DNA from: Veillonellaceae bacterium
GTDB lineage: Bacteria; Bacillota; Negativicutes; Veillonellales; Negativicoccaceae
Length of the DNA: 64,000 bases
Direction of reading: 5' to 3'
NCBI GenBank assembly: GCA_022771805.1
Contig: JALELM010000003.1
Coordinates: forward strand, 1 to 64,000
Notes under the pieces: generated by a model
The model's input: only the letters and a program-made list of their open reading frames with translations
Told to the model about the DNA's origin: nothing
Database searches by the model: none
Translations under genes and position numbers: made by a program
Part shown: one piece after another, positions 1 to 64,000 of the stretch
How positions within the stretch are numbered: the first letter of the stretch is position 1
Layout of the letters: every line of letters starts with the position of its first letter

Positions 1-476
1 TCTTTGTAATTGCCCGCCAGCAGGTTCAGCGAACCGACGCCGATATCAATGCGCTCAATATCTTCTGTTTTGACTGCATGATATTTCGGCGCGGTCATTT
101 TATCTTTCTGCGGCAGATTCAGCCACAGCTGTACGCCGAGCATACGATCCGCTGCCGGAATCCGTTCTTCGTGCATAATACCGCTCCCTGCAGTCATCCA
201 TTGCACTTCGCGATCCTCGATGGTGTCCGTATTACCCACCGAATCTTTGTGCATCATCTTGCCTTTGACCAGGTAGGAAATCGTTTCGATGCCGCGATGC
301 GGATGCAGCGGAAATCCTTTTGTATAATCTGCCGGGTTCGTGCTGTCGAAGGAGTCCAGCATCAAAATCGGATCAAATGCCTGCACCGTCCGGTTGGACA
401 GGACACGCACCAGTTTGACACCGGCTCCGTCTTCCGTAGCAAACCCCTGTATTTTCTCTGTTACTTTTCTGTTCAT
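1..476 (-). CDS. Pirin family protein (3' end outside window)
   Basis: The reading frame starts at ATG 474-476, preceded on the minus strand by AAAGGGAG, and runs off the left edge. The visible product (about 158 residues) has typical pirin N-terminal cupin features: a stretch reading FPLHPHRGIETISYLVKG, which supplies the metal-binding His residues, then GSGIMHEE and the LGVQLWLNLP motif. Pirins are cupin-fold proteins, some with quercetinase-like activity or a role as redox or transcription cofactors; the substrate cannot be told from sequence. It follows the beta-helix gene by 32 bases and is probably co-transcribed with it. Confidence 0.85.
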   Translation of the reverse strand, partial: MNRKVTEKIQGFATEDGAGVKLVRVLSNRTVQAFDPILMLDSFDSTNPADYTKGFPLHPHRGIETISYLVKGKMMHKDSVGNTDTIEDREVQWMTAGSGIMHEERIPAADRMLGVQLWLNLPQKDKMTAPKYHAVKTEDIERIDIGVGSLNLLAGNYK

Positions 477-508
477 ACGATGCTCTCCCTTTCTTTCGGG
501 CAGACGCT

Positions 509-1786
509 TCAAAATCCGTCGCTTGTGCCGCCGTTTTCAATCACAATATCTTTCGACTTGTCCGATTCGGCAACAATTTCACCTTCCAGACGGAGCTTGC
601 GGACATGCCCCTTATCTACATGGTACGCAGTAACTTCGTCTCCCTTGACACGGATATCACCCGTGATAATGAGCTCTTTAATTTCGCCGCCTTCCAACAC
701 ACTGATGCCGTCGGCACTCAGTTCTTTGATTACGCCTTTGACGAGAGTCTGCCCCGTCGACCCCTCAGTAGTAACACCGTCTGCCACGGTAATCTTACCG
801 ACCGGCTTGCTGAACTGCATGCCGATCGAACCGTCATTTACCGTACGGATCTCTTGGAAATAGCCTTCGCCGATCGTGCCGTCATATTGGTTAAAGCCGC
901 GTGCACCGAGACCGAAGGTTTGGATCGGTGCCTCCGCCCGGAAGTTTTCCACCTCGCCGAAGTTGACAAAGCCGATACCGCTCGGACCGTAACTCGTCAC
1001 TTTGTCTTTCGTCACCCAGTTCTTTACCTTGCCCCAGACATCCAAAACCATATCGTTCGTACCATAGGTGCTGACCGGACCATAGGATTCGATTTCTTCC
1101 GCTTCCGTCCCGTAGACGATGAAGATACCGCCGGTAATCAGGTTCGGTTGCCCTGTCGGAATCATGCCGTTCGAATGGATTTCACCCGTAGTCAGTTTTT
1201 CTACCTTTACAAAACCCGTTTCGTCATTAAATCCGGAAATAAATACACCGCTGCCGATAACCGGAGCTGATTTCCTGCCGAGCGTAATGTGCTCTGCCCG
1301 CACTGTAACCAAGCTGTCCGGATCCGGGTTGAAATTATAGACGGTAAATGCCCCCTGGTACACGATCACACCATACTTCATCGGCCGTTCCGAAAAACCG
1401 CGCGCATCCGCCTGAACAATATCCAGCGTATCCACGTCGACATGCAGCCGTTTATTGCCGTTACGTGTCAACAGCTGGACCACCCCTGTAACGATCAAAT
1501 CGTTCAATACAATCGTCCCCAGGTCTTCTTCCGTTGAATCGATGTAGATTGCCCGTTTGCTCGGGTTCGTCTGAATTGCGATTCCCGTAATTTCATTATC
1601 CCCGCTCAGACCGATTCCGTCCGTATTGATAAAACTCAAAAACACTTCCGCATCTTTTACCGCAGACAATTTTTGGCCGCGACGCAGGTGCAGTGTCTCC
1701 GGCATACTGATCGAATTCGCCAGTTGAATATCTTTTTCACCATGTTCGACAGCCTGTTTCAATTCCATAAAACCGGTAACTTGCAT
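509..1786 (-). CDS. Conserved hypothetical protein, predicted beta-helix
   Basis: A 425-residue protein starting at an ATG preceded by GGGAGG. It has no signal peptide and no membrane segment, so it looks cytoplasmic. The chain is full of short beta-strand/turn units rich in Gly, Val, Ile and Thr with recurring patterns such as IIVTGDI, LIVTGVV and KELSADGISVLEGG, as expected for a right-handed parallel beta-helix. I recognise no catalytic motif. It lies between an isochorismatase-family gene and pirin on the same strand. Function unknown; the fold call is inference from composition and periodicity. Confidence 0.7.
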   Translation of the reverse strand: MQVTGFMELKQAVEHGEKDIQLANSISMPETLHLRRGQKLSAVKDAEVFLSFINTDGIGLSGDNEITGIAIQTNPSKRAIYIDSTEEDLGTIVLNDLIVTGVVQLLTRNGNKRLHVDVDTLDIVQADARGFSERPMKYGVIVYQGAFTVYNFNPDPDSLVTVRAEHITLGRKSAPVIGSGVFISGFNDETGFVKVEKLTTGEIHSNGMIPTGQPNLITGGIFIVYGTEAEEIESYGPVSTYGTNDMVLDVWGKVKNWVTKDKVTSYGPSGIGFVNFGEVENFRAEAPIQTFGLGARGFNQYDGTIGEGYFQEIRTVNDGSIGMQFSKPVGKITVADGVTTEGSTGQTLVKGVIKELSADGISVLEGGEIKELIITGDIRVKGDEVTAYHVDKGHVRKLRLEGEIVAESDKSKDIVIENGGTSDGF

Positions 1787-1910
1787 AAGTTCCTCCCGGC
1801 GTATACGCCTTTTTTCTTATTCATATTGATTCACCGGCGGTTCCGCTTCTGTCCCCGCCGTCATCCCCGAATCGCAAACAGATTGCTGCAAACGGAGATA
1901 TGTATTAATT

Positions 1911-1955
1911 CGTCCAAAAAAGCGGACGGATCTTCGCCCGAAGCATCCGCCCGCT
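1911..1955 (-). terminator. Rho-independent terminator after the isochorismatase gene
   Basis: On the minus strand a GC-rich hairpin (GCGGGCGGATGC... paired with ...GATCCGTCCGC) is followed by a run of T residues. It lies just downstream of the isochorismatase-family stop codon and upstream of the beta-helix gene. Confidence 0.7.
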
Positions 1956-1963
1956 CCACCGCC

Positions 1964-2557
1964 TCAGCTCTTGAATAAGATATTCGCAAATTCTTCTGCG
2001 GTTTCCGTACGTGCCCAATCGCGTTGCAGTTCGCAAGCGAGCTGTACCCAGCCGATCAGTTTTACGCCGGCCTGTTCCAAGCGGCGCAGAGCCAAACGGT
2101 GTGCTTCTTCCGAAGTACCGCCGACCGCATCAGCAACCGCATACACTTCATACCCTTCTTTAACCATATCCAGTGCCGGGAAAGCCAGGCATGCTTCGGT
2201 CCACAACGCCACCATAACGATTTTCTTCCGACCGGTCGCTTCAATCGCTTTCCGAACATGTTCGTCTTCCCAGGAATTAATTGTCGTGCGATCAAGTTCT
2301 TCTTCCTCCGCAAGAACTTCCTTCAATTCCGGAATCGTCGGCTTTGACACACCGTTCTTCACATTGACGGTCGTCAGCACGGTCGGCAAATTGAAAAGTT
2401 TGGCAACACGAGCTGTTTTTACTACATTTTTTACCAGCAAATCCGAATCCATGGATTTGATCGATTCAATTTGTCTCGGTTGGTAGTCGATCACCACAAA
2501 GGCGGCATTTTCCGGAGTAAGCAAATGGTCTTTTTTCTGATCACGAATGGCAGTCAT
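1964..2557 (-). CDS. Isochorismatase family cysteine hydrolase
   Basis: Predicted 197-residue cytoplasmic hydrolase of the isochorismatase/YcaC type. The frame opens further upstream at 2593, but ATG 2555-2557 is preferred: it has GAGGAG a few bases upstream and avoids overlapping the neighbouring gene. The catalytic triad of the family is visible: Asp in AFVVIDYQP near the N-terminus and the nucleophilic Cys in ALWTEACLAFPA, with a conserved GYEVYAVADAVGG segment after it. The substrate is unknown. It starts 13 bases after the metallo-hydrolase stop codon, so the two form an operon. Confidence 0.8.
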   Translation of the reverse strand: MTAIRDQKKDHLLTPENAAFVVIDYQPRQIESIKSMDSDLLVKNVVKTARVAKLFNLPTVLTTVNVKNGVSKPTIPELKEVLAEEEELDRTTINSWEDEHVRKAIEATGRKKIVMVALWTEACLAFPALDMVKEGYEVYAVADAVGGTSEEAHRLALRRLEQAGVKLIGWVQLACELQRDWARTETAEEFANILFKS

Positions 2558-2570
2558 AATGGTCTCCTCT

Positions 2571-3194
2571 CTACAAAGACAATCGTTGACCAACCTTCAA
2601 AGGATAGAACTGGATACCGACTTGCCTGCACATCTCGGCCATGCTTTGCAAAGCAAAGTCCAAGCCGAGTGCATTTAAGGTAATGTCATGCACCGACACC
2701 ACACTCTGCGGCCGATATTCGGCAAGATAGCGCTCCATATCCGCCCGTTTTGCCCAAGGTGCTGCCAGCGGCAACGCGACTGCAGGAAGGTTGTAAAACC
2801 GCGGTAACGCATCGCCGGGGTGCAGGAACACATCCTCAAACAGGTATCCGAGATTTTCGATCGGCGGATCGTAGATGCTCGTCACATCTTGCCAAGCACC
2901 ACATACCTTCACATGCAAATCATCCAACACAACCTCTTCGTCTTCCGTGACCGTCCGGACGGGAAAATCAACCGCTGCAGCCAAGGCCGCAGGCCCGTAC
3001 ACCGGAACCGGCTTCGTCGCCAACAAATGTGCGATGGCAGCCGTATCCGCATGATCAAAATGATAATGCGTAATAAAAATCGCCTCGGCCGAGCCCAAAT
3101 TCTCCGGCACGCCGAATGTACCCGGATCGACAAAAACCGTCTTTTCTTTGGCCCGTATTTCCATGCAGGCCTGCGGATGTCTGATGAGTTGCAT
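2571..3194 (-). CDS. MBL-fold metallo-hydrolase, UlaG-like
   Basis: A 207-residue metallo-beta-lactamase-fold protein. The metal-binding motif ITHYHFDHAD (HxHxDH type) lies near residues 40-50, a second ligand region is FLHPGDALP near 125, and VVSVHDI near 165 supplies the last His. This small single-domain form resembles UlaG/YtnP-like hydrolases. It is the first gene of the pair with the isochorismatase-family gene; its promoter is probably the extended -10 at 3248-3256. Substrate unknown. Confidence 0.8.
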   Translation of the reverse strand: MQLIRHPQACMEIRAKEKTVFVDPGTFGVPENLGSAEAIFITHYHFDHADTAAIAHLLATKPVPVYGPAALAAAVDFPVRTVTEDEEVVLDDLHVKVCGAWQDVTSIYDPPIENLGYLFEDVFLHPGDALPRFYNLPAVALPLAAPWAKRADMERYLAEYRPQSVVSVHDITLNALGLDFALQSMAEMCRQVGIQFYPLKVGQRLSL

Positions 3195-3247
3195 GAGCCA
3201 CCTTCTTGCCGCAAAATCTCGGCAGGAATATCTAAATCTCTAAATAT

Positions 3248-3266
3248 ATTATACCACTTTTGTCAA
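3248..3266 (-). promoter_or_regulatory. Extended -10 promoter for the metallo-hydrolase operon
   Basis: On the minus strand TGG-TATAAT (3248-3256) forms an extended -10. TTGACA lies at 3261-3266, too close to serve as its -35, so the extended -10 reading is preferred. Confidence 0.5.
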
Positions 3267-3384
3267 ACATTTATGCATAATTTCTTTTTATAACATATCC
3301 TTATTTGCTCTTATTATCGTATACATAACCCGTCCCGGCAGGCGTATATTCGATCCGTTTCCTGAACCGCTCCCGCTGTCGGCC

Positions 3385-3432
3385 TAAAATATAAGCGACG
3401 ACAATAAAAACATTGTCGTCGCTTATATTTTA
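3385..3432. repeat. Perfect 21-bp inverted repeat with 6-base loop
   Basis: The arms at 3385-3405 and 3412-3432 are exact reverse complements (each begins or ends with the AAAATATAAGCGACGACAAT sequence or its complement) and are separated by AAAAAC. No T-tract follows on either strand, so it is not a classical terminator, though it could stall transcription or end the tonB message. Confidence 0.85.
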
Positions 3433-3557
3433 GCCGGAGACAATTCTCTAAATCCTTCCGAAATGGAATACGTATACTTTCCCTGAAATCTGCACAGGAT
3501 ATTCCGATGCCCCTTTTCAATACGACACCGAAATAATCCTTCCTGCTCCGCCACGGT

Positions 3558-4289
3558 CTACGGACGGAAAGTAAATGTTTTAACGAAGTTCATTCGCACA
3601 GGCGTACCGCGGTATGTCACGGGCGCAAACCGCCATTGCGAAGCAACACGCAAAACTTCTTCACGAAAGCCCAGGGAAGGCACCTCCGTTAAAATGTCGA
3701 TCTTCATGATGCTGCCGTCGGTATCCACACATAGCCGAATAGTCACATCTACCGTCTTGGTATAGCCGACATCATACGCTTCCCGCGGATAAATCGGGTC
3801 CGGTGCATACAAAACCGTGTAATCGACACTATCGGCAGAAAGCGCCGTATAAATGCCGTCGGCACCTTGTTGAAATCCGTCACCGAAGCCGCTGCCGTCG
3901 CCTGCCCCGGCTCCGTTTCCTTTGCCGGCTCCGCTGCCGGTTCCGTATCCCGTTCCCGTGCCCGTACCGGAGCCCGGTCTGACTGCTCCGACAGCTGTTG
4001 TTTTTTGCCCGGTCGACAACGGCTCACGCAACGCAACTTGCTCACTCGACGGCAACTGCGGAATCTCCGGCTGTTCGGATGCGTGCACTGCACTCGAACT
4101 GCGCCGGTCGCCGGCTGTCACGGTCGGTAGCTGCACTGCTGCTCCGCCGCCCCCGCCGCTTTCCGCCACCAGAGTAACCTCTACGCCGTGTTCAGGCGAA
4201 GCTGCCGGTGAATTCCACAACCAGAAACCGGCAACCGCAAAGCAGCCCGCATGCACCAGCAGGGAATACCCGAAATACTTGGCCCGCAT
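3558..4289 (-). CDS. tonB: TonB energy transducer with Gly-rich spacer
   Basis: A 243-residue TonB family protein. One N-terminal membrane anchor (about residues 5-25) carries the SxxxH motif (Ser9, His13) that contacts ExbBD. A periplasmic linker follows, unusually built of Gly/Ser/Thr-Gly repeats (about residues 105-140) rather than Pro-Glu/Pro-Lys repeats. The C-terminal TonB domain (about 165-243) contains PIYPREAYDVGYTKTVDVTIRL and ends in FVKTFTFRP. The start has GAGGAG upstream. It lies 9 bases downstream of a TonB-dependent receptor, so the pair is an operon; no exbBD is in the window. Confidence 0.88.
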   Translation of the reverse strand: MRAKYFGYSLLVHAGCFAVAGFWLWNSPAASPEHGVEVTLVAESGGGGGAAVQLPTVTAGDRRSSSAVHASEQPEIPQLPSSEQVALREPLSTGQKTTAVGAVRPGSGTGTGTGYGTGSGAGKGNGAGAGDGSGFGDGFQQGADGIYTALSADSVDYTVLYAPDPIYPREAYDVGYTKTVDVTIRLCVDTDGSIMKIDILTEVPSLGFREEVLRVASQWRFAPVTYRGTPVRMNFVKTFTFRP

Positions 4290-4298
4290 ACCCGCTCC

Positions 4299-6416
4299 TC
4301 AGAACTGATACTGTACACCGAAATACCAATTGCGCGAATCTCCCGGCAACAAGCTGTAATAGCCGCGGGTACTTTCGCTTCGATAATAGGCATACTTGGC
4401 ATTCAGCAAATTATTGATTCCCCCGAACACACGTAAGTACGAACGCGCCTGCCAGGCGAAATCCCAATCTACCAGTGCGTGTGAACCGACAACATTGCCG
4501 TCTGCATCTTCCGCTCGAATAAAATTGTTGTAGCGTCCCACATAACTGTACCGTAAACCGGTAGTCAATTTATCATTCGGCCGCACTTCCGCCCGGATGG
4601 TAAATTTATGTTTCGGCACCGCTTGGAGTGACTGTTGCGAAAGCTCCGCCAGCGTTTTATCGAAATCCTCCGCTTTCTTCGCTGCCCCCGCATTATAGCG
4701 GCTTTTGCCACGCAGATAGGTATAACCTTCCGAAACCCGCCATTTTCCGCTTTGCTGCGACAGCGATACTTCCACCCCGCGCCTTGTTGTTTCCAGCAGG
4801 TTCAACGAAATCCGCTCCAGTCCCTTGCCCGCAGTCATCGCAAGCCAACGATCCAATTGATCGTCCGTATGAGACCAAAAAGCAACCAGACGCACGGTAG
4901 AAGCACCGATCTTATCCCGCAAACCGGCTTCGTACATCATATAATGCTCGTTCGTCGCCGTGGTAGGAGAAATATCGCTCCCCGTGTCATCGGCTACTTT
5001 CAGACCGTCCGGCTGGGTGAATCCGCGCTCCGCATGCACATATACATGCCCGATATCATTATAGTGATACGCCACCCCGGCATCCCAGGCCCATTCCTTC
5101 GTCTTTCTCGTTCCGGCACCGTCGGAGGCCGAAGCTGTTTTGTCAAAGCTCCAGTCCGTCCGATCGTGGCGAATGCCCGTCGTCACATCCCAGCGGTTGT
5201 TGCGCCACAAATTACTGACATACACGGCCCGAACAGCTTTTTCATAATAAAAATGCAGCGGCTTGATGTAATAGTTTTTATTTTGTCTGTCATACTTGTA
5301 ATCATTGTACGCCAAGCGGGCACGCTGCGTATAGTTATCAATTCCGACTACCAGATTGCTGCGGCCGTCGTTGCCGTACGCCATGCGATATTTCAGCCGC
5401 ATCCCGCGGGTCCGATTATACATCCGCTTATCATAATCCTGATTGTTCCGGAAATAACCGTCCTGGTAGAACAAATCCAGAGAATATTCCTGTCGTTCAT
5501 TCGGTACATGGCGGTATGTCACATTCCACTGATCCAATTCCCGATCTGCATTCAAATAGCCGCTTGTTTCTTTGGTTATTTTTTTGCCATGCTCATCCAA
5601 GCCGATCGTATTATTCCATTTCCGCGGCCGATAATTTTTCCCATAACGATCAAAATTGCTTTTTTGCAAATTAGCAATAAACTGACCGTCTTCCCGCAGA
5701 CCGGAATAACGCAGCAAAATACTGTCTTTTGCGGAAGCTTGGTAGCGCAACGCCAATGCTTGGTAATCCACATTTCGATAGGTATCGACAAAATAATATT
5801 TTTTCTTTTCTTTCGTACCGTTCCACTGGACCGTCCATTTGTCACCCAACCGGGTTCCCAAGGCAGCTGTTGCACTGCGTTGCAGGCCGCCGGTCTGCAG
5901 TCGCAACGAATTACTCGGTTCGCGCAGCTCACGCATTTTCGTCGTAATTTGGATGATCCCCCCTGCTGCCCCCCCACCATACATGACGGAACCGCCGCTC
6001 GGAATAATTTCCACCTTCTCGATTTGTTCCACCGGAATGTAATTGTAATCGTTGAAATACGGATGCGAAGTCAAAATTGTAATCGGCGCACCGTCCAGAA
6101 TCACCTGTAAATTGTTTCCCGCCGTTGCGCTCCCCTGCCCGCGAATATCAATCGAACCGTAGCCGTTCAGTCCCACATTGATCGAGGGTTGGTCATTCAG
6201 CACATCGCTCAATGTTTTATAGCCTTTGTTTTGGATATCTTTAGCGGTAACTACCACCACTTCTTTCGTGGGTAGCAGTTGTTTTGTTTCCGTATACTCC
6301 GGACGGATCAGCGAATCCGCTAAAACGATTTCGCCCGGATTGGCAGCCTGTACGGCAACACCGCCCAGACAAATTGCAGAAACGCAAGCAGTTACTACTT
6401 TTATATCTTTCATCAC
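4299..6416 (-). CDS. TonB-dependent outer-membrane receptor
   Basis: A 705-residue receptor with signal peptide (about residues 1-24, ending VQAAN). The plug domain (about 45-160) contains KTLSDVLNDQPSINV, IDIRGQG, VILDGAPI and VEKVEIIPSG-type segments. A 22-strand-type beta-barrel rich in alternating aromatics follows, ending WYFGVQYQF with the expected C-terminal Phe. It probably takes up a ferric siderophore or similar metal complex; the ligand cannot be assigned. Expression is probably iron-controlled through the Fur-like box at 6476-6493. tonB follows directly. An AAGGAGG lies before the ATG. Confidence 0.9.
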   Translation of the reverse strand: MMKDIKVVTACVSAICLGGVAVQAANPGEIVLADSLIRPEYTETKQLLPTKEVVVVTAKDIQNKGYKTLSDVLNDQPSINVGLNGYGSIDIRGQGSATAGNNLQVILDGAPITILTSHPYFNDYNYIPVEQIEKVEIIPSGGSVMYGGGAAGGIIQITTKMRELREPSNSLRLQTGGLQRSATAALGTRLGDKWTVQWNGTKEKKKYYFVDTYRNVDYQALALRYQASAKDSILLRYSGLREDGQFIANLQKSNFDRYGKNYRPRKWNNTIGLDEHGKKITKETSGYLNADRELDQWNVTYRHVPNERQEYSLDLFYQDGYFRNNQDYDKRMYNRTRGMRLKYRMAYGNDGRSNLVVGIDNYTQRARLAYNDYKYDRQNKNYYIKPLHFYYEKAVRAVYVSNLWRNNRWDVTTGIRHDRTDWSFDKTASASDGAGTRKTKEWAWDAGVAYHYNDIGHVYVHAERGFTQPDGLKVADDTGSDISPTTATNEHYMMYEAGLRDKIGASTVRLVAFWSHTDDQLDRWLAMTAGKGLERISLNLLETTRRGVEVSLSQQSGKWRVSEGYTYLRGKSRYNAGAAKKAEDFDKTLAELSQQSLQAVPKHKFTIRAEVRPNDKLTTGLRYSYVGRYNNFIRAEDADGNVVGSHALVDWDFAWQARSYLRVFGGINNLLNAKYAYYRSESTRGYYSLLPGDSRNWYFGVQYQF

Positions 6417-6445
6417 AGCCTCCTTATAGCAGACGTTTTAAGCTA

Positions 6446-6474
6446 ATTCTAGCATAAAAAAGCCTCTCAGTAAA
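6446..6474 (-). promoter_or_regulatory. Sigma-A-type promoter of the receptor-tonB operon
   Basis: Minus strand: TTTACT, 17-base spacer, TAGAAT with an extended TGC before the -10. The Fur-like box abuts its -35. Confidence 0.6.
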
Positions 6475-6475
6475 T

Positions 6476-6493
6476 GGTAATGCATATCATTAT
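6476..6493 (-). promoter_or_regulatory. Fur-box-like operator
   Basis: Minus-strand sequence ATAATGATATGCATTACC matches 15 of 18 positions of the classical ATAATGATAATCATTATC Fur consensus. It sits directly upstream of the -35 of a TonB receptor promoter, which fits iron repression. The match was made by eye. Confidence 0.6.
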
Positions 6494-6512
6494 TGTATTT
6501 TTTTCTGCTCAA

Positions 6513-6549
6513 TACAGAAAAGCCGAGCCAATGCCCGGCTTTTCTGTAT
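6513..6549 (-). terminator. Rho-independent terminator after folC
   Basis: Inverted repeat ACAGAAAAGCCG ... CGGCTTTTCTGT. On the minus strand it is followed, after a short gap, by an A/T-rich stretch. It separates folC from the receptor promoter. Confidence 0.65.
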
Positions 6550-6559
6550 ATCCGCTGTA

Positions 6560-7846
6560 TTATAAACCCAATTCCGCACGTGCGGGTCCGATGATGTAAA
6601 GAGAACCGCAGACGATCACGATGCTTTCTTCTGTATCGGCTGCAGCCAATGTGCGTGCCCGGCGCAGCCCGGTGACTACATCCGCCGCCGTTTCCGTCGA
6701 ACCGTGCAGGAGAGCCGCAATTTCTTCCGGAGCGCGTGTACGCTCCGTCGGTGCCGGCACAATAATGGCCGTATCTTCCGGCCGAATCAGTTCCTGCACC
6801 ATATCTTCCACATGTTTATCCTGCAAAGCGGTAAAGACATAGTAGCGTTTGGCCCGCGGATAGAGTTCCTGCAAGGCCAATGCCAGTGCCTCGGCACCGT
6901 CGCCGTTGTGTGCACCGTCCAAAATGACCGGCACTTCTCCCGGAACTATTTCAAAACGTCCCGGCCATTTGGCACGGGCAATCCCTTCCCGTAACGCGTC
7001 CTCGCCGATGCGGGCATCCTGCTGCCCGAGCACGGTGGCGGCCATGGCGGCCACTGCGGCATTCACTGCCTGGTGGATACCGAAGAAGGGCACGAAGAGC
7101 ATCGCTTCCGGCAAATCCCGCCTTTCCATTTGCAAAATTTGACCGAGCCGCCCCGTCGTGCGTTTTGTAATCTTAAATTCCCGTTCCCAACGGTACAACT
7201 TCGCTTCTTCTGCTGCCGCTTTTTCGCGGATTACCCGCAGTGCCGCTCCCTGCGCCGCCGTCACGACAGGTACACCGTGCTTGATGATTCCTGCTTTATG
7301 TGCGGCAATTTCTTCCGGTGTGTCCCCCATGTATTGCTGATGATCCAGTGATACATTGGTGATTACGGAAAGTACCGGTGTGATTACATTCGTCGAATCC
7401 AGCGTGCCGCCCAAACCCGCTTCAATAACGGCGTATTCACATCCTGCCTCCCGATAGGTCAGGAAAGCACAGGCCGTCAAAAGCTCAAACTCCGTCGGCA
7501 TCTCCATTCCCGCCTGCACCATTTCTTCCGCTGCCGCTCGCACCCGGGTCATCCCGGTAGCAAAATCTGCCGGCGAGATGTCCTGTCCGTCTACGGCAAT
7601 CCGCTCCGTATACTCCGTCAGGTGCGGGGAAGTATACCGCCCGACACGCAGCCCCGCCTGACGCAGCACCTCGGTCAGCAACGCCGTCACACTGCCCTTA
7701 CCGTTCGTACCGGCAATATGGACCGTCTTGTAATCCCGTTCCGGATTGCCCAGTCGCTCCAGCAGTGCCCGAATCCGCTGCAGTCCCGGCTTGATCCCGA
7801 AAGACGCCTGCTCCGTCAGCCAGGCAATGCTTTCTGTATAGTTCAT
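6560..7846 (-). CDS. folC: Bifunctional folylpolyglutamate/dihydrofolate synthase
   Basis: A 428-residue Mur-ligase-family enzyme that adds glutamate to dihydropteroate and folates. The ATP-binding P-loop HIAGTNGKGSVTALL lies at about residues 44-58, the omega-loop/metal region follows, and YAVIEAGLGGTLDSTNV lies at about 138-154. The C-terminal domain has VILDGAHNGDGAEAL. Length fits the family. Its start overlaps the end of valS by 4 bases, so the two are translationally coupled in one transcript under the valS T-box. Confidence 0.93.
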   Translation of the reverse strand: MNYTESIAWLTEQASFGIKPGLQRIRALLERLGNPERDYKTVHIAGTNGKGSVTALLTEVLRQAGLRVGRYTSPHLTEYTERIAVDGQDISPADFATGMTRVRAAAEEMVQAGMEMPTEFELLTACAFLTYREAGCEYAVIEAGLGGTLDSTNVITPVLSVITNVSLDHQQYMGDTPEEIAAHKAGIIKHGVPVVTAAQGAALRVIREKAAAEEAKLYRWEREFKITKRTTGRLGQILQMERRDLPEAMLFVPFFGIHQAVNAAVAAMAATVLGQQDARIGEDALREGIARAKWPGRFEIVPGEVPVILDGAHNGDGAEALALALQELYPRAKRYYVFTALQDKHVEDMVQELIRPEDTAIIVPAPTERTRAPEEIAALLHGSTETAADVVTGLRRARTLAAADTEESIVIVCGSLYIIGPARAELGL

Positions 7847-10506
7847 TGCGCCGCTCCTTCCAAATTCGCCAGGAATGCACGCCGCTCCACCAGTGTTTCC
7901 AGTTTTTCGCGATAAGCCGCCAGCTTGTCCCGCTCGCCGGCAACAACCGCCGCCGGCGCTTTGGCGACAAAGCCTTCATTGGCGAGTTTCTTTTCCAGAC
8001 GTTGAATTTCCTGATTCAACTTCGTTTCTTCCTTAGTGATTCGTTCCGTTTCTTTTGCCACGTCCAGCAAATCTGCCAGACCGAGATAAATTTCAAAACC
8101 GTCCGTTAAAGCAGTTAACGCATTTTCCGGTGCGGCGGCAGTCGCTGCCAGGAATTCCAATGCTTCGGTATTTGCCAATTTCCGGAAATAATCCTCATGC
8201 GCCGCTGTCGCTGCTTGCAGGTCATCACGTTTGACTCGCAGTAATACCTTGTACTTACGGCTCGGTGCAACGCCGGCTTCCGCACGCAAATTGCGGATGG
8301 CTTTGATCGCATCCATCAGACGCTCCATACGCTCCGCTTCCTGCGGATACCGGAATGCCTCTTCCGGCTGCGGCCAGCTTGCTACGGCAAGCGCCTTGCC
8401 TTCATGCGGCAAATGCTGCCAAATATGCTCCGTGACAAAAGGCATAAACGGATGCAGCAGCGCCAATGCTTCCCGCAGCACACGAACGAGTACGTATTGT
8501 GCCAATTGTCGGTCGGCAGGGTTGTCGTCCGCATACAGACGCGGCTTGACTGCTTCAATGTACCAGTCGCAGAAATAGTTCCAGGTAAATTCATAGACGG
8601 CATCTGCTGCCGCACCGAGTTCAAATTTCTCCAGATTGGCCGTGACGCTTTCTTCCGTGCGTGCCAACGTCTCCATAATCCAACGGTCCGCCAGCTGCAA
8701 ATCTTCCGGTTCGGGTCGGTACTGTTCATCGAAATCGGTTAAATTCATCAGCACGAATTTCGCCGCATTCCAGATTTTATTGGCAAAGTTTCGATTTGCT
8801 TCCACCCGTTCCATATAAAAGCGCATATCATTGCCGGGCGTATTCCCCGTCATCAGTGTGAAGCGGAGAGCATCCGCTCCGTACTGCTCAATGACTTCCA
8901 GCGGGTCGATCCCGTTACCTAGCGATTTGCTCATCTTCCGCCCCTGGCTGTCACGCACAAGGCCGTGAATAAATACATGCCGGAACGGTGCGCGGTCGGT
9001 AAACTCCAGTGCGGAGAAAATCATGCGCGCTACCCAGAAGAAAATAATATCATAGCCGGTGACCAGCGTATTCGTCGGATACCAGCGTTCAAATTCCGGT
9101 GTTTTATCCGGCCAGCCGAGCGTGGAAAACGGCCACAATGCCGAGCTGAACCAGGTGTCCAATACGTCCGGATCCTGCCGCACCTTGCCGCCGCAATGCG
9201 GACAGACCTCGATATCCATCCGGGACACGACGGTTTCACCGCAATCTTCACAATACCACGCCGGAATCCGATGCCCCCACCAAAGCTGACGGGAAATACA
9301 CCAGTCGCGAATGTTTTCCAACCAATGGATGTAGGTTTGGGTGAAACGCGGCGGCACGAATTCGACATCGCCGTCCGTGACTGCCGCCATCGCCGGTTTG
9401 GCCAGCGGTTCCATCCGTACGAACCATTGCAAGGTGGCCAGCGGCTCGACCGTCACGTGGCAGCGCGAGCAATGCCCGACCGCATGTTCCGTATCTTCAA
9501 TTTTCACCAAGGCGCCCGTTTCGCGCAACTTTTCCACGACAACTTGCCGCGCTTCATACCGATCCAATCCGGCGAACTCGCCGCCGATTTCATTCAGTGA
9601 GCCGTCCGGATTGAGGATGATCAGCGTTTCGAGCTGATGACGTTCGCCCATTTCGAAGTCATTCGGATCGTGGCCGGGTGTGATTTTCACCGCGCCCGTG
9701 CCGTATTCCGGATCGACATACTCGTCCGCCACTACCGGTACGCGCCGATTGACCAGCGGCACGATCACTTCCTTGCCGATAAATGCCGCATACCGTTCAT
9801 CTTCCGGATGCACCGCGACACCGGTATCCCCGATCATCGTCTCCGGTCGCGTGGTGGCGATCCGCAGCTGCCCCGAACCGTCCGCCAGGGCATAGTCCAC
9901 ATAGTACAGTTTGCCGACTTCGTCTTCGTACTCGACTTCGATATCCGACAAGGCCGTCCGGCAGCGCGGGCACCAGTTCGTAATCCGATTGCCGCGGTAG
10001 ATCAATCCCTTTTCATACAGCGAAACGAATACTTCGCGGACGGCGCGGGAGCAGCCTTCATCCAGCGTGAAGCGCTCGCGTTTCCAGTCGCAGGACGCCC
10101 CCAGGCGACGGATCTGCCGGCTGACGCGGCCGCCGTACTCTTCCTTCCATTCCCACGCCCGCTCCACAAATTTTTCCCGCCCGAGTTCTTCGCGCGAAGT
10201 TCCTTCTTTGATTACCTGTTCTTCGACCTTGACCTGCGTGGCGATCCCCGCATGATCCATCCCGGGCAGCCACAATGTATTGTAGCCCTGCATGCGCTTA
10301 AAGCGAATCAACACATCCTGCAGGGTGTCGTCCAGTGCGTGCCCCATGTGCAGCTGTCCCGTCACGTTCGGCGGCGGCAGCACAATGCTGTAGGCCTCTT
10401 TCGTCATGTCCGGCTCTTCATGGAAAATCCCTTCCCGCTCCCAGAATTCATACCATTTCTCTTCAATTTCCGCCGGGTTGTAGGTCGACAAATTTTCGTA
10501 TTGCAC
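7843..10506 (-). CDS. valS: Valyl-tRNA synthetase
   Basis: A class Ia synthetase of about 887 residues. The HIGH-type signature is PNVTGQLHMGHAL near residues 48-60 and the KMSKS loop is GRKMSKSLGNG; the editing domain lies between, and the C-terminal coiled coil (KEETKLNQEIQRLEKKLANEGFVAKAP) is typical of ValRS. An upstream in-frame GTG at 10513-10515 directly abuts AAGGAG and cannot use it, so GTG 10504-10506, eight bases from AAGGAG, is chosen. It is controlled by a T-box leader and overlaps folC by 4 bases. Confidence 0.95.
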   Translation of the reverse strand: MQYENLSTYNPAEIEEKWYEFWEREGIFHEEPDMTKEAYSIVLPPPNVTGQLHMGHALDDTLQDVLIRFKRMQGYNTLWLPGMDHAGIATQVKVEEQVIKEGTSREELGREKFVERAWEWKEEYGGRVSRQIRRLGASCDWKRERFTLDEGCSRAVREVFVSLYEKGLIYRGNRITNWCPRCRTALSDIEVEYEDEVGKLYYVDYALADGSGQLRIATTRPETMIGDTGVAVHPEDERYAAFIGKEVIVPLVNRRVPVVADEYVDPEYGTGAVKITPGHDPNDFEMGERHQLETLIILNPDGSLNEIGGEFAGLDRYEARQVVVEKLRETGALVKIEDTEHAVGHCSRCHVTVEPLATLQWFVRMEPLAKPAMAAVTDGDVEFVPPRFTQTYIHWLENIRDWCISRQLWWGHRIPAWYCEDCGETVVSRMDIEVCPHCGGKVRQDPDVLDTWFSSALWPFSTLGWPDKTPEFERWYPTNTLVTGYDIIFFWVARMIFSALEFTDRAPFRHVFIHGLVRDSQGRKMSKSLGNGIDPLEVIEQYGADALRFTLMTGNTPGNDMRFYMERVEANRNFANKIWNAAKFVLMNLTDFDEQYRPEPEDLQLADRWIMETLARTEESVTANLEKFELGAAADAVYEFTWNYFCDWYIEAVKPRLYADDNPADRQLAQYVLVRVLREALALLHPFMPFVTEHIWQHLPHEGKALAVASWPQPEEAFRYPQEAERMERLMDAIKAIRNLRAEAGVAPSRKYKVLLRVKRDDLQAATAAHEDYFRKLANTEALEFLAATAAAPENALTALTDGFEIYLGLADLLDVAKETERITKEETKLNQEIQRLEKKLANEGFVAKAPAAVVAGERDKLAAYREKLETLVERRAFLANLEGAAQ

Positions 10507-10750
10507 GCAAATCACTCCTTTTTATGTAAAAAAATAAATCCTTCCTCCCATAGGACGAAAGATTTCTTCCGCGGTACCACCTAAATTATCTGACGATCGC
10601 TCGCTGTGCGTAACGTGCACGAACGGACGGGGCTTTCCTCCCGCCGACTCAGGGGTGACTCGTTGCTTGTTTTCCTGCGATGCTCCCACCGTCCATCGCT
10701 CGCCGGAGGAAAACACATGACAACTTCTTCCCGTCATGGTCGTTAGCTTA
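10507..10750 (-). ncRNA. T-box leader controlling valS-folC
   Basis: The 5' leader of valS carries the T-box sequence AGGTGGTACCGCGG on the minus strand at 10569-10582. It is followed by a terminator hairpin at 10530-10565 and upstream by stem-I-type sequences. Uncharged tRNA-Val is expected to stabilise the antiterminator and allow readthrough. I did not resolve the specifier codon with confidence. Confidence 0.9.
10530..10565 (-). terminator. T-box-controlled terminator hairpin
   Basis: Minus strand: AAATCTTTCGTCC-TATG-GGAGGAAGGATTT followed by ATTTTTTT, directly downstream of the T-box sequence. It is the regulated terminator of the leader. Confidence 0.85.
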
Positions 10751-10756
10751 TACCCT

Positions 10757-10785
10757 ATTGTACTCACGGACGGCCGCCTTGTCAA
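10757..10785 (-). promoter_or_regulatory. Promoter of the valS-folC operon
   Basis: Minus strand: TTGACA (10780-10785), 17-base spacer, TACAAT (10757-10762). It lies at the right distance upstream of the T-box leader. Confidence 0.85.
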
Positions 10786-10792
10786 ATCAGGT

Positions 10793-10826
10793 AAAAGAAA
10801 ACACCCGCTCCCGAAGGAACGGGTGT
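10793..10826 (-). terminator. Rho-independent terminator after groEL
   Basis: Minus strand: ACACCCGTTCC-TTCG-GGAGCGGGTGT followed by TTTTCTTTT. It ends the groESL message. Confidence 0.85.
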
Positions 10827-10840
10827 AATCGCCACGGCTC

Positions 10841-12475
<1,635 letters not shown>

Positions 12476-12499
12476 TTAGGCTCCTCCTTCGTTTCGTCT

Positions 12500-12793
12500 T
12501 TATTCTTCAATAACAGCCAGTACGTCGCGTTCCGCAATCAACAGGAACTGTTCGTCATTGTCTTCGATATCCGTACCCGCATAGCGAGCAAAGAGAACCT
12601 TGTCGCCGACCTTCAAGTCCAACGGAATACGATTGCCGTTTTCGGCCACTTTACCCGGACCGACTGCCAGCACTTCACCGCGCTGCGACTTTTTCTGCGC
12701 CGTATCCGGCAACAGGATGCCGCCCTTGGTTTTTTCCTCGGCTTCCACTACTTTAATCAATACACGATCTGCTAACGGTTTGAGCATGTTCAT
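12500..12793 (-). CDS. groS: Co-chaperonin GroES
   Basis: A 97-residue co-chaperonin that caps the GroEL ring. It begins MNMLKPLADRVLIKVVEAEEKTKGGILLPDTA, which includes the mobile loop (about residues 16-32). The C-terminal GTDIEDNDEQFLLIAERDVLAVIEE is typical. First gene of the groES-groEL operon, behind a sigma-A-type promoter and a perfect CIRCE operator. Confidence 0.98.
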   Translation of the reverse strand: MNMLKPLADRVLIKVVEAEEKTKGGILLPDTAQKKSQRGEVLAVGPGKVAENGNRIPLDLKVGDKVLFARYAGTDIEDNDEQFLLIAERDVLAVIEE

Positions 12794-12811
12794 TCCTCCC
12801 TGATTGTTCTT

Positions 12812-12840
12812 GTTAGCACTCTATGTTGTCGAGTGCTAAC
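12812..12840 (-). promoter_or_regulatory. CIRCE operator (HrcA-binding) of groESL
   Basis: TTAGCACTC (12813-12821), nine bases, GAGTGCTAA (12831-12839), extended by one G/C pair on each side. This is the exact CIRCE consensus, placed between the promoter and groES. It implies HrcA repression of groESL under non-stress conditions. Confidence 0.97.
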
Positions 12841-12851
12841 CTCATGTTTTC

Positions 12852-12880
12852 ATCATACTGCATCGGAATGCAAAATGCAA
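12852..12880 (-). promoter_or_regulatory. Promoter of groESL
   Basis: Minus strand: TTGCAT (12875-12880), 17-base spacer, TATGAT (12852-12857). The predicted start of transcription falls at the edge of the CIRCE element. Confidence 0.8.
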
Positions 12881-12918
12881 GTACTTTTTGACATTTTAAC
12901 CTTTTATCTTTTCCGTTC

Positions 12919-13509
12919 TTACTTCCGTTCTTTATTTTTCCCCAATTGCGCGATTACCTGTTCGGCGACCGCTTCCAGTCGCAAGCCGTTCTTCATTGCG
13001 ATCTTCCGCAATTTTGCATAGGCTTCCTCTTCCGTCGTGCCGTAGCGGGCCGCGACAAGGCCTTTCGCCCGTTCGATTTGCTTGCGTGCGGCAAGTTCCG
13101 CCGATTTGCGTTCGCTGTCCTGTTCCGTCTCCCGCTGTTCCTGCCAACGCGCCAGCGCAATCCGCAAGGTAGCGACAAGCGAAGCTTCGTTGACCGGCTT
13201 CAGCAGGTACGCGAACACGCCGGACTCGCCCGCCTGCTGCACCAAACTTTCCTCGCTGTACGCAGTCAGGAGCACTACCGGCCCCAGTCCCCGCTCGCGG
13301 ATTTGCTTGGCCGCACGAATGCCGTCCAGCTTCGGCATCCGAATATCCAGCACGAAGATATCCGGCCGCAGCGTCTCACCCAAGCGACAGGCTTCCCGCC
13401 CGTCATTGGCGACTCCGACCACCTCATAGCCCGCTTCCGTCAACATTTCCGCGATATCCATCGCGATCAGCGCTTCGTCGTCCGCAACGACTACCCGCAA
13501 TGCATCCAT
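12919..13509 (-). CDS. ANTAR-domain response regulator, PdtaR-like
   Basis: A 196-residue two-component output protein. The N-terminal receiver (about 1-120) has acidic residues Asp10/Asp11 and the phospho-acceptor Asp55 in FVLDIRMPK. A short coiled linker (about 125-145) leads to a C-terminal ANTAR domain (about 140-190) with the typical ARKQIERAKGLVAARYG and EEEAYAKLRKIAM segments. ANTAR proteins bind paired RNA hairpins and stop transcription termination. It lies one base after the partner kinase gene; RNA targets are not known. Confidence 0.92.
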   Translation of the reverse strand: MDALRVVVADDEALIAMDIAEMLTEAGYEVVGVANDGREACRLGETLRPDIFVLDIRMPKLDGIRAAKQIRERGLGPVVLLTAYSEESLVQQAGESGVFAYLLKPVNEASLVATLRIALARWQEQRETEQDSERKSAELAARKQIERAKGLVAARYGTTEEEAYAKLRKIAMKNGLRLEAVAEQVIAQLGKNKERK

Positions 13510-13510
13510 T

Positions 13511-14896
13511 TCATTCCTCCAAGGGCAACCGACACTCGGCGCATACGCCGCCCGCCGTATTTTGCAGGCGGAACCGACCGCCGAGATTGATCCGAACCAA
13601 ATTGGCTACGATTTGCAGGCCGAGACGATAGTTTGCCGGTGAAAAATCCGCCGGCAAGGCGGTACCGTCGTTCGTCACGCGAATGACAAGCTCGCCGTCC
13701 CGTACCTCCGCCAGCAGGCGCACCGTCGTTTCCCCGGCGGCCGTGCCGTGCTCGCAGGCGTTTTGTACCAATTCATGCACCGCCATTCCCAACGCGACCG
13801 CACGATCCGAGGAGATCGGCCCCGGATCCGCCGCCACATCGGTCTCGATACGTACGGCCGAGGCCCATTCCTGCCGCATTTGGCCGGCCAACAGCGTCAG
13901 CATCTCCGGCAAACGCACGGCATCGGTGACCTGCTGCGCCAAAATATCATGAATTGCGGCAATCGCCGCGATACGCCGCTCCGCCTCGCGCAACGCCTCC
14001 CGCACTTCGGGTGTGCTGCGCCGACTTTGCAGCCGCAACAAGCCCGCCACCGTCTGCAAATTATTCTTTACGCGGTGGTGCACTTCCTGAATAACGACAT
14101 TTTTTACGAACAGCTCCCGTTCTTTTTCCCGCAGCAACGTCACATCGCGCACGAGAAGCAACACGCCGGCCGGCTTCCCCGCCGCGGGTATCGGCAACGC
14201 ACGCCGCCAGAAAAGGCGTTTCCCCAGGATCGCCTCATCGCTGACGGGTATCCGCTCTTCTTTGGCCTGCCGAACCACGTCGATGTCGTGACTGTCATCC
14301 AAGCGCAGGCGCGGGCCGCTTTCCTCCCGCTCCCGCAGATTTTGCCAGTAGCCGCCCAGCTCGTTGCAGTAGATCAGACGGCCGCTTTCGCTGAAAAGCA
14401 ATATCCCGTCCTGCAAGCCGGCTTCCGGCGTATCCGCAGCCGCCTCCGGATACGGCAGACCGCTCAGTCGCCAAGCGGCCGCCAGCAAATCCGCCGGCAC
14501 ATGTTCCGCCGCACCGACAAACCCGAGCGCGGCAAAGGTTCTCCCCGCATTGTCATGCAGGGGAAATACATCCACCGCCAAGGTGGTTCCGATCTCCGTT
14601 TCGCGCCGCCCGGAAACCGGTTTTCCCGTATGCAGCACATGCGAAAGCACCTGCTCGCGGCTGAGCAGGAAATGTTCGCCGACATCGCCGAAGCCGCTCT
14701 CCCTGCCGACTGCCGGAACAGCCTGCGCCGTGATCCACACAAGCTCCTTTGTCGGCTCCGCCGCAAAAAGCAGTACACTGCGCTGTGTCAAATCCGCCAA
14801 AAACGGCAGCCAGGCCGACATTTCCGTCAGTGTGCGAGCGTGCGTGCTTGAGATCTCCGTCCGCTTGCGATAGTCGGACTCCGTAAACTTTTTCAT
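13511..14896 (-). CDS. Sensor histidine kinase, PdtaS-like (HisKA_2)
   Basis: A 461-residue soluble sensor kinase with no membrane segment. Order: N-terminal sensor of the H_kinase_N/GAF kind (about 20-145), PAS domain (about 155-260, with GILLFSESGRLIYCN), HisKA_2 box EVHHRVKNNLQTV with the phospho-His near 273-274, then a HATPase domain (HELVQNACEHG N-box near 380). It should phosphorylate the ANTAR regulator encoded directly downstream. The start overlaps the tsaD stop by 4 bases, tying this signalling pair to the tRNA t6A operon. Confidence 0.9.
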   Translation of the reverse strand: MKKFTESDYRKRTEISSTHARTLTEMSAWLPFLADLTQRSVLLFAAEPTKELVWITAQAVPAVGRESGFGDVGEHFLLSREQVLSHVLHTGKPVSGRRETEIGTTLAVDVFPLHDNAGRTFAALGFVGAAEHVPADLLAAAWRLSGLPYPEAAADTPEAGLQDGILLFSESGRLIYCNELGGYWQNLREREESGPRLRLDDSHDIDVVRQAKEERIPVSDEAILGKRLFWRRALPIPAAGKPAGVLLLVRDVTLLREKERELFVKNVVIQEVHHRVKNNLQTVAGLLRLQSRRSTPEVREALREAERRIAAIAAIHDILAQQVTDAVRLPEMLTLLAGQMRQEWASAVRIETDVAADPGPISSDRAVALGMAVHELVQNACEHGTAAGETTVRLLAEVRDGELVIRVTNDGTALPADFSPANYRLGLQIVANLVRINLGGRFRLQNTAGGVCAECRLPLEE

Positions 14897-15906
14897 ACCG
14901 TCCCCGTAAACGGCAGGCGCGGATCGGCATTCAGATCCTGCCCCGCCACATCGCCGGCCAAGTATTGATAATAGGCGCGCGCACCGATCATCACGGCATT
15001 ATCCGTGCACAAGCGCAGCGGCGGATACAGCAATGTCCTCCCGTCCGCAAGACAGGCAGCCGCCAGCGCTTCACGCAGCGCGGAATTGGCGGCGACCCCG
15101 CCGGCCAGACACACGGTCGTGCGCCCGAGTTCCGCCGCGGCTCGGCGTGTCTTTTCTACCAAGATATCCACCACCGCCCGCTGGAACGATGCCGCGACAT
15201 CGGCATGGCTGTACGACTCTCCCTTTTGCTCGCAATTATGTAAATAGTTGATGACGGCAGATTTCAAACCGCTGAAACTGAAATCATAACTGTCTTCCTT
15301 GTGCAAACCCAAGGGAAATTCCACGGCGTGCGGATTACCGGTCTTTGCCAGGCGGTCGATTTCCGGCCCGCCCGGATAGGGGTAGCCCATCACCCGCGCG
15401 ATTTTGTCGAAGGCCTCTCCCGCCGCATCGTCTTTCGTCTGCCCGAGAACACGGCATTCGTTATACGCCGGCACATCGACAAGCAGCGTATGCCCGCCGG
15501 ATACGACCAGCGTCAAAAACGGCGGCTCCAGTTCCGGATGCGCCACTAAATTTGCATACATATGTCCTTCCATATGGTGTACCGCCACAAGCGGTTTGCC
15601 CGCCGCATAGGCCAGCGCTTTTGCCGTCGCGACCCCGACGAGCAGCGCCCCGACCAGTCCCGGCCCCTGCGTAACCGCCACCGCATCGACCTCCTGCAGT
15701 GTCGTGCCCGCTTCGTCCAACGCTGCCATCACGACCGGCAACACATCGCGAATGTGGTGCCGCGAGGCGATTTCCGGTACTACGCCGCCGAATTTGCGAT
15801 GCACTTCCACCTGTGTCGCTATCGTATCCGCCAGCACATGACGGCCGTCCTCCACGACGGCGGCGGAAGTTTCGTCACAGGATGTTTCCAAAGCCAGAAT
15901 CTTCAT
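14893..15906 (-). CDS. tsaD: tRNA t6A37 threonylcarbamoyltransferase TsaD
   Basis: A 337-residue ASKHA-fold enzyme that transfers threonylcarbamoyl to A37 of ANN-decoding tRNAs, acting with TsaB and TsaE. It begins MKILALETSCDETSAAVV. The metal-binding HxxxH is in AVHHMEGHMYAN (about residues 108-120), and the phosphate/adenosine loops TLVVSGGHT and VCLAGGVAANSALR follow. It lies downstream of rimI with a 4-base overlap (15903-15906). Confidence 0.97.
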   Translation of the reverse strand: MKILALETSCDETSAAVVEDGRHVLADTIATQVEVHRKFGGVVPEIASRHHIRDVLPVVMAALDEAGTTLQEVDAVAVTQGPGLVGALLVGVATAKALAYAAGKPLVAVHHMEGHMYANLVAHPELEPPFLTLVVSGGHTLLVDVPAYNECRVLGQTKDDAAGEAFDKIARVMGYPYPGGPEIDRLAKTGNPHAVEFPLGLHKEDSYDFSFSGLKSAVINYLHNCEQKGESYSHADVAASFQRAVVDILVEKTRRAAAELGRTTVCLAGGVAANSALREALAAACLADGRTLLYPPLRLCTDNAVMIGARAYYQYLAGDVAGQDLNADPRLPFTGTV

Positions 15907-16358
15907 GCCGTACCTCCGAAATCCCGCGCCATGAGGTAGCCGTCCTCCCGCGATTGCGTATAGGCGTCCGGTCGTTCGGCGCGAACGGTAAAGCCGTGTT
16001 TTTCGTACAGAGCACGTGCCGCCGCATTGCTCTTTCGCACTTCCAAATGCATGTAAACGGCGCGCCGGTCGCTCGCTTCCGTAACGGCGCGCAACAGTAA
16101 CTGTTCCGCTATCCCGCGCCGCCGGTATGCTGCTGCCGTCGCAATACGCAACAGCTGCACTTCATCGGCGACGAAACGCAGGGAAATATAGCCCGCAAGC
16201 GTATTCCCGATCATTCCGACGAGCACACAGCCCGGGCCGTCCAGCACTTCCTTACGCAAAACGGCCGGCGACCAGGGATCCGGAAACGCCAACCGCTCCA
16301 ATTCTTCCAAAGCGGGCAAGTCCGCCGAGATAGCGGTGCGAATATCTATTTTTTGCAT
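15903..16358 (-). CDS. rimI: Ribosomal-protein-alanine N-acetyltransferase RimI
   Basis: A 151-residue GNAT acetyltransferase. The start is ATG 16356-16358; an upstream in-frame GTG would place the GGGAGG ribosome site inside the gene. The acetyl-CoA loop is visible as IATAAAYRRRGIAEQLL (about residues 68-84), and EVRKSNAAARALYEKHGF is the family's C-terminal signature. It lies between tsaB and tsaD, its usual neighbours, and overlaps the tsaB stop by 13 bases. Confidence 0.92.
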   Translation of the reverse strand: MQKIDIRTAISADLPALEELERLAFPDPWSPAVLRKEVLDGPGCVLVGMIGNTLAGYISLRFVADEVQLLRIATAAAYRRRGIAEQLLLRAVTEASDRRAVYMHLEVRKSNAAARALYEKHGFTVRAERPDAYTQSREDGYLMARDFGGTA

Positions 16359-17041
16359 TGTCTCGCCTCCCACAGCACTTCCGCCTCACTGCGCCGAATA
16401 TAGTTCGGCAGCAAACCAATGATATCGTCCTCGCCGCGGCGCGCCCATTCCGCGGCGGCATATTGCGCCACCGCCGCCGCTCGCACGCTTCGCTGCGCGA
16501 CCGGAGCGACCAGGCCGCCCGCCGCGCGGATTTCCTCCGCATAGAGTTCCGCGCCCTCGCCGACACAGAGCGGTGTCGTTCCCGCCGCCCGTTGCGCCGC
16601 ACACCAAGTGTCGATGGCGACCACCTGCGGCTCGCCCGCGATGAGCGTCTCGCCCTGCCAGGTTCCCTCCAACAGGTAGACATTGCGCTTCTGCGCGTCC
16701 AATAACGCCGCCAGCGGTACCGCCGCATTCGCATAATTATACAGCAGCGCCCGCAAGGTATCCACGCCGACCAGTTTCCAACCGCGGGCGAACGCCAATG
16801 CCTTGGCCGTCGCCAAACCGATCCGCAAGCCTGTGAACGAGCCGGGCCCCGTCGTCACCGCGACCCCCTCGATCGTATCCATAGCCGTGCCGGCCAGCTG
16901 CAGAACCGTGTCGATATGCCGCACCAATTGTTCCGAATGCGTCCGCCTGCGGCGAACGGTAAGTTCCGCGATGACCTGTGTCTCCGTCGCCACTGCCACC
17001 GTAGACGCATTCCCGGATGCGTCAAGCACCAGCCAAATCAT
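16346..17041 (-). CDS. tsaB: tRNA t6A37 synthesis protein TsaB
   Basis: A 231-residue TsaD paralogue without catalytic function that scaffolds the t6A complex. It begins MIWLVLDASGNASTVAVAT and has the family motif GVAVTTGPGSFTGLRIGLATAKALA at about residues 59-83. The start overlaps the end of tsaE by 20 bases. Confidence 0.95.
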   Translation of the reverse strand: MIWLVLDASGNASTVAVATETQVIAELTVRRRRTHSEQLVRHIDTVLQLAGTAMDTIEGVAVTTGPGSFTGLRIGLATAKALAFARGWKLVGVDTLRALLYNYANAAVPLAALLDAQKRNVYLLEGTWQGETLIAGEPQVVAIDTWCAAQRAAGTTPLCVGEGAELYAEEIRAAGGLVAPVAQRSVRAAAVAQYAAAEWARRGEDDIIGLLPNYIRRSEAEVLWEARQCKK

Positions 17042-17498
17042 GTGCCACCTCTTCCAACCAACGTTCCGCCGCCGGTGTGTTTGCCGTAATCCGAATCCGT
17101 CGCGTCACCGGATCGATGACCGTTATTTCCACCTGTACCGCCTGCAACGGCAAGACCGCGGGAAATTTATCCGCCCACTCGACCAGTGTCACCCCCGAGC
17201 GGCCGAATTCCTCGAAACCGATGCCGTATAATTCCGCCTCGTCTTCCAAGCGATACAAATCAAAATGATGAAAGGCGGACGTGTCCGTTTCATATTCGTT
17301 CAGAATGGTAAAGGTCGGGCTGACTATTTCCGCCGCCAAACCCAAACCGGCGGCGACACCTTTCGCCAGATGCGTCTTGCCGGCGCCGAGTTCGCCCCGC
17401 ACGGCCAAGTACAGCCCCTCGAATGCGTGCCGCCCCATGCTCTCGCCGAGCCGCCGTGTCGCTTCCGCCGAGCGCCCGATATATTCCCAAGACCTCAT
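17022..17498 (-). CDS. tsaE: tRNA t6A37 ATPase TsaE
   Basis: A 158-residue P-loop ATPase that drives turnover of the TsaBD complex. ATG 17496-17498 is chosen because AGGAGG precedes it and it forms an ATGA overlap with the thiL stop; the frame opens 30 bases further upstream. The Walker A motif is GELGAGKTHLAKG (about residues 37-49), and SPTFTILNEYE and HFDLYRLEDEAEL follow, as in the family. Confidence 0.95.
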   Translation of the reverse strand: MRSWEYIGRSAEATRRLGESMGRHAFEGLYLAVRGELGAGKTHLAKGVAAGLGLAAEIVSPTFTILNEYETDTSAFHHFDLYRLEDEAELYGIGFEEFGRSGVTLVEWADKFPAVLPLQAVQVEITVIDPVTRRIRITANTPAAERWLEEVAHDLAGA

Positions 17499-18457
17499 GC
17501 CTTCCTCCTGAAATGATTGTACCCGCACGCGGGCAATTCTTCCGCCACGCCGTCGCGCAACAAACGCACGCCCGGCTCCGTCGTCGTGTAACCGATTTCA
17601 TACATGCCCGCAGGCACCGCCGCCTGCGCCGGCAAGGTGCCGACCAGCGCAAAATCCTCGCCGCCGTGGAGCACCGCCGCTTCCGCCTCGATACCGAGTT
17701 CCGCCGCAGCCGCCGCTAATTCGTCCTCCCGGGGTAGCCTCGCCGCCTCGATGACCATCCCGACACCCGACGCCGTTGCAATTTCCGCCAGCTCCGAGCT
17801 CAGTCCGTCGCTGATGTCGTTCAGTGATGTAGCTCCCGCCGCACGCAATACTTGTGCCGCTGCCAGTTCCGGCACCGGCCGCAAAAACGCCTGCAGTGCC
17901 CACTGCGGCTCGCGCTTGCCCGTTTCGGTACAGGCCAGTCCCAGTGTCGCCCAGCCGGTCGGCCGGCTCAACACGATCTTTTCTCCCGGCCGTGCCCCGC
18001 TGCGGCAAACAGCCGCCCCCGTTCGCACCGTGCCGAGTGCCGTCACATTGATCTGTACGCCGGCTTCGCTCCGCACCGTATCGCCGCCGAGCAGGACACC
18101 GCCGTACCGGCGCAAGGCGCTGCCGATTCCCCGGTACAACGAGAGGGCGGACTCCCGCGAAAAATCCGCCGGCAACGCCACCGCGCAGAGAACACCGACC
18201 GGCTGTGCCGCCATGGCCGCCAAATCGCTGTAGTTCACCGCCACGGCTTTGTAGCCGATATCTTCCCAGCTTGCCGTCGTCCGGCGGAAATGCCCGTTCT
18301 CCACCAGCATATCCGTAGTCGCCACCAGCTCCGTTCCGAACGGCGGCTGCCATACTGCCGCATCATCGCCGTTCGCCACGCGCACGCCCGCCGCCTCCAG
18401 CGGACACAGCGCACGCAGCTCCTCCAGTAAAGCGAACTCATCCGTGATCCGAGTCAT
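17495..18457 (-). CDS. thiL: Thiamine-monophosphate kinase
   Basis: A 320-residue AIR-synthase/PurM-superfamily kinase that makes thiamine diphosphate from thiamine monophosphate. Visible motifs: NGDDAAVW near residue 30, ATTDMLVENGHF near 48, GGDTVRSE near 117, the GEKIVLSRPTGWA segment near 153, and LHGGEDFALVGTLP in the C-terminal half. First gene of thiL-tsaE-tsaB-rimI-tsaD; the start has GAGGCGG about six bases upstream. Confidence 0.95.
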   Translation of the reverse strand: MTRITDEFALLEELRALCPLEAAGVRVANGDDAAVWQPPFGTELVATTDMLVENGHFRRTTASWEDIGYKAVAVNYSDLAAMAAQPVGVLCAVALPADFSRESALSLYRGIGSALRRYGGVLLGGDTVRSEAGVQINVTALGTVRTGAAVCRSGARPGEKIVLSRPTGWATLGLACTETGKREPQWALQAFLRPVPELAAAQVLRAAGATSLNDISDGLSSELAEIATASGVGMVIEAARLPREDELAAAAAELGIEAEAAVLHGGEDFALVGTLPAQAAVPAGMYEIGYTTTEPGVRLLRDGVAEELPACGYNHFRRKA

Positions 18458-18603
18458 CTTTTCACCGCCTCATTCCTTGTGTCTATTTATTTTAACACAA
18501 TGCCGCCCCACATCCTAAGCATCCGGCTGCGGCAAAATACACCGCAACCCGAATCGGGAACGCAGCAACTTGTGCTGCTCCCGTTTCCGTCGGAACGGGT
18601 AAT

Positions 18604-18630
18604 AAAAAAGAGGACATCGTCCTCTTTTTA
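18604..18630 (-). terminator. Rho-independent terminator after the GerMN gene
   Basis: Perfect 11-bp stem AAAAAGAGGAC / GTCCTCTTTTT with loop ATC, with flanking A/T tracts. It can act on the minus strand right after the GerMN lipoprotein stop. A second hairpin (CCCGTTTCC / GGAACGGG) lies at 18581-18600. Confidence 0.8.
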
Positions 18631-18633
18631 TCT

Positions 18634-19161
18634 TTATTTCTCTGTTATCAGATCCGCTCGCCGTGTCAACGGCTCACTCAGATCCATGTGGCCGTCGAGC
18701 GTTGCAATCGTTTCGTCATTCACTGCAAAACGCACCGACTTGATCTCCGGGAATTCCGTCAGCGTGTTCACCGTCATATACACGCGCAGAATTTCTCCGA
18801 GCGAGCCGCCGAGATTCCGCCGCAGGCCTTCATTGAAACGCACGGTTGCCGTGCCGCTGTCACCCGCCACAGTCACGCCCAGCACCTCGGTATCCTTGCT
18901 CCAGAGCGGGTAGGCTTCCGCCGCGTCCGCTTTCAACATCTCTGCCACCGCCCGTTGCGGTGTGGCTTCCGCCACCGGCACTTCCACCTTGAGCGGTCGG
19001 ACATGCTCGGCATCCTCCGCGGCCAGGTACACCGTCAGCATCTTCGTTGCCGCTGCGGGCGGCTGCTGCGGCGGGGTCGGCGCGGAAGGCTTGTCCTGCG
19101 TGCAACCGGCCGCCAGGACGAGCAATACCGTCATTGTCAGTAACCAAACTAATTTGCGCAT
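18634..19161 (-). CDS. GerMN-domain lipoprotein
   Basis: A 175-residue predicted lipoprotein. ATG 19159-19161 has AAGGAGG upstream; the frame opens earlier but would overlap the amidase gene. The signal peptide MRKLVWLLTMTVLLVLAAGC ends in a lipobox at Cys20. A Pro-rich stretch (about 25-40) precedes a GerMN domain (about 50-165) with the VEVPVAEATPQRAVAEMLK and GTATVRFNEGLRR segments. GerMN domains occur in spore and cell-wall proteins. It lies 10 bases after the amidase stop, which suggests a role at the cell wall. Confidence 0.87.
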   Translation of the reverse strand: MRKLVWLLTMTVLLVLAAGCTQDKPSAPTPPQQPPAAATKMLTVYLAAEDAEHVRPLKVEVPVAEATPQRAVAEMLKADAAEAYPLWSKDTEVLGVTVAGDSGTATVRFNEGLRRNLGGSLGEILRVYMTVNTLTEFPEIKSVRFAVNDETIATLDGHMDLSEPLTRRADLITEK

Positions 19162-19171
19162 CCCGTCCTCC

Positions 19172-20212
19172 TTACTGCGCATGTACCGACGCCCGGTCAA
19201 AGTATACTTCGAGACCGCGTGCCAGCGCTTCCGCTAACGATTTCTGAATTTCTTTTTTCTGCAATAAACGCTCTTCCTGCGGGTTGGACAGGAATCCCAA
19301 TTCTACCAGCGCCGCCGGCATCGTGGAATTTTGCAGCAGGTAAAAATTCGCCTGCCGCGTGCCGCGATCCCCGAAGTTCGGCCGGTCGCGAACCAGCTCC
19401 TCATGCAAGGCCTCCGCCAGAATGGAATCGAAATAGGTCGTGGGTGAATAGTAGGCGGTAATCCCGTTCACGTCCGGCCGCACGAACGAGTCGATATGGA
19501 TACTCAAAAACACATCCGCCTGCGCCCGTTCCGCCACATCGACGCGCGCCTGCAGTTCTTCCACATCCGAAGCATGCGGCCGCGCCACATCGCGATCCGT
19601 GTCCCGTGTCAGAATGACGCGAGCGCCTTTTTCTTCCAAAATCGGCTTTAAGTACTTGGCAATCGGTAACGTAACGTTTTTCTCGTACACATTATTGGGT
19701 GAAATGGCGCCTGTATCGCTTCCGCCATGCCCCGGATCCAGCACGATCGTTTTGCCTTTCAAACCGCTTGTAATTTTGAATGTCGGCGCTTGCACCGCCT
19801 TCGGCACATCAATTACGATACGATACGGCTTGTTATTTGCCGGATCTTTTTTCAACGGGAACACTTTGACGGCATTCTTCGACAACGCCTGCGGAAAACG
19901 CATCACAACGCGCAAATCCCGCTTGCGTTGCTCGATATGCAGCGACGAGAGCATCTCCGGATTGGTCGTATAACTGCCCTTCGCTTTGCTCCCGTCCGTC
20001 TTGGCCAGCGTGACTTCCAACGTTTTGCCGTCTTTACTCAACACCGCATCGACGGACGGCAACGCATCCACATCGAATACCAATCGCACGAAGGGAATCC
20101 TCGCATCATTACGGGTGACCCAACGAAAACTGTCTACCGTTGCGGCCTGTACCGGCAAATTGCCGAGCAGGATCAGAAACAGAGCCAAACACCCGAACAA
20201 ATATTTTCGCAC
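19172..20212 (-). CDS. N-acetylmuramoyl-L-alanine amidase (AMIN + Amidase_3)
   Basis: A 346-residue secreted cell-wall hydrolase starting at GTG with GGAAGTG upstream. The signal peptide ends near LPVQA (residue 23). The AMIN domain (about 28-135) should target septal peptidoglycan. The zinc amidase domain (about 150-340) starts KTIVLDPGHGGSDTGA, with FLSIHIDSF carrying the second His and ALVELGFLSNPQEERLL the catalytic Glu. It cuts the N-acetylmuramic acid-L-alanine bond. The GerMN lipoprotein gene follows. Confidence 0.94.
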   Translation of the reverse strand: MRKYLFGCLALFLILLGNLPVQAATVDSFRWVTRNDARIPFVRLVFDVDALPSVDAVLSKDGKTLEVTLAKTDGSKAKGSYTTNPEMLSSLHIEQRKRDLRVVMRFPQALSKNAVKVFPLKKDPANNKPYRIVIDVPKAVQAPTFKITSGLKGKTIVLDPGHGGSDTGAISPNNVYEKNVTLPIAKYLKPILEEKGARVILTRDTDRDVARPHASDVEELQARVDVAERAQADVFLSIHIDSFVRPDVNGITAYYSPTTYFDSILAEALHEELVRDRPNFGDRGTRQANFYLLQNSTMPAALVELGFLSNPQEERLLQKKEIQKSLAEALARGLEVYFDRASVHAQ

Positions 20213-20259
20213 GCTATCACTTCCTTTGCTGGATACTGCTATACTGCAAGATATCTTCC

Positions 20260-20268
20260 ATTATAGCA
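20260..20268 (-). promoter_or_regulatory. Extended -10 promoter of the amidase gene
   Basis: Minus strand TGC-TATAAT, about 50 bases upstream of the amidase GTG. No convincing -35 was seen, as is common with an extended -10. Confidence 0.5.
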
Positions 20269-20310
20269 TCTGTAGCACCGGTAGCCATTAAGTCATTCTG
20301 AAAATATCTT

Positions 20311-20568
20311 TCATTTCCGCTGTCTTTTTCTTTCCGCTTGCGGCGGCATTTCCGTTTGCCGGCGTACCTGACGCGCCAGCTCTTCCGCTTCCCGCCGCAA
20401 TTCCTCCGTCCGTTCGGCGGCCAAAGTGACCCGGATCTGCACGACATCCCCTTCCCGCACATCGGCCGGCAACCACTCTCTCGGCACGTCGGTCAGCCGC
20501 TCATTTTCCTCCGCCAGCATCGCCCGGTCACCTGCCAGACGATCCACTACCGCTTCCGTTTCCCGCAT
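20311..20568 (-). CDS. DUF3006 family protein
   Basis: An 85-residue protein with the DUF3006 pattern: AVVDRLAGDRAMLAEE at the start, then DVREGDVVQIRVTL, and a charged helical tail (about residues 50-85). The start ATG has AAGGAG upstream, and it overlaps the upstream MBL gene by 41 bases. DUF3006 genes frequently sit next to ComEC-like MBL proteins; the role is unknown. Confidence 0.75.
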   Translation of the reverse strand: MRETEAVVDRLAGDRAMLAEENERLTDVPREWLPADVREGDVVQIRVTLAAERTEELRREAEELARQVRRQTEMPPQAERKRQRK

Positions 20569-21490
20569 GGTATTCTCCTTCGATATGAATCTTCGTGCCG
20601 TCGGTGCGAATGGTCACCGTACCGTCACGATCCGTTCGATAGATCGGTATATTTCGCTTCATCAAACGCTCCATGACCGGCTCATGCGGCACGCCGTACG
20701 CATTGCCCCGCCCGCAGGAAATCACGGCGTATTGCGGCCGCACCGCATGCAGAAATTCCTCCGTGGAGCTGGTTTTGCTGCCGTGATGCCCCACTTTCAG
20801 CACCGTCGAGCGCAGTTGTCCCTGTACGCGCCGCAGCATATCCCGTTCTTCTTCCTTCTCCGCATCGCCGGTAAACAGCATGGTGAAATCGCCGTAGACC
20901 AGACGCACGATCACCGAGTTGTTATTGTGATCCGGCAAACCTTTCTTCTTGATTATTTCCTGCGGCGCCAATACCTGTAAATACGCACCGTTGCCGATGT
21001 CAATCCGCATCCCGCTGCGCGCCGTCGTCAGCGGCACGTTCTTCTCCGCCAGCAACCGCAGGAAGGTGCGATAGGTCGCCGTGGTGTGCGGCACGCCGTT
21101 ATCCCATGCTGTACGCACCGGCACTTGCCGCAACACCGTATACGCCCCGCCGATATGATCGCTGTGGGCATGGGTGATGAGGAGGTGTTCCACTTCCTTT
21201 ATACCGTATTTCCGCAAATACTTCGCCAAGTTCTCCCGCTGATCCACATCGCCCGTGTCGATTATCGTCCACTTGTCTCCGGCCTGAATTAAAATGGCAT
21301 CGCCCTGACCGATATCCAAGCAGTGAATTTGCAATTCCGTCGCGGAACCGGCCGCATTGCCCTTCAGCCACTCGCCCGGCGCCCCGCCGGAAGGGATTTT
21401 CGCCTGCAGATTGCATCCGAGCAGGATGCTGCAGAGGAGCAGCGCCCCCAGGCACAACAGGCCGAGGCGCCGCCCGATTCTATTTGTCAT
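20528..21490 (-). CDS. ComEC/Rec2-like MBL-fold protein, membrane-anchored
   Basis: A 320-residue protein with a hydrophobic N-terminus ending in LLGC (residues 10-26), so probably a lipoprotein or anchored outside the membrane. An MBL domain follows: DIGQGDAILIQ, LLITHAHSDHIGG with the HxHxDH metal motif, LFTGDAEKEEE and VLKVGHHGSKTSS. This is the C-terminal domain of ComEC without the channel; such proteins are predicted extracellular nucleases or phosphodiesterases. Coupled by a 4-base overlap to nnrDE and by a 41-base overlap to the DUF3006 gene. Confidence 0.87.
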   Translation of the reverse strand: MTNRIGRRLGLLCLGALLLCSILLGCNLQAKIPSGGAPGEWLKGNAAGSATELQIHCLDIGQGDAILIQAGDKWTIIDTGDVDQRENLAKYLRKYGIKEVEHLLITHAHSDHIGGAYTVLRQVPVRTAWDNGVPHTTATYRTFLRLLAEKNVPLTTARSGMRIDIGNGAYLQVLAPQEIIKKKGLPDHNNNSVIVRLVYGDFTMLFTGDAEKEEERDMLRRVQGQLRSTVLKVGHHGSKTSSTEEFLHAVRPQYAVISCGRGNAYGVPHEPVMERLMKRNIPIYRTDRDGTVTIRTDGTKIHIEGEYHAGNGSGSGSSGR

Positions 21491-22977
21491 TCCGTCCTCT
21501 CCGTTCCGAGCACCGTCCCCAGTGCCGCGCCGATCTCTCCGGCCAAAAACCCGTAGCCGCGCGAGCGCGCCAAGTAGTCACCCGCCGCCCCGTGCCAACA
21601 CACGCCGTAGGCTGCCGCATCAAATGGCGAAAACCCCCGCGCCGCCAACGCGGCGATAATGCCGGTGAGGGTATCGCCGCTGCCGGCGGTCGCCAAGCCC
21701 GGGTTGCCGGTCGTGTTCACCCGACACAACCCGTCCGGCCGGGCAATGAGTGTCGCCGCCCCTTTGAGTACCGCCGTACAACCATAGCGCGCGGCCAACT
21801 TTCGTACCGCCTGCAGTCGATCCGCCGCCGCTGCCGCCGGCTCACCGAGCAGACGGCTCCACTCCCCGATATGCGGGGTGAGGATGCAGTTTTCACCGAG
21901 TACGTCCGTTTCCTCCCGCAAGAAGTACAGCGCATCCGCATCCAGCACTCGGATGCCTTTGCACCGCTTCAACAGCCGCCGCAGCCATGCGCCCGTTTCC
22001 TCGCTGCGACCGATACCGCAGCCGATCGCGACCGCATCGTACAGATCCCAATCGACAGCCGCCAAGTCATCGCCCTGCAGCCGATCGCCCGTTCCGACAC
22101 CCTGCACCATGAGCTCCGGCACCCGTCCGGCCAGAGTCCGTGCCACCGCTTGCGGCGTGTAGAGCGTTACTTTCCCCGCCCCGGCTCGCAATGCGGCCTG
22201 TGCGGCCAACAATGCCGCGCCTTCCATGCCGACCGATCCCGCGACTACCGCCACATGCCCTTGTGTGCCCTTGTGTGCATCCCGCGGTCGCGCGGCCAAC
22301 AGCGGCCGTATCGTTTCCCAATTCACTGCTTCCTGTGCGGGATGAAAATCGGGCGGCAGCGGCAAGGCCAACGGCAATGTCACCGTCTTCATGTGCGGAT
22401 ATGCGTGCAAGCCGACTTTCGCCGCGGCCAATTCGAGCGTACAGTCCGCCTGCAAGGCTCCCGCCGCGGCCGACCCCGTGTCCGCCTGCACCCCCGCCGG
22501 CACATCCAGCGCCGCCACCTGCCAATCGCCCGCCGTCCGTCCCGCTTCGATCGCGGCAAACCAAGTCGGGAGTGGCTCGCGCAATGCCCCCGCCGCGCCG
22601 ATCCCGATGATACCTTCCACGATCAGATCGCTGCCCGCCAGGATCGCCTCCGGCACCATATCCGCCGTGCACACTTCGCCGCCACAGGCGCGGTACAGCG
22701 CCGCATGCAGGCGCGCGGCCTCCGTTCGCGGTGCGCCGAACGCCGCCACCCGCACCCGAAAACCGGCCTGCTTTGCCAAGCGCGCGACGACATAGGCATC
22801 CGCGCCGTTATTTCCCGCGCCCGCCAAAATCAGCCAACGGCGGCACGCCGCGTATTCCTCTGCCAGGTACGCAAATGCCCGCGTACCGGCTTCCGCCACC
22901 GTTACGCTTGCGGGAATCCGCAATTCATCGTGCCAATAGTGTTCGAGCCGGCGCATTTCGTCAATTGTCAGTAACAT
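21487..22977 (-). CDS. nnr: Bifunctional NAD(P)H-hydrate epimerase/dehydratase
   Basis: A 496-residue fusion of NnrE (epimerase, about 1-210) and ADP-dependent NnrD (dehydratase, about 220-495), which repair hydrated NAD(P)H. ATG 22975-22977 is chosen over the longer frame because GGGGAGG lies upstream and the start aligns with the family (LLTIDEMRRLEHY). Motifs: LAGAGNNGADAYVVARLA in the epimerase, and LTPHIGEWSRLL, AVLKGAATLIARPDG and GNPGLATAGSGDTLTGIIAAL in the kinase-like dehydratase. It overlaps acpS by 17 bases. Confidence 0.95.
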   Translation of the reverse strand: MLLTIDEMRRLEHYWHDELRIPASVTVAEAGTRAFAYLAEEYAACRRWLILAGAGNNGADAYVVARLAKQAGFRVRVAAFGAPRTEAARLHAALYRACGGEVCTADMVPEAILAGSDLIVEGIIGIGAAGALREPLPTWFAAIEAGRTAGDWQVAALDVPAGVQADTGSAAAGALQADCTLELAAAKVGLHAYPHMKTVTLPLALPLPPDFHPAQEAVNWETIRPLLAARPRDAHKGTQGHVAVVAGSVGMEGAALLAAQAALRAGAGKVTLYTPQAVARTLAGRVPELMVQGVGTGDRLQGDDLAAVDWDLYDAVAIGCGIGRSEETGAWLRRLLKRCKGIRVLDADALYFLREETDVLGENCILTPHIGEWSRLLGEPAAAAADRLQAVRKLAARYGCTAVLKGAATLIARPDGLCRVNTTGNPGLATAGSGDTLTGIIAALAARGFSPFDAAAYGVCWHGAAGDYLARSRGYGFLAGEIGAALGTVLGTERTE

Positions 22978-23353
22978 CCTGTCCTCCCCAAAGCACGACA
23001 CCGGCCACGGCATACCTCTTCTCATGACTGATGGAAATCGTCGCTCCGCTAATCCCCTTGGCCGCCGCCCGTTCCGCCAGCACACCGTACAAATGCAGTT
23101 GCGGTGCGCCCTGTTCCCAAGTAACTTCCGCATCCCGCCATTTCGCCCCGGCAAAACCCGTGCCCAAGGCCTTCACCGCCGCCTCCTTGGCCGCAAAAAT
23201 CCCCGCCAACGAGGCCGCTTCCATGGCGCCGCGCTGCTTGGCATGAGCTAACTCGCCCGCCGTGAACAAGCGTTCCCGCAAACGTGCATGCCGGCACATG
23301 GCCGCCGCCAGACGTTCAATTTTGACCAAATCCGTTCCGTAATACAGCTTCAT
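22961..23353 (-). CDS. acpS: Holo-[acyl-carrier-protein] synthase
   Basis: A 130-residue 4'-phosphopantetheinyl transferase that activates acyl carrier protein. The ATG at 23353 gives the family start (MKLYYGTDLVKIERL); an ATG three codons earlier is too close to the AGAGG site. Metal-binding Asp is in GTDLVKIER, and the catalytic signature FAAKEAAVKALGTGF lies at about 54-68. First gene of acpS-nnr-MBL-DUF3006; divergent from rpsT. Confidence 0.92.
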   Translation of the reverse strand: MKLYYGTDLVKIERLAAAMCRHARLRERLFTAGELAHAKQRGAMEAASLAGIFAAKEAAVKALGTGFAGAKWRDAEVTWEQGAPQLHLYGVLAERAAAKGISGATISISHEKRYAVAGVVLWGGQDVTDN

Positions 23354-23376
23354 TTGACTCATTTCCTCTTTTACTA

Positions 23377-23405
23377 TTGCTAAGCGGTGCTGTTTGTGAT
23401 AAAAT
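23377..23405 (+). promoter_or_regulatory. Promoter of rpsT
   Basis: TTGCTA (23377-23382), 17-base spacer, TAAAAT (23400-23405), about 38 bases upstream of the rpsT ATG. Confidence 0.6.
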
Positions 23406-23443
23406 TTTATAGTATTAGATAGTAACACGAAGGAGGTGACACC

Positions 23444-23713
23444 ATGCCGCAAATCAAAGCCAATATCAAAAGCATGAAGCAGGATGCCGAACGCCGCGCG
23501 CAAAACACGGCGACCAAATCGCGTATTCGCACTGCGACGAAACGCACCATCGAAGCCATCGAATCCGGCGACCACGATGCTGCTAAGGCCGCGTATGCCA
23601 ATGCAACGCGCATTATCGACAAGGCAGCCTCCAAAGGTGTGATTCATAAGAACAACGCAGCGCGCAAAAAATCGGCATTGCATGCTCGTCTGAAAGCAAA
23701 CGACGCGGAATAA
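23444..23713 (+). CDS. rpsT: 30S ribosomal protein S20
   Basis: An 89-residue, Lys/Ala/Arg-rich ribosomal protein that binds 16S rRNA early in 30S assembly. It begins MPQIKANIKSMKQDAERRAQN and has the family segments TKSRIRTATKRTIEAIE and GVIHKNNAARKKSALHARL. GGAGGTGA precedes the ATG. It stands alone between its own promoter and terminator, and is one of few plus-strand genes here. Confidence 0.97.
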   Translation: MPQIKANIKSMKQDAERRAQNTATKSRIRTATKRTIEAIESGDHDAAKAAYANATRIIDKAASKGVIHKNNAARKKSALHARLKANDAE

Positions 23714-23737
23714 AAGCTACTTCGGTAGCTTTTTTTA
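23712..23737 (+). terminator. Rho-independent terminator after rpsT
   Basis: AAAAGCTAC-TTCG-GTAGCTTTT followed by a T run, directly after the stop codon. Confidence 0.92.
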
Positions 23738-23771
23738 TTTCCGCTTTACACACGGCACGCAGGTGTCTTTT

Positions 23772-25070
23772 TTATTCCAGCCGCTCGTAAATCAGCGGCG
23801 GCTCGACAGCCCCTTCGCCCAAGACGAAAGCGCGCCGCAAACCGTCCTCGTACCCCCGAAGATCCGCGCCCGCTTTGCCGTAAATCGTCAGCAGCAAATC
23901 ACCGCGCCGGACATAGTCGCCCGGTTGCGCCGCCAGTGCCAGCCCCACTTGCGGATCGATGCGATCCCCCTTCCGGCGGCGACCCGCTCCGAGTGCCAAC
24001 CCGGTTCGCGCCAGCAGCATGGCATCGATATCGCTCACGTAGCCGTCGGCAAGCGCCGTGACCTCGTACACATTCGTCCGCTTCGTCAGCGGTTCGCGAC
24101 CGAGCCGTTTCGTCTCGCCGCCTTGCGCCGCAAGCCACCGCTCGAAACGCTCCATCCCGCGACCGTCCGCCAACGCCTGCGCGGCGATCGCTTCGCCCGT
24201 CGCCGCATCCTCGGCCACCCCGGCAACCGCGAGCATCGCGCCCGCCAAGGCCAGTGAGAGTTCCCGCAAACGCCGATTCCCGCCGCCCTGCAGCACCTCC
24301 ACCGCTTCGTCGATCTCGAGACTGTTCCCGACGGCGCTGCCCAAAGGCAGATTCATGTCGGTGACGAACGCCGTCATCCGCCGGCCGGCTTCCCGTCCGA
24401 TCGCAACCATTAATTCCGCCAACAGTTCCGCTTCCCGGCGCGACTGCATGAACGCCGCCCGGCCGCACTTCACATCGAGGACGATGCCGTCCGCACCGCC
24501 GGCCAGCTTTTTACTCATAACGGAAGACGCCACCAGCGGCAAACTCGCGACGGTTTCCGTCACATCGCGCAGGGCGTACAGAAGCCCGTCCGCCGGCGCC
24601 AATTCCCGCGTCTGCCCGACTACCGCGACCCCGATGTCCCGCACCTGGGCGAAAAACTCCCCTTCCGTCAGATCCGTCCGCAGCCCCGGCACCGCCTCCA
24701 ACTTGTCCAACGTACCGCCCGTGAAACCGAGCCCGCGCCCGCTCATCTTGCCGACATAGCCCCCGCAGGCCGCCACCAACGGCGCGATGATCAAGGTCGT
24801 CGTATCCGCAACGCCGCCCGTGCTGTGCTTATCGACCGTGCGAAAACCTTCCCGCTCAAACGAGAGCGTGTCGCCGGAATCCCGCATCGCCAGAGTCAGC
24901 GCGATCGTCTCGCGGCGGCTGAGACCGCGGAAATAGACCGCCATCAGCCAAGCGGCGACCTGGTAGTCCGGCACATCGCCCGCAACATACGCCCGGATGA
25001 ACTCCCGAATCTGTTCTTCCGTCAAAGCCTCCCCGTCGCGCGTGGCGCGAAGCACTGCCAAGCTGTCCAT
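23772..25070 (-). CDS. pdp: Pyrimidine-nucleoside phosphorylase
   Basis: A 432-residue enzyme that splits uridine and thymidine nucleosides with phosphate. ATG 25068-25070 has AGGAGG upstream; a longer open frame is not supported. The family signature KMSGRGLGFTGGTLDKLEAVPG lies at about residues 108-129 (quoted here in part), KHSTGGVADTTTLI precedes it at about 82-95, and a C-terminal PYNP domain follows (about 345-430). It could equally be named thymidine phosphorylase (deoA); length favours the Firmicutes pdp type. Confidence 0.93.
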   Translation of the reverse strand: MDSLAVLRATRDGEALTEEQIREFIRAYVAGDVPDYQVAAWLMAVYFRGLSRRETIALTLAMRDSGDTLSFEREGFRTVDKHSTGGVADTTTLIIAPLVAACGGYVGKMSGRGLGFTGGTLDKLEAVPGLRTDLTEGEFFAQVRDIGVAVVGQTRELAPADGLLYALRDVTETVASLPLVASSVMSKKLAGGADGIVLDVKCGRAAFMQSRREAELLAELMVAIGREAGRRMTAFVTDMNLPLGSAVGNSLEIDEAVEVLQGGGNRRLRELSLALAGAMLAVAGVAEDAATGEAIAAQALADGRGMERFERWLAAQGGETKRLGREPLTKRTNVYEVTALADGYVSDIDAMLLARTGLALGAGRRRKGDRIDPQVGLALAAQPGDYVRRGDLLLTIYGKAGADLRGYEDGLRRAFVLGEGAVEPPLIYERLE

Positions 25071-25083
25071 ATATCCTCCTGTC

Positions 25084-25111
25084 AAAAAAGGACTGCCTCG
25101 GCAGTCCTTTT
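25084..25111 (-). terminator. Rho-independent terminator after dut
   Basis: Stem AAAAGGACTGCC / GGCAGTCCTTTT followed on the minus strand by a T run. It separates pnp-dut from pdp. Confidence 0.85.
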
Positions 25112-25123
25112 GCACGCAGCCGG

Positions 25124-25573
25124 TTACACTCCGGTACTGCCGATTCCGCCCGTACGAATGCCGGTCGCCGCATCTTCGGTCACCAGCAGGTAGCGCGTAA
25201 AAATCCCTTGGGCAATCCGATCGCCCTTGTGTACGGTGAAGGGAGTATCCCCCGCATTGTACACGGCAAGCATGATATGCCCTTCATTTTCTTCGTTATT
25301 GTAATAATCACTGTCAATGATGCCCGTACCGTTGATCAGCAGCAAACGGTTCCGGATGGAAATCCCCGAGCGAATATAAATCGCCAAGTACTCATCCAGC
25401 CCCATAAACGCTTTCAACCCGGTCGGAATCAAGGTAACCCGTCCCGGTTCCAGCACCGCATCGGCGGCACTTGCGATATCATAACCGGCACTCTCCGAAG
25501 TCTTGCGTTCCGGCAGATGAATATCCTGCTCCGCAAACTCGGACACCACTTCAAAACCGCGTAAGGCTTCCAT
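25124..25573 (-). CDS. dut: Deoxyuridine 5'-triphosphate nucleotidohydrolase
   Basis: A 149-residue trimeric dUTPase that hydrolyses dUTP to dUMP. Motifs in order: SAGYDIAS (motif 1, about 28-35), IYIRSGISIRN (motif 2, about 66-76), NGTGIIDSDY (motif 3), GDRIAQGIF (motif 4, about 117-125) and the C-terminal arm TGGIGSTGV (motif 5). Its start overlaps the pnp stop by one base (TAATG), giving translational coupling. Confidence 0.93.
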   Translation of the reverse strand: MEALRGFEVVSEFAEQDIHLPERKTSESAGYDIASAADAVLEPGRVTLIPTGLKAFMGLDEYLAIYIRSGISIRNRLLLINGTGIIDSDYYNNEENEGHIMLAVYNAGDTPFTVHKGDRIAQGIFTRYLLVTEDAATGIRTGGIGSTGV

Positions 25574-27672
25574 TACTTCTTCTCCGCTTCCCGCTCCGCT
25601 TTCAACAAGGCTTTGCGCGACAAATTGATCCGTCCCTGTTTGTCGATCTCAGTGACCTGTACCATGATCTCGTCGCCGACCTGCACCACATCTTCCACTT
25701 TTTCGACCCGTTCCCGAGCCAATTGGGAAATATGAACCAGACCTTCCTTGCCCGGCAAAATCTCGACAAACGCACCGAATTTCATTAAACGGGTGACCTT
25801 GCCCATGTACACTTCACCCGGCTCCACTTCCTTGACCAGGCGCTCGATCAGCTCGACCGCTTTCTTGCCGCCTTCGCCGTCCACGGAAGCGATGTAGACC
25901 GTGCCGTCTTCTTCGATATCGATCTTGACGCCGGTTTCATCAATGATCTGATTGATCATCTTCCCGCCCGGTCCGATTACCGTGCGGATATGATCGACCG
26001 GGATCTTCATGGTGATGATCCGCGGCGCATACGGCGAAAGCTCCGCCGCCGGTTCCGCAATGCACTCATGAATCTTGCCGAGGATGAAGATCCGACCTTC
26101 ATGCGCCTGCTGCAATGCCGACTCCAAAATCTCGCGCGACAGACCGTCCACCTTGATATCCATCTGGATCGCCGTCACGCCTTTGGCCGTGCCTGCGACC
26201 TTGAAGTCCATATCGCCGAGCGCATCTTCCATGCCCTGAATATCCGTCAAAATGGTGTACGCATCGCCGTCTTTTACCAGCCCCATCGCCACCCCGGCGA
26301 CCGGTGCTTTGATCGGCACGCCCGCCTGCATCAGCGACATCGTACTGCCGCAGACACTGGCCATCGAGGACGAACCGTTTGATTCCAAAATCTCGGAAAC
26401 GACACGCAGACAATACGGGAATTCCTCCTCGCTCGGAATGACCGGCAGCAATGCCCGTTCCGCCAAGGCGCCGTGACCGATTTCACGCCGTCCCGGGCCG
26501 CGGGTCGGGCGTGTCTCGCCGACACTGTACGAAGGGAAATTGTACTGGTGAATATAGCGTTTTTCCGTTTTTGCCGTGACATCGTCGATGATCTGATTTT
26601 CCGACAACGGCGCCAGCGTCGTCACCGTCAGCGCCTGCGTCTGCCCGCGCGTAAACAGCGCCGAGCCGTGCACCCGCGGCAACAGGCCGACTTCGCAGGA
26701 AATCGGTCGGATCTCGCTGAGCCCCCGGCCGTCCGGACGCACCTTGTCGATCGTGATCATGCGGCGCACGATCTGCTTCGTCAGCTTGTCCAGAGCCGCC
26801 CGTACATCGCCGATCTGCTCCGGATATACTTCTTCAAAATGTTTCTGCGCTTCTTCCTTGACTTCGTCCATCAAGGCTTCCCGCACCTGCTTGTCTTCGT
26901 GGAAAATCGCCTTACGCAGGTTCTCCGCCGCATACGCTTCCACCGCCGCGGTAATATCTTCCGGCACCCGGTGAATGTCGTACACGCGTTTTTCCTTGCC
27001 GACTTTCGCCGCGATTTCCTCCTGGAACGCGACGAGCCGCTTGATTTCCTCGTGCCCGAACATAATGGCGTCGAGCACCGCTTCTTCTTCTACTTCCTGC
27101 GCGCCGCCTTCCACCATGAGAATGGCTTCTTTCGTGCCCGCAACCGTGATGACCATGTCCGCGCCTTCGCTTTGGGCAAGCGTCGGATTGATCACGAATT
27201 CGCCCGCCGTGCGCGCCACTTTTACACCGGCGATCGGCCCGTCAAACGGAATTTCCGAAATCGAGAGCGCGGCGGATGCGCCGAGCATGGCCGCCATTTC
27301 CGGCGCATTGTCCTGATCGACGGAAAGCACCGTCGCCACGACATGCACGTCATGCCGCACGCCTTTGTCGAAAAGCGGCCGAATCGGGCGGTCAATCAGG
27401 CGCGCATTCAAAATAGCCGATTCGCCCGGGCGACCTTCCCGCTTGATAAACCCGCCGGGGATTTTCCCGACCGAATATAATTTTTCTTCATAATCCACCG
27501 TCAGCGGAAAAAAGTCCGCCCCTTCCCGCGGCTTGCCGGATGCCGTCGCCGTAACCAATACGGCGGTATCACCATACCGCACCATCACGGCCCCGCCGGC
27601 CTGTTTCGCATACTTGCCGGTCTCCACCGCCAAGGGACGGCCGCCGACTTCTGTCCTGAACACCTCGTTCAT
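25573..27672 (-). CDS. pnp: Polyribonucleotide nucleotidyltransferase (PNPase)
   Basis: A 699-residue 3'-to-5' phosphorolytic exoribonuclease. Two RNase PH-like domains are joined by a helical linker; the second holds [15 protein letters not shown] (about 405-419). A KH domain ([17 protein letters not shown], about 568-584) and an S1 domain ([20 protein letters not shown], about 624-643) follow. AGGAGG precedes the ATG. It is usually found next to rpsO; here rpsO is absent and dut is downstream. Confidence 0.97.
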
Positions 27673-27710
27673 GTTTGATTCCTCCTGTTTTCTTTATCTA
27701 TAACAGTATT

Positions 27711-27739
27711 ATTATCAATTAAAAGCACGACAAAGTCAA
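27711..27739 (-). promoter_or_regulatory. Promoter of pnp-dut
   Basis: Minus strand: TTGACT (27734-27739), 17-base spacer, GATAAT (27711-27716). The -35 overlaps the end of the CDF transporter gene. Confidence 0.7.
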
Positions 27740-28899
27740 GCGTTCTCCCCGTCCGGCTCCTCCTGCGTCCAGACATTGCCGCGAATATAGTTGCGGTCAA
27801 CGACCAGGGAGATCCGATATTCCGGATGGCGCAAACGGATCGTGTCGCAGATCCAACGGAAAATTTCTTCGTCCCGCTCGCGCGTCTCATCGCCGACGGA
27901 GACATCGAAATGAACCCGCCAGCCGTACGAGCGCCGATCCGCAAAGAAATCGTGCACATTCCAGCTCGGGTTGATTTCCGCCACCATCCGGCGCACTTCA
28001 TTTTCCACCAACGCCGCTTCGGGGTCGGCCACATTGCGCGGGTCGATATGCACCGTCACCTGCGCCCGGTATTTGTCCTGCACCGCCCACTCGATATAGT
28101 CCGCGATCCGATGCGCGCCGAGCAGCCCCATCCGGCTGTCCACTTCCACATGAAAACTGATGAACCGCAGCCCGGAGCCGTAGTCATGCACGATCAGGTC
28201 ATGCACGCCCTCCACCTCCGGCAAGGAACGGATATACGCCAGCATTTCCCGCTCCTCCTGCTCGCCGATGCGCTTGCCGAGCAATTTGTTCACGCCGCGC
28301 GTGAGTATCGTCCAGCCCGTATAGAGCAGCGCCAACGCCACCATCGCACCGATATAGGCATCAATCTGCCAGGTGAACAGGAACTGCGCCGCAATCGACA
28401 CGAGGACGGAAATCGTCAGAAGCATATCCGAATAGGCATCCGCCGTCAGCGCCGTCACCAAGTCCGAGTCCGTCCGCGCCGCCAGCCGCCGGAAAAAAGC
28501 GATCAGCCCGAGCTGCACGAGAACCGAACCGATCAATACCCCCAGCAGCACCGGCTCGATGACCAGGTACTGCGGGTGAATGATCCGATCCCAAGCCTCC
28601 ATGGCGACCCGGAGCCCGGCGTACAGAATGATCGCGCCGATGACCCCCGTCGCCACATACTCGATCCGCGCCTGCCCGAACGGATGCCGCCGGTTCGTCG
28701 GTTGCGCCAACAGGTACAGCGACAGCGCAATCATGACGGAACTGCCGATATCCGTCAAATCATGCACGCCGTCCCCGATGACCGCGACCGAGCCGAACCA
28801 GTACCCGAGCCCGATTTTCGCCCCCGCCAGAGCGGCCTTGATCAGCGTATAAACCGCCAACATCCAGCCGAGCAAACGAATATTTTTTTGCTGCTGCAT
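27736..28899 (-). CDS. Cation diffusion facilitator family transporter
   Basis: A 387-residue divalent-cation/proton antiporter. ATG 28897-28899 is preferred, since GGAGGGG lies between it and an upstream in-frame ATG. Five to six membrane helices span about residues 8-215. Metal-site residues are in VIGDGVHDLTDIGSS (HDxxD type), and RRHPFGQARIEYV is the second CDF signature. Two ferredoxin-like cytoplasmic domains follow (about 220-290 and 300-380), longer than the usual single domain. Likely substrates are Zn, Mn or Fe; not resolved. Confidence 0.9.
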   Translation of the reverse strand: MQQQKNIRLLGWMLAVYTLIKAALAGAKIGLGYWFGSVAVIGDGVHDLTDIGSSVMIALSLYLLAQPTNRRHPFGQARIEYVATGVIGAIILYAGLRVAMEAWDRIIHPQYLVIEPVLLGVLIGSVLVQLGLIAFFRRLAARTDSDLVTALTADAYSDMLLTISVLVSIAAQFLFTWQIDAYIGAMVALALLYTGWTILTRGVNKLLGKRIGEQEEREMLAYIRSLPEVEGVHDLIVHDYGSGLRFISFHVEVDSRMGLLGAHRIADYIEWAVQDKYRAQVTVHIDPRNVADPEAALVENEVRRMVAEINPSWNVHDFFADRRSYGWRVHFDVSVGDETRERDEEIFRWICDTIRLRHPEYRISLVVDRNYIRGNVWTQEEPDGENA

Positions 28900-28913
28900 A
28901 ATCCCCTCCATAG

Positions 28914-28948
28914 AAAAAACGTCCTGCCGCCGGGAATACGACAGAACG
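28914..28948 (-). terminator. Terminator after the YdbC-like gene
   Basis: Minus strand: CGTTCTGTCG and CGGCAGGACG pair with G-U wobbles around a 9-base loop and are followed by TTTTTT. Confidence 0.65.
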
Positions 28949-28957
28949 CTCCGTTAT

Positions 28958-29212
28958 TCAGTCTTGTTGCGTTTGTTTCTGATAAAATTCTTCAATATCA
29001 ATTTGATTCAGCGTGTCTTTCAGTGCGATCAGCTCGTCCTTTGTCAAAGTCAAGCCCTTCGTCATTGCCTGATACTCGCTGTCCCAGCCCCGCAAATCGA
29101 ATTTCGGCTGCCGTCCGTTCCAACTCGTAAAGGTCAGTTCTTTCTTCCAACCGTCGCGATTGGTGGATAATACGCCGAGCACTTCCATAATTTCAAAGTT
29201 AATTTGTGCCAT
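28958..29212 (-). CDS. YdbC family protein (PC4-like ssDNA-binding fold)
   Basis: An 84-residue protein starting at ATG 29210-29212 with GAGGTG upstream. FEIMEVLGVLSTNRDGWKKELTFTSWNGRQPKFDLRGW (given here only to show the pattern IMEVLGVLS...WKKEL...W.G..PKFDLR.W) matches the YdbC/PC4-like family, which binds single-stranded nucleic acid. Acts in the cytoplasm; the process is unknown. It has its own terminator downstream. Confidence 0.82.
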   Translation of the reverse strand: MAQINFEIMEVLGVLSTNRDGWKKELTFTSWNGRQPKFDLRGWDSEYQAMTKGLTLTKDELIALKDTLNQIDIEEFYQKQTQQD

Positions 29213-29337
29213 CTGCCCACACCTCATTGTTAAATTTTCAAATACATGTGTATCATAGCATTCTCGCCGCCGGCCTGTCAATCATACCGCCGCCGGCAGC
29301 GGGGCACGCTGCACCGTTTTGCTCGCCCGCGAGCCGC

Positions 29338-30780
29338 TTACTTCACCTCGCCGGACTCATCCCGCCACCAGACGATACCCTCCGTCCGCGGCAATACGGA
29401 AGCGTGGAAGCGCGGCTTTTCGATCCCCGCCCGCCGCTGCCGCAAATAATCCTGCAGCGCGACGAATGTCTGCCCGCCGAGCGCCGCAATGGCGAGAATA
29501 TTCGTGATCGCCATCAACGCCATGAACAGATCCGCCATATCCCAGACGAGTTTGAGCTCGGCGATCGAGCCGACGAAAATCATCACGCCGACGGTCGCCC
29601 GGAACAGATTCAGCCACAGCTTGTTGCGACTGATGAAGCCGATATTGATTTCTCCGTAATAATAGTTCCCGACAATCGAGCTGAACGCGAACAGAATGAT
29701 GAACACCGCCAGCGCCCCGCGCGCCCATTCGCCGAGGAACAGCGCCAAATCGTGCTGCATCAGCGCGATGCCCGTAAGCCCCGCTTCCTGATAGTCGCCC
29801 GTGCAGAGAATGATGAACGCCGAAGCCGTGCACACGATCATCGTATCCACGAACACGCCGAACGCCTGCACCAAGCCCTGCCGCACCGGATGCTCCGTAT
29901 CCGCCGTCGCCGCCGCATTCGGTACCGCGCCCATCCCCGCTTCGTTGGAGAAAAGGCCGCGCTTGATCCCCGCCATAATCGCCGCACCGAAACCGCCGCC
30001 GAGCAGGGCATCCGTGCCGAACGCATTGGCGAAAATGGACACGACTACCTCAGGCAACCGGTCGATATTCACCAAGGTCACCCAAACAGCCGTAAAAATG
30101 TAAATTGTCGCCATAATCGGCACGACCCACTCCGTCACCTTCGCCACGCGCGTAATGCCGCCGAAAATGACCGCCAGCGCAAACAGCGTTACGACGAGCC
30201 CGGTCGTCGCGGGGTTCAGCCCGAACGCCGATTCCAGTGACAGCGCGATCGTGTTCGCCTGGACGGAATTGAAGATCAGCCCGTACGTGACGGAAATCAG
30301 CACCGCGAAAAAGATCGCCGCTTTCGGCCGTCCGAGACCGTTGCGAATGTAGTACGCCGGGCCGCCGCGGAAACCGCCTTCCGGCAAAGGCACCTTGTAG
30401 ATCTGCCCCAAAGTCGACTCGACGAAACCGCTCGCCGCCCCGATGAGCGCGATCATCCACATCCAAAAGACCGCGCCCGGGCCGCCCGTCACGATCGCGA
30501 TGGCAATCCCCGCAATATTCCCGACACCGACGCGGGAAGCCGTGCTGACGCAAAATGCCTGGAACGAAGATATATGCCCGTCCTTCGTCCCCGCGCCGAT
30601 GCCGTCCTTCAAAACGCGGAACATCTCGGGCAGCATGCGAACCTGCACCGCCCCCGTCCGCAGCGTAAACCAGAGTCCGACCGCAATCAGCATAATAATC
30701 AGTACATACGACCACAAAATGTTATTGGTTTGATCGACAGCCTGCCCCAATAACGTGCTCCATGTCGTAAATGCGTTCAT
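29338..30780 (-). CDS. Alanine/glycine:cation symporter (AGCS) family
   Basis: A 480-residue inner-membrane transporter with about ten hydrophobic helices. Family motifs are VSTASRVGVGNIAGIAIAIVTGGPGAVFWMW-like sequence at about 88-118 and GGFRGGPAYYIRNGLG near 147. It probably imports alanine or glycine with Na+. AGGAGG precedes the ATG. A TATAAT hexamer at 30813-30818 (minus) is the likely -10; the gene is divergent from the MFS transporter. Confidence 0.93.
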   Translation of the reverse strand: MNAFTTWSTLLGQAVDQTNNILWSYVLIIMLIAVGLWFTLRTGAVQVRMLPEMFRVLKDGIGAGTKDGHISSFQAFCVSTASRVGVGNIAGIAIAIVTGGPGAVFWMWMIALIGAASGFVESTLGQIYKVPLPEGGFRGGPAYYIRNGLGRPKAAIFFAVLISVTYGLIFNSVQANTIALSLESAFGLNPATTGLVVTLFALAVIFGGITRVAKVTEWVVPIMATIYIFTAVWVTLVNIDRLPEVVVSIFANAFGTDALLGGGFGAAIMAGIKRGLFSNEAGMGAVPNAAATADTEHPVRQGLVQAFGVFVDTMIVCTASAFIILCTGDYQEAGLTGIALMQHDLALFLGEWARGALAVFIILFAFSSIVGNYYYGEINIGFISRNKLWLNLFRATVGVMIFVGSIAELKLVWDMADLFMALMAITNILAIAALGGQTFVALQDYLRQRRAGIEKPRFHASVLPRTEGIVWWRDESGEVK

Positions 30781-30874
30781 ACCGTTCCCTCCTGTGAAAA
30801 AGTCTTTTGCTTATTATACTACAGAGATACCGAATTACTATCGTCCGCGCGCGTAAAAACGAATACTTTTTCGA

Positions 30875-30903
30875 TTGACAACGATTTCACGCTCACGTAA
30901 GAT
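30875..30903 (+). promoter_or_regulatory. Promoter of the MFS transporter gene
   Basis: TTGACA (30875-30880), 17-base spacer, TAAGAT (30898-30903). It leaves an untranslated leader of about 125 bases with GC-rich inverted segments near 30911-30957. Confidence 0.65.
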
Positions 30904-31036
30904 ATAGATAGCCGTTCGCCTGTTTTCCCGCCGCGGAGCGCGGAAACCGGAGCGGTTCTTCTTGTGTATGATTTGTTATTTCTATCCATAATATGCTTAA
31001 TTTTTATTTTCATCGTTTCGTATCGGAGTGATCGCC

Positions 31037-32284
31037 TTGATTACCAATATGTTCCCCGCTTTCCGCGAGACGCAATTCCGCCGCTTTTGGCTCAGCCAAT
31101 TCGTCGCCCTGAACGGCCTGTGGATGCAGCTCACCGCCCAGCAATGGCTCGTCTATTCGCTGACCGGCTCGCCCCTGCTCCTCGGCCTGCTCGGCGTGGC
31201 GCAATTCGGCCCGCTGCTGCTCTTTTCGCTGCCCGCCGGCGTCTTCGTCGACCGCTGGCCGAAGCGCACGATCCTGCGCGCGACCCAGACAGCCTACATG
31301 CTGCAGGCTGCGACTCTGGCGTTGCTGGTATTTACCGGTTGGGTGAACTACTACAATGTCCTGGCGCTCGCCTTCCTGTACGGCTGTATCCAAACGGTCG
31401 ACTCTCCCGCCCGCCAGGCGTACATCCCCGACCTCGTTCAGCCGATACATTTGCGAAGCGCGATCGGTCTCAACTCCGCGAACTTCAACGCGGCGCGCAT
31501 GATCGGCCCCGCGCTCGCCGCCGTCCTGATGGCGAAATTCGGTGCCGGCTGGCTCTTCCTGCTGAATGCGCTCTCCATGCTGCCGGTGCTTTGGGTGTAT
31601 TGGCAGCTGCCCGTCCCCGGCCTTGCCGTACACACCGCGGCGCGCGAAAATGTCCTGCGGGAGATCCATGCCGGCATTTACTTCGTCCGGCACAACTTCC
31701 CGGTCGCCGCCGCCCTCATCGCGATGGCGATCATTTCCATGCTCATCATGAATTACAACGTCATTTCGCCGGTTTATGCCGACCGCGTCCTGCACAGCGG
31801 CGTCACCGGCTTCGGTCTGGTCAATTCGGCGATCGGTGTCGGCGCCTTCACCGCCGCGATCCTGACCGCCGCAGGCAATACCTCCGAACCCGCTGCCCGT
31901 TCGGTGTTCGGCAGCGGTCTGGCCGCCGTCCTGATCCTCGCCCTGCTCAGCCTGATCGACCATTTCTACCTCGCATTGGCCGCCTTCGCCGCGTTCGGTT
32001 TTTGCAACCTGCAGTTCATCATCAATGTTAATACCACCGTGCAGATGCATTCCACTTCCGAATACCGCGGCCGGGTACTCTCGCTGTACACCCTCCTCTT
32101 CCTCGGAGCGACGCCGCCCGGCAACCTGCTGACCGGCTCGGCGATCGAGCACCTCGGTGTCCGCGCCGGTATGCTGACCTGTGTCATGCTGGCGCTCCTC
32201 TGCTACCTGCCCCTGCTCGTCTCCGTCATTCGCCACCTGCGCCGCAATCCGGACGCCTTCACCGTCCCCCCGCATGAAGCCTGA
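31037..32284 (+). CDS. MFS transporter, EntS-like (MFS_3)
   Basis: About 415 residues with twelve predicted membrane helices. FRETQFRRFWLSQFVALNGLWMQ at the start and VFVDRWPKRTILRATQ in loop 2-3 are typical of the MFS_3/EntS group, which exports siderophores or other small molecules. The frame opens at GTG 31028, but CGGAG overlaps that codon; TTG 31037, eight bases further on, is preferred, with ATG 31049 as the alternative. Substrate unknown. Confidence 0.85.
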   Translation: MITNMFPAFRETQFRRFWLSQFVALNGLWMQLTAQQWLVYSLTGSPLLLGLLGVAQFGPLLLFSLPAGVFVDRWPKRTILRATQTAYMLQAATLALLVFTGWVNYYNVLALAFLYGCIQTVDSPARQAYIPDLVQPIHLRSAIGLNSANFNAARMIGPALAAVLMAKFGAGWLFLLNALSMLPVLWVYWQLPVPGLAVHTAARENVLREIHAGIYFVRHNFPVAAALIAMAIISMLIMNYNVISPVYADRVLHSGVTGFGLVNSAIGVGAFTAAILTAAGNTSEPAARSVFGSGLAAVLILALLSLIDHFYLALAAFAAFGFCNLQFIINVNTTVQMHSTSEYRGRVLSLYTLLFLGATPPGNLLTGSAIEHLGVRAGMLTCVMLALLCYLPLLVSVIRHLRRNPDAFTVPPHEA

Positions 32285-32343
32285 CACATTCGCTCCGCTC
32301 CGGCGGAGCATTTTCTTTGGCCTCCGCCGAAAAACGGCAAAAT

Positions 32344-32369
32344 AAAAAAGACGCAACCGCGTCTTTTTT
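32344..32369. terminator. Bidirectional terminator between MFS gene and uppP
   Basis: Stem AAAAAAGACGC / GCGTCTTTTTT with loop AACC. It sits between two convergent genes and has T tracts on both strands. Confidence 0.9.
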
Positions 32370-32375
32370 TCTCGC

Positions 32376-33170
32376 TCACAACAGGAAGTACAGGCAAGTG
32401 CACACCGCCAAGCCGAAACGATAATACGCAAAGGCCGACAGCGTCGAACGATGCAGGAAGCCCAGCACCCAGACGACCGAAGCATACGCCACGGCAAACG
32501 CCGTCACGAAACCGACCGCAAACACGCCGAAATCGCTCCAATCGAGATAGCGCCACACTTTCAGCAAGTCATACAGACAGGCGACGCACATCAGCGGCAC
32601 CGCCATGATGAACGAAAAGTCCGCCGCCGCCTTGCGCGACACGCCGATCAGCATCCCGCCGGAAATCGTCGAACCGCTGCGAGAAAAGCCCGGCCAAAGC
32701 GACAAGATCTGAAACACGCCGATCGCGATCGCCTGACGAGTCGTGATATTGTCCACATAATCCGTATGCAAAGGTATGTTCGCGCGTTCCGCCAGCAGCA
32801 TCAGCCCCCCGCCGGCAACCAGCCCGATGACGACCGTCTGCCAACCGAACAGATAGGTTTTGATCAGGGAATGCAGCAAGTAGCCGACCGCCATCGCCGG
32901 CAACATCGCCAAAAACAGATTATAGAAGGATACGCCGCGCTTTTCCAGCCAATGCTCCCGTTGCACCATATAAGCAAATTTATCCTTATATACCAGCAAT
33001 ACGGCCAAAATAGCGCCCAATTGGATAAAGACCTCAAAAACGGACGCCTTCATCCCGGAAAAGCCGAGCATATCTCCGACAATAATCATATGACCCGTGC
33101 TCGACACCGGGACATACTCCGTCAACCCTTCCACGATCCCGATAATCAGAGCCACTAAATACTCGTACAT
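32376..33170 (-). CDS. uppP: Undecaprenyl-diphosphatase UppP (BacA)
   Basis: A 264-residue membrane enzyme that recycles undecaprenyl diphosphate for cell-wall synthesis. ATG 33168-33170 has AAAGGGG upstream; the frame opens 81 bases earlier inside the NUDIX gene. Signatures: GIVEGLTEYVPVSSTGH (about 12-28) and WPGFSRSGSTISGGMLIG (about 158-175). About eight membrane helices. It begins 2 bases after the NUDIX stop. Confidence 0.96.
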   Translation of the reverse strand: MYEYLVALIIGIVEGLTEYVPVSSTGHMIIVGDMLGFSGMKASVFEVFIQLGAILAVLLVYKDKFAYMVQREHWLEKRGVSFYNLFLAMLPAMAVGYLLHSLIKTYLFGWQTVVIGLVAGGGLMLLAERANIPLHTDYVDNITTRQAIAIGVFQILSLWPGFSRSGSTISGGMLIGVSRKAAADFSFIMAVPLMCVACLYDLLKVWRYLDWSDFGVFAVGFVTAFAVAYASVVWVLGFLHRSTLSAFAYYRFGLAVCTCLYFLL

Positions 33171-33172
33171 GC

Positions 33173-33669
33173 TTAAACCCCTTTCAAATAACCGTCCCGC
33201 TGCAGCCGTTCCAGCACCTCGCGATCCGTCGGAAATGCCAAGTCCGGACACTCGTCATAATAGAACCAGCCGATACGATCCGCATCGTCGCCCGCCCGCG
33301 GTACGCCCGACACCTCACAACGGAACCAGCAGCCGACGCTCAAGGCATCCGGCCGGTGAAAATTCGAATAGACGGCATACTCCGTCGCCGCTTCCACCGT
33401 AAGCCCCGTCTCCTCTTTCATCTCGCGCCCCAACGCCGCGCGAACATCCTCGCCCCATTCGATGTGCCCGCAGGGGATGCACCACTTCCCGGCATACGTC
33501 TGCCCGACCGCGCGCCGTACCAGCAGGATCCGCCCCGCCTTCTTTTTTCTCCAACCGCCGCCATGGGATTGCGGTAGCACTTCCGCTCGCACCGCGGACA
33601 ATAGCCGCTGCTTTCGGTGAGCGGCGAGAGCTTCGTGCCGCAAGTCGGGCAATAACACAACCCGTTCAT
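33173..33669 (-). pseudogene. Zinc-ribbon NUDIX hydrolase, frameshifted at an A6 run
   Basis: The start is ATG 33667-33669 with GGAGGTG upstream. The first part encodes a zinc ribbon (CPTCGTKL ... CPRCERKCYRNPMAAV). The NUDIX body lies in another frame: RILLVRRAVGQTYAGKW, then the NUDIX box GHIEWGEDVRAALGREMKEETGL. The frames meet at a run of six A on the minus strand (33543-33548); a seventh A would give the continuous sequence AAVGEKKKAGRILLV. It may be a true mutation, a read error, or slippage on the A tract. Two shorter open frames result. Confidence 0.8.
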
Positions 33670-33684
33670 CGTACACCTCCGCTC

Positions 33685-33716
33685 AAAAAGAAAAGACCGC
33701 TTCCGCAGAAGCGGTC
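33685..33716 (-). terminator. Terminator after the BrxF-like gene
   Basis: GACCGCTTC and GAAGCGGTC pair around TGCG and are followed on the minus strand by TTTTCTTTTT. It separates the BrxF-like gene from the NUDIX-uppP unit. Confidence 0.85.
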
Positions 33717-33727
33717 CGGCAGACTTC

Positions 33728-34198
33728 TCAGTCCAGAGTAAGTACGTGCCGCGGCTCTTGGATCTCGTAAGTGAAATAATCTTTTTTGCTGTTGTGTTCC
33801 AGGCTCAGCATCTTGCCGTCAAACACACCGCGCCAACCGACGACCAGCACCCGTTCCCGACTCAAATCGCGCAACAGCTGCATCGGTTCCAGACGGAAAA
33901 TCGGTGCAAAGAGAATTTCCACACTGTCCAGAATGACGACATCGCCCTCGATCGCCCGAAACGCCTGCAGGAAGGAATCCTTCGCTTCGACGGTGCGCGC
34001 GTCATGCTCGACTTCAAACAACTTTTCCATCAGCAATTCTTTCGCTTCGACATAGCTCCAACCGCGCGAATGTTCCAGCTCCCGCAACACCTTGCTCTTA
34101 CCGGAACCGGCACCGCCGACCACGAAAAGAATCTTCTCCTCGAGTTGCTCGACTTCCGCCACACGTGCTCTTACTTCTTCTGCTGTCACCATAGTCAT
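33728..34198 (-). CDS. P-loop ATPase resembling BREX-3 protein BrxF
   Basis: About 156 residues from ATG 34196-34198 (AGGGG upstream). It begins MTMVTAEEVRARVAEVEQLEE and has Walker A VVGGAGSGKSK (about residues 25-35), a Walker B-like VVILDSVEILF (about 90-100), and a LLRDLSRERVLVVGWRG segment that fits a small AAA-like fold. The overall pattern matches BrxF, the small ATPase of type 3 BREX phage defence. No other brx gene (brxC, pglZ, methylase or helicase) is in the window, so it is an orphan and may serve another purpose. Confidence 0.7.
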   Translation of the reverse strand: MTMVTAEEVRARVAEVEQLEEKILFVVGGAGSGKSKVLRELEHSRGWSYVEAKELLMEKLFEVEHDARTVEAKDSFLQAFRAIEGDVVILDSVEILFAPIFRLEPMQLLRDLSRERVLVVGWRGVFDGKMLSLEHNSKKDYFTYEIQEPRHVLTLD

Positions 34199-34270
34199 CA
34201 CGCCCCTACATGTATTGTTGTCTTCATTATAATATACTTCGGCAAAAAATTCCACGCAGAAGCAAAAAAT

Positions 34271-35455
34271 TTACCGCTCGTCGGACACTCCCGTTTCTTG
34301 CATTTCCAATCCGTAACGCGCTTCCCGCGGCAGCACCCGGCGAATCGTGCTCGTCGTCAGGATGATATCTTCCGCCTGATCCTTCTCCGTATTCACGACA
34401 AATACCAGGTACGCATCCCGCTGCGGCAACGGATAGTAGCACAGCTGCAGCGAATCTTCATTCTGCTCCGCCACGATCGTCGGCGCGCCGTATGCCCGCA
34501 GAATCGTCGAAAGACTGTCCCCGAGCGCAATCCCCTTCGCCGTGCTCACATGGTTCGAACGCAAAAACACCCGCTCGGTACGCCCGCTTTCCTTGTCGAG
34601 CGTCACGCCGAAATCCGGATACAGCCAGACCTGCACATAATCCTGTTCGATGCGATAATCCCAGTCCGTATACGGCGGCTGCGTGAACACTTCCTGCAGT
34701 GCCACTCCCGCAAGCCTCGCCGGCGCGGGCAGCAACGGTGCGGAAGCCGCCGCCGGCTGCGGCGCATACCGCAGCGTGATCGTCTCGATCTGCATCTGAC
34801 GAATGCGGAAAATGAGCTCCTCCCGGCTCGGTGCCGGTGCTCGGTAGATATAATTCGTCACCCCCGTCTGCGGCTCCCAGCGCACTTCCGTCGGCGCGCC
34901 GTAAACGCGAATGATATTCTCGCGACTGTTCCCGACCGCAATCCCGCGCGCGGCCGGATACGCTTCCTTCTCCACCGTCAGCTGCGCCAGTCCCGGCACG
35001 GTGCGGATCGGATCGACACCGATGCGTTCCGCGGTCGCCGCATCGTACGGCAGCGACCGCTGCACGCTCGCCGTCACCCCCGGCCAGTACCACTGCGCCG
35101 AGCCGTCCCGCTCCACGCGCCGCTCCGGCACGCCGAACGCCTTCTTCAGCGCGGCGAAATCACTCCCCAACGCCACGCCCCCGAGACGAAAATCCGCACT
35201 CGTCGGATCGTCCTCCCGAATATCCGCCAACGTCCAGACAAGGTACTCGCCTCGCTCCTCGTTCCGGTGGAGCTCCGCCTTGCCGACGGATGCCGCCGCC
35301 TCACCCGTTGCGACTTCGGTCGCCGCGGGAAGTTCCTGCGCTGCGGCCGTTTCCCCTGCCGGCTCCGCTACATTCGTTGTCTCAGCCCACGCCGCACCGC
35401 CGACAAGCCAGCCGGCGAGACAGCAGGCGATGAGCCGTATTTGCCATTGTTTCAT
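34271..35455 (-). CDS. Secreted protein with three BamE-like repeats
   Basis: A 394-residue exported protein; the signal peptide ends at AWA (residue 24), and a low-complexity Ala/Glu/Thr stretch runs to about 58. Three copies of one motif follow: GVALGSDFAALKKAFGVPER (93-112), GIAVGNSRENIIRVYGAPTE (171-190) and GIALGDSLSTILRAYGAPTI (308-327), each followed by beta-rich sequence. The G..lG.s...i...yG.P pattern is that of SmpA/OmlA (BamE)-like domains. It probably lies in the periplasm or at the outer membrane. Function unknown. Confidence 0.7.
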   Translation of the reverse strand: MKQWQIRLIACCLAGWLVGGAAWAETTNVAEPAGETAAAQELPAATEVATGEAAASVGKAELHRNEERGEYLVWTLADIREDDPTSADFRLGGVALGSDFAALKKAFGVPERRVERDGSAQWYWPGVTASVQRSLPYDAATAERIGVDPIRTVPGLAQLTVEKEAYPAARGIAVGNSRENIIRVYGAPTEVRWEPQTGVTNYIYRAPAPSREELIFRIRQMQIETITLRYAPQPAAASAPLLPAPARLAGVALQEVFTQPPYTDWDYRIEQDYVQVWLYPDFGVTLDKESGRTERVFLRSNHVSTAKGIALGDSLSTILRAYGAPTIVAEQNEDSLQLCYYPLPQRDAYLVFVVNTEKDQAEDIILTTSTIRRVLPREARYGLEMQETGVSDER

Positions 35456-35499
35456 AGGTCACCTCACTGTCCTTCATTATACAACAGTACCCGCGTCTG

Positions 35500-35508
35500 T
35501 GCTACAAT
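35500..35508 (+). promoter_or_regulatory. Extended -10 promoter of the SIMPL-domain gene
   Basis: TGC-TACAAT, about 65 bases upstream of the ATG. A perfect 11-bp direct repeat begins within its last bases. Confidence 0.55.
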
Positions 35509-35528
35509 AGAGAAGTAATAGAGAAGTA
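35507..35528 (+). repeat. Tandem duplication of an 11-bp unit
   Basis: ATAGAGAAGTA occurs twice head to tail at 35507-35517 and 35518-35528, at the expected transcription start of the SIMPL gene. Confidence 0.9.
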
Positions 35529-35573
35529 AGTATGTTTTTTTGTGAATCGCAGTGAACTGAAGGAGGAATTACT

Positions 35574-36311
35574 ATGTGGAAACGTACTCCCGTACTTCGT
35601 AAAGCCAATTACCTGGCGGTAGCGGCCTGTCTCGCCCTGCTGCCCTTTGTCGCCGCACCGAATGCAGCGGCAGCTGCCCCCGACACCGCGGCCGTCCAGC
35701 GCACAGTCACCGTCGACGGCGTTGCTTCCCGCGACCTCGTCCCGACCCGCGGCCGGCTCTCGTTCGGCATCGTCGGCCAAGCGGCGGATGCCCAGACGGC
35801 GAAAGCCGAGTACGACCGGCAAATGAACGAAGTCATCCGTGCGGTGCGCGCCCTCGGCATCAATGAACAGGAACTGCAAACTTCCTCGTTCGCCATCTCG
35901 CCGCTGTACAACAATCCGGAAGGCAACCAAGCGCCGAAAATCGTCGGCTATCGCGTTTCGAGCATGCTGACCTATACCACGCGCAACCTGGAAAGCCTGC
36001 CGCGCGTACTGGAAGCCGCCGTCAGCGCCGGTGCGAACAACATCGGCGACATTTCATTCCTGACGGAAAGCACGCCGGATATGGATCGCCAACTGCTGCA
36101 GGATGCTGTCAACAACGGCAAAACCACGGCGGACACGATCGCCCGAGCCGCCGGTATGCGCCTCGGTAAACTCGTCAGCGCCCAGGTACATCGCCGCTAC
36201 GAACAGGGCGGTGTCTTGCGCGCCTACGCCGCCAAGGCCGACGCAGCTCCGATCTTCGCCGGCACGCAGCCGGTCAGCGTCACCGTACAGCTGGTATTCG
36301 AAATCATGTAA
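35574..36311 (+). CDS. SIMPL (DUF541) domain periplasmic protein
   Basis: A 245-residue exported protein. The signal peptide runs to about residue 34 (FVAAPNAAAAA). The SIMPL domain (about 40-245) starts RTVTVDGVASRDLVPTRGRLSFGIVGQA and contains ELQTSSFAISPLYN, VGYRVSSMLTYTTRNLE and a C-terminal PVSVTVQLVFEIM. SIMPL proteins (BP26, YggE) are periplasmic and linked to oxidative stress, but the mechanism is open. GGAGG precedes the ATG. The flavin-reductase-like gene follows after 21 bases. Confidence 0.9.
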   Translation: MWKRTPVLRKANYLAVAACLALLPFVAAPNAAAAAPDTAAVQRTVTVDGVASRDLVPTRGRLSFGIVGQAADAQTAKAEYDRQMNEVIRAVRALGINEQELQTSSFAISPLYNNPEGNQAPKIVGYRVSSMLTYTTRNLESLPRVLEAAVSAGANNIGDISFLTESTPDMDRQLLQDAVNNGKTTADTIARAAGMRLGKLVSAQVHRRYEQGGVLRAYAAKADAAPIFAGTQPVSVTVQLVFEIM

Positions 36312-36332
36312 CATCCGCAGAGGAGGAGAAGA

Positions 36333-36851
36333 ATGACCGCTTACAGGGAATTGGAACCGAAAGAATTCAGCGCCGCGTTCACCGAGGCGATTCGTCACGG
36401 CATTTTCATGACCACCCTCGGCCCCGACGGCCCGAATACGATGTACCTGAACTGGGGCAGCATCGGCTACCATTGGCGCCGCTACTGCTGCACCGTCTAC
36501 GTGCGCCCTTCCCGCTACACGGCGGAATTGCTCGCCAAGCAGCCGGAATTTACGCTGACCTTGCCGAACACCCCCGCCTTGCGTGAAGCACTCCGCTACT
36601 GCGGCCGGCACAGCGGTCGCGACGGAGACAAATTCGCCGCGGCAGGGCTGACACCTGCCGCCGCCCCGCTCGGAGACGTGCCCGTGATCGCCGGTGACAA
36701 CCTCGTCCATTTCGTCTGTCGCGTACTCTCCGTGCGCGCCACCACGCCCGACGAGTTGGAACCGGACATCTACGACTTCTTCTATGCGGCGGAACCGGAA
36801 AACGCACATCGCGCGTACCTCGCCGAAATCCGTCTCGCATACAGCAGCTGA
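36333..36851 (+). CDS. Flavin reductase-like (FMN-binding split-barrel) protein
   Basis: A 172-residue protein with the split-barrel pattern: NTMYLNWGSIGYHWRR, then VYVRPSRYTAELL and FTLTLPNTPALREALRYCGRHSG, seen in flavoredoxin/flavin reductase-like proteins that bind FMN. No signal peptide, so cytoplasmic. AGGAGG precedes the ATG. Probably co-transcribed with the SIMPL gene; the partner oxidoreductase is unknown. Confidence 0.85.
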   Translation: MTAYRELEPKEFSAAFTEAIRHGIFMTTLGPDGPNTMYLNWGSIGYHWRRYCCTVYVRPSRYTAELLAKQPEFTLTLPNTPALREALRYCGRHSGRDGDKFAAAGLTPAAAPLGDVPVIAGDNLVHFVCRVLSVRATTPDELEPDIYDFFYAAEPENAHRAYLAEIRLAYSS

Positions 36852-36857
36852 TTTTTT

Positions 36858-36879
36858 CAAGACTAAATCAAGACTAAAT
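36858..36879 (+). repeat. Tandem duplication of an 11-bp unit
   Basis: CAAGACTAAAT occurs twice head to tail at 36858-36868 and 36869-36879, just after a stop codon and running into the terminator arm. Confidence 0.9.
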
Positions 36880-36919
36880 AAAACGTGTATTCCGTAAAAC
36901 GGAATGCACGTTTTATTTT
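36872..36919. terminator. Bidirectional terminator between convergent genes
   Basis: AATAAAACGTG(T)ATTCCGT pairs with ACGGAAT(G)CACGTTTTATT, with A/T tracts on both sides. It serves the flavin-reductase-like gene (plus) and the adhesin gene (minus). Confidence 0.85.
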
Positions 36920-36933
36920 TATCTCCGTGCTGC

Positions 36934-39900
36934 TTATGCCTTCGCGGCCAGCAATGCCCGGATTTGTTCTTTCAATTCGGCTACTTCCGTCTGCAAGGCC
37001 GTTACTTCGTCCTGCAGGACATAGACCGAGGAGATCGGGCCGTCCTGGTAACGTTCCGGCAGCTTGCTGCGTTCGTCGTCGCCGCCGAAGCGCCAGGTCA
37101 CGCCCGCGTTCACCATCGTATCCGACTTCGCGCCCAACGCGATGCCCGCGTGCCACATCGTCCGTTCGTTCGAGAAGTGCGAGATGCCGAGCGCCACCGC
37201 CGACTTGCCTTTGTAGTGGCCGACACCCGCCATGATCTGATTCCGATCGTACGGATCGTACTGCAGCGGTTTCAGCGCCGCCAATGCCGCGCCCATCGCC
37301 AGACCGTCGCGGCTTTCGTCGCGCAGGTCGTTCAGATCATGACCCAGGTTGATGACCTGATCACCGAGTTTCGTGATGTTCGTGGTGTTCTGCGCTACCT
37401 GCTCATTCGTTGCAAAGAGTTGCGAGCCGTTCACCGCATCCTTGCTGGTCTTGCTGATTTCGCCGTTCGCCACGTCGGTGATCTTCTTATCGCCCGCGTT
37501 GATGCCGTCCTTGTTGATGACGACGGCACCCTTGCCTTCCGCATCCGCACCGACGCTGATGCTGTCGATACCGGTGAGATCTTTATTCAGCGCAACCGTG
37601 TACTCGCTCTTGCCGTCCGTCTTCGTCACGGTAATGTTGGCGCCTTCCTTCACCGTGGTCGTAGCACCGGCTACCGCCTGGTCGAAGGCCTGCTTCAGCT
37701 GACCTTCCGTTGCGGCCTGTCCCGCCCGGTCGCCTTCGCCGTAGCCGGTATCCAGCGTGGTATTGCTCAAGCCCTGAATGACATTGTCCGTGCCATTGAT
37801 TACTACACCGTCGTCACCGCCGACCTTGATCGTGTCGTCCAGCTTCACTTTGTAGTTCTTACCGCCGCCGGCAATATCTTCGCTTTCCACCTTCACGCCG
37901 GTTTTATCGTCTCCCTCAACCGTGACCTTGTTCTCATTGGTCTGTGTTTGCAGATCGGTGATCTGCTTGTTAATGTTGGTGATGTCTCCTTCCACTTTAG
38001 TCACTCGTTCATTCGTTGCGTTAAGCTGACTGCCGTTGACCGCATCCTTGCTGTTCTTGGAAACTGCTCCGTCTTTCACGTTCGTGATCGTCGTGCCGCC
38101 GGCACCGGCCAGTGTAATCTTCGTCGTATCCACCGTCTTACCGTCCGCCTGCAGATCGTATTTCACGCTGCGATTGCCGGAAGCATCCAATGCATCCAGC
38201 TTGTCCTTGATCCCCTGCGCCAGACCGATGGTAACCTTTGGACCGTCTCCTCCGGCGGCCACCTGAACATCAATCTCCTTATCGGCACCAGTAAAGTTCA
38301 ATACAGGACTGGTGTTCTTCTTCAGCTCTACTTCTTGGGTATTTGTGCCGTTGCTGACCTTGAATTTTGCGCTGATATTCGTGATGGCTGTATTGCCGTT
38401 GTTGATGCTATTGGCAATGTTGGTGATTGCCGTGGTGTTGTTGAAGTCCAGCTTCGATACGTCGATGCCGTACTTGATCGTGTTGCCGTCACGTGCTACG
38501 GTCAGAGCTTTTTCTCCGTCCTTCACATCGAATACGACTTCGTTACCGTCTTCAATCGTTTCCGCAGCCGTATCACCTTTCGCTTTCAGCTTCCAGCTGC
38601 TCATCGTGCCCTTGCCGTCCACCATGGCATTCAACGCTTTCAGCTGCGCCACGTTCACCGCGTCATGATCGTCAATACCGCCGGCCATATTCGTTATGCG
38701 CCGGTAGGAAGCTGCCACTTCCGTTGCGGTGCCGTCCTGGGTGATCGTATAGGTCGGGTTGCCGACGGAAACGATGCCCGCCGCTTTTGCTACCTCTTCA
38801 TTGCTCAGGTACGCTTGCCCGTCTTTTGCGCCGCTTGCTATGGTGCCGCTCCCCAACGCAACACTGGCTTCATCCTGTACCAGCGAATTGGCACCGAGTG
38901 CCAAGCCGTTTGCCTTCGTCGCATGAGCACGCGCGCCGAATGCTGCCGCAGAGGCCTCATCCGCCGAGGCGTGCCAGCCCGCTGCAATCGCTTTTTCCGC
39001 AAATGTTTTAGCTTGCTTACCCAGGGCTACAGCATAATCGCCCTTTGCAATGGCCGCTATACCGACTGCCAAAGTGTTCGTGTCGTGGGTTTCCGCGCCC
39101 GCGCCCAAGGAAGTATTCTGATAACCGAATGCTTTTGCGTTTTGGCCGATTGCCATCGCATTCTGCTCGGTCATTCCGGCTGTTGTCGGTTCTTTATCGT
39201 TGACGTCGGGGCCGATTACCAAGCCGTTGCCCGGGACAGAATGATCCCCCGGGCTTGCTGCGGTTTTCGGGCCGACATACGAGTTGGAGCCCAACGCAAT
39301 GCCGTTGTACCCGGTGCTCGCCACTTCCGCCTTCGAACCGGCCGCCAAACCGCCAAGCTGATTGGATTTCGCCGCGGCGCCCAATGCAATTGCATTACTT
39401 ACACCGGCTATCGTACTTGTGCCGATGGCGATCGTGTCGGAAGCTTTTGCGGCTGCTTGAGCGCCGATCGCTGTCGATTGACTGCCGGAAGCTTTGCTCA
39501 AAACACCCAGAGCGAGACTGTTTCCACCGGAAGCGGCCGTCCAACCGCCCATGGCTACCGCATAGTTGCCTTTTGCAGTTGCATTCGGACCGATGGCAAT
39601 GGCCACATCGCCCGTAGCACCGTCACCCGCGAAGTTTCCGTCTCCGGATTTCCCCTTGATCGAAACAAAGGGCGTTTTGCGATTCTTCAGGTTCGTAATT
39701 TCTGTGGTTACCTTCGTATCCAATGATTTCAGCTGCGCCACGTTCACCGCGTCGGTGTCTTCACTGCCCGCGGACACGTTGGTAATCTGGCGGGTGGCGT
39801 CGGCCTTGCCTACGGAGACTGCACCGAGACCCGATTGCCATGCCGTCTTGTCCGCACCGGCGAAGGCTTGTCCCGTGGACGGGTCGTAGCCGAGTACGCC

Positions 39901-40836
39901 GCTCTTGCGATCTGCGACGGATTCGTCCCCGAGTGCCACGGTCTGCATTTCTTTCGCTACCGCATTCGTACCGAGCGCCATGCTGTAGGCTTTCTGCGTT
40001 TCCGCATTGTTACCGATCGTGATGCCCAGCACGTTCTTCGTATCGTTGCCGATGGAAATGCTGTCGCTCAGGAAGGAGTTGGAAATCCGACCGAGAACGA
40101 TCGATTGATTCCCCACTACATATGTCTTCCCGTCTTCCGCGCCGTTGCCGAAGACAATGGCATCCTGCGCCACGCCACGTTCATTGCCTTTTGTCGCCTT
40201 AATCTTCACGGTGCCGGTGCTGTCCACTTCGACGGGCAAGTTCACCAAGTGGAAATCATTGCCCACGGCAATATTATTCGCCCCGGGATTATTCGCCCCG
40301 GCTAGCGCCGCCATACGGCCGAGTATGATCGGGCGAGACACGACGTTCCAGTCCAAGATCGCTACGCCGATCCCGATATTGGTTTGTTCGACTTTCTTCG
40401 GATCCGTGCCGATTTTGCTGCCCATCAAGATGGTTCGCTTGCCGACGGTGCTCAGATCTGTGCCGACCGCAATGCCCCGCTCTTGAGCTACGGTATTGTT
40501 CGTCCCGACGGCAACCGCTTTGTTGGCATTCGCCTCCACCTTATGCCCCAAAGCGACTGTATTTGCCGCAATGGCTTTGGCTTCCGGTCCGATCGCAACG
40601 GAATCGTCTCCGGCAGCGCTACTGACACTCTTATTGCTTTTTACGGAAACATAGTCCACCGAATTCGCTGCTTCCGCTTGCAGCGCAAGTCCGCCGACCG
40701 CCGCCAAGACGCAGGCCGTCAGCAAAGTGCTGCGCGCTGCGCCGGACACACTGCCGCGATGACTGTGAGCAAGTTCCGATACGACAATGTACATGCCGCG
40801 AGTCTTGCTCCAAATCGTCTTGTAGATCTTATTCAT
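36934..40836 (-). CDS. Trimeric autotransporter adhesin (YadA-like)
   Basis: A 1300-residue surface adhesin. The long signal region (MNKIYKTIWSKTRGMYIVV..., ESPR type) ends near AANS (about residue 57). The head has YadA left-handed beta-roll repeats (xAxAxG / SxAxG type) in two blocks, about 70-340 and 405-680. Stalk/neck units include NVSAGSEDTDAVNVAQL, NMAGGIDDHDAVNVAQL and SKDAVNGSQL (twice), plus coiled coil. The membrane anchor (about 1175-1250) ends NAGVTWRFGG. It is unusual in that about 50 further residues with a Leu/Glu coiled coil follow the barrel. The start has AGGAGG 11 bases upstream. Confidence 0.95.
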   Translation of the reverse strand: MNKIYKTIWSKTRGMYIVVSELAHSHRGSVSGAARSTLLTACVLAAVGGLALQAEAANSVDYVSVKSNKSVSSAAGDDSVAIGPEAKAIAANTVALGHKVEANANKAVAVGTNNTVAQERGIAVGTDLSTVGKRTILMGSKIGTDPKKVEQTNIGIGVAILDWNVVSRPIILGRMAALAGANNPGANNIAVGNDFHLVNLPVEVDSTGTVKIKATKGNERGVAQDAIVFGNGAEDGKTYVVGNQSIVLGRISNSFLSDSISIGNDTKNVLGITIGNNAETQKAYSMALGTNAVAKEMQTVALGDESVADRKSGVLGYDPSTGQAFAGADKTAWQSGLGAVSVGKADATRQITNVSAGSEDTDAVNVAQLKSLDTKVTTEITNLKNRKTPFVSIKGKSGDGNFAGDGATGDVAIAIGPNATAKGNYAVAMGGWTAASGGNSLALGVLSKASGSQSTAIGAQAAAKASDTIAIGTSTIAGVSNAIALGAAAKSNQLGGLAAGSKAEVASTGYNGIALGSNSYVGPKTAASPGDHSVPGNGLVIGPDVNDKEPTTAGMTEQNAMAIGQNAKAFGYQNTSLGAGAETHDTNTLAVGIAAIAKGDYAVALGKQAKTFAEKAIAAGWHASADEASAAAFGARAHATKANGLALGANSLVQDEASVALGSGTIASGAKDGQAYLSNEEVAKAAGIVSVGNPTYTITQDGTATEVAASYRRITNMAGGIDDHDAVNVAQLKALNAMVDGKGTMSSWKLKAKGDTAAETIEDGNEVVFDVKDGEKALTVARDGNTIKYGIDVSKLDFNNTTAITNIANSINNGNTAITNISAKFKVSNGTNTQEVELKKNTSPVLNFTGADKEIDVQVAAGGDGPKVTIGLAQGIKDKLDALDASGNRSVKYDLQADGKTVDTTKITLAGAGGTTITNVKDGAVSKNSKDAVNGSQLNATNERVTKVEGDITNINKQITDLQTQTNENKVTVEGDDKTGVKVESEDIAGGGKNYKVKLDDTIKVGGDDGVVINGTDNVIQGLSNTTLDTGYGEGDRAGQAATEGQLKQAFDQAVAGATTTVKEGANITVTKTDGKSEYTVALNKDLTGIDSISVGADAEGKGAVVINKDGINAGDKKITDVANGEISKTSKDAVNGSQLFATNEQVAQNTTNITKLGDQVINLGHDLNDLRDESRDGLAMGAALAALKPLQYDPYDRNQIMAGVGHYKGKSAVALGISHFSNERTMWHAGIALGAKSDTMVNAGVTWRFGGDDERSKLPERYQDGPISSVYVLQDEVTALQTEVAELKEQIRALLAAKA

Positions 40837-40854
40837 ATGCCAGATTCCCTCCTA

Positions 40855-40889
40855 TGACAATACAAATGACAATACCAAACTGACAATAC
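40855..40889 (-). repeat. Three copies of GTATTGTCA upstream of the adhesin
   Basis: On the minus strand GTATTGTCA occurs at 40881-40889, 40867-40875 and 40855-40863, in the 5' untranslated region directly before the ribosome site. Spacings are 14 and 12 bases. Confidence 0.8.
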
Positions 40890-40903
40890 AACACCTCGAA
40901 TGG

Positions 40904-40930
40904 CTATTTCATATTTAATATACCTCCTTT
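40904..40930 (-). promoter_or_regulatory. Minimal leader ORF with strong ribosome site
   Basis: Minus strand: AAAGGAGG (40923-40930), then ten bases on ATG-AAA-TAG (40904-40912). It encodes only two residues and lies upstream of the adhesin gene, so it may act as a ribosome-standby or control element. Its use is not proven. Confidence 0.35.
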
Positions 40931-40932
40931 GT

Positions 40933-40956
40933 ATTATTAGACCATGTCTGTATGGT
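40933..40956 (-). promoter_or_regulatory. Possible adhesin promoter with operator-like palindrome
   Basis: A TAATAAT -10 candidate (40933-40939) lies directly after an imperfect inverted repeat ACCATACAGACATGGT (40941-40956), placed between the presumed -35 and -10. No good -35 was seen, which would fit activator or repressor control. Confidence 0.4.
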
Positions 40957-41132
40957 AAGTTCGTGATTAATAATCTGTAAATGAATCGTAGATTTATCAT
41001 AAATTTTCTTTCTGTTTATTTTTCTGCCGGAAATTGAGAAAATCCGCCCGCTTTTCAGCATATTCGCATCTCACTCCGAGGACAATCGACAACAAAACCG
41101 GCAAGCAAATCGTCAAGCAAAACCTCCGCACA

Positions 41133-41444
41133 TTCCTTTTCCTCGACCATTTTCTTTCTGCCCGGCGATTTCTTTTTCACCGCCGTTTTCTTTTTCACTG
41201 CCGTTTTCCCTCACCCCTGCTGCTTTTCGTTCTGTCGGCACGTTCCCGCTCACTCGCCGATTTCCCCTCTCCCCGCCGATTTCCTTTCCGCCCGCCGTTT
41301 TCCGTTCTGCCCGCACGATCCCTTTCTCCCGGCACGATCCCTCGCCCCCGCCGATTTCTTTTCCGACCGCAAATTCCCATTCGACCGCCGCATTCCCTCT
41401 CGCTCGCACATTCCCTCGCCCCGCTGATTTCCTTTCTGTCGGCA
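41133..41444. repeat. Degenerate 18-bp minisatellite, about 17 units
   Basis: Consecutive units of 17-20 bases follow the plus-strand pattern TTTCCTTTCTGCCCGCCGA, pyrimidine-rich with a G/C box at the end; the variants differ at several positions. Because the period is close to 18, several frames stay open and encode six-residue repeats (for example RRFLFH on plus, GGEKE-like on minus), but none has a good start or a known domain. It fills the space between the adhesin gene and the sigma factor gene. Confidence 0.8.
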
Positions 41445-41613
41445 GTGGGACCACGGCGCAGCGGTTAATCAGCGAGTTTTGCATATATCCCACAGTGAAA
41501 TATAGAATTCTTGGCAGCGGAGCAGTTTCCCTGCGCCGCAGAACACCCTGTACGCCTTTATTTTCGCTGTTTCTCGGCATTTTTCGCGCGTTTGCGTTCT
41601 TCTCATACATGAT

Positions 41614-41642
41614 TTGCTTTTACTCCCCGTTTCACATAATCT
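41614..41642 (+). promoter_or_regulatory. Possible promoter of the small sigma factor gene
   Basis: TTGCTT (41614-41619), 17-base spacer, TAATCT (41637-41642), about 48 bases upstream of the ATG. Confidence 0.4.
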
Positions 41643-41690
41643 ATATGCAGGCGCGCCAATACAAGAGAAGCTTCGGAAAGACGAAAACAA

Positions 41691-42239
41691 ATGTATAACG
41701 ATCGAAGTGATGAGGAGTTGGTTGCCGCCGCGCAAGCGGGCAATGCGGCGGCCGCGGACGTGCTTGCCGAGCGGTATCGGCCGCTGGTGTTGTCGTTGGC
41801 ACGGCGGGAGCACGTGCGGACGGTCGCGGCGGAGATGGCTTCGCTGCTGTGGTCGGAGTTTGTGACGGCGGTGCGGGAATATGATCCCGGGCGCGGTGTG
41901 CCGCCGGCGGGCTGGTTTGCTTCGCGCCTGCGCTTTGCTGCTTGGAATGCGTTCAAGCGGTTGCGGCGGCGTTGGCAGCGCGAGGTCTCGGGTGATGATC
42001 CGACTTCGCCGCTCGCTTATATGACGGTGCATCCCGATCCGACGGCGCGGCTGGTGCGGCGCGCGGTGCAGCGGCTGCCGGCGAAGCAACGGGCGGTCAT
42101 TCGGGCGCTGTATTGGCAGGCGGAATGCCGCAAGGATATCGCCGACCGGCTCGGGATTTCGCCGCAAGCGGTGAGTGATCTGCACCGGCGGGCATTACGC
42201 AATCTGCGCAGGGCATTGGACGGGGAAGGAATGTCCTGA
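41691..42239 (+). CDS. Small sigma-70 family RNA polymerase sigma factor
   Basis: A 182-residue regulator with the two core sigma regions only. Region 2 (about 8-75) contains SDEELVAAAQAGNAAAADVLAERYRPLV and REYDPGRGVPPAGWFASRLRFAAWNAFKR. Region 4 (about 120-178) has QRLPAKQRAVIRALYW and a helix-turn-helix KDIADRLGISPQAVSDLHRRALRNLRRAL. No anti-sigma factor lies beside it. The gene runs away from the adhesin and is followed by its own terminator; targets are unknown. Confidence 0.87.
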   Translation: MYNDRSDEELVAAAQAGNAAAADVLAERYRPLVLSLARREHVRTVAAEMASLLWSEFVTAVREYDPGRGVPPAGWFASRLRFAAWNAFKRLRRRWQREVSGDDPTSPLAYMTVHPDPTARLVRRAVQRLPAKQRAVIRALYWQAECRKDIADRLGISPQAVSDLHRRALRNLRRALDGEGMS

Positions 42240-42270
42240 TATACACAGACTGAGTAAGGGAGGTGATCCG

Positions 42271-42298
42271 ACCGCCGAGGTGTCGCTCGGCGGTTTTT
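42271..42298 (+). terminator. Terminator after the sigma factor gene
   Basis: ACCGCCGAG and CTCGGCGGT pair around a short loop and are followed by TTTT. Confidence 0.85.
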
Positions 42299-42451
42299 CC
42301 TGCCGTGGCGGGCGGGCGTTTGCTACGAGTTCCCTTGCCGTATTGTTCGAGTTATCCGATTTTGCCGCGTTTTCGTTTTTTGATTTGTATATTGGCGTTT
42401 TCGTTTTCCGTTTATGTTCTCTTTTTCATCTTTCCGCGGTATTTCCGCAAA

Positions 42452-42490
42452 TAAAAACACCTCACTTCGTTTGAAGTGAGGTGTTTTCAT
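42452..42490 (-). terminator. Terminator after rpoC
   Basis: Perfect stem AAAACACCTCACTTC / GAAGTGAGGTGTTTT with loop GTTT, about 20 bases past the rpoC stop. Confidence 0.92.
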
Positions 42491-42507
42491 TCTTTCGTTT
42501 GCTTGCC

Positions 42508-45500
42508 TTATTCCGTCTGTGCTGTTGCGGCTGCTGTGTCTTCCGCTGCACCGGAGAGGTTCTCCGCAGGCGGTTCCGTCGGTTCCGCCGTGTCCGTGAC
42601 GGCTGCGGGCTCGCCGAATTCGGCATCCAGGTCGAGTTCCGTCCGCCCCGGTACTTTTTCCGACTGCGGCGGTTGCGGGCGGGTCGCCGGGTCCAGATGG
42701 TCGACTTCCACGCTCCGGTAGCCGGTCATGCCGGTGCCGGCGGGGATCAGTTTCCCGATGATGACATTTTCCTTCAGGCCGAGCAAGGGGTCGATCTTCC
42801 CTTTGATGGCCGCTTCCGTCAGGACGCGGGTCGTTTCCTGGAAGGATGCCGCCGAGAGGAAGGAGTCCGTCGCCAGTGCGGCTTTGGTAATGCCCAAGAG
42901 GACATACTTACCTTGCGCTTCTTCTTTCCCTGCGGCTACCAGCCCCCGGTTGATGTCGTCGAGGATGTTCGCTTCGACGGTATCGCCCGGCAGCAGGTGT
43001 GCATCGCCGCTGTTTTCGATTTTTATCTTGTGTAGCATTTGGCGCACAATGACTTCGATGTGTTTGTCATTGATTTCTACGCCTTGGGATTTGTAGACTT
43101 TCTGCACTTCGTAGACGATGTAGCGCTGCGTGTCGCGGACGCCGAGTACGCGTAAAATGTCGTGCGGGTTGATCGAGCCGTCCGTCAGGCGCGCGCCTTT
43201 CTTGACGGTATCGCCGTCCGCAACGACGATTTTCATGTTGTACGGGATGGTCTTCGTCCACGATTCACCGCCGTCGGTAATGACGACGCGCTTGATGTCC
43301 GCGTGGTCTTCGTCGTCTTCGATCTTGACGAGGCCGCCGATGTCGGCAATGATGGCGAAACGTTTCGGTTTGCGCGCTTCAAAGAGTTCTTCGACACGCG
43401 GCAGACCTTGCGTGATGTCTTCGTCCGAAGCAACGCCGCCGGTGTGGAAGGTCCGCATCGTCAGCTGTGTCCCCGGCTCGCCGATGGACTGTGCCGCGAT
43501 GATGCCGACAGCTTCGCCGACTTCGACTTCTCTACCCGTGCCGAGATTGCGACCGTAGCATTTCTTGCAGACGCCGTAACGGCAGCGGCAGGTCAGCGGC
43601 GAGCGGATCGCCACCGTTTCGTGATGGCGTTCGATTTCCGCGGCTTTCGCTTCGTCGATTTCCTCGTTGCGGCCTACCAGCAGGGTCTTGCCGTCCGAGG
43701 CGTAGATATCTTCCGCCGCGACACGACCTGCCAGACGATCCCGCAGGGGTTCGATGACGCCGTTTCCTTCCTTGATGGCTTCCACTTGGATGCCCTGTAC
43801 TTCATTGCGCCGGACGGCGATTGTCGCGAGATCGCCGGCGAGCAATTGATCGCGCAGGTCGGCGGTGATTTCCGTGTCTGCGGGGTATTCCCGGCCGGCA
43901 ATCTCCAGTGTCTCGACCAGTGTCGCGCCGAGGATTTCGCTGTCAAAGCGCGCGCGCTGTGCGGCGGCTTCCGCCGTATCCGCCAAGCGCAGTTCGCGCT
44001 CCTTCGCGAGGTCGTAGCGGACGATGTCGCAATCTTCTTCGCGGACGATGACGTCCTGGGCGACATCGACAAGGCGGCGGGTCAGGTAGCCCGAGTCCGC
44101 CGTACGCAGTGCCGTATCGGCAAGCCCCTTGCGTGCGCCGTGCGAGGACGTGAAGTAGTCCAGTACGCTCAAGCCTTCGCGGAAGTTCTGCTTGATCGGC
44201 AAGTCGATGATCCGGCCGGACGGGTCGGCCATGAGGCCGCGCATCCCCGCCAGCTGACGGATCTGCTGCGTGTTACCGCGGGCGCCGGATTGCGCCATCA
44301 TGGTGAGCGGGTTGAATTTGTCAAAGCCCGCCAGCATGACTTCGGTAACTTTATCCGTCGCATCGCGCCAAGCCTGTACGGTCTGGCGGTAGCGTTCGTC
44401 ATCGCTGATAAAACCGCTGCGGAAGAGTTCGTCGATCTTGTCGACATGCTGTTCCGCTTCGCTGATGATTTCGCTTTTCGCTTCCGGTACATGGATATCA
44501 TCAATGGAGACGGTCATGCCGGCTTTCCGCGCGCAGTAGAAGCCGAGCGCCTTCACTTCGTCGAGCAGTTCCGCCGTGCGAGCCATGCCGAACATACGGA
44601 AGCAGTTGTCGATGAGTTTGGCGAGGGCTTTTTTGTCCATGAGGATGCCCAAGTTCCACACGCCGTTTTCGTCCTGCTTGTAATAGCGCAGTTCCTCCGG
44701 CAATTTGCGGTTGAAAATAAGCCGTCCGGGCGTGGTGAGGACGAGCCGCCGCTCGCCTTCGTGCATGATCCGGACGAAGATGTAGTCCTGCAGGCGCAGC
44801 TTGAAGGGGTCATCTTCGCGCGCGGTGTAGCGATCCGAATTCGCGAAACGATACTGGCTGTAGGCGAGCATGACTTCATCGTAGTCGGCAAAGACGGGAA
44901 TCGGGGTGACTCCCTCTCTTTCCTCCTCGTTACGCATGATGTATTCCGTTGCGGGAACTTTCCGCAGCGGCCGACCGGCTTCATCCCGATAGGCTTCTTC
45001 CCGGTCGATGGTCAGGTAGTATGCGCCGAGAACCATGTCCTGTGACGGTACCGCAACCGGTTTGCCGTCTTTCGTCGAGAGGATATTGTTCACGGAGAGC
45101 ATGAGCGTGCGCGCTTCTTCCTGCGCTTCCACGGAGAGCGGCAAGTGGCAGGCCATTTGGTCGCCGTCGAAGTCGGCATTGTACGCCGCGCAGACGAGCG
45201 GGTGCAGCTTGATCGCCCGACCTTCCCACAGGATCGGCTCAAAGGCCTGAATCCCGAGGCGGTGGAGTGTCGGCGCGCGGTTCAGCAGGACGGGGTGCTG
45301 GTGAATGACATCTTCCAACACATCCCAGACTTCCGGCGCGACTTTTTCCACTTTTTTCTTCGCGTTTTTGATATTGTTTGCCAGGCCGCGGCTGACGAGT
45401 TCTTTCATCACGAAAGGCTTGAACAGTTCCAGCGCCATTTCTTTCGGCAGACCGCACTGGTGCATTTTCAGTTCCGGGCCGACAACGATAACGGAACGGC

Positions 45501-46521
45501 CGGAATAGTCGACACGTTTGCCGAGCAAGTTCTGGCGGAAGCGCCCCTGTTTGCCTTTCAGCAGGTCGGAGAGCGACTTCAGCGGGCGATTGCCCGGCCC
45601 CGTCACGGGGCGACCGCGGCGGCCGTTGTCGATCAGCGCGTCCACGGCTTCCTGCAGCATGCGTTTTTCGTTGCGGACGATGATTTCCGGCGCTTGCAGT
45701 TCCATGAGGCGTTTCAGGCGGTTGTTCCGGTTGATGACGCGGCGGTAGAGGTCGTTCAGGTCGCTTGTCGCGAAACGACCGCCGTCCAGCTGTACCATCG
45801 GCCGAAGTTCCGGCGGAATGACCGGGATGCAGTCCATGATCATCCATTCCGGCTTGTTGCCGGAGGTCTTGAAGGCACGCACGACTTCCAGCCGGCGAAT
45901 GGCTTTCGCCCGGCGCGCGCCGGTGCCGTTGGCGGCTTCGTCTTTCAGTTCCGCATCGAGGGCATCCAAATCAAGCTCTTGCAGCAGGTGCTGAATCGCT
46001 TCGGCGCCCATGCGGGCATCAAAGGAACGATAGCCGTATGTTTCAACGGCTTCGCGGTATTCCGTTTCCGTCAGCAGCTGCATCTTCTTCAGACCCGTAT
46101 CTTTCGGGTCGATGACGATGTAGCTCACGAAGTAGAGTACGCGTTCCAAATGCCGCGGGCTGATGTCGAGGATCAGTCCCATGCGGCTGGGGATACCTTT
46201 GAAGTACCAAATATGCGAAACCGGTGTCGCCAGGTCGATATGACCCATGCGTTCCCGGCGGACTTTCGCGCGAGTGACTTCGACCCCGCATTTATCGCAG
46301 ACAACGCCTTTGTTGCGGATGCGTTTATACTTCCCGCAATGGCATTCCCAGTCCTTGTTCGGGCCGAAAATGCGTTCACAGAAGAGGCCGTCTTTTTCCG
46401 GTTTGAGGGTACGATAGTTTATCGTTTCCGGTTTTGTGACTTCGCCATGCGACCAGGAATGGATTTTCTCCGGAGAGGCCAAACCGATCTGCATGGAGTC
46501 AAATTCGTTTACATCTAACAA
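42508..46521 (-). CDS. rpoC: RNA polymerase subunit beta'
   Basis: A 1337-residue core subunit. The start is TTG at 46519-46521, with AAAGGAG eight bases upstream. Zinc site 1 is [23 protein letters not shown] (in part; about 60-83). The catalytic loop NADFDGDQM lies near 455, and the second zinc site ([13 protein letters not shown]) near 970. Toggle/trigger-loop sequence is around [18 protein letters not shown]. The last 60 or so residues form an acidic Pro/Ala/Glu-rich tail that is not part of the usual fold. It follows rpoB by 14 bases. Confidence 0.98.
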
Positions 46522-46535
46522 AGTACCGCTCCTTT

Positions 46536-49500
46536 CTACTTCGTCTCTTCGTCATCTGCCGCGGCTTCCGCTTCGGCGGTCGGCTCACGGAAGAAATCGT
46601 CCGTTGCGAGTTCGTCGGTCGATACGCTTGCGGCGGGCGCGTCGGTTTCTTCCTCGGCGGCCGCAGCGGTCGCCTGCGTTGCCGCCACGGCGTCCAGTGT
46701 CGTATCGCCCATCAGTTCGCGGTTGCTGCGTTCTTCTTCGGGGGTCAGATCGTCATCGTCCAATTCACGGATGACGACTTCCTCGCCCTTGCCGTTCAGA
46801 ATGCGGACATCGAGGCCGATGCTCTGCAATTCTTTCAACAGTACCTTGAAGGATTCCGGTACGCCCGGTTCCGGGATATTTTCGCCTTTGACGATCTTCT
46901 CGTACGCTTTGACGCGGCCGATGACATCGTCGGATTTCACCGTCAGGATTTCCTGCAGGGTGTACGCCGCACCGTAGGCTTCCAGCGCCCAGACTTCCAT
47001 TTCCCCGAAACGCTGGCCGCCGAACTGAGCCTTGCCGCCCAACGGCTGCTGCGTGACGAGGGAATAGGGACCCGTGGAGCGAGCGTGAATCTTGTCGTCA
47101 ACCAGGTGGTGCAACTTCAGCATGTACTTGTAGCCGACCGTGACCCGGTTGTCCATCTTCTCGCCCGTCCGGCCGTCATAGAGCACCGTCTTGCCGTCAC
47201 GCGGCAAACCGGCGAGTTCCAAGGTACGGAACACATCTTCTTCCGAAGCGCCGTCAAATACCGGCGTGGCGATATGGATACCGGCGACATCGGGCTCCGG
47301 CATGCCGTAGCTTTCGTAGTCGTAGCCCGCCGCCCGCAAGCGTTCCGGCATCTGCGGATCGGCGTTGCGGATTTGCATCCCGAGCGCCTGTACCGCGCGC
47401 CCGAGGTGGGTTTCCAATACCTGACCGATATTCATACGGCTCGGTACGCCCAACGGGTTCAGCACGATCTGGATCGGCGTGCCGTCCGGCATGAAGGGCA
47501 TATCCTCCTGCCGCATGACACGCGAAACGACACCCTTGTTCCCGTGGCGGCCGGCCATCTTGTCGCCTTCGTGGATTTTACGTTTTTGAGCAATGTAGAC
47601 GCGGACGAGTTTGTTCACGCCCGGCTGCAATTCGTCGCCGTTCTCCCGGGTGAAGATCCGGACATCGACAATCTTGCCCGATTCGCCGTGCGGGACGCGC
47701 AGACTCGTATCGCGGACTTCGCGCTCCTTGTCGCCGAAAATGGCGCGCAGCAGGCGTTCTTCCGGGGTCTGTTCCGTCTCGCCTTTCGGCGTGACTTTGC
47801 CGACGAGGACATCCCCCGGGCGCACTTCGGCGCCGATCATGATGATGCCATCTTCGTCGAGGTATTTCAGCGAGTCTTCACTGACATTCGGCAGCTGGCG
47901 GGTGATTTCTTCCGGTCCGAGCTTCGTGTCACGTGCATCGCATTCGTATTCTTCGATATGAATGGAAGTATAAATATCTTCCTTCGCCAATTCTTCGCTC
48001 AGCAAAATGGCGTCTTCGTAGTTATAGCCTTCCCAGGGCATGAAGGCGATGAGGACATTGTAGCCCAGCGCCAATTCGCCGCCGTCCGTCGCCATGCCGT
48101 CCGCCAGTACTTCGCCGGCGGCCACTTTTTGCCCTTTGGCGACAATCGGCCGCTGATTGATACAGGTCGACTGGTTGGAGCGAACGAATTTGATCAGGTC
48201 GTAACGATCCAACTTGCCGCCGGCAGTGCGGACAAGAATTTCTTTCCCCGTCACGCGTTCCACCTTGCCGGCATGCTCGGCCAAGACACAGACGCCCGAG
48301 TCGCGGGCGACGATGTGTTCCATCCCCGTCCCGACCAGCGGTGCCTGCGTACGCAGCAACGGCACAGCCTGCCGCTGCATGTTCGCGCCCATGAGGGCAC
48401 GGTTCGCATCGTCATTTTCGAGGAAGGGAATCAACGCCGTCCCGACCGAAACAACCTGTTTCGGCGACACGTCCATGAGATTGATTTCCCACTGCGGCGC
48501 TTCGAGGACTTCGGAGCGATACCGCGCGGCGACTTTCTGGTGGACGAATTCATTCGTCTCGGAGAGCGGTTCGTTCGCCTGCGCGACGATGAGGTTTTCC
48601 TCCTCGTCGGCGGTGAAATAGCGTACTTCGTGCGAGACGATCGTCTCCCGCGTGCCGTCCTTGTTCTCCTGATGCAGTACTACTCGATACGGCGTTTCGA
48701 TGAGGCCGTATTTATTGACTTTGGCAAAGTTCGCCAACGATGAAATCAAGCCGATATTCGGGCCTTCCGGCGTCTCGATCGGACACATCCGCCCGTAGTG
48801 CGAATGGTGTACGTCACGCACTTCGAAGCCGGCGCGCTCACGCGAAAGACCGCCCGGGCCGAGTGCCGACAGACGGCGCTTATGCGTGATCTCCGCCAGA
48901 GGGTTAGTCTGATCCATAAACTGGGACAGCTGACTGGAGCCGAAAAACTCCTTCAGCGCCGCCGTGACCGGACGGATATTGATCAGCATTTGCGGCGTGA
49001 TGTTCTCGCGATCCTGCGTCGCCATCCGTTCCTTGACCACGCGTTCCATCCGCGTCAGACCGATCCGGAACTGATTTTGCAGCAGCTCGCCGACACAGCG
49101 CAGCCGCCGGTTGCCGAGATGGTCGATATCGTCAAAACGGCCGATCCCGTCCAGCAGGTTCAGCAGGTAGGAAATATTGGCGATGATATCCGCCTTTTCC
49201 AAAATACGGAGCGTGTCGGGGCGGTATTCGTCATTGCAAAGGATCTTGACGATCCGTGCGGACTCGCCCTCGCCGTTGTGGACATATATTTCCTGCAGGC
49301 CGGGGCATTGTTCGTATTGCCCTTCGCCGGCAAACGCATTTTTCTCTTTTAACTGTTCCAATTCTTCGTTGCCGATGCGCGTATCTTCGGCAAACAGGAT
49401 CTCGCCCGTTTCCGCATCGACGAGCGGCTCGGCCAAGGTCTGCCCGAGCAGGCGATTCCGCCAGCCGAGTTTCTGCCCCAGCTTGTAGCGGCCGATATGC

Positions 49501-50315
49501 GCCAAGTCGTACCGACGCGGATCGAAGAAGAAATTGTTGAACATCGAGGTGGCGCTTTCCACGGAAGGCGGTTCACCCGGACGCAGTTTTTTGTAAATCT
49601 CGATCAGCGCTTCTTCCGCACTCTGCGTGCTGTCTTTTTCCAAGGTTTTCTGAATGCGCGGATCGTTGCCGAACAGCGTCAGAATATCCTCATTCGTTTC
49701 AAAGCCGAGCGCCCGCACGAGGATCGTGGCCGGCATCTTGCGGTTGCGGTCGATGCGCACATGGATGATGTCGTTCGCATCGGACTCCAACTCGATCCAA
49801 GCACCGCGGTTCGGGATGATCGTCGACGAGGCGAGCAATTTCCCCATCTCGTTGCGCTGCTTATCAAAATACACGCCCGGCGAGCGAACCAGCTGACTGA
49901 CGACGACACGTTCCGCCCCGTTGATGACGAAGGTGCCGGTCTCGGTCATGATCGGGAAATCGCCCATAAAGACTTCCGTCTCCTGGATGTCGCCCGTTTC
50001 CGTATTTTCCAACTGCACTTTTACCCGCAACGGTGCGGCATACGTCGCATCGCGCTCCTTGCACTCCGCGATATCGTACTTCGGGTCGCCGAAAGCATAC
50101 GCCCCGAAGGACAGTTTCATCTTACCGTCCCGGTTATTGCCGCGCTCGTTCGATTCGATCGGCGAAATGTCGGCAAAAATTTCCTGCAGACCCGCATCGC
50201 GAAACCAAGCATACGAGTCGCGCTGCAGATCCAGCAAATGCGGCATCTCCAACACTTCATTGATGCCGGCATAGGTGTACCGTTTTCTTTTACCCATTTG
50301 TACGGGTTTGAACAT
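46536..50315 (-). CDS. rpoB: RNA polymerase subunit beta
   Basis: A 1259-residue core subunit. It begins [27 protein letters not shown] lies upstream. The rifampicin-pocket segment has [25 protein letters not shown], with no resistance change evident. Catalytic-site sequence [13 protein letters not shown] and the C-terminal [25 protein letters not shown] are present. An acidic Ala/Glu/Asp-rich extension of about 60 residues ends the protein. rpoBC lies behind its own promoter and is not preceded by rplJL as it usually is. Confidence 0.98.
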
Positions 50316-50390
50316 GTGCTGTCACTCCTTCTGATATTGGCTGGGGTGTCGTTGTTACTATTCACGTATTCGGCTCGAAAAATGACAATA

Positions 50391-50424
50391 AAAGCAAGGT
50401 TCGTTTCTTCCAGAACCTTGCTTT
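50391..50424 (-). terminator. Hairpin with T-tract in the rpoB leader
   Basis: Minus strand: AAAGCAAGGTTC ... GAACCTTGCTTT followed by TATTGTCATTTTT. It lies downstream of the strong rpoB promoter and about 75 bases upstream of the rpoB ATG, so it either attenuates rpoBC or ends the upstream nitrogenase-like operon. A weak TTGTCA-based promoter may lie after it. Confidence 0.75.
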
Positions 50425-50484
50425 GCATTTTTTGTACTTCGTCTCTCCTCTATCAGTCTCATAATGACACTATCGCGTTTGCTT

Positions 50485-50513
50485 ATTTTATCACAACAAA
50501 TGCCTGTTGTCAA
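50485..50513 (-). promoter_or_regulatory. Promoter of rpoBC
   Basis: Minus strand: TTGACA (50508-50513), 17-base spacer, TAAAAT (50485-50490), only 35 bases after the stop codon of the nitrogenase-like gene. Confidence 0.85.
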
Positions 50514-50547
50514 GACGAACTCCAAACATATTCAACTGTTGCCGTTA

Positions 50548-51294
50548 TTATACACCGCCGGCGCGCATTTGGCAACCTCCGGCGTAAAACTCCCACGGCT
50601 CGCCCCACGCCGCAAGCATCCGCGCGGCAATCACTTCCCCTCGCGGACTAAGTACAATATTTTTCATCGCCTGCCGCCAATGCACCAAATCCTGCCACCG
50701 GGTACCCGCCGCACCCAAGATATAATTCACCCGTATCCCAGCCGCTTCAAGCTCGGTGCGGACTTTTTCGCACATGGCCATTTCCTCTTGATCAGAAGCG
50801 GCCACCCCGATGAGATTTACGGAGTTTGGCACTTTCTCTCTGGGAGGTATTCTCTGTTTTTTTAGCGCCGCGAGCATTGCACTTGCCCAGCCGGCATCAA
50901 ATTCTCCGCTAAACCCGCTTGCATCCGCCACTGCAACAGGAGTATCAGTAACGCTTCGGCAGATCCCTTCAACATCATCACCGACAAGTGCTGGTGCACA
51001 ATTCACCGCAACCCCTAATAGATGATCATCAGCACAAAGGTTCGCATCTTTTACCGCTGCAACCAGCTTGTTCTCGCTCCCAAAAAGCAAATCTTTTTCT
51101 GTTACAAAAGTAGAGAAAATTCTGCCGGCAGAGGCGGGATAGCTGCTGACCAGTTCCCTTGCCGTAATGGAAGCACACCACATGGGCGAATGCAAAACCA
51201 GCTTGCAATCTTCAAAGCTTAAAAAAGCGGCCGCTGCCCCTAGCAGTGCGGCGTCATCCTCCGCCATTCGCCATCGACTCAGGCTTTTATCCAT
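50548..51294 (-). CDS. Short nitrogenase component 1-like protein (NifK/N-like half)
   Basis: A 248-residue member of the nitrogenase component-1 superfamily; ATG 51292-51294 has GAGAGG upstream. HSPMWC (35-40), EKDLLFG (66-72) and CAPALVGDD (99-107) match the superfamily's N-terminal domain. The Cys40-Cys99 spacing of 59 is like NifK (95 to 153). The first ligand Cys of NifD/K is missing, though Cys30 lies nearby. The second domain (SVNLIGVAASDQEE..., 158-235) is present and the third is absent, so the protein is about half the usual length. It overlaps the preceding subunit gene by 8 bases. It may be functional or decayed; the frame shows no internal stop. Confidence 0.75.
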   Translation of the reverse strand: MDKSLSRWRMAEDDAALLGAAAAFLSFEDCKLVLHSPMWCASITARELVSSYPASAGRIFSTFVTEKDLLFGSENKLVAAVKDANLCADDHLLGVAVNCAPALVGDDVEGICRSVTDTPVAVADASGFSGEFDAGWASAMLAALKKQRIPPREKVPNSVNLIGVAASDQEEMAMCEKVRTELEAAGIRVNYILGAAGTRWQDLVHWRQAMKNIVLSPRGEVIAARMLAAWGEPWEFYAGGCQMRAGGV

Positions 51295-52537
51295 GTCGCC
51301 TCTCCATTTCCCTCTCGATATTTTGCAGCAACGCTTCATAACCACTAAATCCTACACCGGAAGGTAGCAGAATCCCGTCAACTTTCGCCAAATTGAACGG
51401 CATACTTACAAAATGATAGTCATCACTGAAAGTATCGCCTCGGTCAAAACTACACTTCGCGTCCACAACTTGTCTTTGCAACAAAGCGATCTGCTCCGCC
51501 GTAAGTCGCATATCAACCTTTATCTGTATAGCCGAAAACCCTGTTTCTTGCAGAAAAATGCACCAATCGGGCAGCAGATCGATTGCACGCGGATTCCTGA
51601 TATGAATCACACAAGATTGCCCCTGCAGCTGCGTCCTCAATTGACTCTGCTGCCGTTCTAATGCAGCCATTCTCGGCGTAATCCACTGTATGACTTGTTC
51701 CTTGCAGGCAAGCTTTTCTCCTATCGCAATGAGTTGTTTCGTACAGGCGACCGGCATTGAGTGCGTTTCCAGAAAGATACCCGGGCCATGCATCTCATTT
51801 GCCACATACCGTGCCAAACATACTGCCGCATCCCTTTTCAAGACACCTTGAGGAACAGCAAAAATCGCAAAAGCTTCTGCAAGACTTTCGTATTCCTTGC
51901 GGCTCATCTCGAATGGCGGGCAGAAAATAGTCGTAAAGCCTAATACAGAAAAAAACTCTTTCAGATCCGCATAATCCTCCGGCTGAAAATACGGAATGCT
52001 CGCTCCGAGAATCGCTACTTTGCTGCGATCCTTTTTTCCCTTTCCGACAAGAGGCAAAGTAAAGCGATCAATTAGGATGCGGTTCAGCGACAAAACCGTA
52101 TCGATCCCTTCCGGCACCATAAAACCATGACCTGGCAACACAAAAACCGGCACTTCGAATTCCCGTTCAACTTCTTGACAGACGGATTCGACATCGTCGC
52201 CAATCATTCCCGGTACACAACCCACCGCAATCAGGATATACTCCGGCCGTTTAACTGAAATGATATCCAGAAGACAAGCCCGCAGTGTCTCCAATGTACC
52301 AAAGACGGTATCTTCCTCGGTGATACCCGTGCAAAACAAATTGTCACTGCGCAGAAGCTGTTTGTTTGTTACGACCTCATATCGTTTGCTCAGTGTCTCA
52401 TACGCCCTTTTTACAATCACTGAGCAAGATCGTGTGCTATGGATCACTACAGCGGCACACGGGTTCCCCAAGGCTCCGAGAGATGCCTGCATCAAGCCGC
52501 AATGATGAATGACCCGTTTCTGTGATGTAACAATCAT
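51287..52537 (-). CDS. Nitrogenase component 1-like protein (NifD/E-like)
   Basis: A 416-residue member of the nitrogenase component-1 superfamily. Cys13, Cys38 (in HSTRSC) and Cys107 (in CVPGMIGDD) are spaced 25 and 69 apart, close to the 26 and 66 of NifD Cys62, Cys88 and Cys154 that hold the P-cluster; EEDTVFG (74-80) is the ekDivfG motif. The region matching the FeMo-cofactor Cys of NifD (here about 221-229) has no Cys, so nitrogen fixation is unlikely. It starts in an ATGA overlap with the binding-protein stop. Probably pairs with the shorter subunit downstream; a NifH-like partner is not in the window. Confidence 0.85.
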   Translation of the reverse strand: MIVTSQKRVIHHCGLMQASLGALGNPCAAVVIHSTRSCSVIVKRAYETLSKRYEVVTNKQLLRSDNLFCTGITEEDTVFGTLETLRACLLDIISVKRPEYILIAVGCVPGMIGDDVESVCQEVEREFEVPVFVLPGHGFMVPEGIDTVLSLNRILIDRFTLPLVGKGKKDRSKVAILGASIPYFQPEDYADLKEFFSVLGFTTIFCPPFEMSRKEYESLAEAFAIFAVPQGVLKRDAAVCLARYVANEMHGPGIFLETHSMPVACTKQLIAIGEKLACKEQVIQWITPRMAALERQQSQLRTQLQGQSCVIHIRNPRAIDLLPDWCIFLQETGFSAIQIKVDMRLTAEQIALLQRQVVDAKCSFDRGDTFSDDYHFVSMPFNLAKVDGILLPSGVGFSGYEALLQNIEREMERRHG

Positions 52538-53496
52538 GGTTCCTCTTTTTCATAAACCGCCTTGTACACTGCCTCAACTCCGTCAGCCACGTGATGGGAA
52601 AGACAGTTTACATATCTCTGCGGAATAATGATCGCTCGTTTCTTCTGAATCGCCTGCATTCCTGCATATGCAGGATTTGCATACATCTCCTCCAATTGCT
52701 GAGTGCTATCCTTATACTCTCCACCTTGCGACCAATTTCCCAGCAAAAGCAACTCCGGATCGGCATGCAGGAGTTCCTCTTGGTTGAGAATCATACTGAT
52801 ACCATCACCACGTAGTGAGCTCGGCCGAACCTCATCATATATGTCAATCAATCCGGCTCGTGTCATGACATCGTGATATATAGAACCTTCTCCGCCAATA
52901 GGGCCGAAACGCAAAATCAAGATCGTTCTCCATCGATTCTCCGCCGGGAGCGATGCCACTTTTTGCTTCACTGCCAGAAGCTTCTCTTCCATATCGCGGA
53001 TTAACTCTTCCGCTTTTTCCGTTTCTCCCACCGCATCTCCGATAGCTCGTATCGCACCGGGAATCTCGTCGATTCTCTTCGTGTTTTTGTGTACAAATAC
53101 ATTGATCCCGACCTCTTCCAAGGTCTCCGCCATTCCCGCTTGGCCTTCCCTAAGAATGACTAGGTCAGGAGAGAGAGAGATGATGTACTCCGCACTGTCA
53201 CCTACCACATTGACAACGTCTTTTGCTTCTTCCACTGCGCTGGAAAGTCCCGGGTCATGCACCCATTTATCCAGTCCTACGATACGGTCATGCGTTACCA
53301 AATCTAAGAGGATTTCATCAGCAAAAACATAGTTGCATATGATTCTTTGGGGCTTACCGTTCATATGCAATACTTTTCCTCGGCTATCCGTAATGGTATA
53401 GGAAGATGTCTTGCCCTCTTCCCTGCCGGTATTCGCACACCCAAGCAAACATATACAACAAATCAGAACGGCAAGCAACGCATATACTTTTCTCAT
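52534..53496 (-). CDS. ABC-type metal-complex-binding lipoprotein (FecB/BtuF-like)
   Basis: A 320-residue class III substrate-binding protein. The signal MRKVYALLAVLICCICLLGC has a lipobox with Cys20. Typical segments: YTITDSRGKVLHMNGKPQRIICNYVFADEIL, then LSPDLVILREGQ, LEEVGINVFV and the long connecting helix IGDAVGETEKAEELIRDMEEKL. Such proteins bind ferric siderophores, heme or cobalamin. ATG 53494-53496 is 16 bases after the receptor stop and lacks a clear ribosome site, so it probably relies on translational coupling; a TTG start at 53529 is less likely. No permease or ATPase gene follows. Confidence 0.88.
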   Translation of the reverse strand: MRKVYALLAVLICCICLLGCANTGREEGKTSSYTITDSRGKVLHMNGKPQRIICNYVFADEILLDLVTHDRIVGLDKWVHDPGLSSAVEEAKDVVNVVGDSAEYIISLSPDLVILREGQAGMAETLEEVGINVFVHKNTKRIDEIPGAIRAIGDAVGETEKAEELIRDMEEKLLAVKQKVASLPAENRWRTILILRFGPIGGEGSIYHDVMTRAGLIDIYDEVRPSSLRGDGISMILNQEELLHADPELLLLGNWSQGGEYKDSTQQLEEMYANPAYAGMQAIQKKRAIIIPQRYVNCLSHHVADGVEAVYKAVYEKEEP

Positions 53497-53512
53497 CGAT
53501 TTTGACCAAACA

Positions 53513-55300
53513 TCAGAAGCGATGCTCAAATGTCAGCAGCCAGTTTCTTTCCGGAAGGATTGAACCGGTCGGCCCCGTTGCCGACGAGGATCGAATATCA
53601 TCCCGGTCAAGCAAATTGTATACATAGAGATGCATACTATCCGCGTCCGAAAGCTTTCTGCTGACGGAGAAGTCTATGTTCAGTAAAGGATCCACATTCT
53701 GGCGAAGTCCCATGTAATTGAAATTCAAGTGTGCCTGCGTCAAGTCATCTTTATAACCGATTCCCCAGTTCATACCGAGTTTGTAATCGACACGAGTCCA
53801 TTTTCCCGTCGCTACGGTTTTTTGCTGCGGATTAGCATATGAAACGCCCACATTGTAAACGAACTTTTTCGCCGGGCTACTTTCATAACTCAATTCAATG
53901 CCGGTATTCTTGTAAGAGTTCGCATTGAAATATTTGGAAAGGCCGCTCGGCATCTTCTTACTGTAGATTCGATCCTTAATATCCATATGAAAAATATCGA
54001 ATCTTAAATAATCTTGATTCCTCAAAATCTTTTTCCAGCCGATCTCATAATTCCACCCGTTCTCCGCCTTCAGGTCCGGATTCATTTCTTGTGTCGCCGT
54101 ACCCCATTGTTCATTTACCATAGGTACTCGCATCGACCGGTTAATGTTGAGATAATAAGAATCATCGGAGCCGGGAGTATACAAAAGTTGCAACTGAGGA
54201 AGGAATTTGCTTCCGGATTTTTCTACATAAGCTTCTCTTGCACCGACCAGAAGATTCCATTGCTCGTTCAGCTTGCTATTTGTCATGAAAAAAACAGCAG
54301 CGCTGTCTCTTTTGGCAGCTGGAATCGAACCGGAGTTCTGCGTGCTTTCTTTTTCATACTCAATGCCTGCCGTCAATTCGGTTTCCCCAAAACCCCAACG
54401 ATTTTGCAGGTTCAACCCGTAATTAGTCCCTTTTTGATGCGTTGTCGTGTTGAATTTCCAATCTCTGCTTCTAAAATAGATCGCACCGAGCAAGTCTCCC
54501 TCAGAATAATGCAACTGTGCGAAATTATATTTGATCACGCTATGAAATCCCGGCGCTATACTTCCATTAGGATACTTCATGGACATGTCTGTCGAGCGCT
54601 CTGTGTGCATATACTGAAAAAGCAATTGATCTGTCAGCGCATATTGCACATTGAGACTGTCTTTTTTCTGTTTATCACCAATATAAGAATATCGTGTGCT
54701 CCGATAGCTTTCACCAAAATTTCTTGCTTGGTTGTGGTTATAACTTATAACCAATTTATCCAATCCGAGCTCCAAACTGCCGGTCAGCTTATGTTGGTCA
54801 CCTCCACCCAAAATAAGCTTTGACTCATTGGCCGACTTCTTCGTAATGATATTGATAACACCGGCCATAGCGCTGGAACCGTACAGTACTGCAGAGCCAC
54901 CTTTTACCACTTCGATTCGGTCAATCGTATTCGACGAAATTGACTCCAGATCGTAATTCCCGTCCTGCGCCAAAGGAATGCCGTTTACTAGAATCGCCGT
55001 ATAATTTCTATTTTGTCCGCGAAAGCCCACATATTGATTTCCCGTTGGAGAAGCCGTAAAAGAAAAGCCCGGGATATTGCGAACCACTTCCATCACATTT
55101 TGTGCACCCAACTGCTGAATTTTTTCCTGATCATAAACCTCTGTTGAGGCCGGGATTTTCAGGTCCGGCGTTTGGTACTTTGTTGCCGATACCAAAATCG
55201 GATTCAATTGATATACTTTTTGCGCAGCCGCTTCGCCCTGTCCTCCCAACAGTGCGGTAAACAATACTCCTCCCAGTAAAATATGCACCTTTCTATTCAT
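53513..55300 (-). CDS. TonB-dependent receptor, first gene of nitrogenase-like operon
   Basis: A 595-residue outer-membrane receptor. ATG 55298-55300 has GAAGGG upstream and gives a clean signal peptide (to about residue 26, GGQGEAAAQ). The plug (about 30-150) contains ILVSATKYQTPDLKIPASTEVYD, VVRNIPGFSFT, YVGFRGQNRNYTAILVNGIPLA and VVKGGSAVLYGSSAMAGVINII. The barrel ends LLTFEHRF. This resembles BtuB/heme/vitamin-type receptors, shorter than siderophore receptors such as the one at 4299-6416. Base composition of this and the next three genes is clearly more AT-rich than the surroundings. Confidence 0.9.
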   Translation of the reverse strand: MNRKVHILLGGVLFTALLGGQGEAAAQKVYQLNPILVSATKYQTPDLKIPASTEVYDQEKIQQLGAQNVMEVVRNIPGFSFTASPTGNQYVGFRGQNRNYTAILVNGIPLAQDGNYDLESISSNTIDRIEVVKGGSAVLYGSSAMAGVINIITKKSANESKLILGGGDQHKLTGSLELGLDKLVISYNHNQARNFGESYRSTRYSYIGDKQKKDSLNVQYALTDQLLFQYMHTERSTDMSMKYPNGSIAPGFHSVIKYNFAQLHYSEGDLLGAIYFRSRDWKFNTTTHQKGTNYGLNLQNRWGFGETELTAGIEYEKESTQNSGSIPAAKRDSAAVFFMTNSKLNEQWNLLVGAREAYVEKSGSKFLPQLQLLYTPGSDDSYYLNINRSMRVPMVNEQWGTATQEMNPDLKAENGWNYEIGWKKILRNQDYLRFDIFHMDIKDRIYSKKMPSGLSKYFNANSYKNTGIELSYESSPAKKFVYNVGVSYANPQQKTVATGKWTRVDYKLGMNWGIGYKDDLTQAHLNFNYMGLRQNVDPLLNIDFSVSRKLSDADSMHLYVYNLLDRDDIRSSSATGPTGSILPERNWLLTFEHRF

Positions 55301-55606
55301 TTTCCCTTCACTCTCCTCATCTGTTATGAATAATAGTGGCATATAAATAAAATCATATGAAATTATTATAACTATTATATACTATGTCTACTTATTTAAC
55401 AACCTTCATTATTAATAACTTTGTCATAAATCTTCACGATAGTAATAAACATACCACACACCATACAGCGGCATTTCGCCGTGCAAGAGATAGCCGATTT
55501 GGGAAAGATTCGTACACAAAAGAAGAGCAAAAAGACCGCAGCGACATGTTTGTCGCTGCGGTCGGGACTCCGTCGGAAATGTATTCGTGCTACTGTGATT
55601 TTTCGT
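55301..55606. other. AT-rich intergenic region before the receptor gene
   Basis: No gene seen. It holds the tpx terminator at 55522-55563 and a very AT-rich minus-strand promoter zone with two TATAAT hexamers (55365-55370 and 55374-55379). I found no Fur box or riboswitch that I would defend. Confidence 0.6.
55522..55563 (-). terminator. Terminator after tpx
   Basis: GACCGCAGCGAC and GTCGCTGCGGTC pair perfectly around ATGTTT/AAACAT and are followed on the minus strand by TTTTTGCTCTTCTTTT. Confidence 0.9.
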
Positions 55607-56125
55607 TTAGAGCAACGCGCGCACCGCTTCGAGTGCCGCTGCGAAATCGACTTCGTCGTCCGCATCGCGTACGTACTCAATATGGCGAATCGCATTTTCT
55701 TCATCGACGACAACCATGCCGCGGGCGAGTAAATGCAGTTCTTCGATCAGGAAGCCGTACTTGCTCCCGAAATCCGCATAGCGATAATCCGAAAGTGTTT
55801 CCACCTGCTCGATACCGGCGGCTGCACAGAAGCGTTCCTGGGCGAACGGCAAGTCCATGCTGAGCGTGAGGATCACGACATGCTCACCCAGTTTCGCCGC
55901 TTCCGTATTGAATCGGCGCGTCTGGGCATTGCATACCGGCGTATCCACCGAAGGCACAACCGAAATCACTTTGATTTTTCCCTCGTAGTCATGCAAATGT
56001 ACTTCGCTCAAATCATTCCGCACCGCCACGAAATCCGGCGCTGCTTCTCCGACTGTCAGCTGCGGCCCGACCAGCGTCAGTTCCCGGCCGTCCCACACGG
56101 TAGCTTTTTCACGTTTACTTTTCAT
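55607..56125 (-). CDS. tpx: Thiol peroxidase Tpx
   Basis: A 172-residue atypical 2-Cys peroxiredoxin that reduces peroxides with thioredoxin. ATG 56123-56125 is chosen because GAGGAGG lies 8 bases upstream, inside a longer open frame. The peroxidatic Cys is in SVVPSVDTPVCNAQTRRFN (about residues 43-61), and the resolving Cys is in FAQERFCAAAGI (about 87-98). Length and motifs fit Tpx. Confidence 0.94.
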   Translation of the reverse strand: MKSKREKATVWDGRELTLVGPQLTVGEAAPDFVAVRNDLSEVHLHDYEGKIKVISVVPSVDTPVCNAQTRRFNTEAAKLGEHVVILTLSMDLPFAQERFCAAAGIEQVETLSDYRYADFGSKYGFLIEELHLLARGMVVVDEENAIRHIEYVRDADDEVDFAAALEAVRALL

Positions 56126-56263
56126 GTTAACAACCTCCTCGTTCATATTTTACCCCGTTTCCCCGTTCGCTGTCTACACGCAAACGGATCCGCTCGCCGA
56201 CCGCTCCTCCGGCGGCTGTTCCGCACGGGCGCGTGTTTCGTTTTGCGGTGCGTTTTTTCCGAA

Positions 56264-56298
56264 TATAAAAAACACTCCTGCCGACGGCAAGAGTGTTT
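56264..56298 (-). terminator. Terminator after the tRNA pair
   Basis: Minus strand: AAACACTC-TTGCCG and CGGCAGGAGTGTTT pair and are followed by TTTTT. It lies just after tRNA-Arg. Confidence 0.85.
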
Positions 56299-56307
56299 CA
56301 TGCGTAA

Positions 56308-56384
<77 letters not shown>

Positions 56385-56391
56385 AGCGAAC

Positions 56392-56468
56392 TGGTCGGAG
56401 CAGCAGGATTTGAACCTGCGACCCCCTGATCCCAAATCAGGTGCGCTACCAAGCTGCGCCATGCCCCG
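56392..56468 (-). tRNA. tRNA-Pro (TGG)
   Basis: A 77-base cloverleaf with encoded CCA. Acceptor CGGGGCA / TGCTCCG, anticodon stem CCTGA / TCAGG, loop TTTGGGA with anticodon TGG, T-loop TTCAAAT. It lies 7 bases upstream of tRNA-Arg in the same transcript. Confidence 0.98.
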
Positions 56469-56480
56469 TATAACAGAACA

Positions 56481-56509
56481 ATCATAACACAGCGGGTAGG
56501 GGCTGTCAA
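56481..56509 (-). promoter_or_regulatory. Promoter of the tRNA-Pro/tRNA-Arg unit
   Basis: Minus strand: TTGACA (56504-56509), 17-base spacer, TATGAT (56481-56486), about 12 bases upstream of the first tRNA base. Confidence 0.85.
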
Positions 56510-56574
56510 TTTCCGCACCGCCCTCTGCGGGGCTGTTTTCGCTGCCGCCGAGCTGCGGCGAGCGAACCGTTCGT

Positions 56575-57987
56575 TCAGCCGGGCGATGCCCGCCGTCTGC
56601 GAAGCAGCCGCAAGAGCGCGCCGAAGCCGAGCCAGCCGAACAGGATGCTCCATTCGTTCAGGCCGAGTGCGGCCGGGCTGCCGGGCACGACGAGCAAGGC
56701 GATCACCGCCGTGCCGGACAGAATGCCCGCAGCGATGCCGATTTTCCCGCCGGGTACTTTGTACGGGCGCGGCAAATCCGGCTCCGTCTCACGCAGACGA
56801 TAGCAGGCGCAGGCGACCAGCGTGCAGGGCACGATGAAAGCGAGTGCCGCCACTTCCGTCAGCGGCAACAGCATCCGGTTGCCGAGGAAAGGCCCGATGA
56901 CCGTCAGTACCGCCAGCAGGATATTCGCCGCCCGCGGTGTTCCCGTTCGCGGATCCAGTTCGGCGAATACCGCCGGGATCTGCCCCTTTCTCCCCATCGC
57001 CAGCAGGATCCGTGCCGTGGCGGAAAACAGGGAGTTCATCGGGCCGAGCGGGCCGAGCGTGGCGATCGCGAGCATGACGGCGTACAGGTAGAAATGAATG
57101 TCTTTCAGCGCCGCCAACGCCGGAATCGGGCGGCGGATAAATTCCTGCCAAGGCAAGATCGTGCTGAACGCATAGATACAGATGACGTAGAACAGGCCGG
57201 AGGCTAACAGCGCTAAACCGATGGTGCGGCCGAAGTTGCGCCAGTTGATATCTTCCGCCGCTTCTTCCGCTTGGTCGGGTATGGTATCCAAGCCCGTATA
57301 AAAGAACGGTGTCAAGACGAGCACACCCGCCAAGGCCGTCATAAAATGATTGCCGTTCGTCGCCGATGTCGGGCCGACGACCGGTTCAAACCAAGGCAGA
57401 AAATGTGTCGGCGAGCCGATGAAGAACGACACGCCCATCGCCACGCACATCCCGAACATCAGCGTGCGCGTCAGCCAGGTTTGCAAGGTCGCCATATGTT
57501 CCGCGCCGCGAAAATTTTGCCGGATAACATAGGCGGAAAAAAGCAGCGCAAGCAACACCGGGTACAGATACACATCGGATCCGTAAATCGTGTACAGCTT
57601 GACCGAGCGCAGCACGGGAAAAATTTCCGCCACGAGTTGCGTCAGAATGGTCGCTATCGCCAACGATTCCCAAGGGCACAGCACGCCGTCGCCGAAAGCG
57701 AGCAGCCAGCCCGCGAGAAAGGAAAGACGCGAGCCGAACGCCCGCTCAATGTATTCGACCAGGCCGCCGGAGATCGGGATGCTTGCCGTGAGTTCCCCGA
57801 ATACCGCGCCGATCGGCAAGAGCACCAAGGCGCCGAGCAGAAAAGCGATGATCGCCGCCAGCGGCCCCCCGCCGAGGACGACCCAGTCGCCGACCATGAG
57901 GATCCAGCCCGTCCCGACGATCGCGCCGAAGCCGATGTTGAAATAATGGTAGTTCGTTAATGTTTTCTTTACTTTCCGTTCTTGCAT
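56575..57987 (-). CDS. APC family amino acid permease
   Basis: About 470 residues with twelve or so membrane helices. The first helix carries the APC motif GFGAIVGTGWILMVGDWVV (about 20-38), and ELTASIPISGGLVEYIERAFG follows near 67-87. It should import an amino acid or amine with protons; the substrate is unknown. ATG 57985-57987 is used; a GTG two codons earlier overlaps the stop of the RuvC-like gene and is also possible. Confidence 0.88.
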   Translation of the reverse strand: MQERKVKKTLTNYHYFNIGFGAIVGTGWILMVGDWVVLGGGPLAAIIAFLLGALVLLPIGAVFGELTASIPISGGLVEYIERAFGSRLSFLAGWLLAFGDGVLCPWESLAIATILTQLVAEIFPVLRSVKLYTIYGSDVYLYPVLLALLFSAYVIRQNFRGAEHMATLQTWLTRTLMFGMCVAMGVSFFIGSPTHFLPWFEPVVGPTSATNGNHFMTALAGVLVLTPFFYTGLDTIPDQAEEAAEDINWRNFGRTIGLALLASGLFYVICIYAFSTILPWQEFIRRPIPALAALKDIHFYLYAVMLAIATLGPLGPMNSLFSATARILLAMGRKGQIPAVFAELDPRTGTPRAANILLAVLTVIGPFLGNRMLLPLTEVAALAFIVPCTLVACACYRLRETEPDLPRPYKVPGGKIGIAAGILSGTAVIALLVVPGSPAALGLNEWSILFGWLGFGALLRLLRRRRASPG

Positions 57988-57989
57988 AT

Positions 57990-58430
57990 TCACCGATCTT
58001 TTCTATCATGCCCGAGCGGTTCGGGCAGTGCATTTCCCAAGTATATTTCGCCGATGATCCAGGCGACATAGTCGTCCACCGGTTCCGGCGGTGCCTGCCA
58101 GTTCGTCGGCACGAACCGGCGCCAGCCGCGGCGTTGCGTGTGACGCCAGTACCGCCGCCGCCCCATTTCCGTCGTGTAGCGTTCATCGACGACCGCCTGC
58201 TCAATCCCCCGCTCGCGGCAAAACGCCCGCAGGCTATCGGCCACGCGGCGGCTGTTCGTTCCGTCGCCCAGCACCAGGACTGCGTACGCATAGGTGTCGT
58301 GCAGCCGGCGGCAGACTGTCGGCAAATCGTCCGTGGGGACGACGGCCTTTCGGCAAAGTTCGCCCGTCTCCGTCAAGACCGCCGCGCCTGTTTTTTCCGT
58401 TCCCGGATCCAAAGCGAGCAAGTATTGCAT
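57990..58430 (-). CDS. RuvC/YqgF-fold resolvase-like protein
   Basis: A 146-residue RNase H-fold protein from ATG 58428-58430 with GGAGG upstream; the frame opens 69 bases earlier. It begins MQYLLALDPGTEKTGAAVL, the acidic Asp-containing first strand of the RuvC/RuvX family, then VLVLGDGTNSRRVADSL and AVVDERYTTEMGRRRYW. It is probably related to pre-16S processing nuclease YqgF or to Holliday-junction resolvases, but it is divergent. It overlaps the DUF3084 gene region by sharing one operon with it (gap 65 bases). Confidence 0.7.
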   Translation of the reverse strand: MQYLLALDPGTEKTGAAVLTETGELCRKAVVPTDDLPTVCRRLHDTYAYAVLVLGDGTNSRRVADSLRAFCRERGIEQAVVDERYTTEMGRRRYWRHTQRRGWRRFVPTNWQAPPEPVDDYVAWIIGEIYLGNALPEPLGHDRKDR

Positions 58431-58495
58431 AGTTCCTCCGTACAGCGCATATACTTCGTGCATAAAATACCCCCGCAGTATGGCGGGGGAAAGAA

Positions 58496-59680
58496 TCAAT
58501 AGTGACGAACCGTGATGTCGATCCGAACCGGACCCTCCGTATAGATATCCGTCTTGGCGACCGCAGTCAGAAGCACGCGACCTCGGCTCTCCTGGACATC
58601 CCGAATCGTGGCAAAAAGCTGCTGCCCGTCCAGCTGACCGACATTGCCGCTGATCGGATCCGGCAGCACGCCCTGTCGCTGCGCGGCGCGATTGACATCC
58701 TGCAGGAATTGCAACACCTGCATCTGGATTTCGCCCGGCTCGCCCGTTGCGTTGATTTCCACTCTGTGCACCACATCGCCCTTGCGATAAATCAAGGCGT
58801 TGTCATGCACTTCAAACGCGACCCATGCCGGCTCGCCGTAGATAATATTGCCGATGGATACGATGCGGAGATATTTCTTGTTCTCGCTCCCCTGCACCAA
58901 GGCCTTCGCCCGCTCAAATTCTTCCGGCGTGACGCGAACGATCGTCTGATCCTCTTTCACGCCGAAACGCCGCAAAATGAGGTTGTTCGTATCGTTCAAG
59001 ATGCTTGCCAATACTTGTGCGGTTTGTTCTTCCGTCAGCTTGGATTCGACTACGGCGCCGGTCAATACCTCCCCGACACGGAACACGACTTGTCCCTCGC
59101 GAATGCTGATGATACTGTCCCGCAAGCGTTCCGCTTCCCGGTTGAGCTTATCGATATTGTCATTCAGCGTGGCGCGCGTTTCTTCCAGCGCGCGGATTTC
59201 TTCCGCCGACAGGTTCAACTGTGTGTGCGCCTGCGCCAGCGATTCTTCGACCAAGCGCAATTGCGCGCGCATTTCCCGCTCCTGCACTTCCGCTCTCGCC
59301 AGTTCGGCATTGGCCGTGCGGACGCGCTCCGTCATGTCCGCGTATTCCGCACTCATGGCCGCGAGTTGCTTCTTCCCTGCCGCCAACTCGGCCGTCTTGG
59401 TATCCACTTCACGGGTCAGATCCGCCATCCGCTCGCGCAACTGCTCCATGCCGAACAGCGCGGTGCGAACATTCTCGGAAAGCGCGCTCAGCACGCCGAC
59501 CGTCATGACGGCAATCATGATCCCCGTCATGATCGTGACCAAGATCGATGTGTGCTTCGGCCGCATACCGAACAGAGAAATGCGTTTTTTCCCGACTTTG
59601 CTGCCGATCTTGTCGCCGAGGAAGGCGATCAGGCCTCCCATTATCGACAATACCGCAAACACCAAAAAGCCGATTTCCAT
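58496..59680 (-). CDS. DUF3084 domain inner-membrane protein
   Basis: A 394-residue protein. Two N-terminal membrane helices (about 3-22 and 47-70) frame the motif KIGSKVGKKRISLFGMRPKHTSILVTIMTG, in part, typical of DUF3084. A long coiled coil (about 75-200) and a globular C-terminal domain follow. The function is unknown. It lies directly downstream of the LPS export permease, so a role in the envelope is likely. Confidence 0.85.
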   Translation of the reverse strand: MEIGFLVFAVLSIMGGLIAFLGDKIGSKVGKKRISLFGMRPKHTSILVTIMTGIMIAVMTVGVLSALSENVRTALFGMEQLRERMADLTREVDTKTAELAAGKKQLAAMSAEYADMTERVRTANAELARAEVQEREMRAQLRLVEESLAQAHTQLNLSAEEIRALEETRATLNDNIDKLNREAERLRDSIISIREGQVVFRVGEVLTGAVVESKLTEEQTAQVLASILNDTNNLILRRFGVKEDQTIVRVTPEEFERAKALVQGSENKKYLRIVSIGNIIYGEPAWVAFEVHDNALIYRKGDVVHRVEINATGEPGEIQMQVLQFLQDVNRAAQRQGVLPDPISGNVGQLDGQQLFATIRDVQESRGRVLLTAVAKTDIYTEGPVRIDITVRHY

Positions 59681-59698
59681 AGGTTGCTCCTTTCGAGA

Positions 59699-60787
59699 CT
59701 AGGAATCCACCCGTCGCAACAGAATAAAGGCTGCTGCTGCCGCTACCACATTCGGTGTCCAGATCGCCACCGACGGCGGCAAGACCTGCCCCTCACCGAG
59801 CGCCGCCATGAAGGTCATCAGGGCGTAGTAGAGGAAGATCACGACAATGCTGATGCCGAAGCCCAGCGAGGACGATGAACGCTGCTTGCGAATCCCCAAG
59901 GGCGCACCGAGCAGGGCAAACACGAAGCTTGCCAGCGGCAGAGAAAACCGCCGATGTATTTCCATCGCCAGCGGGGTCGTATCCACGCGCCCGCCTTCAT
60001 ACGCCTGCATAGCCTGTCGCAACTCGCGGATCGTCATCGTATCCGGCGATTTCTTCACATTATTCAAATCCGCCGGTTTTTCGTTAAAAGGCAGAATCTG
60101 TTCGTCAAAATACAGCATCCGCTCCACGCCGCTGTCCACCGCCAGGTCGTATACCGTGCCGTTACGCATCAGCCAGTGGTCGTCACGCCACTCGGCTCGC
60201 GGCGCATTTTCAATGCGGACGAGGCGATCATCTTGGAATTCCTGAATGGTGACCGTTTCCAGCACGCGCTCTTCCGGATCGTACCGGCGTGCGTACAGCA
60301 AATGCCGGAGTCGGTCGCCCGCCACGTCTTTCAGCACGATATGCTCCGCCGCCTGCGGTCGCAGCTGCCCTTTGATTTCATAGTCGATGGTATGCTGGTA
60401 CGCATACATGGCTGCCGGCACGACGTACTCGTTGAACAACACGGTGCCGAGCGAAATAGCCAATGCCACCGCCCAGATCGGCGCCGCAATGCGCCGGAAA
60501 CTCTGCCCCGCGGTACGCATGACAATGAGCTCACTGTTGCCGGAGACATGCGCCACCGCCATCAGCGCTCCCATCAGCACAGACATCGGGAAGGTATAGA
60601 CAATAATCCGCGGCAACGCAAAAACAAATACTTTCGTTACCGCCCAAACCGATGCGCCGTAAGTTGTCAACAGCTGTGCGATGCGAAACAGCAAGTCCGC
60701 CCCGATGAAAATCGAGGTAAATGCCGCCACGCCGAACAGGAACATGCCGCCGAACTCGCGCAGCATGTAGCGATCAAGAATTCTCAT
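59699..60787 (-). CDS. LPS export permease LptF/LptG family
   Basis: A 362-residue YjgP/YjgQ family protein. It begins MRILDRYMLREFGGMFLFGVAAFTSIF, has about three N-terminal and three C-terminal membrane helices and a periplasmic beta-jellyroll domain between (about 135-260). With LptB2 it forms the ABC extractor that pulls LPS from the inner membrane. Only one such permease gene is in the window, so it may act as a homodimer or have a partner elsewhere. Confidence 0.92.
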   Translation of the reverse strand: MRILDRYMLREFGGMFLFGVAAFTSIFIGADLLFRIAQLLTTYGASVWAVTKVFVFALPRIIVYTFPMSVLMGALMAVAHVSGNSELIVMRTAGQSFRRIAAPIWAVALAISLGTVLFNEYVVPAAMYAYQHTIDYEIKGQLRPQAAEHIVLKDVAGDRLRHLLYARRYDPEERVLETVTIQEFQDDRLVRIENAPRAEWRDDHWLMRNGTVYDLAVDSGVERMLYFDEQILPFNEKPADLNNVKKSPDTMTIRELRQAMQAYEGGRVDTTPLAMEIHRRFSLPLASFVFALLGAPLGIRKQRSSSSLGFGISIVVIFLYYALMTFMAALGEGQVLPPSVAIWTPNVVAAAAAFILLRRVDS

Positions 60788-60823
60788 AGTTCGTCCCTTA
60801 TTACTATATCATATCCGCCGCGC

Positions 60824-61546
60824 TCAGAGACGGAAGCTGTCGCCGAGGTAGAATTTCCGCGCCAGCGGGTCATTGGCAATGGTCTGGGCATCGCCTTCCA
60901 GAAGAATTTTCCCTTCATTCAAGATATAGGCCCGATCCACAATCGACAGGGTCTCCCGCACATTGTGATCCGTGATCAGCACGCCGATATTGCGCTCTTT
61001 CAGCTGGGTAATCACGGCCTGAATATCCGCCACGGCGATCGGATCCACGCCGGCAAAGGGTTCGTCCAGCAAAATAAATTTCGGATCCGTCGCCAGACAG
61101 CGGGCGATTTCCGTGCGCCGCCGTTCGCCGCCGGAAAGTGCACTGCCCTGCCGTTCCGCCACGTGTTCCAGGCTGAAATCCCGCAACAATTCCTGCAAAC
61201 GCTCGGCGCGCTGCACTTCGTCCAAATCACGGCGCGTCTCCAAAATGGCCGCAATATTGTCGCGCACGCTGAGTTTTCTGAATACGGAGGCCTCCTGCGG
61301 CAGGTAGCCGATCCCGTACATGGCGCGCCTGTGGACGGCTTCGCGGGTAATGTCTCGCCCGTCCGCCAGGATCGTCCCCGAATCGGGACGAATGATCCCG
61401 ACGATCATGTAAAATGTCGTCGTCTTCCCCGCGCCGTTCGGCCCGAGCAGCCCGACCGCCTGACCGCGCTCGACGCGGATGCTGACACCGTCGACCACGG
61501 TTCGCTCGCGGTAGCTTTTGCGTAATTCCTGTGCTTCGATGTACAT
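60824..61546 (-). CDS. lptB: LPS export ABC ATPase LptB
   Basis: A 240-residue ABC ATPase. Walker [17 protein letters not shown] (about 35-50), Q-loop [10 protein letters not shown], signature [16 protein letters not shown] (about 138-153), Walker [16 protein letters not shown] (about 157-171) and H-loop ITDHNVRET. The GPNGAGKTT and DHNV segments are typical of LptB. It starts 2 bases after the LptA-like stop. Confidence 0.96.
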
Positions 61547-61548
61547 GA

Positions 61549-62250
61549 TCAGGACCGGATGATCAAGGTGCTGCGACCTGTTGTTTCCGCACTGCGCCGT
61601 GCGGGGTAAATATCCAGCTGCGGGCCGGTCAGCTCGTTCCCGTTCTGATTGACGCGGGCATTGCCGGAAAGAACGGCGTGCCCGTCATCGCCCCCCGGCG
61701 TTTGTGTGTACACGACACTGTCCGAGGTAGCGTTCAAGCCGTGCTCACTGTTTATCAAATGAATGCCGCCCGTACCGATCAGGCGAATTTCTTCCAGGTA
61801 GGCATCGATTTCCCGCGCCCACAATTCCGTTCCCGGCATGCTCACGTAGGCGGAGCCCGTCACCGTGCCGTGCGCCGCGGCGGGATCGTAGTGAACCGTA
61901 TCGCCCGTCAACACGCGATCGCCTGCCTGTGCCTGCACATTGCCGTTTGCCAGCAGCGACTCGTCCGCATAGGCGGTCAGGCTCGCCGCCGTCAGCGTCG
62001 TGTCGTCTTTCGTATAGTGAATGCCGCCCGTCAGCGTGGCCGTACCGTCCGCAAAGGAATACTCTCCCGTTGCCCCGGTCAGTGTCGCGCCGTCGCGCGT
62101 GATGACTACATCCCCCGTCGCCTGCGCGACATCGCTGTCGCCGTTATATACCAGACTGTCCGCGGTGATGGTCAACTCAGCCGCCCATACTGTGCCGCTG
62201 AAGCAGATACCCAACGCCAGCGCCGTCATGATCCGATATCCAGCCTTCAT
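61549..62250 (-). CDS. LptA/OstA-like periplasmic protein
   Basis: A 233-residue protein with signal peptide (to about residue 24, GTVWA). The body is a run of OstA/LptA jellyroll units: [34 protein letters not shown], in part, and similar repeats such as [21 protein letters not shown]. It should form the periplasmic bridge for LPS between LptC and the outer membrane. It overlaps lptC by 4 bases. Confidence 0.9.
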
Positions 62251-62786
62251 TCCGTTCGGCCTCCTTTATGTAACTCGACATTTCCCGTCAGACGTACTTC
62301 CCGCAAGATCCGATCCGCTTCCAGCCGATCGCCGCACAGTTGCATATCGCCTTTTTCCATTACTACACCGCCGTCCGCGGTCAGTGTATCCGTATTGCCG
62401 TCGTACTGCAAGTTGGTGAGGTGCAAGTAGGCATTGTCCTCGCTGCGTGCATCCACCGTTCCGCTCAATTCGATGCGCTTGCGGCTGTTGTCCACCACGC
62501 CCTCCGACGCTTTCACGTGCACCTGGTGCGCCCCCTTGGCAAAGAGCAAGTCCACATCGTGTGCATACAGGATGCGGGTTTTCGTGTCCATCTCGATCTT
62601 CGCCGCACTGATGCGCCAAACGAGCTCGCCCGCTTCTTCCTGCTGGATAACCGTGCCGTTAAACGCCACCCGCGCGCCCGGTTCTTCTGCGGGCAGCGGT
62701 GCCGGGGCAAACAGCGCAAAGCCCATCCCGATTGCAAAGACGAGCAGAACCACAATCAACCACAGCCAACCTTTATACCGTTTCAT
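62247..62786 (-). CDS. lptC: LPS export protein LptC
   Basis: A 179-residue protein with one N-terminal membrane helix (about 6-28) and a periplasmic LptC jellyroll: GELVWRISAAKIEMDTKTRILYAHDVDLLF, in part, and RIELSGTVDARSED. It hands LPS from the LptBF complex to LptA. It overlaps the acyltransferase gene by 14 bases. Confidence 0.9.
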   Translation of the reverse strand: MKRYKGWLWLIVVLLVFAIGMGFALFAPAPLPAEEPGARVAFNGTVIQQEEAGELVWRISAAKIEMDTKTRILYAHDVDLLFAKGAHQVHVKASEGVVDNSRKRIELSGTVDARSEDNAYLHLTNLQYDGNTDTLTADGGVVMEKGDMQLCGDRLEADRILREVRLTGNVELHKGGRTE

Positions 62787-63702
62787 GCGGGTCCTCCTCT
62801 CTCTGCCAACGTACTATCTCTTCCGGCGCCGTCCACCAGCGCCGCTGAATCCATAACCACTCCGCCGGATACGAACGGATAAAATCTTCGATGATACGTG
62901 TCATGACCTTCGTCGTCCGATCGAGATCGTCCCGCACTGTACCGGTGTCTTCGTAGTAAAACATCTCTCCGATACAAATCACATGGCCGTAACCGTCGTC
63001 CCGCCGGCGAATGAACAGCGGCACGATCGGTGCCTGAAAGCGCCGGGCAAATACGGCCGGCCCTTCCACCGCCGACGATACCCGATTGAGAAAAAATACC
63101 GGGACGCCGCTCTCGCCGCCGTCTTTATCCGCAAGAAAGCCGAGAATTTTCTTGCGTTTCATCGCCCGCGCCGCCGCGATAATTTCCGACCCGCCGCTGT
63201 GAAACACTTCGATCCCCGCAAGCGAGCGGAAATAGTTCAGCAGATCCGTCACCGCCTGATTCGGCTGGCGTTTGGCGATCGTCGTCGTCGGAAAGCCGTG
63301 CAGGGCAAGTCCCGCGCCGAGCCATTCCCAATTGCCGATATGCGCCGTGAGGCCGATGACGCCCGCCCCCGCCGCCAATGCTTCCCGCAGGCGTTCGGGG
63401 TGATCGATGGTAATATATTCTTCCAGATGTTCCCGCTCCGCCACGAGACGCGGCGTGTACAGGATCTCCAAGGCCATCATGCCGAGATTTTCAAAATGTG
63501 CATGCAGCACGCGCTCCGCTTCGTCCGGCTGCAGATTCAGCCCTTGCATCAGCTGTTCCAACGCACGCTTGCGCGGCTTAGTCAGGCGGTTGAATACCAG
63601 CGGGCCGAGTCGTTTGCCGAGCGCCAGCAAATGCTCGTAAGACAAGCGGCATACGCCCTCGCTCAGCATTCGCAACGCTTTGTATTGCCATGTACTTCCC
63701 AT
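62773..63702 (-). CDS. Lipid A biosynthesis (LpxL/HtrB-like) acyltransferase
   Basis: A 309-residue acyltransferase. The catalytic HX4E motif is in LTAHIGNWEWLGAGLA (about 118-133), and GFLADKDGGESGVPVFFLN and APIVPLFIRRRDDG follow as in LpxL/HtrB. It adds a secondary acyl chain to lipid A at the inner membrane. It lies between kdsC and lptC in an LPS operon. Confidence 0.92.
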   Translation of the reverse strand: MGSTWQYKALRMLSEGVCRLSYEHLLALGKRLGPLVFNRLTKPRKRALEQLMQGLNLQPDEAERVLHAHFENLGMMALEILYTPRLVAEREHLEEYITIDHPERLREALAAGAGVIGLTAHIGNWEWLGAGLALHGFPTTTIAKRQPNQAVTDLLNYFRSLAGIEVFHSGGSEIIAAARAMKRKKILGFLADKDGGESGVPVFFLNRVSSAVEGPAVFARRFQAPIVPLFIRRRDDGYGHVICIGEMFYYEDTGTVRDDLDRTTKVMTRIIEDFIRSYPAEWLWIQRRWWTAPEEIVRWQREEDPHETV

Positions 63703-63733
63703 CGGTCCGCCCCCTTTTTATCGCCCTGTGTCA

Positions 63734-64000
63734 TCATCCCTGCGGGTTGCGGAATACTTCCTGCAACTCATCCCAAACGCCCTGCCGGCAAAGGATATAT
63801 TCCAACCATTCCCGGACGGCGCCCCGGCCGCCTTCTTTCGTCGCGACGAAATCCGCCAGTTCCCGCACTTCCGCCGTGCCGTCCGCGGGTGCGGCGGCCA
63901 TGCCGACCCGGGCGAGCACGCCGAGATCGTTCGAGTCGTCGCCCATGAATCCCGCTTCCTCCCAAGTACAGCCGAATTCTTCCAGAATCTGCGCCATGGC
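63734..64000 (-). CDS. kdsC: KDO 8-phosphate phosphatase KdsC (5' end outside window)
   Basis: The last 88 residues of a HAD-IIIA phosphatase; the gene enters from the right edge. GFMGDDSNDLGVLARVGMAAAPADGTAEVRE is the C-terminal HAD motif IV region (Asp-Asp), and ADFVATKEGGRGAVREWLEYIL is the KdsC tail. It makes KDO for lipopolysaccharide. It leads the LPS export operon in the window. Confidence 0.88.
   Translation of the reverse strand, partial: AMAQILEEFGCTWEEAGFMGDDSNDLGVLARVGMAAAPADGTAEVRELADFVATKEGGRGAVREWLEYILCRQGVWDELQEVFRNPQG

Follow-up and report, generated by a model that had tools for sequence, protein, structure and literature searches.

Among nitrogenase-like enzymes, the dark-operative protochlorophyllide reductase (DPOR) BchLNB and CfbCD are tetrapyrrole reductases. 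MarHDK (PDB 9d9u, 9fmg) has the NifHDK-type architecture and uses nitrogenase metalloclusters (PMC12552129). In the sections consulted from the Group IV survey (Dos Santos et al. 2012, PMC3464626), nitrogenase-like pairs are placed beside ABC transporters, metal transport coupled to cofactor assembly is proposed, and NflD, located beside cobyrinate a,c-diamide synthase, is suggested to take part in cobalamin reduction; the TonB receptor, CobN-ChlID, CbiZ and cobalamin riboswitches encountered here go unmentioned in those sections. Turning to metal removal, HmuS is a CobN homologue that takes iron out of heme with no need for ATP (PMC12583661). The HmuS operon resembles the system described below in joining a TonB receptor to a CobN-family protein, but nitrogenase-like genes are unmentioned in PMC12583661, whereas ChlI/ChlD and CbiZ are present here. 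An earlier note on this DNA knew of no described system with the gene set presented below, and none was found that links nitrogenase-like genes to heme or TonB genes, CobN, CbiZ, corrinoids or a cobalamin riboswitch in the open-access literature, which is a weak absence.

The window, meaning the whole 64,000-nucleotide stretch of DNA that was analysed, carries four minus-strand genes between 50548 and 55300 (Table 1). Pfam confirms the earlier identification of a TonB receptor, a binding lipoprotein and two nitrogenase component-1-like subunits, here called D and K. The four genes had been described as overlapping. From the likely starts, this holds for the lipoprotein and D (4 bases) and for D and K (8 bases) but not for the receptor and lipoprotein, which are separated by 16 bases and overlap only if TTG 53529 is used. 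The start chosen for the receptor is followed by a signal peptide, and that of the lipoprotein by its lipobox. Since the order TonB receptor, binding protein, D and K recurs in other Negativicutes (L101, L098/L099, L102/L104 and L115), chance is excluded for the operon; the genomes with this order that were checked also encode a NifH homologue. D groups with its counterparts in these operons in a single clade (support 100/100), on a long branch (2.09 vs 0.75 for its sister L096). The lipoprotein is 53% similar to that of L101 over 280 aa and 44% to that of L096 over 311 aa, while the receptor, which comprises Plug and TonB_dep_Rec barrel domains, reaches 41% over 581 aa with the same-operon receptor of Megamonas UBA1799. 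The ligand of the receptor is not assignable from profile models because its siderophore (119 bits, the best NCBIfam match), hemin (117) and B12 (91-94) scores are all below the cut-offs.

Table 1. Coordinates of the operon genes and of the adjoining rpoB promoter-like elements in the window
Feature	Position	Strand	Details
TonB-dependent outer-membrane receptor	53513..55300	-	595 aa from likely start ATG 55300; ORF open to 55342
FecB/BtuF-type substrate-binding lipoprotein	52534..53496	-	320 aa; likely start ATG 53496; lipobox LLGC; Peripla_BP_2 90 bits
Nitrogenase component-1-like D/E-type subunit (D)	51287..52537	-	416 aa; likely start ATG 52537; PF00148
Nitrogenase component-1-like K/N-type subunit (K), 3'-truncated	50548..51294	-	248 aa; likely start ATG 51294; PF00148
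Promoter-like element TTGCCA-N17-TATAAT, rpoB region	50547..50575	-	K stop codon inside -10 hexamer; read from sequence
Second rpoB promoter-like element TTGACA-N17-TAAAAT	50485..50513	-	Conserved in family; rpoB upstream-region alignment

D and K are members of Pfam PF00148 (Oxidored_nitro), with 97 and 109 bits against a gathering cut-off of 28.6, the K match covering only profile positions 2-220 of 399, and their predicted folds match nitrogenase-type subunits. Equivalog scores fall well short of the cut-offs, at no more than 51 bits against at least 427 for NifD, NifK, Anf and Vnf, 68 and 56 bits against 505 for NifE, 24 bits for K against 327 for NifN, 45 bits for K against 490 for BchB (DPOR/COR) and 40 and 24 bits against 268 for CfbD (F430). 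The pair fits no named nitrogenase-like family. Conserved cysteines with NifD/E and NifK/N spacing had been reported earlier; D has all three cluster cysteines (C13, C38 and C107), which are invariant across 14 relatives, and K keeps two of three (C57 and C116), the first being missing in its nearest relative, L096, as well. In a profile alignment, no cysteine of D lies opposite that in the GFCYTLST motif of MarD, which, from knowledge of the family, we take to be the FeMo-cofactor-type cysteine (Cys275 of NifD). The AlphaFold model of D (pLDDT 83) has methylthio-alkane reductase MarD (9d9u) as its top PDB match (E 2e-16), and by sequence as well as by fold the solved structures closest to it are MarD and NifE. 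Unlike MarHDK, however, the present system has neither the cofactor cysteine nor NifB (no nifB match in the genome), and its neighbourhood differs. The K model (pLDDT 82) is a confident two-domain fold equivalent to the first two Rossmann domains and is best matched to BchB of DPOR (TM 0.74). As in BchLNB and CfbCD, there are cluster cysteines with no cofactor cysteine, and in relatives the genes stand beside a class I chelatase, comparable to the bacteriochlorophyll pathway. In contrast to both enzymes, the scores are far below the equivalog cut-offs, uptake genes and B12 riboswitches are linked, and no chlorophyll or F430 context is seen here.

K has 248-265 aa, whereas its relatives have about 430-465 aa; it is some 180 residues short, which the earlier note does not mention, and is not the full-length, three-domain protein. 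A naturally short K is ruled out, as every relative is full length and the stop falls within a conserved promoter element of the rpoB upstream region. The same TTGCCA-N17-TATAAT element precedes rpoB in sister genera (G001, G002 and G003), where no K gene is present. No frame-shifted remnant of the K end was found downstream by tblastn.

The window operon contains neither a NifH nor a permease gene. The rest of the genome was covered by searches and by reading individual stretches. Both a NifH-like reductase and ABC permease/ATPase genes, which the earlier note had proposed to seek in the rest of the genome, lie together on another contig, C6. The NifH-like protein is the only one in the genome (380 bits in the genome search; 403 bits against a nifH cut-off of 394) and, as read from its sequence, has the P-loop GKGGIGKS and cysteines in GVGCAGRG and DVVCGGF. 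The genome thus encodes the partner with a P-loop and [4Fe-4S] cysteines that is expected of an ATP-dependent two-component reductase. The C6 cluster is a larger paralogue of the window operon with its own D-K, in the order TonB receptor-H-D-K-CobN-FecCD permease-ABC ATPase-radical SAM-ChlI-ChlD-binding lipoprotein-CobN-TIM barrel-CbiZ-ExbB/TonB-CbiK-CbiL-CbiA-BtuR; its transporter is of BtuFCD-like type. The best models for its receptor and ATPase are a B12 receptor (125 bits) and a corrinoid ATPase (291 bits), both below cut-off. Its first CobN exceeds the CobN equivalog cut-off (826 vs 822 bits) and adjoins ChlI/ChlD-like genes, as in class I cobaltochelatase, but it differs in being accompanied by a CbiK-type pathway as well as by a nitrogenase-like reductase. 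Since de novo cobalamin synthesis, including a CbiJ-like reductase, can be read from the ORFs of the genome (CbiC confirmed), no cobalamin step is obviously missing. A role as a stand-in for the pathway reductase CbiJ was ruled out by the CbiJ-like frame in the C6 cbi cluster.

Cobalamin riboswitches (RF00174) are positioned directly upstream of nifH in the uncultured sister genus G001 (95 bits), Anaerospora (118), Sporomusa ovata (113) and Phascolarctobacterium faecium (102 bits). In genome G142, a cobalamin riboswitch (105 bits) precedes ChlI-ChlD-NifH, and the D-K pair, which is of the window type, is adjoined by CobN and CbiZ. A motif scan, taken as support only, recovered most of the Rfam riboswitch matches and missed some. 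In or near the window operon, none was found at the gathering or a relaxed threshold. Among 43 loci of the C6 type, each of at least 16 kb, CobN occurs in 28, ChlI in 22 and CbiZ in 21, while a permease, a binding protein and a TonB receptor occur in 26, 29 and 23, respectively; in seven, neither transport nor chelatase genes lie nearby. CobN, ChlI, CbiZ, permease, binding protein and TonB receptor are all lacking at five loci that belong to other D clades. Double NifHDK loci in a third family of the order belong to a different, more distant group. The earlier note held that a failure of homologues to co-occur with transport genes, or the lack of a NifH-like protein, would argue against a reductase; both the co-occurrence and NifH were found, and therefore the reductase role stands for the family.

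In gut and oral bacteria, relatives of these genes lie in B12-controlled clusters for taking up corrinoids and handling metal, a setting that suggests that a nitrogenase-type reductase, so far undescribed, takes part in B12 scavenging. It is about an even proposition that a Negativicutes corrinoid scavenging system, whose intact members include this reductase, has an accessory copy in the window operon. The receptor and lipoprotein would capture a ligand for transfer to a BtuCD-type permease whose gene lies elsewhere. An intact D-K pair, to which the single NifH-like protein would deliver electrons and ATP as a partner shared by both D-K pairs, may by analogy act as DPOR or CfbCD do and carry out an ATP-driven corrinoid reduction at very low potential. 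The likeliest reaction would be reduction of the central cobalt or the ring of corrinoids after their import, trimming by CbiZ and metallation or remetallation by CobN-ChlI-ChlD; BtuR would then adenosylate the product. A bolder claim, advanced tentatively and at somewhat less than even chances, is that a new nitrogenase-like branch in gut, rumen and mouth Negativicutes reduces corrinoids in a salvage route under B12-riboswitch control, with CbiZ trimming the corrinoid and CobN-ChlID stripping or supplying its metal. If this is true, corrinoids obtained from outside the cell would for the first time be known as substrates of a nitrogenase-type enzyme. Corrinoid chemistry would join the repertoire of ATP-driven nitrogenase-type reductases, strict anaerobes would gain a candidate low-potential corrinoid reductase, and Negativicutes of the gut, rumen and mouth an unusual route of B12 competition. 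For many nitrogenase-like genes the substrate is not known, and the presence in cultured bacteria of a cobalamin riboswitch immediately before nifH points to a concrete, testable substrate class. What is new here is a B12-regulated NifHDK-CobN-CbiZ system that can be put to the test.

As the earlier note had it, a metallophore, heme or corrinoid is captured and reduced. Of these, a tetrapyrrole is the best reading of the putative substrate from its context, and a corrinoid is favored over heme or a metallophore because relatives have CbiZ, CobN-ChlI-ChlD, BtuCD homologues and cobalamin riboswitches; a self-contained operon is not borne out, and the window K is truncated. Counting against the corrinoid are the missing riboswitch at the window operon, the equal siderophore and hemin scores of the receptor, the truncated K, the long D branch and an in-frame stop in D of L096, together with the 7 of 43 loci that stand apart from transport and chelatase genes and the de novo cobalamin pathway already present. 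It is unlikely that the receptor imports heme or porphyrin and the pair reduces heme to aid iron removal, in an anaerobic parallel to HmuS or ChuW. The hemin score of the receptor, the IsdE score of the lipoprotein (40 bits), the TonB-binding protein-HutW-like genes near rpoB in a sister genus and the activity of HmuS are in line with it, but every score is below its curated cut-off and relatives carry cobalamin riboswitches, CbiZ and BtuCD-like genes. HmuS-type de-chelation as the main role is further disfavored by the ChlI/ChlD ATPases that partner CobN here, HmuS being ATP-independent (PMC12583661). Very unlikely is the capture of a metal complex, such as a ferric siderophore, whose metal is freed by reduction. 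The siderophore model does top the NCBIfam list, and the coupling suggested in PMC3464626 would fit; however, the clusters hold no siderophore pointer, and B12 regulation and CbiZ point elsewhere. The release of metal, raised in the earlier note, finds no support, as nothing shows it to be the reaction. Reduction of a small sulfur compound or metallocluster assembly, in the manner of MarHDK or NifEN, would agree with the structural proximity of D to MarD and NifE but is highly unlikely given a genome that lacks NifB, the cofactor cysteine with no counterpart in the alignment and neighbourhoods in which sulfur metabolism is not seen.

The corrinoid reading of the family is compatible with decay of the window copy, to which we assign slightly less than an even chance. 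The operon would have been transferred horizontally next to rpoB, losing the K end at the junction, so that D-K no longer form an enzyme and at most the receptor and lipoprotein function. The operon is GC-poor (GC3 0.48-0.51 vs 0.72-0.77 in most neighbours; receptor GC 0.44 vs 0.57 for the window) and is absent from sister genera, where other genes lie upstream of rpoB, and therefore looks acquired. The K stop within the conserved promoter-like element, the lost residues and the stop in D of L096 agree with decay. Against it, all four frames are open, the D/K overlap suggests translational coupling, the cluster cysteines are intact in D and two are in K, D (36%) and K (41%) resemble those of L096 about as much as the lipoprotein does, and the shortened K is still predicted with confidence to fold. 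The reductase role that holds for the family is doubtful for the window copy, whose reductase half may be dead. With K truncated, the operon in this genome probably still captures its ligand, while its own reductase may be inactive or D may pair with the K encoded in the C6 cluster.

The earlier note's gene calls hold: a TonB-dependent receptor, a FecB/BtuF-type binding lipoprotein and two nitrogenase component-1-like proteins, D (D/E-type) and K (K/N-type). With the most probable start codons the overlaps are as claimed, 4 bases between the lipoprotein and D genes and 8 between D and K, but 16 bases separate the receptor from the lipoprotein gene. Alignment places all three conserved cluster-type cysteines in D (Cys 13, 38 and 107, invariant across 14 relatives), while K keeps Cys 57 and 116 but lacks the first, which is likewise absent in the nearest relative, locus L096. 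Neither protein is assignable to a named family, as the NifE, NifD, BchB and CfbD models score far under their equivalog cut-offs. In profile searches, siderophore and hemin models give the receptor equal scores.

Window operon, loci with related gene order, and other located features
Locus	Feature	Position	Strand	Remark
Window	TonB-dependent receptor	likely start ATG 55300	-	within 50548-55300
Window	FecB/BtuF-type lipoprotein	likely start ATG 53496	-	within 50548-55300
Window	D	likely start ATG 52537	-	within 50548-55300
Window	K	likely start ATG 51294	-	within 50548-55300
L101	TonB-binding protein-D-K			Megamonas UBA1799
L098/L099	TonB-binding protein-D-K			Phascolarctobacterium MAGs
L102	TonB-binding protein-D-K			Selenomonadales MAG; second binding protein
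L104	TonB-binding protein-D-K			genome G104
L115	TonB-binding protein-D-K			Lachnospiraceae MAG
L096	Binding protein-D-K			contig edge; stop within D
L216	Uptake genes upstream of rpoB	1846-6423		genome G002
L217	Uptake genes upstream of rpoB	1371-5951		genome G003
L104	Carbon-nitrogen hydrolases	7192-8013; 5357-6298
L102	Carbon-nitrogen hydrolase	14169-15146
L101	MerR-type regulator	13510-14364
L097	MerR-type regulator	16212-17072
L047	MerR-type regulator	8303-9427
L008	Cobalamin riboswitches	1129-1302		genome G000
L042	Cobalamin riboswitches	682-851		genome G001

Searching the rest of the genome for a NifH-like reductase and an ABC permease and ATPase located all of these in a second cluster on contig C6. 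The genome's single NifH-like protein (380 bits in a first search; 403 bits with the nifH model, narrowly above its cut-off of 394) stands there with a TonB receptor, D, K, CobN, a FecCD permease, an ABC ATPase and a radical SAM protein, followed by ChlI-like and ChlD-like ATPases, a binding lipoprotein, a second CobN, a TIM-barrel protein, CbiZ, ExbB/TonB-type proteins, CbiK, CbiL, CbiA and BtuR (CbiL, CbiA, BtuR and ExbB being named from translations). All four proteins of the window operon are distant paralogues of its members. Cobalamin synthesis by the organism is probable, since C6 carries a further cbi cluster with CbiC and frames reading as CbiD, E, T, F, G, H and J. NifB was not found in the genome, although absences are not absolute in an assembly about 95% complete.

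Overlooked in the earlier note is the truncation of K, which comprises 248-265 residues versus about 430-465 in relatives and matches its profile only over positions 2-220 of 399. Its stop codon lies inside a TTGCCA-N17-TATAAT element that is found upstream of rpoB in three same-family genomes where the K gene is absent. Third-position G+C of the operon is 0.48-0.51, against 0.72-0.77 for most neighbours, and the sister genera lack the operon, other genes occupying their region upstream of rpoB. The plain reading is that the operon was acquired and the end of its last gene lost at the junction. The window copy is probably impaired. Truncated K may still be an active partner, since it models as two BchB-like Rossmann domains; D could instead pair with K of the second cluster. 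The wider system, rather than the window copy, is the object of interest. In G002 and G003, both of a sister genus in the same family, genes upstream of and near rpoB encode a TonB receptor, a binding protein and a ChuW/HutW-like radical SAM protein (337 bits, under the 400 cut-off), so that uptake cassettes appear to be exchanged in this region.

The gene order of the window operon recurs around close homologues in several genomes, and D proteins of window-type operons form one clade (support 100/100). Every genome checked has a NifH homologue (G000, G142, G086, G104 and, from record names, RUG097, UBA1799 and RGIG3840). CbiZ and ChlI/ChlD genes flank the operon at L102 and L104, and in G142 (L097) a window-type D occurs with CobN and CbiZ, adjoining a cobalamin riboswitch (105 bits) ahead of ChlI-ChlD-NifH. 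Among 43 second-type loci of at least 16 kb each, D-K has CobN nearby in 28, ChlI in 22, CbiZ in 21, a permease in 26, a binding protein in 29 and a TonB receptor in 23, figures that are counts and not independent events since related loci have common ancestry. None of these neighbours occurs at 7 of the 43, nor at five loci whose D proteins fall in more distant clades. A cobalamin riboswitch lies immediately upstream of nifH in G001 (same family), Anaerospora, Sporomusa ovata and Phascolarctobacterium faecium. CbiZ is an adenosylcobinamide amidohydrolase. The combination of cobalamin riboswitches, CbiZ, CobN with ChlI/ChlD and BtuCD-like transporters points to corrinoids as the putative substrate class. 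The proposed capture and reduction of a metallophore, heme or corrinoid is supported in part and can be narrowed to the last.

Dos Santos et al. 2012 (PMC3464626) observed that nitrogenase-like pairs can stand beside ABC transporters, and that NflD genes can adjoin cobyrinate a,c-diamide synthase, for which a role in cobalamin reduction was suggested. The literature searched, which covered few subscription journals, yielded no account of NifHDK-like genes controlled by cobalamin riboswitches or associated with CobN-ChlID-CbiZ. DPOR, COR and CfbCD, related two-component systems without a FeMo cofactor, draw on ATP and iron-sulfur clusters to reduce tetrapyrroles, and in aerobic cobalamin synthesis CobNST inserts cobalt before flavin-dependent CobR reduces Co(II) to Co(I) (PMC7242693). 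A nitrogenase-like reductase beside CobN-ChlID could perform the low-potential Co(II) to Co(I) step for salvaged corrinoids; alternatively, it could reduce the corrinoid ring. HmuS, a CobN homologue, removes iron from heme without ATP (PMC12583661).

The carbon-nitrogen hydrolase genes beside D-K and NifH at L104 and L102 perhaps encode amidases for corrinoid side chains, and MerR-type regulators adjoin nitrogenase-like operons in three genomes. Anaerospora hongkongensis (L116) has five cobalamin riboswitches in 12 kb, several ahead of genes without assigned identity. In Pelosinus (L162, L163 and L170) an expanded system is suggested by extra K-like reading frames and by several riboswitch-like motifs within the cluster. 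A different nitrogenase-like system is present at loci L050-L056, from the order's third family (probably Megasphaera): two NifHDK-like sets spaced about 8 kb from each other, with genes for proteins of about 800 aa and for others in the interval. In G000 and G001, cobalamin riboswitches precede a methylmalonyl-CoA mutase operon, an unusual placement for a B12-dependent enzyme if the switch represses.
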